Source of the DNA: Deltaproteobacteria bacterium
GTDB taxonomy: Bacteria; Desulfobacterota; Syntrophia; Syntrophales; UBA2192
Assembly: GCA_012728915.1 (NCBI GenBank)
Contig: JAAYEC010000072.1
Location: 1 to 36,680 of the forward strand
Reading direction: 5' to 3'
Length of the DNA stretch: 36,680 nucleotides
This document shows positions 1 to 36,680 of this stretch, piece by piece. Numbering within the stretch: the stretch's first letter is position 1; each line of letters opens with the position of its first letter. The translations under genes and the position numbers were made by a program. The notes beneath the pieces are model-generated. The model was given only the letters and a program-made list of their open reading frames with translations, was not told the DNA's origin and searched no databases.

Positions 1-130
1 CGTAGAAAATCTTCGCCTTCGTCGAGATGAACTTCTCCTCGTGCTGAAACCCGTCGCGGATCGTGATGTCGCCAATCATGACCTTCTTCGGCCATCGCGG
101 GAAAAGCTTCCTCAGATCGTACTCCGTCAT
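1..130 (-). CDS. HMG-CoA lyase-like protein, N-terminal fragment (runs off window)
   Basis: Only the first 43 residues are inside the window. The short block RDGFQHEEKF matches the first strand of the DRE-TIM metallolyase barrel, where HMG-CoA lyases carry RDGLQNE with the catalytic Arg and a metal-binding Asp. HMG-CoA lyase cleaves 3-hydroxy-3-methylglutaryl-CoA to acetoacetate and acetyl-CoA. The ATG at 130 is preceded by two stacked purine-rich ribosome sites (GAGGAGGT and AGGAGG). It lies 214 bp downstream of the crotonase gene on the same strand, which fits a leucine/isovalerate pathway. Other members of the family (pyruvate carboxyltransferase, isopropylmalate or citramalate synthase) cannot be excluded from so short a piece. 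Confidence 0.6.
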   Translation of the reverse strand, partial: MTEYDLRKLFPRWPKKVMIGDITIRDGFQHEEKFISTKAKIFY

Positions 131-344
131 AAGCCTCCTACCTCCTCAAATGTTGGACTCTGCAACACGATGTTGTTTTGCACACCCTCAGGGGCGGCTT
201 TACCTCTCGGGGCAAGCCGAACGGCACGGCGACTCCCGCGCTGCCTCCCGGCGGTGCGGGCACGTCGGGCCGATTGCAGTCCGTCTCACTCTCCCGTTAA
301 GCTCCATGCGCGTTTCGCCGCCGGTGCGGAAAAACGGATGCTCA
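131..344. other. Intergenic gap, no gene seen
   Basis: This 214-bp gap separates two same-strand genes of the acyl-CoA cluster. It holds no credible ORF with a ribosome site. The ten bases ACTCTCCCGT occur twice, near 289 and 347, the second copy covering the stop of the crotonase gene. This may be a small local duplication. No terminator with a T-run was found, so read-through into the lyase-like gene is possible. Confidence 0.4.
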
Positions 345-1145
345 TTACTCTCCCGTAAAATTCGGTTTTCTCTTCTCCGCGAAGGCGGCCAGGGCCTCCA
401 GGCGGTCCTTCGTGGGGATCGTCACTTCGTAGGCCTTCGATTCGAGCGGCAGCGCCACCCCGAGGCTCGCCTCGGAGCCGTAGTTGATGGCGAACTTCGC
501 CTGCGCCACGCCGACGGGGCCGTTCTTCGCGATCTCGCGGGCCAGCTCCAGGGCTGCGTCCATCAGCTTGTCGGGCTCGACGACCTTGCTCACTAGGCCG
601 ATCTCGAGGGCCGTCTTCGCGTCGAAGCGCCGGGCCGTGTAGATGAGCTCCTTCGCCTTGGCGACGCCCACCACGCGGGTCATGCGCTGCGTGCCGCCCG
701 CACCGGGGATGATGGCCAGGCTCGTCTCGGTCAGCCCCATCAGCACGTTGCTCGAGCAGATGCGGATGTCGCAGGCCAGCGCCAGCTCCGTGCCGCCGCC
801 GAAGGCAAAGCCGTTGATCGCCGCGATGACGGGCACGCGGACGTTCTCGACGGCCGTGAAGGTGTTGCGGATCGTGAAGATGAAGCGGCGGACCTGGTCC
901 TGCGTGAGTGTGCGCCTCTCCTTCAGGTCGGCGCCCGTGGAGAAGGACCACTTCTTCGGGTCGTCGCCGGCCTTGGAGCCCGTGATGATGATGCAGCGGA
1001 GGCTCAGGTCGAAGTTGGCCTCGCGGATGACATCGGCCAGGACGGCCAGCAGGTCGAAGTTGAAGCAGTTCATGGCATCCGGGCGGTTCAGGGTCAGGAT
1101 CAGGATGCCGTCGTCGGTTTTTTGCTGAAGCAGGATGTCTGACAT
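345..1145 (-). CDS. liuC: Enoyl-CoA hydratase/isomerase family, methylglutaconyl-CoA hydratase type
   Basis: This 266-residue protein is a full-length crotonase. The oxyanion-hole block is FSTGADLKE (about 68-76) and both catalytic glutamates are present: E120 in GGGTELALACDIR and E140 in LTETSLAIIPGAGGTQR. The ADLKER stretch and the TETSLAIIPG context resemble AUH/methylglutaconyl-CoA hydratase more than short-chain enoyl-CoA hydratase. The likely reaction is hydration of 3-methylglutaconyl-CoA to HMG-CoA. It sits between a carboxyltransferase of methylcrotonyl-CoA carboxylase type and an HMG-CoA lyase-like gene, which is the pathway order. Family membership is certain from sequence. The substrate is inferred from motifs and neighbours; a generic enoyl-CoA hydratase is the alternative. 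Confidence 0.8.
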   Translation of the reverse strand: MSDILLQQKTDDGILILTLNRPDAMNCFNFDLLAVLADVIREANFDLSLRCIIITGSKAGDDPKKWSFSTGADLKERRTLTQDQVRRFIFTIRNTFTAVENVRVPVIAAINGFAFGGGTELALACDIRICSSNVLMGLTETSLAIIPGAGGTQRMTRVVGVAKAKELIYTARRFDAKTALEIGLVSKVVEPDKLMDAALELAREIAKNGPVGVAQAKFAINYGSEASLGVALPLESKAYEVTIPTKDRLEALAAFAEKRKPNFTGE

Positions 1146-1198
1146 AACTCTCTCCCTCTCTCTCGTTTCCTGGTGTTCTCTTGGATCAAGCCGGGAGA

Positions 1199-1223
1199 GG
1201 TCCCGGCCCGACGGACCGGGACC
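1199..1223 (-). other. Intercistronic hairpin between carboxyltransferase and hydratase genes
   Basis: A perfect 8-bp inverted repeat (GGTCCCGG / CCGGGACC) with a 9-base loop lies in the 108-bp gap. It has no T-run in either direction, so it is more likely an mRNA stability or processing stem than a terminator. Confidence 0.4.
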
Positions 1224-1253
1224 ATCCCTGGCACGATTTGCTGCTTCTTGGGA

Positions 1254-2924
1254 TTAAACCTTCAGGTCACCCCAATCGGTCTTGCCGATGGGCTGGCGGT
1301 AGCAGAGCTCCAGGGACCGGATCAGCTTGCCGCGGACCTCGCTGAAGGCCACGACGCCGTCGTGGAAGAGCAGCGAGCCGGTGAGGAAGGGGTGGCCTTC
1401 CGCATCGTAGCGGTCACGCATCATCTGGCGGAACTTGGCCATCTCTTCCTCGTTGACCTGCTGTCCCCTGTCGATGATGTTCTTGCGGCGTACGGACTCG
1501 ACGATGAAGCCCGCCGTGTCGCCCGACATGACCGTCGTGCGGCCTCTCATGTTGGTGAAGCAGAAGACCGGCCGGAAGGCGCGGCCGCACATGCCGTAGT
1601 TGGCGGCGCCGTGGTCGGGGCCGATGACGTACTGGATCTTGGGGACGTTGAGCACGGAGCAGGTGCGGACCATGTCGGAACCGTACTTGCCGATGCCGCC
1701 CCACTCTTCGGACTTTCCGACCATGTAGCCGGGCGAGCCCTGCAGGAACAGGACCGGGAGGCCCTGGTTACCGCAGCGGATCATCCACTCGGTGGCCTTG
1801 CGGGCCGCGTCGATGTAGATGACGCCGTTGTTGTTGGAGGCGATGAAACCGACGGGCATGCCGCCGAGCCACATCTTGCCAGCCACGATCGAGTCGCCGC
1901 GGCTCTCGCCGTAGGTGGGCTTGTACTCGTGGACGTAGCTGTCGTCGGCCAGGCACTTCAGGGTCTTGCGGATGTCGATGAACTGGTAGGTATTGACCGG
2001 CGTGTCGCGCATCATCTCCTTGAAGTCGAACTTGGGCTCATTCACCTTGCGCTTCTCGACGTAGAGCTTCTGCGGGGGCTCGAAGTCGATGATGTCGCGC
2101 AGCTTCTTGATCCCCTCGTCCTGGGAGCGGACGAAGTGGTCGCAGCCGCCGGAGTGCTTCGTGTGGACATAGGCGCCGCCGAGGTCCTCGGGGGACACGG
2201 TCTCGCCGATGGCCGACTTGACCATGGGAGGCCCCGCCAGGAACGCGAAGGCCAGCTTCTCGATCATGATCGACTCGGAGGCCAGGTAGACGATGTAGGC
2301 GCCGCCCGCCGTGTTGCCGCCCGTGGAGAGCGTGTACTGGCGGATGCCGTTGGCGGACATGCGGCACATGTTGTAGAACATGCTGCCGAAATGGCCGTCA
2401 TCGGCAAAGCAGCCCAGCTGCAGGGGCAGGTTGATCCCGCCGGAGTCGGCGATGTAGACGCAGGGCAGCCGCAGGCGCTCTGCGATCGCCTGGGCCCTCA
2501 TGTGCTTCTTCAGGGTAATGGGGAAATAGGTTCCCGCGGCGTAGCGGTTCTCGTTGGCGAAGACCATGCAGTCCTTGCCCTGGATGGTGCCCACACCCGT
2601 TACCAGGCCGCCGCCGGGAATGTGGCCGCGCTTTTCGGACTCGTAGATCTCGCCGCCGTAGAGTTTGACCTTTCCGATGTTGTAGCCGGCGTCGAGGCCG
2701 ACCTCGAAAAACTCCGTGCCGGGATCGATGAGCTGCTTGATGAGGTCGCGCATGGGCTTCTTGCCCTGTTTGGCCAGGCGCGCCACCTGATCCGGCCCAC
2801 CGATGTTGTAGGCCTCTTCGCGGTGCTTCATGAGTTCGGCATCCTGTGCCTCCCAGTGCTTCAGGTTGCTTTCCCGTTCCGCTGCAAGCCTCTCGGCCCT
2901 CGTCAATTTCTTCTCTTCTGCCAT
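1254..2924 (-). CDS. liuB: Acyl-CoA carboxylase carboxyltransferase subunit, methylcrotonyl-CoA carboxylase beta type
   Basis: This 556-residue protein has both halves of the biotin-dependent carboxyltransferase fold. The N-terminal half carries GGGLVTGVGTIQGKDCMVFA and the acyl-CoA loop IADSGGINLPLQ, then GGNTAGGAYIVY; the C-terminal half carries the biotin-site region GSPGYMVGKSEEWGGIGKYG. The YFPITLKKHMRAQ stretch is typical of methylcrotonyl-CoA carboxylase beta chains. It would transfer CO2 from carboxybiotin to a branched enoyl-CoA. No biotin carboxylase or biotin carrier gene is in the window, so the partner must lie elsewhere. I chose the ATG at 2924 because AGGAGG stands just upstream; the frame is open 25 codons further up but without a good ribosome site. 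Propionyl- or geranyl-CoA carboxylase are alternatives. Confidence 0.82.
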   Translation of the reverse strand: MAEEKKLTRAERLAAERESNLKHWEAQDAELMKHREEAYNIGGPDQVARLAKQGKKPMRDLIKQLIDPGTEFFEVGLDAGYNIGKVKLYGGEIYESEKRGHIPGGGLVTGVGTIQGKDCMVFANENRYAAGTYFPITLKKHMRAQAIAERLRLPCVYIADSGGINLPLQLGCFADDGHFGSMFYNMCRMSANGIRQYTLSTGGNTAGGAYIVYLASESIMIEKLAFAFLAGPPMVKSAIGETVSPEDLGGAYVHTKHSGGCDHFVRSQDEGIKKLRDIIDFEPPQKLYVEKRKVNEPKFDFKEMMRDTPVNTYQFIDIRKTLKCLADDSYVHEYKPTYGESRGDSIVAGKMWLGGMPVGFIASNNNGVIYIDAARKATEWMIRCGNQGLPVLFLQGSPGYMVGKSEEWGGIGKYGSDMVRTCSVLNVPKIQYVIGPDHGAANYGMCGRAFRPVFCFTNMRGRTTVMSGDTAGFIVESVRRKNIIDRGQQVNEEEMAKFRQMMRDRYDAEGHPFLTGSLLFHDGVVAFSEVRGKLIRSLELCYRQPIGKTDWGDLKV

Positions 2925-2954
2925 AAGACTCCTCCTCTCTCCTTGAATAGAACG

Positions 2955-2973
2955 ACAGACGTCGAATGTCTGT
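2955..2973. promoter_or_regulatory. Possible operator palindrome upstream of the acyl-CoA cluster
   Basis: ACAGAC and GTCTGT form a perfect 6-bp inverted repeat around a 7-base spacer, about 30 bp upstream of the carboxyltransferase start, in the 292-bp divergent region shared with mazG. Position and shape fit a dimeric repressor such as a TetR-family protein, but no regulator gene is adjacent. Confidence 0.3.
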
Positions 2974-3154
2974 AGTCGGCAAAAGACGTGAAAGAACAAT
3001 GGGTTGGGTAATTTTCAGAACGGCTTCCGGGAGGGTTCTGCGGGCCTGCCCGGCATTCTCAGGAAACCGTGTCTGCTTATCACTTAAAGCGGCAAAAAGC
3101 AAGCGAAAACCTGGGGCGGAGAGGGCATTTTTCGGCTGGACGGCTGTTCGTTTT

Positions 3155-3183
3155 TTGACAGAGGAGTCTGATTGTGGTAACCA
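3155..3183 (+). promoter_or_regulatory. Candidate sigma-70 promoter for mazG
   Basis: A perfect -35 hexamer TTGACA lies at 3155-3160. The best-spaced -10 (17 bp) is the weak TAACCA at 3178-3183. It points toward mazG, whose ATG is 33 bp downstream. Confidence 0.35.
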
Positions 3184-3216
3184 GTCTCATCCCGAGCTGC
3201 AAAGGACACCGGAACC

Positions 3217-4023
3217 ATGCCGGACGGCGCGCCCCCCGGGAACGAGGAGCGTTTCGGAAAACTGCTGGCCCTCATCGCGGCGCTTCGCAATCCCGAAGAC
3301 GGATGCCCTTGGGATATCCGCCAGACGAAGGCCGACGTGGGCCGCTACCTCCTGGACGAAACCTACGAGGTCCTCGAGGCCGTCGACAGGGACTCGCCCG
3401 CCGCGATAAGGGAAGAGCTGGGCGATCTGCTCTTCATGATTCTCTTCCTGGCCAGGATCGCGGAGGAAGAAAACCTCTTTGGAATCGAGGGGGTTCTGGA
3501 GGACATCTCGGCCAAGATGATCCGTCGCCATCCCCATGTCTTTGGCGGCACGAAAGTCAAGGACGCCGCAGAGGTCAAGCTCAACTGGGACCGGATCAAG
3601 CGGGACGTGGAGAAGCGGGGGGAAGGGGATGCCTCGATCCTGGGGAAGATTCCCCGTACGATGCCGGCGCTCCTGCGGGCGCAGAAGATGACCGCCGAGG
3701 CGGCAAAGGTCGGCTTCGACTGGGATTCCGTCCAGGGCGTCATCGGAAAAGTGGAGGAAGAGCTGGCCGAATTCCGCGAGGCCCTCTCCGGGGCGGACCC
3801 GGAACGAGTCCGGGATGAGATCGGGGACCTTCTCTTCTCGATCGCAAACCTGAGCCGGCACGTGAAGGTCGATGCCGAGGAGGCCCTGCGGGCCGCGAAC
3901 CGCAAATTCGAGGAACGCTTCCTTTATATAGAGAAAAGGCTGCGCGAGCGGGGCTCGGACCCGGCGTCCGCGACCCTGGAGGAGATGGACGCGCTGTGGA
4001 ACGAGGCAAAGAAGAAGGAATAG
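3217..4023 (+). CDS. mazG: Nucleoside triphosphate pyrophosphohydrolase MazG
   Basis: This 268-residue protein has the two tandem MazG domains of the long bacterial form. The first carries CPWDIRQT, DETYEVLEA and EELGDLLF (about 28-75); the second carries EEELAEF and RDEIGDLLF (about 180-210). The paired E-E and E-x-x-D motifs bind Mg2+ and hydrolyse NTPs or dNTPs to the monophosphate plus pyrophosphate. Length matches Escherichia coli MazG (263). The ATG at 3217 follows AAGGA at a normal distance. It transcribes away from the acyl-CoA cluster. Its stop codon TAG overlaps the first bases of a perfect inverted repeat, so the exact C-terminal lysine-rich end could have been set by that element. 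Confidence 0.95.
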   Translation: MPDGAPPGNEERFGKLLALIAALRNPEDGCPWDIRQTKADVGRYLLDETYEVLEAVDRDSPAAIREELGDLLFMILFLARIAEEENLFGIEGVLEDISAKMIRRHPHVFGGTKVKDAAEVKLNWDRIKRDVEKRGEGDASILGKIPRTMPALLRAQKMTAEAAKVGFDWDSVQGVIGKVEEELAEFREALSGADPERVRDEIGDLLFSIANLSRHVKVDAEEALRAANRKFEERFLYIEKRLRERGSDPASATLEEMDALWNEAKKKE

Positions 4024-4117
4024 GGACGTTGTTTACTAATTGGAATAACTCGACAGGCTCCGACTTCATCAGGATTTCGACATCACAAGGTTATTCCAAT
4101 TAGTAAACAACGTCCCT
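4022..4117. repeat. REP/MITE-like palindromic element: perfect 28-bp inverted repeat with 40-base loop
   Basis: The arms at 4022-4049 and 4090-4117 are exact reverse complements over 28 bases, starting AGGGACGTTGTTTACTAATT. They enclose a 40-base loop. The arms are AT-richer than the flanking genes. The left arm starts one base inside the mazG stop codon and the right arm ends 13 bp before the DUF2065 start. Size and form resemble palindromes mobilised by REP-associated tyrosine transposases (RAYTs) or small MITEs; this is inference, and no transposase is nearby. RNA from either strand would fold into a very stable hairpin, but without a T-run. Confidence 0.75.
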
Positions 4118-4130
4118 GGTCTGGTGCCTG

Positions 4131-4331
4131 ATGGAAGACATCAACTTGAAATTCTTCCTGTGCGTCATCGGCATGGTCCTCGTCCTGGAGGGGCTGCCCT
4201 ACTTCGCCTTCCCGGAAAAGCTCAAGTCCCTGTACCTGAAGATGCAGGAAGCCTCGGACACGAATCTCAGGATGATCGGCTTCCTGGCGATGGTGATCGG
4301 CCTGCTGCTCGTCTACCTCGGCACGAGCTAA
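4131..4331 (+). CDS. DUF2065 family small membrane protein (YjeT-like)
   Basis: This 66-residue protein has two hydrophobic helices, about 8-25 and 47-63, separated by a short charged linker containing FPEKLKSLYLKM. Layout and size match DUF2065 (YjeT in E. coli), a small inner-membrane family of unknown role often found near hflKC and purA. There is no clear Shine-Dalgarno before the ATG: the 13 bases between it and the palindromic repeat read GGTCTGGTGCCTG. If the repeat inserted here it may have cut an original ribosome site or translational coupling with mazG. Confidence 0.75.
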   Translation: MEDINLKFFLCVIGMVLVLEGLPYFAFPEKLKSLYLKMQEASDTNLRMIGFLAMVIGLLLVYLGTS

Positions 4332-4470
4332 CGGCTTGCGCGCGGGCATCGGGCTTCAGGCATCCGGTTCCGTACAAGTGACGAGGCTCCGGAAGGAGCG
4401 ATCCGGACCGGGAGAGAGGGGGGTGGAAAAGACCGAGAATTTTTTGTTGACTTTCCACTCCATTTCGGTT

Positions 4471-4487
4471 ACCCGCAGCGTGCGGGT
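4471..4487 (+). other. Short hairpin in the queA leader
   Basis: ACCCGCA / TGCGGGT form a perfect 7-bp stem with a GCG loop, 22 bases before the strong terminator hairpin. A TTGACT at 4447-4452 could be a -35 box for a short transcript, but no good -10 follows. It may belong to a leader RNA or small RNA ending at the terminator. Confidence 0.3.
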
Positions 4488-4508
4488 TGTGGAATATGGA
4501 TACCGTCG

Positions 4509-4535
4509 GATCCCGGAGACCGGGATCTTTTTTTT
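4509..4535 (+). terminator. Rho-independent terminator (or attenuator) before queA
   Basis: GATCCCGG / CCGGGATC forms a perfect 8-bp stem with loop AGA, followed at once by eight T. It is 178 bp after the DUF2065 stop and 46 bp before queA. It can end the mazG-DUF2065 transcript. Being so close to queA it could also act as an attenuator for queA. Confidence 0.85.
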
Positions 4536-4580
4536 ACCCTAATCCCCCGTGTCCGATCTCCCGGGCCCCGGCCGAAGGAA

Positions 4581-5615
4581 ATGAAGCTGCAGGACTTCGA
4601 CTACACGCTCCCCGAGGAACTCATTGCACAGGCGCCGGCCCCCGACCGGGACCGCTCCCGGATGATGGCGGTCGACAGGGGTGCGGGAAGCATCCAGGAC
4701 CTTGCGTTCCGGGATTTCCCGGGACGGCTCCGCAAGGGCGACGTCCTCGTGATCAATGACTCGAGGGTGATTCCCGCGCGGCTCTTTGCCCGCAAGACGA
4801 CGGGAGCCGCGGTGGAGATCCTCCTGCTGCGAAGCCGGGAAGGGGTGTCATCGCCCCGGTGGGAGGCTCTTTTGCGACCTGCAAAACGGCTCCGGGCGGG
4901 AACGACGCTGGCCCTTGACGGGGGCGCGAGCGTCCGGGTCCTGGAGCGGATCAACGACCGGAAGTGGGTCGTCGAGTTCGAAACCGGCGAACCCTTTGAG
5001 AGCTTCCTGCGGCGCAGGGGACAGGCACCGCTGCCCCCCTACATCCGGCGCCGGAAGGACAGCCCTCAGTCGTCCGCCGACCTCGAACGGTACCAGACCG
5101 TATACGCGAAACGCCCCGGCTCCGTTGCGGCGCCCACGGCGGGGCTCCATTTCACCGGGCCGATCCTCGACGAGATCCGGGACAGCGGCGTCGCCGTGGC
5201 GACGGTGACCCTCCACGTGGGTTACGGGACCTTTACCCCTGTCGAGACCGAGCAAATCGAGGACCACGTCATGGAAGAAGAGTACTTCGAGATCGGCGAC
5301 GAGACGGCTGAGGCGATCAACTCCGCCGCGCGCGTCGTTGCCGTGGGGACTACGTCGACGAGGGTCCTCGAGTCCATTGCAGACGAGCGCGGACGCATCC
5401 GGGCGGCCTCGGGCTTCACGGGGCTCTACATCTATCCCGGATACCGGTTCAGGCGCGTGGGGGCCCTGCTGACGAACTTCCACCTCCCGAAATCGTCCCT
5501 GCTCCTGCTGGCCTGCGCCTTCGCCGGCAGGGAGCTCATGTGCTCGGCCTACCGGCGGGCCATTGCGGAGAAGTACCGGTTTTACAGCTACGGGGATTGT
5601 ATGTTGATCGTCTAG
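4581..5615 (+). CDS. queA: S-adenosylmethionine:tRNA ribosyltransferase-isomerase QueA
   Basis: This 344-residue protein starts MKLQDFDYTLPEELIAQ and runs colinear with QueA throughout: INDSRVIPARLF, PTAGLHFT, LHVGYGTFTPV, GTTSTRVLES and LTNFHLPKSSLLLL are hallmark blocks. It moves the ribosyl part of SAM onto preQ1 in tRNA, giving epoxyqueuosine. Length is normal (about 340-356). Tgt, the preceding enzyme of the same pathway, is the next gene. The ATG follows GAAGGAA. The stop codon TAG lies inside a long hairpin (5606-5634). Confidence 0.98.
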   Translation: MKLQDFDYTLPEELIAQAPAPDRDRSRMMAVDRGAGSIQDLAFRDFPGRLRKGDVLVINDSRVIPARLFARKTTGAAVEILLLRSREGVSSPRWEALLRPAKRLRAGTTLALDGGASVRVLERINDRKWVVEFETGEPFESFLRRRGQAPLPPYIRRRKDSPQSSADLERYQTVYAKRPGSVAAPTAGLHFTGPILDEIRDSGVAVATVTLHVGYGTFTPVETEQIEDHVMEEEYFEIGDETAEAINSAARVVAVGTTSTRVLESIADERGRIRAASGFTGLYIYPGYRFRRVGALLTNFHLPKSSLLLLACAFAGRELMCSAYRRAIAEKYRFYSYGDCMLIV

Positions 5616-5634
5616 CGCGGAGCGCTGGACGATC
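5606..5634 (+). other. Strong hairpin spanning the queA stop codon
   Basis: GATCGTCTAGCGC and GCGCTGGACGATC pair over 13 positions (12 Watson-Crick and one G-U in RNA) around a GGA loop. The queA TAG (5613-5615) is in the left arm. No T-run follows, so it is not a standard terminator. It may protect the queA mRNA 3' end or lower read-through into tgt. Confidence 0.5.
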
Positions 5635-5706
5635 AGGCGAATGGCAAAGGGCTTCGGGCATAAGGGCTGGCGGAAGAAAGCATTTGGCTTCCGGATCTTT
5701 TCCTGA

Positions 5707-7244
<1,538 letters not shown>

Positions 7245-7262
7245 GGCCGAAGGGGGATCCTC

Positions 7263-8867
7263 ATGTTCCAGAGCATCAGATTCAGAACGCTCATCACGGC
7301 GGCGATCGTCCTGGCCTCGCTATACTTTCTCCTGCCGTCGGTCCTGCCGGAGATCCCGGCCTCGATGAAGAACGTCTTCCTGAAAAACCGCATTCACCTC
7401 GGCCTGGACCTGCAGGGCGGCATGCACCTGGTTCTGGAGGTCGACACGGAAAAGGCCCTCGAGGGAAACGTGGAGAGGCTAGCCGTCGGCATCCGGGAAG
7501 GCCTCATGGAGAAGCGCGTGCGGTTCCGGAGCGTGGAGCGCAAGCCGGGCAACACGATCGTGGTCGAACTCCCCGGGAAGGAGGCCCGGGCGGACCTTGA
7601 GAAGATCCTCTCGGACCAGTTTCCCGATCTGGAGGTGAAGTCCGCCGAGGTCGCCGACGGCCGGGAGGTGGTGACCCTCAAATACCGGGAGAAGCGGATG
7701 GCCGACATCCGGAAGACGACGCTCGACCAGAGCCTGGAAACCATCCGCAACCGCGTAGACCAGTTCGGCGTGACGGAGCCGGAGATCATCCCGCAGGGCG
7801 ATGACCGGATCCTCATCCAGCTGCCCGGCATCAAGGATCCCAAGCGGGCCGTCGACCTTATCGGCAAGACGGCGCTGCTGGAGTTCAAACTCGTCGACGA
7901 GGAGCACAGCCTCGAGGACGCCATGCGGGGCAACGTGCCGGCGGGCAGCGTCCTGATGAAAGGATCCCGCGAGCGGGGCGAGGGCGGCGGCGCTCGCCGA
8001 GAGCCCATGTACCTCTTGAAGGAGCGCACCCTGCTGACCGGCCAGTCGCTGGAAAACGCCCAGGTGAAGATCAGCGACCGCTTCGGCGAGCCCTACGTGG
8101 CCATCAAGTTCAACCCCCAGGGGGCGAGGGACTTCGACCGCATCACCGGCGAGAACGTCAACCGGCGACTCGCCATCATCCTCGACGACGTCGTCTACTC
8201 GGCTCCCGTCATCAAGGAGCGGATCTCGGGCGGCGATGCCCAGGTCACGGGGGCCTTCACCATGGAGGAGGCCCGGGACCTGGCCATTGTCCTGCGGGCG
8301 GGCTCGTTGCCCGCGCCGGTGAAGATCCTCGAACAGCGCACGGTGGGGCCCTCTCTCGGGCAGGATTCCATTGACAAGGGAATCCTCTCGACGATCATCG
8401 GGATGCTGCTCGTGGTGGCCTTCATGGTGGTCTACTACAGGCTTTCCGGATTCGTGGCGACGCTGGCGCTGGTGCTCAACATCGTCATCCTGCTCGGGGT
8501 CATGGCCCTCTTCGACGCGACACTGACCCTTCCGGGCATCGCGGGCATCGTGCTGACCATCGGCATGGCCGTGGACGCCAACGTGCTCATCTTCGAGCGC
8601 ACCCGGGAGGAACTGCGGCTGGGCAAGACCGCCCGGGCCGCCGTCGAGGCCGGCTACGCGCGGGCGTTCCTGACGATTCTCGACTCGAACGTAACGACGC
8701 TCATCGCGGCCCTGTTCCTCTTCCAGTTCGGCACGGGGCCCGTGAAGGGATTCGCCGTGACACTGAGCATCGGCATCATCGCCAGCATGTTCACGGCCAT
8801 CTTCGTCACGAGGATCATCTTCGACTACGCGACCTGGAACCGCCACGTCAAGAAACTGAGCATTTGA
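7263..8867 (+). CDS. secD: Protein translocase subunit SecD
   Basis: This 534-residue protein is a full SecD. It has an N-terminal membrane helix, then the D1 motif LGLDLQGGMHLVLEV (about 44-58), the large periplasmic P1 domain with LDQSLETIRNRVDQFGVTEP, and a C-terminal block of five helices carrying VDANVLIFERTREE. SecD with SecF uses the proton or sodium gradient to pull proteins through SecYEG on the periplasmic side. The ATG follows GAAGGGGG. It lies between yajC and secF in the usual order. Confidence 0.98.
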   Translation: MFQSIRFRTLITAAIVLASLYFLLPSVLPEIPASMKNVFLKNRIHLGLDLQGGMHLVLEVDTEKALEGNVERLAVGIREGLMEKRVRFRSVERKPGNTIVVELPGKEARADLEKILSDQFPDLEVKSAEVADGREVVTLKYREKRMADIRKTTLDQSLETIRNRVDQFGVTEPEIIPQGDDRILIQLPGIKDPKRAVDLIGKTALLEFKLVDEEHSLEDAMRGNVPAGSVLMKGSRERGEGGGARREPMYLLKERTLLTGQSLENAQVKISDRFGEPYVAIKFNPQGARDFDRITGENVNRRLAIILDDVVYSAPVIKERISGGDAQVTGAFTMEEARDLAIVLRAGSLPAPVKILEQRTVGPSLGQDSIDKGILSTIIGMLLVVAFMVVYYRLSGFVATLALVLNIVILLGVMALFDATLTLPGIAGIVLTIGMAVDANVLIFERTREELRLGKTARAAVEAGYARAFLTILDSNVTTLIAALFLFQFGTGPVKGFAVTLSIGIIASMFTAIFVTRIIFDYATWNRHVKKLSI

Positions 8868-8967
8868 ACAAAATGGGGCAAGGCGTCAGGCGGCGGGCGA
8901 ACGGACGAGAAAAGCTGCCCGTCCCGGGTCATCCGCCCCAAGCCCCGAGCCATTTGCGGAGCACATC

Positions 8968-9885
8968 ATGGAACTGATCAAGCCCGACACCCAAATCGAC
9001 TTCGTGGGAAAGATGCGGATCGCCTTCACGGTCTCCCTGATCGCCATCGCGGTCAGCATCGCTTCCCTTGTCGTCCACGGCGGCCCCAACTGGGGCATCG
9101 ATTTCGCCGGCGGGACGGTGGTGCAGGTCAAGTTTACCGGCGGCGTGGACATCGACAAGATCCGCAGCACCCTCGAGGGCATCCATCTCGAGGGGATCAC
9201 GATCCAGCAGTTCGGGACGAAGACGGATTACGAGTATCTCATCCGGACCGCCGAATCGACGGAGGACCTGAAGGGGCTCTCGGGACGGGTCGAGGACGCG
9301 CTGCAGGCCGCCTTCGGGAAGGGTGCCTTTGAGGTGCGCCGCGTGGAGGTCGTGGGCGCAAAGGTCGGCAAGGACCTCACGCAAAAGGGAATCCTCGCCG
9401 TCGTCTTCTCGTGGATCGCCATGCTCGCCTACATCGCCTGGCGGTTCGAGTTCCGCTTCGCCGTGGGCGGCATCCTGGCCCTGGTGCACGACACGATCAT
9501 CACCATCGGCGTCTTCTCCCTGCTGAACAAGGAATTCAGCCTGGTCATCGTGGCGGCTCTGCTGACCATCATCGGCTACTCCATCAACGACACCATCGTC
9601 ATCTACGACCGGATCCGGGAGAACCGGAAGAAGAACGTCCGCCAGGACCTCGGGCAGCTGATCAACGCGAGCATCAACCAGACGCTCAGCCGCACGATCC
9701 TGACCGTGCTCACCGTGGTGATCGTCCTTGCGGCGATCCTGCTGTTCGGAGGGGCGGTCATGTTCGACTTCGCCTTCGCGATCCTTGTCGGTATTGTCGT
9801 GGGAACCTATTCCTCCATCTTCATCGCCAGCCCCTTCGTGCTGGCCTGGGAGCGGGTCAGCCCCTCCAAGAGGAAGAGGAAGTAA
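8968..9885 (+). CDS. secF: Protein translocase subunit SecF
   Basis: This 305-residue protein carries the SecF D1 motif WGIDFAGGTVVQVKF (about 42-56), the helical block LALVHDTIITIGVFSLL, and the conserved YSINDTIVIYDRIREN. It has six predicted membrane helices and normal length. A 100-bp gap after secD contains no gene. GGAG precedes the ATG. The stop codon overlaps nothing; the next gene starts five bases later at a TTG. Confidence 0.98.
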   Translation: MELIKPDTQIDFVGKMRIAFTVSLIAIAVSIASLVVHGGPNWGIDFAGGTVVQVKFTGGVDIDKIRSTLEGIHLEGITIQQFGTKTDYEYLIRTAESTEDLKGLSGRVEDALQAAFGKGAFEVRRVEVVGAKVGKDLTQKGILAVVFSWIAMLAYIAWRFEFRFAVGGILALVHDTIITIGVFSLLNKEFSLVIVAALLTIIGYSINDTIVIYDRIRENRKKNVRQDLGQLINASINQTLSRTILTVLTVVIVLAAILLFGGAVMFDFAFAILVGIVVGTYSSIFIASPFVLAWERVSPSKRKRK

Positions 9886-9889
9886 TGCC

Positions 9890-10402
9890 TTGTCGCCACT
9901 GGAAGCCGCAGGTTTGACGATCTTCATCCTGGTGATGCTCATCGGGTTCTTCTCGATCCTGCTGGGCCTGCCGGGGACCCTCGTCATCCTCTTCGACGTT
10001 CTGGTCTATGCCGTCGTCACGGGATTCGACCGGATCGGCCTCGGGACCCTCCTGGCGCTCGTTGCGATCTCGGCCCTTGCCGAGTCCCTCGAGTTCTTTT
10101 TCGGGGTCGCCTGGGCCAGACGCTTCGGGACCTCGAAACGGGGGATTGCCGCCTCGATTGTCGGCGGGATGATCGGCGCCGTTCTCCTGACCCCCGTCTT
10201 CCTGGGGCTCGGGGCGCTCATCGGGTCCTTTCTCGGCGCGCTTGCAGGGGCCTTTGCCGTCGAGATCCTGTCGCAACGGGAACTCAAGCCCGCGGCCAGG
10301 GCCGGTTTCGGCGCCCTGATGGGCCGCCTGGGGGGCCTCTTCGCCAAGGGGCTCTGCGGCCTTGCCATGGTGATCATCACGCTCATGGCCATCTACGGCT
10401 GA
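9890..10402 (+). CDS. DUF456 family membrane protein
   Basis: I place the start at the TTG at 9890, four bases after the secF stop, because GAGGAAG lies just upstream and the resulting protein begins directly before the first helix; no in-frame ATG stands near. The 170-residue product is mostly hydrophobic, with helices around 8-40, 46-65 and 80-125 and a last one at 150-170, and a Gly-rich core (GGMIGAVLL, GALIGSFLGALAGAF). This is the DUF456 pattern (glycine-zipper membrane protein of unknown function). Its position between secF and lepB suggests joint transcription but gives no function. Confidence 0.8.
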   Translation: MSPLEAAGLTIFILVMLIGFFSILLGLPGTLVILFDVLVYAVVTGFDRIGLGTLLALVAISALAESLEFFFGVAWARRFGTSKRGIAASIVGGMIGAVLLTPVFLGLGALIGSFLGALAGAFAVEILSQRELKPAARAGFGALMGRLGGLFAKGLCGLAMVIITLMAIYG

Positions 10403-10418
10403 GAAAGACGAACGCATC

Positions 10419-11036
10419 ATGACCTCGAACCCGAAAACCGCAAAGATCCGGGAGTACGCAGAGGCGATCATCATCGCCATCCTGATCGCCGCCTTCATCC
10501 GCACCTTCGTCGTCCAGGCCTTCAAGATCCCCTCGGGCTCCATGAAGCCCACCCTCGAGATCGGCGATCACATCCTGGTCAACAAGTTCAGCTACGGCGT
10601 GAAGCTCCCGTACCTCCGGACCACGATCATCCCCCTCGGCCGGCCCGAGCGCGGCGACATCGCCGTCTTCATCTACCCCGAGGACCAGACGAAGGACTTC
10701 ATCAAGCGGGTCATCGCCGTGGGCGGCGACACGGTCGAGGTCCGGAACAAAAAGGTCTTCATCAACGGAGAGGCCGCCGATGATCCCCACGGGGTTCACG
10801 TCGAGGACGTCGTCTATCCCGGGGCGATCCAGAGACGGGACAACATGGGGCCCGTCAAGGTGCCCGACGGGACGATCTTCGTCATGGGGGACAACCGCGA
10901 CCAGAGCTACGACAGCCGCTTCTGGGGGTTCGTGAAGCTCGAGGACGTGATCGGCAAGGCCTTCATCATCTACTTCTCCTGGGACAGCGACAACAGCGGC
11001 GTGCGCTGGAACCGCATCGGGAAGCTGCTGGAATAG
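10419..11036 (+). CDS. lepB: Signal peptidase I
   Basis: This 205-residue membrane serine protease removes signal peptides from exported proteins. One N-terminal helix (about 14-33) is followed by the catalytic serine S41 in PSGSMKPTL, the general-base lysine K96 in FIKRVIAVGGD, and the box E motif GDNRDQSYDSRFWG. Length is that of the short one-helix form. It closes a run of secretion genes (yajC, secD, secF). The ATG lies 16 bp after the DUF456 stop. Confidence 0.97.
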   Translation: MTSNPKTAKIREYAEAIIIAILIAAFIRTFVVQAFKIPSGSMKPTLEIGDHILVNKFSYGVKLPYLRTTIIPLGRPERGDIAVFIYPEDQTKDFIKRVIAVGGDTVEVRNKKVFINGEAADDPHGVHVEDVVYPGAIQRRDNMGPVKVPDGTIFVMGDNRDQSYDSRFWGFVKLEDVIGKAFIIYFSWDSDNSGVRWNRIGKLLE

Positions 11037-11318
11037 GGTCCAGGGGACAGGGGTCAGGGTCCAGCACAAAGATCGTTTTTTCTTCTATCCTGAAACGCAA
11101 TGCCTGGTTCCGCGAAACCCGAGAGTTTGCCCGCCATGGCTCTGCAAGACCTCATCAGAATACTCCGCACAGGGTGGCGTGTCGTCGTGAGCCACGGGCG
11201 CAGTTACGGCTGCCTGCCGGAAGACACATTGGAAAAAACTCGAAACTCCCGCCTCTAATCGTCCCGAAACCGCCAATTCCGTTGAAAAAGACGGGCCTTT
11301 GCGATAGAGTCCCTTTCC

Positions 11319-12959
11319 ATGAAAGGACCTTTCTCCAGGGCCCTCGCGGCCACCCTGGGACTGCTGCTGACCGTTGCCTGCGCAGGAGCCGACAGGGACG
11401 AGGGACCCGCCGTCGGCGGGGCGGACGGCCCGCCCGCAACCGGGGACATCCTCGTCGAGGGCTCCATCGGGGACGCCAGCAACCTCATCCCGCTGCTGGC
11501 CACGGACAACACCTCGCACAGCATCTCGGGCCTCATCTTCAACGGCCTCGTGAAGTACGACCGGGACCTTAATGTCGTCGGCGACCTGGCCGAGTCGTGG
11601 GAGATTTCGAAGAACGGGCTCGTCATCACCTTCCGCCTGCGAAAGGGGGTCCGCTGGCACGATGGAACGCCTTTCACGGCCGACGACGTCCTCTTCACCT
11701 ACCGGCTCACCGTCGACCCGAAGACGCCCACCGCCTATGCAGGAGACTTTCTCAAGGTGAAGAGGGCGGAGGTCCTGGACGCGCACACGTTCCGCGTCAC
11801 CTACGACAAGCCCTTCGCGCCGGCGCTCATGAGCTGGGGCGCTTCGGTGATGCCGAAACACCTTCTGGAGGGGCAGGACGTGACGAGAAGCCCGCTGGCC
11901 CGCCATCCGATCGGGACGGGTCCCTACCGTTTCAAGGAGTGGAAGACCGGCCAGAAGATCGCCCTCGAGTACAACCCCGATTACTTCGAGGGCAGGCCCT
12001 GGATCGACGGCCGCGTCATGCGGATCATCCCCGATATGGCCACCATGTTCCTCGAGCTCCGCGCGAAGGGCATCGACCAGATGGGGCTCACCCCCCTGCA
12101 GTATACCCGCCAGACGGAGAACCGGTACTTCCGGAACAACTTCCGCAAGTACTGCTACCTCTCCTTCGCCTACACCTACCTCGGGTTCAACCTGCAGAAT
12201 CCGATGTTCGCCGACCGGCGGGTCCGGCAGGCCCTGGCCCACGCCATCGACAAGGAAGAGCTCATCGACGGGATTCTCCTGGGTCTCGGCAGGGAGGCCA
12301 CGGGCCCCTTCAAGCCGGGGACGTGGCAGCACAACCCGAACGTGAAGCGCTACCCCTATGACCCGAAGCGGGCCCTGGAGCTTCTCGCGGAGGCGGGCTG
12401 GCGGGACACGGACGGCGACGGCATTCTCGACCGAAACGGCCGGCGGTTCGAGTTCGAGCTCCTTGCGAACCAGGGGAACGAGGTCCGCGCCAAGACGGCT
12501 GAAATTGTGCAGCGGAAACTGGCCGAGTTGGGCATCTCCGTCAAGATCCGCGTCATCGAGTGGGCCGCCTTCATCAAGGAGTTCATCAACAAGCGCCGCT
12601 TCGATGCCGTCATCCTCGGCTGGACGATCCCGATGGACCCCGACCTCTACGACGTCTGGCACTCGAGCAAGACGGGCCCCAGCGAGCTGAACTTCGTCTC
12701 CTACCGAAACGCGGAGGTGGATGAGATGCTGGAGAAGGGCCGGAGCACGTTCGACCGCAGCGAGCGCAAGCGCTGCTACGACCGCATCCAGGAGATCCTC
12801 GCGGAGGATCAGCCCTACCTCTTCCTCTACGTGCCTGACGCCCTGCCCATCTTCAACGCGCGGATCCGCGGGATCGATCCCGCTCCCGTCGGCATCGGCC
12901 ACAACATGATCCGGTGGTACGTGCCGAAGGAGGAACAGAAGTACGTCATGACGCAGTGA
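11319..12959 (+). CDS. Peptide/nickel-type ABC transporter substrate-binding lipoprotein (SBP family 5)
   Basis: This 546-residue protein belongs to the DppA/OppA/NikA family of periplasmic binding proteins. The N-terminus is a lipoprotein signal, with hydrophobic residues 9-20 and a lipobox LTVAC placing the lipid on C21. The family block LAESWEISKNGLVITFRLRK and the DGTPFTADDV motif appear at about 85-130, and RVRQALAHAIDKEEL near 310. It should bind oligopeptides or another small ligand outside the membrane. No permease or ATPase gene is beside it: lepB is upstream and an ATP-grasp enzyme downstream. It is therefore an orphan binding protein, or its permease lies elsewhere. Ligand is unknown. 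Confidence 0.92.
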   Translation: MKGPFSRALAATLGLLLTVACAGADRDEGPAVGGADGPPATGDILVEGSIGDASNLIPLLATDNTSHSISGLIFNGLVKYDRDLNVVGDLAESWEISKNGLVITFRLRKGVRWHDGTPFTADDVLFTYRLTVDPKTPTAYAGDFLKVKRAEVLDAHTFRVTYDKPFAPALMSWGASVMPKHLLEGQDVTRSPLARHPIGTGPYRFKEWKTGQKIALEYNPDYFEGRPWIDGRVMRIIPDMATMFLELRAKGIDQMGLTPLQYTRQTENRYFRNNFRKYCYLSFAYTYLGFNLQNPMFADRRVRQALAHAIDKEELIDGILLGLGREATGPFKPGTWQHNPNVKRYPYDPKRALELLAEAGWRDTDGDGILDRNGRRFEFELLANQGNEVRAKTAEIVQRKLAELGISVKIRVIEWAAFIKEFINKRRFDAVILGWTIPMDPDLYDVWHSSKTGPSELNFVSYRNAEVDEMLEKGRSTFDRSERKRCYDRIQEILAEDQPYLFLYVPDALPIFNARIRGIDPAPVGIGHNMIRWYVPKEEQKYVMTQ

Positions 12960-13055
12960 TGGAAGAAGAGGCTGAGACGGTGAGAGGACAAGAAGGTCGG
13001 AGAAGCAGAGGGCGTGAGCCTGGCCGCCGATTCATCCAACTTTCTCACGTTCTTA

Positions 13056-13084
13056 CCCTCTTCCCTTCGGCATTCGGAAGAGGG
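13056..13084 (+). other. Hairpin in the gap before the ATP-grasp gene
   Basis: CCCTCTTCC / GGAAGAGGG form a perfect 9-bp stem with an 11-base loop in the 160-bp gap after the binding-protein gene. There is no T-run, so a weak or Rho-assisted stop or an mRNA-end stem is more likely than a strong terminator. Confidence 0.35.
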
Positions 13085-13119
13085 CGTCGAAGGATGGCCA
13101 CGAGATATACAGAGACCCT

Positions 13120-14232
13120 ATGACGGCAGACAAGCACAAGACAAGCAAGACCCTCCGCAAGCCGAGGCGGAAGAGCGCCCCGCAGGTCGTGTCCCCGGCG
13201 CCGCAAACGCGGGCAGCGGCCGACGAGCGTGCGCCGCAGGATCTTCCCGTTCTGCTTCTCTACAACATCGACCCCGCCTGGGAGCCGCGGGAACAGGCAG
13301 AAGCCGTGACGGCGACGCAGGAACTCATCGACGCCCTGCGCCTCGTCGGGCATCCCGTGACCCCCGTCCAGGTCGACGACGGGGACCTGCGGCGGTTCCT
13401 CTCCCCCTATGACCCCGGGCACTTCGTCGTTCTCAACTGGTGCGAGGCCCTGCCCGGCATCGCCCACAGCGACGCCCTGGCCGCCGAGACGCTTGAGGAG
13501 ATGGGGTTCGCCTATTCGGGCTCCCCGCCGGAGGTGCTGCGGTTGAGCGGAGACAAGGAGAAGGTGAAGGAGGTCCTGCTCCGGGCCGGCGTCCCGACCC
13601 CGGCGGGCTGCGTCTGCACACCGGAAAGCGGTGCCCCGTGGAACCGGTTTCCCGCCATCGTGAAGCCCGTCCGGGAGCACTGCAGCATCGGGATCACGCC
13701 GGAGGCCGTCGTCCTCGGCAGGGCGGCCCTCCTGGAGCGCATCCGCTTCGTGACGGAGACCTATGAGCAGCCCGCGCTGGTCGAGGAATTCATCGACGGC
13801 CGCGAGTTCCGGGTGACCCTCTGGGGAAACAACGAAGTGGAGGTCCTGCCGCCCGTGGAGATGGAGTTTTCCGCCTTCAGCGACGTCCGCGAGCGGCTGT
13901 GCTCCTGGGACGCGAAGTTCACGCCCGGCTCCCGTCCCTACACCGAGATCCGCACCGTCGCCCCCGCGCCGCTCTCCGGGGAGGAGTTCCGCCTGCTGGC
14001 AGAGGTTTCCCGAACGGCCTACCGGGCCATGGGAATCCGCGACTACGCCCGGTTCGATTTCCGCCTGCGCGACGGGGTCTTCTACCTGCTGGACCCGAAC
14101 CCCAACCCCGACATCAGCTCCGATGCCAGCCTCGCCCTGACGGCGGAGCTGGCCGGATACTCCTATGGCCGGATGGGCAGCCGGCTCATCCGGCTCGCGG
14201 CCGAGCGGCACCCCGTCTTCCGCACGAAGTGA
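13120..14232 (+). CDS. D-alanine-D-alanine ligase-like ATP-grasp protein
   Basis: This 370-residue protein has a 40-residue Lys/Arg/Ala-rich leader of no clear fold, then an N-terminal Rossmann-like part (LLLYNIDPAW), a Ddl-like SGDKEKVKEVL block where the central domain starts, the ATP-binding strand FPAIVKPV, the ALVEEFIDGREFRV block, and the metal site DPNPNPDI. Ddl joins two D-alanines, but the usual EVN metal motif reads LDPNPNP, as in Ddl-like relatives of unknown substrate, so I do not call it ddl. The ribosome site is weak, and an internal start after the basic leader is possible. It faces guaA across a short convergent gap. Confidence 0.75.
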   Translation: MTADKHKTSKTLRKPRRKSAPQVVSPAPQTRAAADERAPQDLPVLLLYNIDPAWEPREQAEAVTATQELIDALRLVGHPVTPVQVDDGDLRRFLSPYDPGHFVVLNWCEALPGIAHSDALAAETLEEMGFAYSGSPPEVLRLSGDKEKVKEVLLRAGVPTPAGCVCTPESGAPWNRFPAIVKPVREHCSIGITPEAVVLGRAALLERIRFVTETYEQPALVEEFIDGREFRVTLWGNNEVEVLPPVEMEFSAFSDVRERLCSWDAKFTPGSRPYTEIRTVAPAPLSGEEFRLLAEVSRTAYRAMGIRDYARFDFRLRDGVFYLLDPNPNPDISSDASLALTAELAGYSYGRMGSRLIRLAAERHPVFRTK

Positions 14233-14280
14233 AACAGGGCAACGGGCGATCCTGCCTTCCCGCTGCCTTGCCTGTTTTCC
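14232..14280. terminator. Probable bidirectional terminator between two convergent genes
   Basis: AAACAGG at 14232-14238 pairs with CCTGTTT at 14271-14277, with further partial pairing inside (GCAACGGG against CCCGCTGCCTTG). It ends in a short T-run on each strand and lies exactly between the ATP-grasp and guaA stops. Confidence 0.5.
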
Positions 14281-14311
14281 CGTCCGGCCCGGCCTGGAAC
14301 GGCCCGCCGCC

Positions 14312-15277
14312 TCAGATGGCCTCGATCGTGGAAGGCGGCTTCGTCGCCAGGTTGTAGGTCACGCTGACCACGCCGGGGACGCCCTCGAGGATCCTCGAAG
14401 CGATCCGCTCGAGTTTGGACCAGGGGAGCCTCGTCGGAGAGGCCGTCCGGGCATCCACGCTGTCCCAGCAGCGCACCTCGATCTGCAGGCCGAAATCCCT
14501 CCTGCCCTCCCGTATGCCCGTGACGCGGTCCTCATGGAGGATTGCCATGTACTGGAAGGCCTTCGTTTTCTGCAATTCCTCCTCGACGATGACCGTCGCC
14601 CTGCGAACGAGGGCGATCTTCGCGGGCGTCACCTCCCCGATCACGCGCGCCGCCAGGGCCGGGCCTGGGAAGGGGATCCGGTCGAAGAGCGACTTCTGAA
14701 GCCCCAGGGCGATGCCCACCTTGCGGACCCCGTCCTTGCGCAGCTCGATGAGGGGCTCGCTGATCCTGTAGCCGAAGGCCTTCCTGGGGTCGATGCCGAT
14801 CTGCTCGAAAACGTTGTGCTGGCGCTTGATGCCGGCGGCCGTCTCTTCGACGTCGGTAAGGATCGTCCCCTGAAGCAGGGTCGTGGCCTTGCTCTTCAGG
14901 ACGAGCTCCCGGAACACCTTCTTGTAGAACGTCTGCGTGATGGCCTCCCGCTTCAACTCGGGGTCCGTGATTCCCCTCATGGCGTCGAAAAAGGCCTGGC
15001 GCGCGTTGACGATCGTCACCGGGATGCCGAGTTCCGCGAACAGGGCCTTGACCTTCCGGGGCTCGCCTTCCCGCATGATGCCGTTGTCGATCAGGTAGGT
15101 CTTGAGCTTTCGGCCCAGGGCCCTGTGGGCCAGGGCCGTCACGACCGACGAGTCCACGCCTCCCGACAGGGCGCTGATGGCAATCCCCCCGCCGGCGATC
15201 TCCCGGATTTCCCGAACCTTCTCGTCGATGAATTTCTTCGGTTTCAGATCCTTCGCCTCGATCCCCCGGTGCTTCAT
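14312..15277 (-). CDS. guaA: Stand-alone GMP synthase ATP-pyrophosphatase subunit (no glutaminase domain)
   Basis: This 321-residue protein aligns with the C-terminal two thirds of GuaA. The PP-loop SGGVDSS is at 38-44, followed by LIDNGIMR, LLQGTILTDV, the IPFPGPALAARVIGEV block and the dimerisation end KPPSTIEAI. GMP synthase amidates XMP using ATP and ammonia. Usual bacterial GuaA is about 515-525 residues with an N-terminal glutamine amidotransferase; here that domain is absent and the ATG at 15277 has its own GGAGGAGAG site, so the gene is not simply truncated. It resembles the two-subunit archaeal arrangement. No amidotransferase is nearby. The protein could use free ammonia or serve a related ligation. 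Confidence 0.85.
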   Translation of the reverse strand: MKHRGIEAKDLKPKKFIDEKVREIREIAGGGIAISALSGGVDSSVVTALAHRALGRKLKTYLIDNGIMREGEPRKVKALFAELGIPVTIVNARQAFFDAMRGITDPELKREAITQTFYKKVFRELVLKSKATTLLQGTILTDVEETAAGIKRQHNVFEQIGIDPRKAFGYRISEPLIELRKDGVRKVGIALGLQKSLFDRIPFPGPALAARVIGEVTPAKIALVRRATVIVEEELQKTKAFQYMAILHEDRVTGIREGRRDFGLQIEVRCWDSVDARTASPTRLPWSKLERIASRILEGVPGVVSVTYNLATKPPSTIEAI

Positions 15278-15387
15278 GGGTCTCTCCTCCGCATCGGATT
15301 TTGCCGCCGGGCCCGGAACCCGGGCCGCGAGTGACGGTTCTTTAACACAGGGCCCGGAGTTCTTCCAGTCTTTTGACGGCGGCAGGG

Positions 15388-16872
15388 CTACCTTCCTTCG
15401 TTTTCCCTCCTGCGCCCGGCCTCCGCGTAAAGGCCCTCGTAGCGTTCCGCCGCCGACGCCCAGGTGAATCGCCTTGCCATGGCGTTCCGGATCAGCGCAT
15501 CCATGGCGTCCGGACGGCCGCGGAAGGCGCGCGTCGCCCGGCCGAGCGCGTCGAGCAGCGCCCGCTCCGTCGCCCCGTCAAACAGGAATCCCGTCCCCGT
15601 TCGGGTGGTCTCGTCGAAGTCCTCCACCGTGTCGGCCAGTCCCCCCGTGGCGCGGGCGACGGGCGGGGTTCCGTACCGCATGGCATACATCTGGGTGAGC
15701 CCGCAGGGCTCGAACCGCGACGGCATGACGAAGAAATCGGACCCCGCCATGACCTTGTGCGCCAGTGTCCCGTCATAGCCGATCCGACAGGCGAATCGAT
15801 CGGGATGATCCCGGGCGAGGGTCCGGAAGAAGGTTTCCGCCCAGGGCTCCCCCGCGCCCAACACGACGAGTTGGGCATCCAGCCCGAAAATCCGGTGCGC
15901 CGCCCCTGCGATCAGGTCGATCCCTTTCTGGCCGACGAGGCGTGACACGACGCCGAGGAGCGGCACGCCGGGCCCCGTCTCGGGGAGTCCGAGGGTTCGC
16001 TGCAGGTCCCGCTTGCAGAGACCCTTTCCCGCGCGGTCCCGTTCCGAGTAGTTCGCCGCGATCCGGGGATCCGTCTCCGGGTTCCATTCCGCGTAATCGG
16101 CGCCGTTGAGGATCCCCGACAGGTCGGCCTCACGGTCCCGGATCGCCCCTTCGATCCCGTGGGCGAACTCCCGCTGCCGGATCTCCGCCGCATAGGAGGG
16201 GCTCACCGTGTTGAGGAGCGTTGCGTGATAGATCCCGCCCTTCAGCAGGTTCACCCGGTCGAAAAACTCGAGATCCCGAAAGTGGAAGTGCTCCCACCCG
16301 ATGTCGAGGACGTCCATCAGGCCCTTGTCGAAGACGCCCTGCTGCTGCATGTTGTGGATCGTCAGGAGGCTTGCCGGGTTGCGGGATGCCGCGTCCTTCC
16401 GGTAGAGGGTGTCGAGAAACACCGGAACGGCCGCCGCGTGCCAGTCGTGGACGTGAACGACATCGGGCTCGAGGCCGAGCGCACCCGTCAGCTCCAGGGC
16501 CGCGCGGCAGAGCAGGACGAAACGGCGGTCGTTGTCGGGATACCCGTCTCCGCCGTGCCCGTACAGGCCGCTCCGGGCGTAGTAGGGATCGTACCGGACG
16601 AAATAGACCGTGACCCCCGAGCCGGGCGCCCGCCCCTGCAGCACCCCGCAGGGAAGGGATCCCAGGATGCCCATGGGCACGTCCATTGAGAGGCAATGCC
16701 GCAGACTGTGCCGGCTCGCGTCGATGGAGGAGTAGCCGGGCAGAACCACCCGGACGTCATGGCCGATCCGGGAGAGCGCCTGCGAGAGGCCGAGGACCGA
16801 GTCGCCAAGTCCTCCTTCCTGGGCGAACGGGGCCATTTCGGCGGCAACCATGAGGATGCGCAGTGCGGGCAT
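15388..16872 (-). CDS. glgA: Glycogen synthase, GT5 family
   Basis: This 494-residue protein adds ADP-glucose to the growing glycogen chain. Family blocks are the N-terminal AEMAPFAQEGGLGDSVLGL, VHVHDWHAAAVP (about 140-152), LTIHNMQQQGVF, LLGVVSRLVGQKGID (about 305-320) and SRFEPCGLTQMYAMRYG (about 395-411). I chose the ATG at 16872, which has GGGAGGAGG just upstream; the frame stays open a further 513 bp but that part overlaps mgtE. One oddity is that the Lys of the K-x-G-G-L motif, which contacts ADP-glucose in bacterial GlgA, reads Gln (Q18). mgtE is 20 bp upstream on the same strand. Confidence 0.92.
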   Translation of the reverse strand: MPALRILMVAAEMAPFAQEGGLGDSVLGLSQALSRIGHDVRVVLPGYSSIDASRHSLRHCLSMDVPMGILGSLPCGVLQGRAPGSGVTVYFVRYDPYYARSGLYGHGGDGYPDNDRRFVLLCRAALELTGALGLEPDVVHVHDWHAAAVPVFLDTLYRKDAASRNPASLLTIHNMQQQGVFDKGLMDVLDIGWEHFHFRDLEFFDRVNLLKGGIYHATLLNTVSPSYAAEIRQREFAHGIEGAIRDREADLSGILNGADYAEWNPETDPRIAANYSERDRAGKGLCKRDLQRTLGLPETGPGVPLLGVVSRLVGQKGIDLIAGAAHRIFGLDAQLVVLGAGEPWAETFFRTLARDHPDRFACRIGYDGTLAHKVMAGSDFFVMPSRFEPCGLTQMYAMRYGTPPVARATGGLADTVEDFDETTRTGTGFLFDGATERALLDALGRATRAFRGRPDAMDALIRNAMARRFTWASAAERYEGLYAEAGRRRENEGR

Positions 16873-16892
16873 CTTCGTCCTCCTCCCTCGCC

Positions 16893-18245
16893 TCACGCCG
16901 CGGCCAGGACCGCCTGCGCCACGGCGAAATAGATCATCAGGCCCAGGATGTCCATGACCGATGCGATCAGGGGGTTGCTGGCCACGGCGGGGTCGATGCG
17001 GAAGCGCTGCAGGATCACGGGCAGGATCACGCCGAGGAGGCTCGACGCGACGACGATCGCAACCATCGCCACGGACACGATCAGGGCGATCCGGGCATCG
17101 CCCTTGAAAAAGCCGAGAAGCCAGCCCGCCAGTCCCATGGTGACTCCGAGCAGCAACCCGATCGCGACCTCCCGGAACAGGGCCCCGACCCACTGCCTCT
17201 CGCGGATGTCCCCCGTCGCCAGCGCCCGCACCATCAGGGTGGCCGACTGGTTGCCCGTGTTGCCGCCTGTGCCGATGAGCAGCGGGATGAAGAAGGCCAG
17301 GGCGACGGCCGAGTTCAGCGTGTCGGCCTGGGACGCGAGAATGCCCGTCGTGACGATGCTGATGCCCAGCAGGGAGGCCAGCCACGTCACCCGCTTGCCG
17401 TAGAGCGACAGGATCGAGGCATCCCGGTAGCTGGCCTTCAGCGGGTTCACGGCGGCCGTCTTCTGGAAGTCCTCCGTCGCCTCCTCCTCGGCGACGTCGA
17501 AGACGTCGTCGATCGTCACGATCCCGAGCAGGGTATCCCCCGCGTCCACGACGGGGAGAGCCGTGATGTCGTATCGGGAGATGAGCTCGACGGCCTTCTC
17601 CCGGTCTTCGAACGCGTCGATGCGGACAACCGTTTCTTCCATGATGTCCCTGATCCTCGCGGACGGCGGCGCGAGGATGAGCTTCCGCAGGCCCAGGACA
17701 CCGAGCAGCTTCCAGCGGCCGTCGGTGACGTAAACGACGTTGATCGTTTCGCTGTCCATTCCCTTGGCGCGCACGTGCGCCAGGGCCTCGTCCACCGTCC
17801 AGTCGGGACGCACCGCCACGTAATCGGGCGTCATGAGCCGCCCGACGCTCTCCCCGGGATAACCGAGGAGCTGAAGGGTTTCCCGGCGATCCTCGGGGGT
17901 GAGCAGATTCATCATCTTCTGGATGGCCTGACCCGGCAATTCCTGAAGAAATTCCGCCCGGTCGTCGGGGCTCAGGCCCGCGAGGATCACCCGGGTCTCC
18001 TCCGTCGTTAGGGCCTGGAGGAGATCGGTCTGCGTCCTGTCCGAAAGGTACGAGAAGACCTCAGAAAGCATCTCCCGCGGCAGCAGGCGCAGCAGAACGA
18101 TCCGGTCCTGTTCGCCCAGCCGCTCGAGCGTGTCGGAGATGTCCGGTTCGGGAATCTCCACGATCAGTCCGCGAAGCTCCGCCCACCGGCGGTCGGCCAG
18201 GAGCTTCTCGATTTCCGGCTTCAACAGTTCAAACGTCTTCGGCAT
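16893..18245 (-). CDS. mgtE: Magnesium transporter MgtE
   Basis: This 450-residue protein has the three MgtE parts in order: an N-terminal superhelical domain (about 1-130) rich in LPRE/LTPEDR repeats, two CBS domains (about 138-252), and five membrane helices (about 283-450) with the pore motif IGTGGNTGNQSATLM (324-338). MgtE is a Mg2+ channel whose cytosolic domains sense Mg2+. Length is normal. The gene lies upstream of glgA with a 20-bp gap, suggesting co-transcription, though no functional link is obvious. The ribosome site before the ATG at 18245 is weak. Confidence 0.97.
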   Translation of the reverse strand: MPKTFELLKPEIEKLLADRRWAELRGLIVEIPEPDISDTLERLGEQDRIVLLRLLPREMLSEVFSYLSDRTQTDLLQALTTEETRVILAGLSPDDRAEFLQELPGQAIQKMMNLLTPEDRRETLQLLGYPGESVGRLMTPDYVAVRPDWTVDEALAHVRAKGMDSETINVVYVTDGRWKLLGVLGLRKLILAPPSARIRDIMEETVVRIDAFEDREKAVELISRYDITALPVVDAGDTLLGIVTIDDVFDVAEEEATEDFQKTAAVNPLKASYRDASILSLYGKRVTWLASLLGISIVTTGILASQADTLNSAVALAFFIPLLIGTGGNTGNQSATLMVRALATGDIRERQWVGALFREVAIGLLLGVTMGLAGWLLGFFKGDARIALIVSVAMVAIVVASSLLGVILPVILQRFRIDPAVASNPLIASVMDILGLMIYFAVAQAVLAAA

Positions 18246-18327
18246 GGGCGTACAACCTTTGCACGTCAGGATTGGAGGCCGAACCCCGGTCGGCCAAAGG
18301 GTTTGCAGTCTTTGCGTAACCGCCCAG

Positions 18328-18349
18328 GCGCAAGGGGGCCCTCTTGCGC
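18328..18349. other. Hairpin between acyl-CoA synthetase and mgtE genes
   Basis: GCGCAAG / CTTGCGC pair, with G-C extension inside, giving a stem of up to ten pairs and a tiny loop. It sits in the 156-bp gap between two minus-strand genes. No T-run follows on the minus strand. I could not match it to a known Mg2+ riboswitch. Confidence 0.35.
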
Positions 18350-18401
18350 AACCGGTTCAGGTCCCCCGTCCGCGAAGGCCGCGAAGACCCCGACCCTTCC
18401 T

Positions 18402-21086
18402 TCACAGCGCGAGCACCCCCCTCAGGGAGCCCTCGTCGGGCGAGATCCTGAACCCCTTGCGGCGCAACAAGGCGATGATACTCTCGTTGTCGGGCAGCAT
18501 GTCCGCCACGATTTCCCGGATGCCGCGGTCCCGGGCCACGTCGATGCAGTACTGCGTGAGAAGGGAACCGAGTCCCCGGCCCCGCAGGGCATCGCCGACG
18601 GCGACGGCAAACTCCGCCGTCTCCCGGTTCGTGTAATGAATGAGGTGGGCGATCCCGACCATCTCGGCGCCCTGTGCATCCTCCACCTCGGCCACAACGG
18701 TCAGTTCGCGATCATAATCGATGAAGCAGTCACGGACGGCCATCTCCGGCGTGACCTCCTTGCGGGAGGTGAAGTACCGGAACCGGAGGGTCTCCGGGGA
18801 AAACGACCCGAGCAGCCGGTGCCAGAGGGGCACGTCTTCGGGCCGCGCGGGCCGCAGCGTGACCTCCGTACCGTCGCGCAGGCGGGTTTTTCGTACCAGT
18901 TCCTCGGGGTAGGGGTGGATGGCCAGGTGGCGGTAGGGGGCCTTCGCACCCCGGACGAGGGCCTCGCCGTCGAGAACAACGCGGGCATCCAGGGCCCATG
19001 CGCCCCCAGGTCCCGCGAGCAGCGGGTTGATGTCCATCTCCCGGATGAGGGGATTGCGGACGACGAGATAGGAAAAGCGCACGAGGATCTCCGTCAGGAG
19101 ATCGAGGTTCACCGGCGGGCGGCCCCTGAAGCCCCGGAGGAGCTTGTACCCCCGGATCGACTCGATAAGCCGGCGGGCGAGCCTTTCGTTGAGGGGTGGC
19201 AAGGCCACGGCCCTGTCCTGGAAGACCTCGGCGGCGACCCCGCCCATCCCGAACAGGATCACCGTGCCGAAAATAGGATCCTTCTTCGCACCAAGGATGA
19301 GTTCGTGGCCCCGGTGCTGAATCATCCGCTGCACGGTTACGCCCTCGAGACGGGCGCGCGGGTCGTGCGTCGCAGCCCGTTTCATGATCCGGCGGAAGGC
19401 CTCCCGCACGGAGCGGTCCGATTCGATGCCTAGGACGACGCCCCCGGCGTCGCTCTTGTGCGTGATATCCGGCGACAGGATCTTGAGCACCACGGGGTAG
19501 CCGATCTTCTTCGCGAGCCGGACGGCCGCGTCCTCCTTTCGTGCAGGAAAAGCCTCCACGACGGGTATTCCGTACGCCTCGAGCAGCGTCTTCGAAACGG
19601 GCTCGGAGAGCGTCTCCGACTCCTCCATGGCGATCCGCTGGCCGACGAGGAGCAACTCGTTGACCCTGTCCTGGTCCATGCCGAGACCGATGTCCATATC
19701 CTTCGGCGTCTCGTGGAGCATCTCCAGATTTCGGCTGTAGTCGTGCATGGACAGAAACGTCCGGACGGCCTGCTCCGGCGTCGGGTAGGTCGGCACGCTC
19801 ATCCGGTTGAGCATGTCGATCCCCTCGCGCACGCTCTCGCCGCCCATCCACGCCGCCAGGACCGGCTTCTCCGTCTTGGCGGCGATCGAGCCTACGAGTC
19901 GCGCCGTTTCCGTCGGGTCGGTCATGGCCTGCGGGGTCAGGATCACGAGGACCCCGTCGTTCAGCCTGTCTTCGACCAGGGTGTCCAGGGCCCGCCCGAA
20001 TCTCTCCGGCGGCGCGTCCCCGATGATGTCCACGGGGTTTCCCCGGCTCCACATGGGTGGCAGGGCCGCCTGCAGGGCCTCCTTCGTCTCCCCGGAGAGT
20101 CCCGCCAGCTCGCCGCCCCGCTCGATGAGGCAATCCGTGGCCATGATCCCCGGTCCCCCCGCGTTGGTCAGGACGGCCAGCCTCGGCCCCCGGGGGTTGT
20201 GCTGCTTGGCGAGGATCTCGGCGCAGTTAAAGAGGTCGGTGATCTCGTCGACCCGGACAATCCCCGCCCTCCGGAAGGCCGCGTCGAAGACCAGATCCTC
20301 TCCGGCGAGGGCCCCTGTATGGGAGGCCGCGGCCCGCATGGACTCGGCAAAGCGGCCCGACTTCACGGCGACGATCGGCTTGGTCCGGGCGAAGGCGCGG
20401 GCAGCGCTCAGGAACTTGCGCGCATCGGTCACGGTCTCCACGTAGAGGACGATGCTCCGCGTCTTCCGGTCCATGCCGAAGTAGTCGATCAGGTCTCCGA
20501 AGTCGACGTCGACCATGGACCCGACGGACACAAAATGGCTGAACCCGATCCGATCGTCGATGGCCCACTCCACGACGGCAGTGCCGAGTGCCCCCGACTG
20601 CGAGAGAAAGGCAACGCGTCCGTCCAGGGGCATCCGGGCGCCGAAGCTCGCGTTAAGCTTCAGGGACGGGACGATCAGTCCGAGGCAGTTGGGCCCGATG
20701 ATGCGGACACCGTAGGGTTTTGCCCGGCGGAGCAGCTCCTGCTCCAGCTTCTTTCCCTCCTCCCCGACTTCCCGGAATCCGGCAGTGGTGACGACCACGC
20801 CGAGGATTCCCGCCCGGCCGCACTGCTCGATCACGTGGGGGACCGATGCGGCGGGGGAGGCCACCACAACGAGGTCCACCGCCCCGGGCAGTTTCCCGAC
20901 GGTCGGGAAGGCCCGGACGCCCTGGACCGTGTCGCGCCGCGGGTTCACGGGGTACACGGGACCCTCGAAACCCGAGCTTCGGAGGTTTCTGAACAGGGTG
21001 TACCCGACGCTGTGCGTATCGTCGCTCGCCCCGACGACGGCAACCGCTTTCGGATCGAATATTTTCTCGAGGTTCCGGATGCTCAT
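18402..21086 (-). CDS. ADP-forming acyl-CoA synthetase (alpha-beta fusion) with C-terminal GNAT acetyltransferase domain
   Basis: This 894-residue protein combines three parts. Residues 1-460 are the CoA-binding and ligase domains (VAVVGASDD, GPNCLGL, FLSQSGALG), 500-720 an ATP-grasp domain (GYPVVLKI, THKSDAGGVVLG, REMDINPL), and 735-894 a GNAT domain with the acetyl-CoA loop RGRGLG. The order matches PatZ/Pat protein acetyltransferases (about 886 residues). The phosphorylatable histidine of active ADP-forming synthetases, H256 in ASHTGALAG, is present, whereas Salmonella Pat is reported to have lost it. So this protein could make ATP from an acyl-CoA and also acetylate proteins. GGGAGGA precedes the ATG. 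The direction of the ligase reaction cannot be told from sequence. Confidence 0.9.
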   Translation of the reverse strand: MSIRNLEKIFDPKAVAVVGASDDTHSVGYTLFRNLRSSGFEGPVYPVNPRRDTVQGVRAFPTVGKLPGAVDLVVVASPAASVPHVIEQCGRAGILGVVVTTAGFREVGEEGKKLEQELLRRAKPYGVRIIGPNCLGLIVPSLKLNASFGARMPLDGRVAFLSQSGALGTAVVEWAIDDRIGFSHFVSVGSMVDVDFGDLIDYFGMDRKTRSIVLYVETVTDARKFLSAARAFARTKPIVAVKSGRFAESMRAAASHTGALAGEDLVFDAAFRRAGIVRVDEITDLFNCAEILAKQHNPRGPRLAVLTNAGGPGIMATDCLIERGGELAGLSGETKEALQAALPPMWSRGNPVDIIGDAPPERFGRALDTLVEDRLNDGVLVILTPQAMTDPTETARLVGSIAAKTEKPVLAAWMGGESVREGIDMLNRMSVPTYPTPEQAVRTFLSMHDYSRNLEMLHETPKDMDIGLGMDQDRVNELLLVGQRIAMEESETLSEPVSKTLLEAYGIPVVEAFPARKEDAAVRLAKKIGYPVVLKILSPDITHKSDAGGVVLGIESDRSVREAFRRIMKRAATHDPRARLEGVTVQRMIQHRGHELILGAKKDPIFGTVILFGMGGVAAEVFQDRAVALPPLNERLARRLIESIRGYKLLRGFRGRPPVNLDLLTEILVRFSYLVVRNPLIREMDINPLLAGPGGAWALDARVVLDGEALVRGAKAPYRHLAIHPYPEELVRKTRLRDGTEVTLRPARPEDVPLWHRLLGSFSPETLRFRYFTSRKEVTPEMAVRDCFIDYDRELTVVAEVEDAQGAEMVGIAHLIHYTNRETAEFAVAVGDALRGRGLGSLLTQYCIDVARDRGIREIVADMLPDNESIIALLRRKGFRISPDEGSLRGVLAL

Positions 21087-21501
21087 GGTGTCCTCCCGGT
21101 GAGATGCCTGGATTGCTGCATGCCCCGATCGTTCCGCCCGTCCGGCCGAAAGGCTGCGTCAGCGGCTACTCGTCGCAGACGCAGATCCCCGGTGCGTCGC
21201 AAAGCGGTGCCTATCTTGCCTCCCGGGCGCATGGCTCATATAGGGGGCGGAACGAGACGCCTTGCGGGCCGCCTCTTCCCGGGTTCGGCCCGCTTGGCCG
21301 GGGAAAAGGCCGGATGCGCAAGCCGGTCGAGGCCGGCGAACAGCACGGACAAGAGAGAGCCCCTTGTGAAGCGCCCCAGGCAGGCAGGCGTGCGCCCTAC
21401 GATCGGGATTGGCCGACGTTTCCGGTGTTGGGAGCCTTCCGTCCATTTTCTGTCGTTTCCCTCCGTCGCGTTCCGTCCTTCCTCTCCGCCTGGTTTCCAG
21501 C
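21087..21501. other. 415-bp intergenic region without a recognisable gene
   Basis: It separates the GH65 gene from the acyl-CoA synthetase gene, both on the minus strand. Open frames occur in several phases but none has a ribosome site or a recognisable protein. No strong terminator was found. It probably carries the promoter of the acyl-CoA synthetase gene and marks the end of the solute cluster. Confidence 0.5.
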
Positions 21502-23901
21502 TCATTCGGCTTCGGACTCGTAAAGATGGATGGTTTCGCCTGAGGCGAGCGTGCGGCGTTTCTCACGGTACTGAAACGATACGTCGCCGTCTTCCCCCGG
21601 TTCGCGGGAAATTGTGATTTTCCCGGACTTCGCGGCAATAGCGATCCTGTCGTTCCGGACCCGGATCTTCATCCGCAGGCCGCTGAGTTCCGGGGGGATT
21701 CGGGGATTGAGGTGGATGACCCCGTCGCGGAACTCGAGCCCCGTGTAGCATCGCTGGATCAGGTCCGCCGTCCCGGCCATGGCCCCAAGGTGGATTCCCT
21801 CGTGGGTGGTGCCGCCCTGGATGTCCGAGATGTCGCTCTCAAGAGCCCGCTGGAACAGCCGCCAGGAAGCCGCGCGGTCCATCCGGGCAAGGACCCAGGA
21901 GTGAACGACGTTACTGAGCGTCGAGCCGTTGGATGTCCTCTCGAGGTAGTAGCGGATGTTCCGGGGAATCGCGACGGGGTCGAATTTGTACCCCATCGCC
22001 GAGAACAGCTCCTGCAGCTCCTCCGCGGAGAACAGGTAAAAGAGCATGAGCACATCGGCCTGCTTGGAGACCTGGTAGCGGTTCGGCGAATCGCCTTCGG
22101 CCTCGAGAATCCGGTCGAGACGCTGGATGTTGCCGTACTTTTCCCGGTAGCCGGCCCAGTCGAAGGGCGCCAACCGTTCGTAGCCCTCGAACTGGCTGAT
22201 GATCCCGTTGCCGTGAAAAGGGACCTTCATCCTCGGCGGAATCATCCTCCAGCGTTCGATCTCCTCCTCCTCGAGACTGATCGTTTCCTTCAGGTCCTGC
22301 AGCGCCGCCTTACCGAGGATCTCAATAACCCCCAGGGCCGTTCGGAGCACCCAGGCCGTCATGACGTTGGTGTAGGCGTTGTTCTTCAGACCCGGCTCCG
22401 CGGCTCCGGGATAGGCCTCGTGATACTCGTCGGGCCCCACCACACCGTGGATCTCGTAGCGGTTCTCGAGCGTGTTGTAGGTGGTCCGATCGGCAAGCAT
22501 CCGGGCAATCTCGAGAATGACTTCCGCCCCGAAGGCACTCAGGAAGGCCCTGTCTGCCGTCATCTCGACGTACTGCCAAATATTGTACACGATCGCCGCG
22601 TTGACATGAAGCTGCAGCCGGGAGTGGTCGGGCATCCAGCGACCGGAACGGGGGTTGAGCCTCAGCGACTGCGTCTCCTCCCGTCCGTCGCTTCCGCTCT
22701 GCCAGGGAAAGAGGGCGCCACGTAGCCCTGCATCGGCCGCGGCCTGACGGGCCGACCCGAGACGCCGGAACCGGTACAGCAGCCGGGAGCGGGCCACCTC
22801 GGGAAACCGGAGGTTCAGAAAAGGCAAAATGAAGAGCTCGTCCCAGAAAATATGTCCCCGGTACGCCTCGCCGTGCCACCCGCGCGCAGGGATGCCCGCA
22901 TCGAGGTCCGCAGATCGGGGGGCGTTGACCTGCAGCAGATGAAAGAGGTGCAGCCGCAGCATCATCCGCGTGCGCGCGTCGGCGCCCAGTTCCATGTCGC
23001 AGCGGTTCCAGAGATGCCTCCAGGCGAGTTCGTGACTCTCCCGCAGCTCATCGAATCGTCCGGCCCGTCCCGCTTCGTCACAGGCAGCCCGGACGATTCC
23101 GGACACCGCCGGATCTCTCGACGTATACAGGGACATCGTCTTCTCCACCAGAAGGGTCTGCCCCTTCTCGACATCCACCGCGAACTCCTCCGACACGAAA
23201 CCCGGCACGGCTTCGACGGAGCGGGCGGTGGAAACCTCCTTTCCGCGGCAGGACAGTCGCGTTCGGGCCGCCTGGGCGACCTGGAGGCTCGACTGATTCG
23301 TCCGAACCAGGAGGTAGAGGACCCCGCCTTCCTCGCCGGACCGAAGCGGCTCGAGATGCCGGTTGCTCAGCCGGCGGTACCGCGCCACCCCGTCATTGAC
23401 GACAGTGCCGTCCAGGGCCGAGCGGACCCGGATAAGGCCGGCCCAGTTCAGGGCGGTGATCCGCGTCTCATGGGCCGCCAGATGAACGCGGCCCATGTGA
23501 ACGAAACGGCGGCTCTCGACCCGGCACTCGCGGTCCCTGCGGTCCCGGAAATGAAACGTACGCGAGAGAATGCCCCGCCGGAGATCCAGAACCTGGCGGT
23601 AACCCAGAAGGGAAACGGACCGGATATCAAACCAGCCGTCGTCGTCGAACCGAAACCCCAGACACAGCCAGTTCGGCATGTTCACGAGATCCTCGTTTTC
23701 CACGATCCGGCCGGCGATCTCCGTTTCGAGCCGGTTGTATCCGCCCGCAAGATAGGTTCCGGGATAGTGCGTATCGCCGGCACGCGATTCGGCCGCCGCG
23801 CCCCGGGTGAAAAAATACCCGTTTCCTAGCGTGCAGAGGGCCTCGCGAAGCTTTTCCTCGGCGGGGTTGAAGTCGTCGTATCGAAGCGTCCATTCAGGCA
23901 C
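21502..23901 (-). CDS. GH65 disaccharide phosphorylase (trehalose/maltose/kojibiose type)
   Basis: This 799-residue protein is a full-length family 65 enzyme: an N-terminal beta-sandwich (about 1-280), an (alpha/alpha)6 barrel with FWDELFILPF (352-361), the general acid E492 in GVVGPDEYHE, K613-Q614 in the substrate loop VSKQADVLM, and the phosphate-binding region HEGIHLGAMAGT. These enzymes split an alpha-glucoside with phosphate to beta-glucose-1-phosphate and glucose. The start is a GTG at 23901 with GGGAGGAG upstream; it overlaps the stop of the preceding HAD/trehalose-phosphatase gene by eight bases. Neighbours (otsA, otsB, treT) point to trehalose or trehalose-6-phosphate as substrate, but maltose and kojibiose cannot be excluded. 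Confidence 0.93.
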   Translation of the reverse strand: MPEWTLRYDDFNPAEEKLREALCTLGNGYFFTRGAAAESRAGDTHYPGTYLAGGYNRLETEIAGRIVENEDLVNMPNWLCLGFRFDDDGWFDIRSVSLLGYRQVLDLRRGILSRTFHFRDRRDRECRVESRRFVHMGRVHLAAHETRITALNWAGLIRVRSALDGTVVNDGVARYRRLSNRHLEPLRSGEEGGVLYLLVRTNQSSLQVAQAARTRLSCRGKEVSTARSVEAVPGFVSEEFAVDVEKGQTLLVEKTMSLYTSRDPAVSGIVRAACDEAGRAGRFDELRESHELAWRHLWNRCDMELGADARTRMMLRLHLFHLLQVNAPRSADLDAGIPARGWHGEAYRGHIFWDELFILPFLNLRFPEVARSRLLYRFRRLGSARQAAADAGLRGALFPWQSGSDGREETQSLRLNPRSGRWMPDHSRLQLHVNAAIVYNIWQYVEMTADRAFLSAFGAEVILEIARMLADRTTYNTLENRYEIHGVVGPDEYHEAYPGAAEPGLKNNAYTNVMTAWVLRTALGVIEILGKAALQDLKETISLEEEEIERWRMIPPRMKVPFHGNGIISQFEGYERLAPFDWAGYREKYGNIQRLDRILEAEGDSPNRYQVSKQADVLMLFYLFSAEELQELFSAMGYKFDPVAIPRNIRYYLERTSNGSTLSNVVHSWVLARMDRAASWRLFQRALESDISDIQGGTTHEGIHLGAMAGTADLIQRCYTGLEFRDGVIHLNPRIPPELSGLRMKIRVRNDRIAIAAKSGKITISREPGEDGDVSFQYREKRRTLASGETIHLYESEAE

Positions 23902-25528
23902 GAGGGGCTCCTCCCGTTTCGATCTCCAGGATCATCTGCAGGAACTTCGACACTTCGCCGGGGTCCCGCAGGGCGTACCGCGCCGCCGTCGGAGCGGCCT
24001 GTTCCCGCACGACAATGGGAATGCCCCGTTCCCGGAGCGCGCGGAAGGCGTCCTCGTCGGTCACGTCGTCGCCGATGAACAGGGGGACAACATCCTCCCT
24101 GTCGAGCCGGAGCGCCCGCAGCAGGAAACGGACCGCCTCACCTTTGTTCCACGCAAGGGCGGGCTGAAGCTCGAAGACCTTCTTCCCGTAAGTTTTCCGC
24201 AACGAGGGATACCGGTCCGCCGCGGCATTGACGGCAGCTTGCACCGCCGCCACATCCGCGTCCGCCACGAGACGGTAGTGCACGGCGATGGAGAAGCGCT
24301 TCCGCTCGATCAGGCAGCCCCGGACGCCGCCCAGCTCGCCCCTCAGTTCCCGCTCGGCTCCGTCAAGGGCGGGAAGGTACGCGCGGGCTCCCTCATGCTC
24401 GGCCTGCAGATCCCCGGGGCCCTCGATTTCGTAGCCGTGGCTTCCCGAGTAGACCAACGTATCGATGCCGACCAGTTTACGGACGTCCCGCAGGTCGCGC
24501 CCGCTGACGACGGCGACGGGAACCCGGGCGGCGAGTTCCTCGAGCAGGCGCCGCACCTCGGGGGAAAGGAGCGCCCGATCCGGGGTCTCCACGATGGGCG
24601 TCAACGTGCCGTCGTAGTCGAGAAACAGGGCGAACCGCCGGCCCAGGGCCTCGGCCAGAATCTCGTCCCGGGCCGCGAGCGCCGACGGCAGGGTGCCGTC
24701 CGGCGCTTCACCCATTCGGACCGACCCGGAAACGGACAGATCGGAGAGACTCGCGATGACGATGCCCGCGCCGCCCCCCCGCAGGATTTCCGCGTGCCGT
24801 TCTTCACGGGCGAGTCCCACGACGAGGCCGAAGCCCCCGCTGCCGGCCGCCAGCACACCGGCCAGCGAATCCTCAACCACGGCACAGTGCCGCGGCGCCA
24901 CGCCCAGGCGCTCCGCCGCTTCGAGGAAGATGCCCGGGTCGGGCTTCCCGGGGATGCCCAGGCGCTCCGCCTCGAGCCCGTCCACCACGGCGTCGAAGCG
25001 CTCTGCGTATCCGGCGTCCCTGAGAATCGCCGCGCAGTTTTTGCTGGCCGATATCACGGCGGTCCGAAACCCGTGCCGCTTCAAATCTCGAAGGAGCGCG
25101 GGCAGCGCGCCGTCGATCCTCGCCCCCTCCTCTTCCAGGTATTTCCGGAAAAGTCTGTTCTTCCAATTGCCGAGACCGTGAAGCGTTTCCAATCCGGGCG
25201 GGTCCGTGTCGCTGCCCTCGGGCAGCCGAAGGCTCCTCGAATGCAGGAAATCCCGGACCCCGTCGATCCGCGGCTTCCCGTCCACGAAGCGGCGATAGTC
25301 GTCCCGGGGATCGAACGGGCGTAGGTCGCGGCAGCTCTTTTCATCGCCGGTCTTCCGGATCGCAGAGAAAAATGTGTCGAACGTGCTCTTCCAGGCCCGG
25401 ACGTGCAGGGGTGACGTATCGGCCACGACGCCATCGAAATCGAAAATAACGGCACCCAGCCGATCATCGGCCAATACGGATTCATTTGCCCGGTTGATTT
25501 GTCTCTCTTTTTCGTTATGCAAATCCAT
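23894..25528 (-). CDS. otsB: Beta-phosphoglucomutase-like HAD / trehalose-6-phosphate phosphatase fusion
   Basis: The 544-residue product has two HAD phosphatase modules. The first (about 22-270) begins IFDFDGVVADTS with nucleophile D30 and resembles beta-phosphoglucomutase (GKPDPGIFLEAA, VEDSLAGVLAA). The second (about 300-540) begins LFLDYDGTLTPIV with D304 and D306 and ends with GDDVTDEDAF, the OtsB signature, removing phosphate from trehalose-6-phosphate. I chose the ATG at 25528, preceded by GGGGAG, over a longer frame reaching 25615. The pair of this gene and the overlapping GH65 gene repeats the domain order reported for mycobacterial OtsB1 (Rv2006), split in two. The mutase half would turn the phosphorylase product into glucose-6-phosphate. 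Confidence 0.9.
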   Translation of the reverse strand: MDLHNEKERQINRANESVLADDRLGAVIFDFDGVVADTSPLHVRAWKSTFDTFFSAIRKTGDEKSCRDLRPFDPRDDYRRFVDGKPRIDGVRDFLHSRSLRLPEGSDTDPPGLETLHGLGNWKNRLFRKYLEEEGARIDGALPALLRDLKRHGFRTAVISASKNCAAILRDAGYAERFDAVVDGLEAERLGIPGKPDPGIFLEAAERLGVAPRHCAVVEDSLAGVLAAGSGGFGLVVGLAREERHAEILRGGGAGIVIASLSDLSVSGSVRMGEAPDGTLPSALAARDEILAEALGRRFALFLDYDGTLTPIVETPDRALLSPEVRRLLEELAARVPVAVVSGRDLRDVRKLVGIDTLVYSGSHGYEIEGPGDLQAEHEGARAYLPALDGAERELRGELGGVRGCLIERKRFSIAVHYRLVADADVAAVQAAVNAAADRYPSLRKTYGKKVFELQPALAWNKGEAVRFLLRALRLDREDVVPLFIGDDVTDEDAFRALRERGIPIVVREQAAPTAARYALRDPGEVSKFLQMILEIETGGAPRA

Positions 25529-25565
25529 GAAGTCTCCCCGAGCCCTTCTTTCGAGGGAATGCGCC

Positions 25566-26510
25566 TCATTCCGCCGCCTCACCCGCCAGGAGGATCCGGT
25601 GGAGACGCTCCACATCCTCCCGGCGGCAAAGCTCGGAGCCCGGCGTCATGACCGCCGCCGTCCCTGCGGCAAGCCCGTACAGGGCGGCGTCCCGGATGGG
25701 CCTGCCCTGCGCAAGGCTCAGAACGACCCCTGCGACGGTACTGTCGCCGGCCCCCACCTTGCTGCGGATCGGCACGACGGGAGCCCGCAGGCGCTCGGCC
25801 CCCTCCCGGGTGACCAGCAGGATGCCCGCTGCCCCAAGCGAAAGAAGGATCACCTCGCAGCCGCTGCGCCGAAGAAGATCCAGGGAAAGCGCCTCCTGTT
25901 CCGACTCGTCTCGCGGCTCCCGGCCCACCAGGTCGATGAACTCCTGGTAGTTCGGCTTGAGGAGATAGAGCGGTTCCCGGACGGCCCGCCTCAGGGCCTC
26001 CCCCGAGGTATCAACGATGACGCGGGCCCCGATCCTCTGCCCGATGCGTGCCATTCTGGCATAGAAATCCTCCGGAACGCCCGGCGCAAGAGCGCCGCTC
26101 CCCACCAGATAGCCCGTCTCGGGGCCGAGAGCGGTCAGGATATCGAGCAATCGCTCCCATTCCGCTTCGCCGATCGTCGGCCCCGGCATCCCGAAACGGT
26201 ATTGCTGGCCCGTCGCTTCTTCGTAAACCATGAAGCTCTCCCGCGTGGGCTCCGTGATGGGCACCGGGCAGTGGGGTACGTTTTCCTGATCGAGGAGATC
26301 CCCGAGAAGACACCCCGTGTGGCCGCCCGCGGAATGGACCGCAAGGGATCGACCGCCAAGCCGGGCGATCACCCGCGAGACATTGATCCCGCCGCCTCCG
26401 GGCTCGTAGACGGGGGCCCCGCACCGCAGCTTGCGGCCGGGCACAACGTTCGAAACGGAGGTGCTGATATCCACTGCGGGGTTTACCGTAAGCGTGACGA
26501 TTGGGGTCAT
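25566..26510 (-). CDS. pfkB: PfkB-family sugar kinase, phosphofructokinase-like
   Basis: This 314-residue kinase starts MTPIVTLTVNPAVDIS, the N-terminus typical of 1-phosphofructokinase, tagatose-6-phosphate kinase and Pfk-2. It has the glycine-rich YEPGGGGINVSRV block (about 36-48) and the C-terminal VGAGDSTVAG motif with catalytic D256. It would phosphorylate a sugar phosphate, most likely fructose-6-phosphate, as E. coli Pfk-2 does. The ATG at 26510 follows GGGAGG; a longer reading from 26552 lacks a ribosome site. It lies 37 bp upstream of the HAD/OtsB fusion. With the phosphorylase and mutase it could channel trehalose carbon to glycolysis. The exact substrate is not proven. Confidence 0.85.
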   Translation of the reverse strand: MTPIVTLTVNPAVDISTSVSNVVPGRKLRCGAPVYEPGGGGINVSRVIARLGGRSLAVHSAGGHTGCLLGDLLDQENVPHCPVPITEPTRESFMVYEEATGQQYRFGMPGPTIGEAEWERLLDILTALGPETGYLVGSGALAPGVPEDFYARMARIGQRIGARVIVDTSGEALRRAVREPLYLLKPNYQEFIDLVGREPRDESEQEALSLDLLRRSGCEVILLSLGAAGILLVTREGAERLRAPVVPIRSKVGAGDSTVAGVVLSLAQGRPIRDAALYGLAAGTAAVMTPGSELCRREDVERLHRILLAGEAAE

Positions 26511-26588
26511 CGTTTCGTGCCTCCCGGTCTGTTGATGGGGTCGTTTTGGCACTCACGGCCCGGCCGGAATGCAGCGGGCGCCATCCGA

Positions 26589-27050
26589 TCAGCCGTCGGC
26601 GGGAACGAGCAGAACCGGCACGGGACTCCTCTGACCGACACGCTGGGCGACGCTGCCCATGAACAGGTGCCCCATCGCCGTCTGGCCCCGGCTGCCCATA
26701 ACGATCAGGCCCATCGATTCCCGCACGGCGACATCGATAATCTTCTCGGACGGCTTGCCCTTCATGACGAGAGTCTCGCAGGGGATGTTCGCGGGGCATT
26801 GTGCGGCGTAGCGCTCCCGGAGTTCCTGCTCGACCCTGTCGCGGATCCCGTCGGCGACCTGGATCCGCAGATCCGGCGTCACGAAACTCATATACTCCGG
26901 ATCTTCGTAGTCGTTCGCCACCACGTGCATCACAACAATCCGGCCGCCGTTCGCCCGGGCTATCCCGCAGGCATAGCCGAAGGCCGCATCCGCGCTTGAG
27001 GAAAAATCGGCGCAGAACAGGATCTGTTTCAGGTTGTCGATCGTTTTCAT
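26589..27050 (-). CDS. Universal stress protein (UspA family)
   Basis: This 153-residue protein has the single Usp fold: ILFCADFSSSADAAFGYA at the N-terminus, a central VVMHVVA strand, and the C-terminal nucleotide-binding pattern GSRGQTAMGHLFMGSVAQRV (about 121-140), the G-x2-G-x9-G-S motif of ATP-binding members. Its cellular role is not defined by sequence. AAAGGAGA precedes the ATG. It sits inside the solute cluster, 78 bp upstream of pfkB, which fits a stress-linked regulon. Confidence 0.92.
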   Translation of the reverse strand: MKTIDNLKQILFCADFSSSADAAFGYACGIARANGGRIVVMHVVANDYEDPEYMSFVTPDLRIQVADGIRDRVEQELRERYAAQCPANIPCETLVMKGKPSEKIIDVAVRESMGLIVMGSRGQTAMGHLFMGSVAQRVGQRSPVPVLLVPADG

Positions 27051-27174
27051 AGCATGGTCTCCTTTCTTGTCGTTTGTCCGGCCGGTTCACCCGGTCCGGT
27101 TCCCTTCGGAGGGTCCCCGGCCCGGCTTGCCCGCCGGCCATCCCCGGCAGCCCGCTCGCCGAGGGCGGGCGTCC
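27051..27174 (-). other. Gap with GC-rich inverted repeat inside the solute cluster
   Basis: The 124-bp gap before the stress-protein gene holds GCCCGC and GCGGGC as a 6-bp stem just after the stop of the upstream glycosyltransferase, on the minus strand. There is no T-run. It may set relative mRNA levels along the cluster or mark the start of a second transcript. Confidence 0.3.
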
Positions 27175-28383
27175 TTACGCATTGTCCATCTCGACGGCTT
27201 CCCTCATCCGTTCCTCGAAGTCCGGGATCGCGGCGTGGACGCGCACCCACGCGGCAAGCATGGGGACGCCCACGGGATCTTGGACGAAGTCGGCAATGGC
27301 TGCTCTGAGGGATCCGACGAAGGCCTCGACGGCCTCGATCTCGGCGTGGCGGTCGTAGGTCAGCCCGTTGATCAGCGACAGGGCGTGGTATTTCTCAATG
27401 GTCACCCGGGCCTCCTGAATGTAGGAGGTCAGCATCGTCCGGAAAAACGCCTCGCTCAGGACGATCCCGTCCTGGGTGAGGACCCGGAAGAGGGCCCTGG
27501 CGATGTCCCCGGCCATGCGCAGCAGCCCCTCGTTGGGCTTTTCCTTCCGGAGCACCTGGTGCTTGTGCTCGTAGGTCTCCGCCAGGTCGACCTGGCAGAT
27601 CCGGTTGACCGAGGCCCGCTGGTAGACCTCGCTCAGCAGCGATACCTCGAGGCCCCAGGTGGGTGAGATCCGGATCCCGCGGGCGAGGCTCGAAATCAGG
27701 GCGAACTCGCCCGAGAGGGCGTACCGGAAGCTGTCCAGAAAAGACAGGAAGGGGTTCAACCCCAGGATGCGGTTCAGCGTCCGGATCAGGGGCGTGTAAA
27801 ATAGCCGGGTGACGCGGCCGTAGAGCTGGTCCGTCACGCGGGCGTAGTAGCCCTTGCTGAACTCGAAATCCAGGGCCGGGTGCGCCACGGGGAGGATCAG
27901 CCGGGCGAGCATCTCCCGACGGTAGTTGACGATGTCGCAGTCGTGCAGGGCGACGGCGTACACCTCCGGTTCCGACAGGACGCTTCCGAGGGTCATCCAC
28001 ACCGATCGCCCCTTGCCGGGGTGATCCATGGAGAACGCGTTCCGTATCAGCTCCCGGTAGAGCTTCCGCATCCTCGGCCCGTCGTGCCAGACGACCCGGA
28101 CATCGGCCCTCAGCACGGACATGGCCTGCCTTGCCTTCTCGAACTCCGTCCTTCCCGCCCGGTCCAGCGAGAGAACCACCTTGTGGAGATACTCCACCCC
28201 TTTCAATTCCTCGAGGATCCGCGGCATGGAGGCGGTTTCGAACTCCGAGTACAGCGCGGGCAGCAGCAGGACGAGTTTCCTGTGCCGCGCGATCGCCTTG
28301 AGATCCGCCTCGAGCGCGCCGGCGGGACGCTCCCGCAGCTTCTGCAGGGTCGTGATCATGCCGTGCTGCCAGAAATCAGCCAT
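27175..28383 (-). CDS. GpgS-like GT-A glycosyltransferase (second of a pair)
   Basis: This 402-residue protein has the layout of glucosyl-3-phosphoglycerate synthase and relatives: LLLPALYSEFE (about 39-49), PGKG (122-125), a metal site HDCDIV (DCD, 148-150), LSGEFALI (223-230) and WGLEVSLL (243-250). GpgS enzymes transfer glucose from an NDP-sugar to 3-phosphoglycerate. The Asp-Cys-Asp in place of the usual Asp-Ser-Asp is a visible difference. It has about 150 extra C-terminal residues compared with the short mycobacterial GpgS. The ATG overlaps the upstream glycosyltransferase gene by eight bases and has a strong GAGGAGGT. Donor and acceptor are inferred only from family and from the phosphatase two genes upstream. 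Confidence 0.7.
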   Translation of the reverse strand: MADFWQHGMITTLQKLRERPAGALEADLKAIARHRKLVLLLPALYSEFETASMPRILEELKGVEYLHKVVLSLDRAGRTEFEKARQAMSVLRADVRVVWHDGPRMRKLYRELIRNAFSMDHPGKGRSVWMTLGSVLSEPEVYAVALHDCDIVNYRREMLARLILPVAHPALDFEFSKGYYARVTDQLYGRVTRLFYTPLIRTLNRILGLNPFLSFLDSFRYALSGEFALISSLARGIRISPTWGLEVSLLSEVYQRASVNRICQVDLAETYEHKHQVLRKEKPNEGLLRMAGDIARALFRVLTQDGIVLSEAFFRTMLTSYIQEARVTIEKYHALSLINGLTYDRHAEIEAVEAFVGSLRAAIADFVQDPVGVPMLAAWVRVHAAIPDFEERMREAVEMDNA

Positions 28384-29635
28384 CGCGCACCTCCTCGTTC
28401 CAGATCCTGATCAGGTAGTCCTTCATCTTCTCGAATGCCGCGGCGTGGGCCTCGAAGAGTTTTTCCGCTCCGCCGGGATCCCGGTCCCGCACCTCGTTGA
28501 TGAGGCTCGCCACCCGGGCGTTGTAGAGCGGGACCATCGTGTCGAGGATCTTGAAGCGCTGCCGCGGCGTCGCGTGAAAATAACGGGCGTAGCGGTAGAC
28601 GATGCGGACCCAGGTCTCGGCGGGCAGGAGAAACTCTTCCGTCCGCGTGACGGACGCGAGGTCCCGGATCACCTCGAGGTCCTTCTCCTCGACGACCCGC
28701 TGCCAGACGCCCGAGAAGTTCGCCCACCCCGTCCGGAAATAGTCGACTAGCCCCTCCTGGTCGATCTCGAAAGGAGTCGGCTCCTGCTCCAGCTCTTCAC
28801 CGAGCACCGGGACATCGCGGGATCGCCGGACCTTCTGCCAGTGTCCGGCGTTGGTCTCCATGAGCTGGAAGATCGTCCCCACGACCTGGCGGAACATCGG
28901 GCCCAGGTCGGCCCCGGGGTCCTTCTCGCCGTGCACCTTGATCCCCAGCCGGGCCTGACAGAGCTTGAATCCACCCACGATGGCCGTCGTGGTCATCCAC
29001 ACGTCGATGCCGAAGCGGGCCACGTCCGTCTCCCAGACGTCCTGGTCGAAGTAGTGCTTGACCAGCCGCTGGGAGATCCCGAAGTCGCCGCCGATGGGCT
29101 GCCGTATGCGCTGCCCGTAGAGCGCGCGCGTCAGGTTGTAGGCGATCGTGTTGGTGATGGTGCCGTCGAGCTTGTAGCGCCGGTAGTACGGGGCGACGAA
29201 GTCGTACCCCTTGAAGACGGGGTCGAGGACGTTGCGGACCCACTCGGGCTTGATGGAGACAAGGTCGGAGTCGAAGACCGCCACGGCCCGGGCCCGCAGG
29301 AAATTCGCCACCTCGAAGGCGGTCCGCAGGCCCGACCCCTTCCCCGGAACGCCCCGGTAGATCGTGACGACCTTCCTGATGTTGTACGAGTGGATCTGCA
29401 CGAGGTTCGCAACCTCGCGCGAGTCGTCCGTGGATCCCCCGTCGGCGACGAGAATGACGGCCTTGGCGTCGGGATAAAAGCGCTCGAGACCTGCGGCGAC
29501 GGTCTGGATCACGTGCACGATGGCCCCTTCGCTGTAATAGGAGGGAATCCCGATGACGATGTCCGCGTAGCGGAGCTGCTCGATCGTCTTGCGGGCATGG
29601 TCCCGGAGGGTTGTAGAGAAACGGGTTGTCGTCAT
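28376..29635 (-). CDS. GpgS/mannosylglycerate-synthase-like GT-A glycosyltransferase (first of a pair)
   Basis: This 419-residue protein shows VADGGSTDDS (about 64-73), PGKGSGLRTA (97-106), the metal motif FDSDLV (DSD at 122-124), APYYRRYK, the QPIGGDFGIS block and FGIDVWMTT. These blocks line up in order with glucosyl-3-phosphoglycerate synthase and, more loosely, with GT78 mannosylglycerate synthase. It most likely makes a hexosyl-glycerate or its phosphate. The ATG at 29635 was chosen with GAGAGGA upstream; the frame stays open to 29707. A phosphoglycerate-sugar phosphatase lies 31 bp upstream, and a second, divergent enzyme of similar type overlaps its end. Confidence 0.75.
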   Translation of the reverse strand: MTTTRFSTTLRDHARKTIEQLRYADIVIGIPSYYSEGAIVHVIQTVAAGLERFYPDAKAVILVADGGSTDDSREVANLVQIHSYNIRKVVTIYRGVPGKGSGLRTAFEVANFLRARAVAVFDSDLVSIKPEWVRNVLDPVFKGYDFVAPYYRRYKLDGTITNTIAYNLTRALYGQRIRQPIGGDFGISQRLVKHYFDQDVWETDVARFGIDVWMTTTAIVGGFKLCQARLGIKVHGEKDPGADLGPMFRQVVGTIFQLMETNAGHWQKVRRSRDVPVLGEELEQEPTPFEIDQEGLVDYFRTGWANFSGVWQRVVEEKDLEVIRDLASVTRTEEFLLPAETWVRIVYRYARYFHATPRQRFKILDTMVPLYNARVASLINEVRDRDPGGAEKLFEAHAAAFEKMKDYLIRIWNEEVRDG

Positions 29636-29666
29636 CGCGGTACTGTCCTCTCGTATGGGCGCTGCA

Positions 29667-30482
29667 TCACGGGGCCGCTGTGTCCAGGATCCCGTTGACG
29701 GCCTCATTCCAGCCCCGGCTCCCGGGACAGGGAGCCCTTCGCAGATTCGGCAGGTCGACGTCCTCGTAGCGCCCGTCCGGGTGAGGGATCAGGACGGGGA
29801 GGTCGACGGCGGCGAGCATGGAGATGTCGTTGGGCCTGTCGCCGATGCCGACGCTGAGCACTTCTTCGCCGAGGTTGCCGCGAAAAATGCGGAGGGCCCG
29901 CTTCACGGCTTCCCCCTTATCCTGCCCGCTTCCGATCAGGTGGTAAAAGCGCCCTCCCCTCGTGATCGTCAGGCCCGCCTTTCGTGCCTCCTCCCCCAGG
30001 AGCGCCGGCGGCGCGTCCCCGGCAACGAGAAACGGCTCGGTGAATTCCCGCTGCTTTGCCAGGCGGGCTTCCTCCGGGCCCAGACCCGTGATCTCCACCA
30101 ACTCCCCGATGCTCATGTCCCCCACGCCGCGGATGCCGAAGCGGGTCTTCCGCTCCTCGACGAACCGCCGGATCTCGGAATAGGGCCTCCCCAGCCGGAT
30201 CAGGATCCTGCCGTCCTGCTCGACCCCGCCCGGAATACGGAAATTCCGGTATCCCGGGGGGAAGAAAAGCCCCCCTCCGTTTTCCGAGATGAAGGGCTCC
30301 CGGATATCCATGTCCCCCTGCAGTCGCAGGACCTCTGCGCGGGTCTTGCTCGTGACGAAGACCAGGGGCACGGACAGGTCCCGGATCCGCTCCAGGGCCG
30401 ACCGTGCGCCCTCGCAGGAATACCCCTGATGATCCAGGAGGCTCCCGTCGAGGTCCGTGAAGAGGATCAGCTTCCGTCGCAT
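29667..30482 (-). CDS. HAD phosphatase, mannosyl/glucosyl-3-phosphoglycerate phosphatase family
   Basis: This 271-residue HAD enzyme starts MRRKLILFTDLDGSLLDH, with nucleophile D10 and D12, then FVTSKTRAEV (motif II) and the family blocks FISENGGGLFFP and IGDRPNDISML. These match mannosyl-3-phosphoglycerate phosphatase (MpgP, YedP), a family that in Persephonella also serves glucosyl-3-phosphoglycerate. It would release phosphate to give free mannosyl- or glucosylglycerate, a compatible solute. It follows treT after one base with a poor ribosome site, so it is probably translated by coupling. The two glycosyltransferases that could supply its substrate come next. Confidence 0.85.
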   Translation of the reverse strand: MRRKLILFTDLDGSLLDHQGYSCEGARSALERIRDLSVPLVFVTSKTRAEVLRLQGDMDIREPFISENGGGLFFPPGYRNFRIPGGVEQDGRILIRLGRPYSEIRRFVEERKTRFGIRGVGDMSIGELVEITGLGPEEARLAKQREFTEPFLVAGDAPPALLGEEARKAGLTITRGGRFYHLIGSGQDKGEAVKRALRIFRGNLGEEVLSVGIGDRPNDISMLAAVDLPVLIPHPDGRYEDVDLPNLRRAPCPGSRGWNEAVNGILDTAAP

Positions 30483-30483
30483 C

Positions 30484-31716
30484 TCACACCATGACGGTAT
30501 TCTCGATTTTCCCCTCGACCAGTGCGTAGACCAGGGTGAGGTACTCCCGGAGGTGCCGGGTCAGGAGGTAGTATTCGCGGACCAGCTCTCGGCCCGCTTC
30601 TCCCATCCTGAGGCACTGCTCCCGGTGGTGTAGGAGATAGCGGATCCGGTTGGCGGCCCCCTCGGGCGTCATGACGAGGAACCCCGTGTGGTAGTCGACA
30701 ACCTGCAGGCGGATGCCCCCGGCGTCGCCCCCGATGACAGGCTTCCCCTTCCACATACCCTCGGTGACGGTGAGGCCGAAGCCTTCCCGGGTCGATTTCT
30801 GAACCACGATGTCTGCGATGCGCTGCAGAGCGTTCACCGTTCGGTTCGCGGCGGGCGGCAGCATTTCCACGTGGATGTCCGGGTCTCCCTCGGCGGCCTC
30901 CAGCACCGCATCAAGGATCTCCTTTCCCTCCGGGTCATCGGTGGCCCCGCCACCTGCCAGGACGAGTTGGACGGGCGTTACCTTGCGGACCATCCGATAG
31001 GCCTGAATGACGCCCACAGGATCCTTGAACCGGTCGAAACGGGAGATCTGGACCAGGACGGGTATGTCGGGCTTGAGTTCGAACTGCTCCCGCACCGCAT
31101 CGAGTTCGCTCTCGTCGAGCTCGATGTTCTTTTCGCTGAGCGGGTCGATGCTCGGCGCGATGAGAACCTGAAGGTGGGGCAGCAGCTGCGCAAACTGGCA
31201 CATGGAAAAGATGCTCGCGTCGTACTTTTCCACGAAGGGTTTGAGCCCCTTCCAGACCGCTCGAGAGGGGTGGCTCGCGTCGATGTGGCAGCGCCAGATC
31301 CACCGACCCCGGCGCCGGGCGCAGAGTTCCAGCATGGGCGCCGGCTGCGGGTCGTGGATGATAACAATGTCGGCCTCCTCGAGCTCGTCTCTCAGCGTCC
31401 CGGCGTTTTGCAGGTTCACATCCCGGTAGAGCTCCCAGTCGCGCTTTTTCAGCAGAACGGGATAGCCCTGCAGACCATTGTGGATGGCCTTGGTCACAGA
31501 GAAGAATTCGCCGCTCCCCGTGATCACCCGCCAGCGAACATCGAGGCCGAGGTCATTCATGAGCGGAACCATCCAGGCGAGGATTTCCGCCACCCCGCCG
31601 CCTTCGGCGGTTGAATTGACATGAACGACGCGAAGGCCTCTCAGGCGCTCCCCGAGCCTGCGCAACTGGCCGATGACAGGGATGCCGACGATGGGTTCGT
31701 ACAGATCGATGTTCAT
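30484..31716 (-). CDS. treT: Trehalose synthase TreT-type GT4 glycosyltransferase
   Basis: This 410-residue protein matches glycosyl-transferring trehalose synthase. The N-terminal VHVNSTAEGGGVAEIL (31-46) is the sugar-binding loop typical of TreT; HDPQPAPML (121-129), ISRFDRFKDP (R226, K231) and the E-x7-E motif REGFGLTVTEG (E311, E319) follow. TreT makes trehalose from NDP-glucose and glucose, reversibly. Length agrees with archaeal TreT (about 400-415). GGGAGTGAGG precedes the ATG. It is in one tight block with a DUF5752-like gene (18 bp upstream) and the MpgP-like gene (one base downstream). Trehalose phosphorylase of the GT4 type is a close relative and the alternative. Confidence 0.88.
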   Translation of the reverse strand: MNIDLYEPIVGIPVIGQLRRLGERLRGLRVVHVNSTAEGGGVAEILAWMVPLMNDLGLDVRWRVITGSGEFFSVTKAIHNGLQGYPVLLKKRDWELYRDVNLQNAGTLRDELEEADIVIIHDPQPAPMLELCARRRGRWIWRCHIDASHPSRAVWKGLKPFVEKYDASIFSMCQFAQLLPHLQVLIAPSIDPLSEKNIELDESELDAVREQFELKPDIPVLVQISRFDRFKDPVGVIQAYRMVRKVTPVQLVLAGGGATDDPEGKEILDAVLEAAEGDPDIHVEMLPPAANRTVNALQRIADIVVQKSTREGFGLTVTEGMWKGKPVIGGDAGGIRLQVVDYHTGFLVMTPEGAANRIRYLLHHREQCLRMGEAGRELVREYYLLTRHLREYLTLVYALVEGKIENTVMV

Positions 31717-31734
31717 GCCTCACTCCCGTTCGAC

Positions 31735-32391
31735 TCAGGCACTCACACCCCGGAGCGATTCAAGCACTCTCACCAGCTCCTCCCGGAGCTCCCGGAGCGT
31801 ATAGAAATAAAAGTCGATGCGGCGAAGGGCCTCCCCGACGGCGTCCCCGTCCGCCCCAAACCCTTCGATCCAGCGGGAAAAATCATCCACGCCGAAGGGC
31901 CGGCGCCGCCGGGCTTCCACGAAGTGGAAGTAAATGCTGCCGTTGGACATGCGGCCAATGGCGTCGGGGAGGTCGCGCAGGACATGGACCCGCTCGCCGG
32001 AATCGAAGACAAGGGTTGTCGCCTCCATGAAGTAGAACTCATGGCCCGGCCGAGCCCAGGGAATCATGGTGACCTCGCTCAGACGTTCGTCGATGACCTC
32101 GAGGACGGTTTCCCGCAGTCCCTCTATCGAGGGGCATGCATAGGGGTCGACGGCGCCGAGCCGTTCCGCCAGGACCTTGTCCGAAAGCCTCCGGCTGGCC
32201 CAGACGGCGAAATCGTTCCGGTATTCGGGATACTCGAAGCTCGGCGACAGGGGGGTCTCGCAGAAATGATGATACAGGACATCGTGACTGCAGACGGCGA
32301 CCCGGTCCCTCAGTTCCCGGAGATTGTACGCGGGCGGCAGACCGCTCATGCGGATCAGAAGCGAGCAGTCCATGATTTCGAACGGGTTCAT
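31735..32391 (-). CDS. DUF5752-like protein of unknown function
   Basis: This 218-residue soluble protein has no recognised catalytic motif. Visible blocks are HHFCETPLSPSFEYPEYRND (about 42-61), a central LRDLPDAIGRMSNGSIYFHF, then WIEGFGADGDAVGEALRRID and a leucine-rich end LRELREELVRVLESL. I believe this matches DUF5752, a family seen beside trehalose genes in anaerobes and methanogens, but this is from memory. I chose the ATG at 32391 with AGGAAG eight bases upstream; a GTG at 32400 is less likely because it touches that site. Its place between otsA and treT suggests a helper or regulator of trehalose synthesis. Confidence 0.6.
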   Translation of the reverse strand: MNPFEIMDCSLLIRMSGLPPAYNLRELRDRVAVCSHDVLYHHFCETPLSPSFEYPEYRNDFAVWASRRLSDKVLAERLGAVDPYACPSIEGLRETVLEVIDERLSEVTMIPWARPGHEFYFMEATTLVFDSGERVHVLRDLPDAIGRMSNGSIYFHFVEARRRRPFGVDDFSRWIEGFGADGDAVGEALRRIDFYFYTLRELREELVRVLESLRGVSA

Positions 32392-32556
32392 CGATTCCAC
32401 TTCCTAATCGTTTTTACCGGTGCCCGCCATGCGGCGGAGATCCCGCAGGGAAGCCGCACCGCCCGCCCCGGGACCCATGCCGACGGCAGAGCCTGTTTCC
32501 CTTTTCGGATCCTTCGCTCTGCGGCCATCTCACCGTTTTTGCCCTTCGCGAGGGTG
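32392..32556 (-). other. Leader-like intergenic region with inverted repeats
   Basis: The 165-bp gap between otsA and the DUF5752-like gene is long for this cluster. On the minus strand it contains GCAGAGC ... GCTCTGC (7-bp perfect stem, 23-base loop with AAAAGGGAAAC) and then a GC-rich stretch able to form further stems. No ORF was supported. It may be a structured leader or a processing region. Confidence 0.35.
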
Positions 32557-34083
32557 CTACGCGATCTCCTTCACGGGCCGAATATATTCGAGCTCCTCGA
32601 AGATTTTTCCTCCCCAGTCGAAAACCGTGTGATTCCGGATCTGCGAGCGCATCCGCCTCATCCGCTTCCTGCGTTCCTTCTCCGGCATGATGTAGGCCTC
32701 GTACATCGCGTCGGCCAGTTCGTCGGTGTCGTAGGGGTTCACGAGCAGGGCGTCGGCCAGTTCTCTCGCCGCCCCCGTGTAACGGGAAAGCAGCAGAACC
32801 CCGTCCCCGTCGTTCCGGGCGGAGATGAACTCCTTGGCCACGAGGTTCATGCCGTCGTGGAGGGAGGTGACCACGAGAATGTCGGCCAGACGGTACGAGG
32901 CCAGGACGGCCTGATAATCGTGGTGGGCGCGGAGGAACCGGATGGGCATCCAATCCTCGGTCTGATGCCGCCAGTTGACCTCGTCGACCAGGTCGTCCAA
33001 CTTGTCGTTGATGTCCCGGTACTCCTCGATGTGCGTCCGGCTCGGCGCCGCGAGCTGCAGCAGGGTCACCTTTTCACGGAGCTCCGGATGATTCTTCAGC
33101 AGGAGATCGAAGCCTCTTATTCTCTCCGGAATCCCCTTCGTGTAATCGATCCGGTCGGCCCCAACGAAGACTCTTGTTCTAAGAACCTCGTCCCCCAGCT
33201 CCTTGATGAAATTCAGGCGCCTTTCCTCGACCGGCCCCGACGTCGCATCCTTGCCGATCTGCCGGAAATCGACGCTGATGGGGAACGCCCGGACGTGCGT
33301 GGGCCGGCCGCCTCGGAAGATTTGGAACTGTTCATAATCCACTTTGGCCTCGATGCCCCGGTCCACGGTGTCCATGAAGTTGTTGCAGTGGTATTGGATG
33401 TGGAACCCCATGATGTCGTTGCCCAGCAGGCCGTCCAGGAGTTCCTCTCCCCAGGGGAAGATCCGGAAGGCCTCGCGGTTGGGCCACGGAATGTGCCAGA
33501 AATGAACGAGCGCCAGGTCGGGCCGCTCCTGTCTCAGCAGCCGCGGAAGTAGGGCCAGGTGGTAGTCCTGGATGAAGACGATGGCGGGACATCCGTCCAC
33601 CTCTTCGAGAATGGCATCGCAGAAACGCCGGTTGACGTTTCGGTAAGCCTCCCAATCGTTACGCGAAAACCGGGGGCGGGTGTACACGATGTGGCAGAGA
33701 GGCCAGAGGGCACGGTTAGACAGGCCGAAGTAGTACCCGTTTTCCTCCTTCCGTGTCAGCCACACCCGCCGCAGCGTGTAACGAGGTTTCTCCGGGGGCA
33801 TTGCCATGCGTCCCCGGGAATCGACGACGAGACGGTCGGCCGTCCCCGAGCCATGCGCAACCCAGACGCCGCCCGTCGCGCGGACGATCGGATCCAGCGC
33901 AACCACCATCCCGCTGGCCGGTTGAACGACGCGAATTCCCCCCGCGTCCCTCTCGTGCATGACGGGTTCCCGGTTCGACGCGATGACGACCTTTGCATTT
34001 TTCGAGATGCGGGAGACGAGTCTCCCGAGATATCTGGCATCCACGGCAGGCTCCACAACCAATGATTTTCTGCTTCGAAACAA
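32557..34083 (-). CDS. otsA: Trehalose-6-phosphate synthase, GT20 family
   Basis: This 508-residue enzyme joins NDP-glucose and glucose-6-phosphate to trehalose-6-phosphate. GT20 blocks are IASNREPV (34-41), FIQDYHLALLP (170-180), HFWHIPWPNREAF, GFHIQYHCNNF, the phosphate site VGADRIDYTKGI (R311, K316) and SLHDGMNLVAKEF (D410, E418). Glucosylglycerol-phosphate synthase of cyanobacteria is the closest alternative, but the trehalose-type neighbours favour OtsA. No ATG fits: an in-frame TGA lies just upstream, so translation must begin at the TTG at 34083 or a TTG/GTG a few codons further in, none with a convincing ribosome site. A good promoter lies 100 bp upstream. Confidence 0.93.
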   Translation of the reverse strand: MFRSRKSLVVEPAVDARYLGRLVSRISKNAKVVIASNREPVMHERDAGGIRVVQPASGMVVALDPIVRATGGVWVAHGSGTADRLVVDSRGRMAMPPEKPRYTLRRVWLTRKEENGYYFGLSNRALWPLCHIVYTRPRFSRNDWEAYRNVNRRFCDAILEEVDGCPAIVFIQDYHLALLPRLLRQERPDLALVHFWHIPWPNREAFRIFPWGEELLDGLLGNDIMGFHIQYHCNNFMDTVDRGIEAKVDYEQFQIFRGGRPTHVRAFPISVDFRQIGKDATSGPVEERRLNFIKELGDEVLRTRVFVGADRIDYTKGIPERIRGFDLLLKNHPELREKVTLLQLAAPSRTHIEEYRDINDKLDDLVDEVNWRHQTEDWMPIRFLRAHHDYQAVLASYRLADILVVTSLHDGMNLVAKEFISARNDGDGVLLLSRYTGAARELADALLVNPYDTDELADAMYEAYIMPEKERRKRMRRMRSQIRNHTVFDWGGKIFEELEYIRPVKEIA

Positions 34084-34182
34084 CCAGGGTCTTCACTCGG
34101 GACGGCTCGATGCGCCCGGGATGTCAGGCAAGGCGGAAGGAGAAGAAACTCTTCTGGATTGGATAATGGAAATCCTTTTTGC

Positions 34183-34211
34183 AGTATACCCCGGTTGCCT
34201 CCTCATTCCAA
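34183..34211 (-). promoter_or_regulatory. Promoter for otsA at the end of the marR gene
   Basis: Read on the minus strand, -35 TTGGAA (34211-34206) is followed after exactly 17 bp by -10 TATACT (34188-34183). The -35 lies within the last codons of marR. Transcription would begin near 34176, about 93 bp before the otsA start, allowing otsA expression apart from marR. Confidence 0.55.
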
Positions 34212-34727
34212 GTTGATTCCTCCGCCATCTTGCCCGGGAATGTCGGTGGAAATGTTCACCTCCGGGGAAAGCAGCATTTTCGGAGGCAGTTCCTGCGCCT
34301 GAAGGATCGCGGCCATCTCCCTCATCCCCTCGGCAATCGCTTCCAGCCGTTGAACGGACAGGACCTCCAGGCCCGACACGATCATGCCCTGGGCCACCTG
34401 CGGCGACTGCTTGACGATTTTCTTTCCTTCCGTCGTAAGGGTCACATGGACCACCCTCCGGTCCTTGCGGGAACGGGTTTTTCTGATGAGCCCCGACCGC
34501 ATCAGCCGGTCGAGAATTCCGATCACCGTCGCGGGATGAAGATACATCTTCCGGGAAAGGTCCGACACACGGATCGGTCCCGAGTCGGCGATCATCTTGA
34601 TCGCCCACAGCTGGGGGCTTGTCAGGCCCGAGGCTTTCTTTGCCCGCCGGGTGTACGAGTGAACCGCCTGGAAGACCCTCCGCAGATCATCCGCAATTTC
34701 GGCAATGACCCTGTCTTTGTCCGTCAT
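34203..34727 (-). CDS. MarR-family transcriptional regulator
   Basis: This 174-residue protein has the MarR winged-helix order: SGLTSPQLWAIKMI, IRVSDLSRKMYLHPATVIGI (recognition helix), LDRLMRSGLIRK, then the wing RSRKDRRVVHVTLT ending TEGKKIV. The tail beyond residue 135 (LPPKMLLSPEVNI...) is unusual and may bind a ligand or aid dimer formation. The ATG at 34727 has GGAGGGG upstream. It is the first gene of the minus-strand solute cluster. A palindrome overlapping its promoter is a likely operator, suggesting autoregulation. Ligand unknown. Confidence 0.92.
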   Translation of the reverse strand: MTDKDRVIAEIADDLRRVFQAVHSYTRRAKKASGLTSPQLWAIKMIADSGPIRVSDLSRKMYLHPATVIGILDRLMRSGLIRKTRSRKDRRVVHVTLTTEGKKIVKQSPQVAQGMIVSGLEVLSVQRLEAIAEGMREMAAILQAQELPPKMLLSPEVNISTDIPGQDGGGINLE

Positions 34728-34879
34728 CGATCCGCCCCTCCGGTCTTCCCGCACGGCCTGCTGTCGCCAATCCCGACTGATCCCTCCCTCGCGTCAACAC
34801 CATGGCCCCGCGGCTGCGGACATCCTGAAGCGGCCGGATCCCGTCCGCGGATATTTGGCAGCAAGGAGGGTTTTTTACG

Positions 34880-34909
34880 CATATATTGTTTACAAATTAT
34901 TGATGTAAA
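34880..34909 (-). promoter_or_regulatory. marR/solute-cluster promoter with overlapping 21-bp palindromic operator
   Basis: Minus-strand -35 TTTACA (34909-34904) is followed after 17-18 bp by ATATAT or TATATG (34886-34880). The inverted repeat TTTACA-N9-TGTAAA (34889-34909) covers the -35 box and spacer. A dimeric MarR protein bound here would block RNA polymerase. The leader to the marR ATG would be about 145 bases. Confidence 0.55.
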
Positions 34910-35161
34910 AGTAAAGCAAAAATGTCATAACAATCAACCAATAAGATCGTTTGAGCCGTCTTTTTCAATGTCGTCGATGGGTTACCCGGAGTGGTTTCTT
35001 GCATCATCAGCTTCCTGATGACGGGACATCGCGGCGTCTTTCCCTGCCTGCGCTTCGATTTTCTCTCGTCGGCGCCGATCTTCCTGCAGTACAAAAACCA
35101 TCCGCTTCAATCCATGAACCAATCTCGTCCAATGGCTGAGAATCGATATCGTAATGGATGA

Positions 35162-35190
35162 TTGAATATTCCAGCCGGGGGTAATTTACT
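35162..35190 (+). promoter_or_regulatory. Weak candidate promoter for the SHOCT gene
   Basis: TTGAAT at 35162-35167 and TTTACT at 35185-35190 are spaced by 17 bp, each with four of six consensus bases. It lies about 80 bp before the SHOCT protein start. Confidence 0.3.
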
Positions 35191-35268
35191 GGTAGAGAGG
35201 CTTGGCGTCCGGCCGTCCATCCCCGGATCAGCGAAACGCCCTGTCAACGCTCGTCCGAAAGGCCCCCG

Positions 35269-35571
35269 ATGAAGCAAACACTCACCTTTGCCGTCCTGTC
35301 ATCTGCAATGGCCCTGGTTTCCTGTCCGGCGGCCGTCCGTTTCGAACCCATGCAGGGGCCGGGAAGCGGCTGGCCGATGATGCATTACGGAGGCGGTCTC
35401 CTGTGGCCGATTCTCGCGATCGCAGCCGCCGTCGCGATCTATCTCATCGTGAAGGCCCGGCGGGGCGGGAGCGGACGCGAGACACCCCTGGAAATCCTGA
35501 ACAAACGTTACGCAAAAGGGGAAATCACGGAAGAGGAATTCGACCGGATGAAACGGCATCTCTCCGAATGA
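35269..35571 (+). CDS. Small membrane-anchored SHOCT-domain protein
   Basis: This 100-residue protein has a hydrophobic N-terminus with a lipobox-like LVSC (C19), a second hydrophobic helix at about 43-62 (LLWPILAIAAAVAIYLIV), and a C-terminal SHOCT module (about 71-99) with ILNKRYAKGEITEEEFDRMK. SHOCT is a short two-helix oligomerisation motif found at the ends of many membrane proteins. A GGMMHYGG-like Met/Gly stretch precedes the helix. GAAAGG lies upstream of the ATG. The next gene, 49 bp downstream, is a secreted Met/Gly-rich protein, so the two probably work together; their task is unknown. Confidence 0.8.
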   Translation: MKQTLTFAVLSSAMALVSCPAAVRFEPMQGPGSGWPMMHYGGGLLWPILAIAAAVAIYLIVKARRGGSGRETPLEILNKRYAKGEITEEEFDRMKRHLSE

Positions 35572-35620
35572 CACCGTTGTTCTCCTCGGAAAGCACGGCA
35601 AAGACAAGAAGGAGGCAGCC

Positions 35621-36559
35621 ATGAAAAAAATTGTCTTGACAACGGCGGCGGTGCTCCTGTCCGTCCTGCTCGTCCTGCCCGCTGCGGCCCAGCGCGGCAT
35701 GGGCGGAGGCATGATGGGTTACGGACAGGGCTATGGAATGGGCGGAGGGATGATGGGCTATCCGATCGCCCCGGACGTGCCGGACAAGCTCCCGGCCCCG
35801 AAAAGCCAGGAGTGGCTCCAGAAGCTGCGGGACGTGCTGGCCCTGGAACGTCTCTCCTACGCCCAGTACACGGCGGACGCGGAGAAATTCAACACCTGGA
35901 TGCCCTATCATGCGGTCATCCCCCAGGAGGAGGATCACGTGCGGGCCATCGAACGGCTCTTTGCCGCCTACGGCATGCCCGCCGAGGGCAAGCCGGCGGC
36001 CGTCGCGGAAACGAAAACGATCACCGAGGCCCTCGACCTGTGCGCGAAGATGGAGCAGGACCTGATCCCCCGCTACGAGTGGCTCGTGAAAAACGCCGAC
36101 GATCATGATTCGGCCGGTATCCTCAACAGCATCCTCCTGCAGACCCGCCATCACCTCGTCATGTTCGACCACGCGCTGAGAATGGGGGGCCGCATGGGAC
36201 CAGGCATGATGTATGGAGGCGGCTACGGCTACGGCATGGGACCGGGAATGACGGGCGGGCGGGGCTACGGCCACGGCATGGGCGGCATGATGGGCTACGG
36301 GCAGGGCTATGGCATGGGGGCCGGCATGACCCGCGGTTACGGCCGACCCTATGCCGAGCCCGGGAAGCCCCTGGAGATGAAGGATGCCCAAGCCAGGATG
36401 GAGGATTATCTGAAGTCCACCCGGAACCCGAACCTGAAGCTGGGCAAAATCAGGGACAAGGGCACGGCCTTCGAGGCGGAGGTCCTGACGAAGAGCAATG
36501 CGCTGGTCGACCGCGTCCTCATCGACAAGCGGACGGGCTGGATGAACTCGGCTTACTAG
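35621..36559 (+). CDS. Secreted Gly/Met/Tyr-rich protein with ferritin-like helical domain and conserved C-terminal module
   Basis: This 312-residue protein has a signal peptide (1-23, cut after AAA), a first Gly/Met/Tyr-rich segment (25-47), a helical region (60-187), a second Gly/Met/Tyr-rich segment (188-243), and a compact C-terminal module (250-312) ending DRVLIDKRTGWMNSAY. The helical part resembles DUF2202 ferritin-like bundles: E76 in LALERLSYAQY, E103/E104 and H106 in PQEEDHVRAI, and H177/H178 could bind metal. The repeated MMGYGQGYGMG units resemble Met-rich copper-binding stretches. A strong AAGGAGG precedes the ATG. Role unknown; periplasmic metal or redox handling is a guess. Confidence 0.7.
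   Translation: MKKIVLTTAAVLLSVLLVLPAAAQRGMGGGMMGYGQGYGMGGGMMGYPIAPDVPDKLPAPKSQEWLQKLRDVLALERLSYAQYTADAEKFNTWMPYHAVIPQEEDHVRAIERLFAAYGMPAEGKPAAVAETKTITEALDLCAKMEQDLIPRYEWLVKNADDHDSAGILNSILLQTRHHLVMFDHALRMGGRMGPGMMYGGGYGYGMGPGMTGGRGYGHGMGGMMGYGQGYGMGAGMTRGYGRPYAEPGKPLEMKDAQARMEDYLKSTRNPNLKLGKIRDKGTAFEAEVLTKSNALVDRVLIDKRTGWMNSAY
35711..36319 (+). repeat. Internal coding repeat (Met-Gly-Tyr units) in the secreted protein
   Basis: The unit encoding MMGYGQGYGMG occurs at about 35711-35743 and again at about 36287-36319, with DNA differing at only a few third-codon positions. Shorter related units (GYGYGMGPGM, GYGHGMGGMM) lie next to the second copy, suggesting spread by duplication. Confidence 0.6.
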
Positions 36560-36680
36560 CAGGCTGTTGAAATACTCACAACAAAACTCATTTTACTCTG
36601 CTCTTTGAAAGATGGTTGTGCTACAGTTCAGGCATCCCTGAAGAACCCCAGGAGGCTTGCGATGCGCGGGATTGAAGACA
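36560..36680 (+). mobile_element. Probable left end of an insertion sequence (partial)
   Basis: Directly after the stop of the secreted protein comes CAGGCTGTTGAAATACTCA, which resembles the terminal inverted repeats of several IS families (many begin or end with GGCTGTTGAAAA-type sequence). It is AT-richer than its surroundings. A strong AGGAGG at 36649-36654 and an ATG at 36662 follow about 100 bp in, the usual layout of an IS start. The matching right end is outside the window. Confidence 0.45.
36662..36680 (+). CDS. Start of a putative transposase ORF (runs off window)
   Basis: Only six codons are visible (MRGIED). They follow AGGAGG at a proper distance and lie behind an IS-like terminal sequence. 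The call as a transposase rests on that context alone. Confidence 0.3.

Follow-up and report, generated by a model that had tools for sequence, protein, structure and literature searches.

Organization of the Gene Pair

The window analyzed here, the whole stretch of 36,680 nucleotides, carries two minus-strand open reading frames whose domain identities and order, HAD-OtsB-GH65, had been predicted from the sequence and were confirmed by profile and structure matches. The upstream gene (25528-23894, minus strand) encodes a protein of 544 aa that combines a beta-phosphoglucomutase-like HAD domain with a trehalose-6-phosphate (T6P) phosphatase (OtsB) domain, the catalytic residues of both being intact. 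The HAD domain (residues 26-231; 24836..25453, minus strand) was delimited by PF00702 (E 1e-28) and TIGR02009 matches, by its invariant residues and motif table, and by the closest solved structure, the beta-phosphoglucomutase 8h5s (E 7.5e-52). The OtsB domain (residues 302-523; 23960..24625, minus strand) contains the motifs LDYDGT, SGRD, and GDDVTDED, including the DxDGT and GDD signatures, and matches Trehalose_PPase PF02358 (E 2.5e-52) and TIGR00685 (184.8 bits against a cut-off of 68). An alternative ATG at 25615 would lengthen this reading frame to 573 aa; the conserved part of the HAD domain begins well after 25528.

The downstream gene (23901-21502, minus strand) encodes a predicted T6P phosphorylase of 799 aa, in which the N-terminal, catalytic, and C-terminal domains of GH65 are all present (PF03636, PF03632, and PF03633). 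The summed length of the two products is 1343 aa, as originally stated. The cluster in the window also includes OtsA, TreT, and GpgS-like genes, a point in favor of the T6P module proposed below.

The GTG start of the GH65 gene overlaps the upstream stop by exactly 8 bases (GTGCCTGA; 23901-23894, minus strand), as had been noted earlier, with the stop codon TGA (23896-23894) inside the overlap. The GTG is preceded by GGGAGGAG, in which a ribosome-binding site, AGGAG, was read from the sequence at 23908..23912 (minus strand). Its spacing of 6 nt from the GTG makes the junction a credible coupled start. With GH65 start codons picked by an automatic rule, the two genes overlap at 34 of 59 split junctions; the overlap is 4 nt long in 21 cases and 8 nt long in 5. 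A sequencing break was ruled out, because the identical adjacency recurs in dozens of independent genomes. Programmed frameshifting was rejected as well, since a separate Shine-Dalgarno sequence serves the GTG and the frame of one gene relative to the other differs among the orthologues (30 share one frame, and 18 and 11 have the other two).

Split and Fused Forms and Their Evolution

Among the loci with the full set, distributed over about ten phyla, the two-gene layout HAD-OtsB|GH65 is the commonest (52), compared with 24 fused three-domain proteins; the rarity of the split form that the original prediction implied was thus not observed. That prediction had left open whether the split is ancestral or the product of a fission. 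The GH65 tree indicates about five separate origins of the fused forms, and a single origin of all of them was rejected (AU p 0.003). Parsimony reconstructed the split state at all nodes on the path between the root and the window. It required five fusions but not a single fission, and this result did not change even when a fission cost one third of a fusion. The existence of fused relatives within the phylum of the window (G183, G207, and G230) would fit a scenario in which an OtsB1-like fused ancestor recently underwent fission in the window's lineage, but the GH65 clade of the window is entirely split (99% SH-aLRT), as are the deep branches, which makes this scenario hardly credible. Since the lineage is split throughout, we consider the split to be the older arrangement.

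The divergences of the three domains are correlated (r 0.64–0.82 vs. a permutation maximum of 0.26). Phylogenies of the individual domains were in line with this: neither HAD nor OtsB rejected the clade defined by GH65 (p-AU 0.75 and 0.57, respectively), and these targeted tests gave no grounds for separate histories of HAD-OtsB and GH65. In a large HAD+OtsB tree, the window took a different position (support 90, on a long branch). The 89 neighbours share little beyond three TreT and two OtsA genes, and the neighbour-gene content therefore adds nothing as evidence. The repeated fusion fits an interaction of the two proteins in the putative complex that was suggested originally. The module offers a worked case of a set that can reside in a single gene or be spread over two or three, and that has been fused repeatedly and independently.

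Predicted Activities of the Domains

The HAD domain of the window possesses the DxD nucleophile and acid/base (D30, D32), the cap His/Lys/Arg and the core Ser/Lys/Glu-Asp, its key residues being D30, D32, H42, W46, K85, R87, S160, K195, E219, and D220 (24836..25453, minus strand). It scores below the curated cut-offs of TIGR02009 (144.5 vs. 153.35 bits) and TIGR01990 (100.7 vs. 189.4 bits) and is for this reason named beta-phosphoglucomutase-like. Neither HAD nor OtsB has lost any of its catalytic set in the window, and the same is true of nearly all split forms; these residues indicate putative beta-phosphoglucomutase and T6P phosphatase activities.

The GH65 protein (encoded within 21502..23901, minus strand) has retained the general acid E492 and the phosphate site defined for the family (PMC8626586), namely R340, S660, T661, and H704, with R in place of K as in the GH65 chain 4ktp. 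When compared with the motif DQGQDE (CsKP positions 64/392/394/402/416/585), it matches at D, Q, G, Q, and the final E (585), while position 416 falls beside an alignment gap and is ambiguous (W or D). According to PMC8537180, this motif was predicted for T6P phosphorylase, and the activity was then confirmed in Caldithrix abyssi CaGP, an enzyme that produced T6P from beta-glucose 1-phosphate (beta-G1P) and glucose 6-phosphate (G6P). CaGP thus shares the motif DQGQ..E with the window; no phosphatase partner is described for it in the examined text of that paper. Furthermore, the beta-phosphoglucomutase partner is sensible only if the GH65 enzyme handles beta-G1P. To our knowledge, no enzyme of the GH65 clade of the window has been assayed.

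The closest solved relative of the GH65 protein, 9lb6 (E 7e-135), was deposited as acting on T6P and is named a trehalose-6-phosphate hydrolase; no paper was found as the source of this structure in our literature searches. Together with E701, which is conserved in both proteins and could serve as a base, this name speaks for a hydrolase that cleaves T6P to G6P and glucose, so that the module would dispose of T6P. However, in GH65 hydrolases the phosphate-binding Ser-Ser/His is lost and the base is carried elsewhere (PMC8626586), whereas the window protein keeps the S/T and H of the phosphate site and has no Glu general base in their place. Homologues with the same residues adjoin pgmB in Lactiplantibacillus, and hydrolysis would leave an intact beta-phosphoglucomutase without a substrate. 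We therefore regard a hydrolase as very unlikely.

The Proposed Pathway and Its Direction

Judging by the residues and profiles described above, the pair very probably encodes three activities: beta-phosphoglucomutase, T6P phosphatase, and an inverting T6P phosphorylase. The reading that we favor, with a probability of roughly 0.6, is that the two genes represent a translationally coupled, ancestrally split T6P module that makes trehalose. In such a module, HAD would convert G6P to beta-G1P, GH65 would join beta-G1P with a second G6P to give T6P and Pi, and OtsB would remove the phosphate irreversibly to yield trehalose. The net conversion would be 2 G6P to trehalose and 2 Pi, with no nucleotide sugar and no UDP-glucose spent. 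The classical OtsA-OtsB pathway shares the last step, the conversion of T6P to trehalose by OtsB, but obtains T6P from a nucleotide sugar and G6P, whereas the module is predicted to obtain it from beta-G1P and G6P. An ATP/UTP-free T6P route has been built in vitro and presented as new to nature; this T6P-phosphorylase cascade gave a 93% molar yield, and its T6P-phosphorylase step was described as nearly irreversible towards T6P, the equilibrium constant of 760 referring to the overall maltose cascade and not to this step alone (PMC13121652).

For the synthetic direction of flux taken separately, we see about even odds. The same activities might instead degrade T6P or set its level: GH65 would phosphorolyse OtsA-made T6P to beta-G1P and G6P, HAD would return beta-G1P to glycolysis, and OtsB would drain the rest to trehalose. 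The one characterized pathway that uses T6P phosphorylase and beta-phosphoglucomutase together, that of Lactococcus lactis, is degradative (PMC10969515); it has these two activities in common with the prediction for the window, but it is fed by a trehalose PTS and has no phosphatase domain. Degradation also agrees with the presence of OtsA in 51 of the 70 module genomes, including that of the window, and with a Bacteroidales locus (L141) in which a HAD-GH65 fusion lies beside a 758-aa OtsB-containing reading frame. However, a phosphorylase that degrades T6P would have a competitor in the phosphatase to which it is tied. In addition, the GT20 enzyme OtsA was not found in 19 of the 70 module genomes, several of which are draft MAGs, and 18 of these 19 carry the complete module; the latter include a one-contig, 100% complete genome (G195) and the isolates Kineobactrum sediminis, Thioalkalivibrio thiocyanoxidans, and Legionella saoudiensis. 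As glucose-family PTS EIIC is likewise absent from 17 of these 18 genomes, degradation would have no source of T6P there, and GH65 operating in reverse is the sole known source left. On balance, a degradative or level-setting role seems rather improbable.

TreY exceeded the cut-off in 13 of the 18 full-module genomes that lack OtsA; considering also the 51 genomes with OtsA, the module is usually not the sole trehalose route. If the synthetic direction is true, the module would add another route to trehalose, one that consumes no nucleotide sugar and could plausibly benefit cells with limited energy. No description of a HAD-OtsB-GH65 module was found in our literature searches.

Relation to Mycobacterial OtsB1 and OtsB-less Pairs

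The predicted correspondence with fused OtsB1-type proteins is supported by the same domain order and the same GH65 clade, and mycobacterial OtsB1 (Rv2006) has mostly kept the OtsB active-site residues. In contrast to the two genes of the window with their 8-base overlap, it is a single polypeptide, of 1327 aa (PMC11046441). Moreover, HAD of the mycobacterial type is degenerate, having lost the cap and most catalytic residues, whereas that of the window is full length and intact. Hence, the order holds as a match, but the similarity in length is partly coincidental, and OtsB1 is not the reference form.

With a mutase domain deprived of its cap and catalytic residues, mycobacterial-type OtsB1 seems to have arisen from the module by decay. 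OtsB1 is a DosR-regulon protein of Mycobacterium tuberculosis with its function recorded as unknown (PMC11046441, PMC12090744); on the basis of its intact relatives, split as well as fused, it can be assigned a concrete predicted chemistry and a likely history, and these relatives suggest an inactive mutase domain in OtsB1. More tentatively, and with chances that we put somewhat below even, the module may be a natural nucleotide-sugar-free trehalose synthase that occurs in about ten phyla and underwent about five independent fusions, and decay of this module may have given rise to mycobacterial OtsB1 as well as to the essential phosphatase OtsB2.

HAD|GH65 pairs that lack OtsB (e.g., L046-L050) also have a beta-phosphoglucomutase-like HAD adjoining GH65. 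Unlike in the window, no OtsB accompanies them, and their GH65 proteins, in the copies recovered from the phylum of the window and two Actinomycetota, carry a different motif, starting TR.. as in trehalose phosphorylases, a contrast in favor of T6P phosphorylase in the window. The Rv3400-Rv3401 pair may be another example of such OtsB-less pairs.

Gene pair and its surroundings

Both open reading frames of the window's module and their domains (Pfam and NCBIfam) were found on the minus strand: a HAD+OtsB gene of 544 aa (25528-23894), with a beta-PGM-like HAD domain at residues 26-231 and a trehalose phosphatase domain at residues 302-523, and a complete GH65 gene of 799 aa (23901-21502). As first noted, the genes share eight bases, GTGCCTGA; AGGAG lies 6 nt ahead of the GH65 GTG. 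The HAD-OtsB gene is single-copy in this genome. Among solved structures, the HAD came closest to 8h5s, a beta-phosphoglucomutase; OtsB together with the end of the HAD to 5gvx, a trehalose-phosphate phosphatase; and the GH65 to 9lb6, deposited as a trehalose-6-phosphate (T6P) hydrolase.

The module lies within a same-strand gene run (15388-34083, minus) that also holds OtsA (34083-32557), TreT (31716-30484), a mannosyl-3-phosphoglycerate phosphatase-like gene, a GT2/mannosylglycerate-synthase-like gene sharing an 8-base overlap with a GpgS-like gene, a universal stress protein, PfkB and, further down, a GT5 starch-synthase-like gene. The gene directly downstream of GH65 (18402-21086, minus) encodes a protein like the NDP-forming acyl-CoA ligases that carries a GNAT domain at its C terminus and so resembles Pat-type protein acetyltransferases.

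Module layouts and polarity of the split

The search covered 297 genomes of the same phylum, about 400 Actinomycetota genomes (the phylum of locus L115), 84,980 species genomes and plasmids; recovered loci were parsed for domain order and layouts counted by stop-to-stop ORFs. In this sample, biased by the scanning of species genomes with HAD-OtsB patterns (80 loci taken in), HAD-OtsB with a separate GH65 gene occurred 52 times, fused HAD-OtsB-GH65 24 times, three separate genes six times (eight once two loci were corrected by hand), HAD with a separate OtsB-GH65 gene twice, HAD-GH65 without OtsB nine times, and OtsB with GH65 once as two genes and once fused. Seven pairs of HAD and GH65 genes without OtsB carried a GH65 of another type. 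With start codons picked by rule, overlaps were present at 34 of 59 split junctions, mostly of 4 bases (ATGA or GTGA), and 8-base overlaps at five. Given these layout counts and overlaps, the window's arrangement is ordinary for the family. Named hosts include Pseudomonadota, Thermodesulfobacteriota, Actinomycetota, Bacteroidota, Omnitrophota, Chloroflexota, Nitrospirota, Spirochaetota and Elusimicrobiota.

The split pair had been read as either the ancestral form or a fission of an OtsB1-type protein, and parsimony favors the former. The GH65 tree (101 rows), rooted on 9lb6 and plasmid-borne homologues adjoining pgmB-like genes, requires five split/fused changes, four of them forced by the starred branches alone; weighted parsimony resolves these as five fusions and no fission, with "split" at every node leading to the window. 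Five changes were again needed on a 48-row mixture-model tree, on which a single origin of all fused forms was rejected (AU p 0.0028), and likewise on the HAD+OtsB tree. The distances of the three domains were correlated over 74 loci, as expected for a module inherited as one.

A fused module on a contig labelled Candidatus Ethanoperedens (an archaeon; L072) grouped with the Actinomycetota fused forms, reflecting either lateral transfer or a misbinned contig. Near-identical three-gene modules in MAGs labelled Anaerolineae and Alphaproteobacteria (L128, L129) reflect either misbinning or very recent transfer.

Predicted activities and direction of the reaction

The window HAD has D30, D32, H42, W46, K85, R87, S160, K195, E219 and D220, catalytic residues present nearly everywhere else, with one cap residue differing in a few relatives; it misses the curated beta-PGM cut-offs (TIGR02009 narrowly) and is therefore termed beta-PGM-like. 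The OtsB motifs DxDGT, SGR, GSHG and GDDVTDED are intact, and the GH65 keeps the general acid and the phosphorylase-type phosphate-site residues (criteria of PMC8626586). Six GH65 positions predict specificity, reading TRIGPP in trehalose phosphorylase, EEAPxx in kojibiose phosphorylase and DQGQDE in T6P phosphorylase (T6PP; PMC8537180). After one residue of the reference, CsKP, had been restored from its residue numbering, the window GH65 read DQGQ at the first four positions and E at the last, the remaining one lying beside an alignment gap. DQGQ occupied the first four positions in 33 of 53 GH65s from split HAD-OtsB loci, most others differing at the first or third only, whereas the pairs without OtsB (L046-L050, L208, L219) have a trehalose-phosphorylase-like TR or SR instead of DQ. 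Thus, the T6P-using phosphatase accompanies those GH65s that are predicted to use T6P.

If T6P came from OtsA only, the module would not be expected in genomes lacking OtsA. No GT20 protein was found in 19 of 70 module genomes, 18 of which have the full module (in G712, the fetched locus held no GH65). OtsA absence in draft genomes may reflect incompleteness; among the 18 are G195, which is 100% complete on one contig, G110, which is 99% complete, and three isolates. TreY, which makes trehalose and not T6P, exceeded the cut-off in 13 of them. A PTS EIIC of the glucose family was absent from 17, so that T6P import through that permease family is not expected there. With both OtsA and this EIIC absent, the GH65, running beta-glucose-1-phosphate (beta-G1P) + G6P to T6P + Pi, is predicted to be the sole known T6P source in these genomes. 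The Caldithrix enzyme CaGP was assayed in this direction (PMC8537180), and a T6PP cascade gave a 93% yield, the equilibrium constant of 760 applying to the whole cascade (PMC13121652). We infer that the module would allow trehalose synthesis free of nucleotide sugars. The main rival is a degradative role as in L. lactis, more so where OtsA is present, as it is in the window's own genome.

OtsB1 and OtsB2

In the fused mycobacterial and rhodococcal proteins (L188-L191, L070, L154), the HAD lacks about 120 cap residues and has mostly lost the equivalents of K195, E219 and D220, whereas the window's HAD keeps both cap and catalytic residues. These fused proteins retain the GH65 active site but show some changes close to the acceptor site. 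The L188 genome also encodes a phosphatase that matches 5gvx, M. tuberculosis OtsB2, with 619 bits over 390 residues; L188 is taken as mycobacterial by this homology. By extension from these mycobacterial-type copies, OtsB1 (Rv2006) is predicted to be a decayed module member with a dead mutase and with probable phosphatase and T6P phosphorylase activities. Neither an activity nor a phenotype is on record for OtsB1 in the literature (PMC11046441), and PMC12090744 cautions that its lack of phosphatase activity had been claimed without data.

Mycobacterial OtsB2-type phosphatases (L213:1156-2487 and L214:3712-5112) are nested in the fused OtsB1-type clade of the HAD+OtsB tree (100% SH-aLRT) and retain in their N-terminal region a remnant of this HAD, which aligns with that of L188 over 163 aa (44%, E 2e-25). 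The essential OtsB2 may have derived from the fused module by loss of GH65 and the HAD cap.

On Rhodococcus plasmids (L070, L154, L155, L157), genes for fused OtsB-GH65 or HAD-GH65 proteins have genes for universal stress protein, phosphoketolase or hydrogenase close by, a context that resembles dormancy loci.
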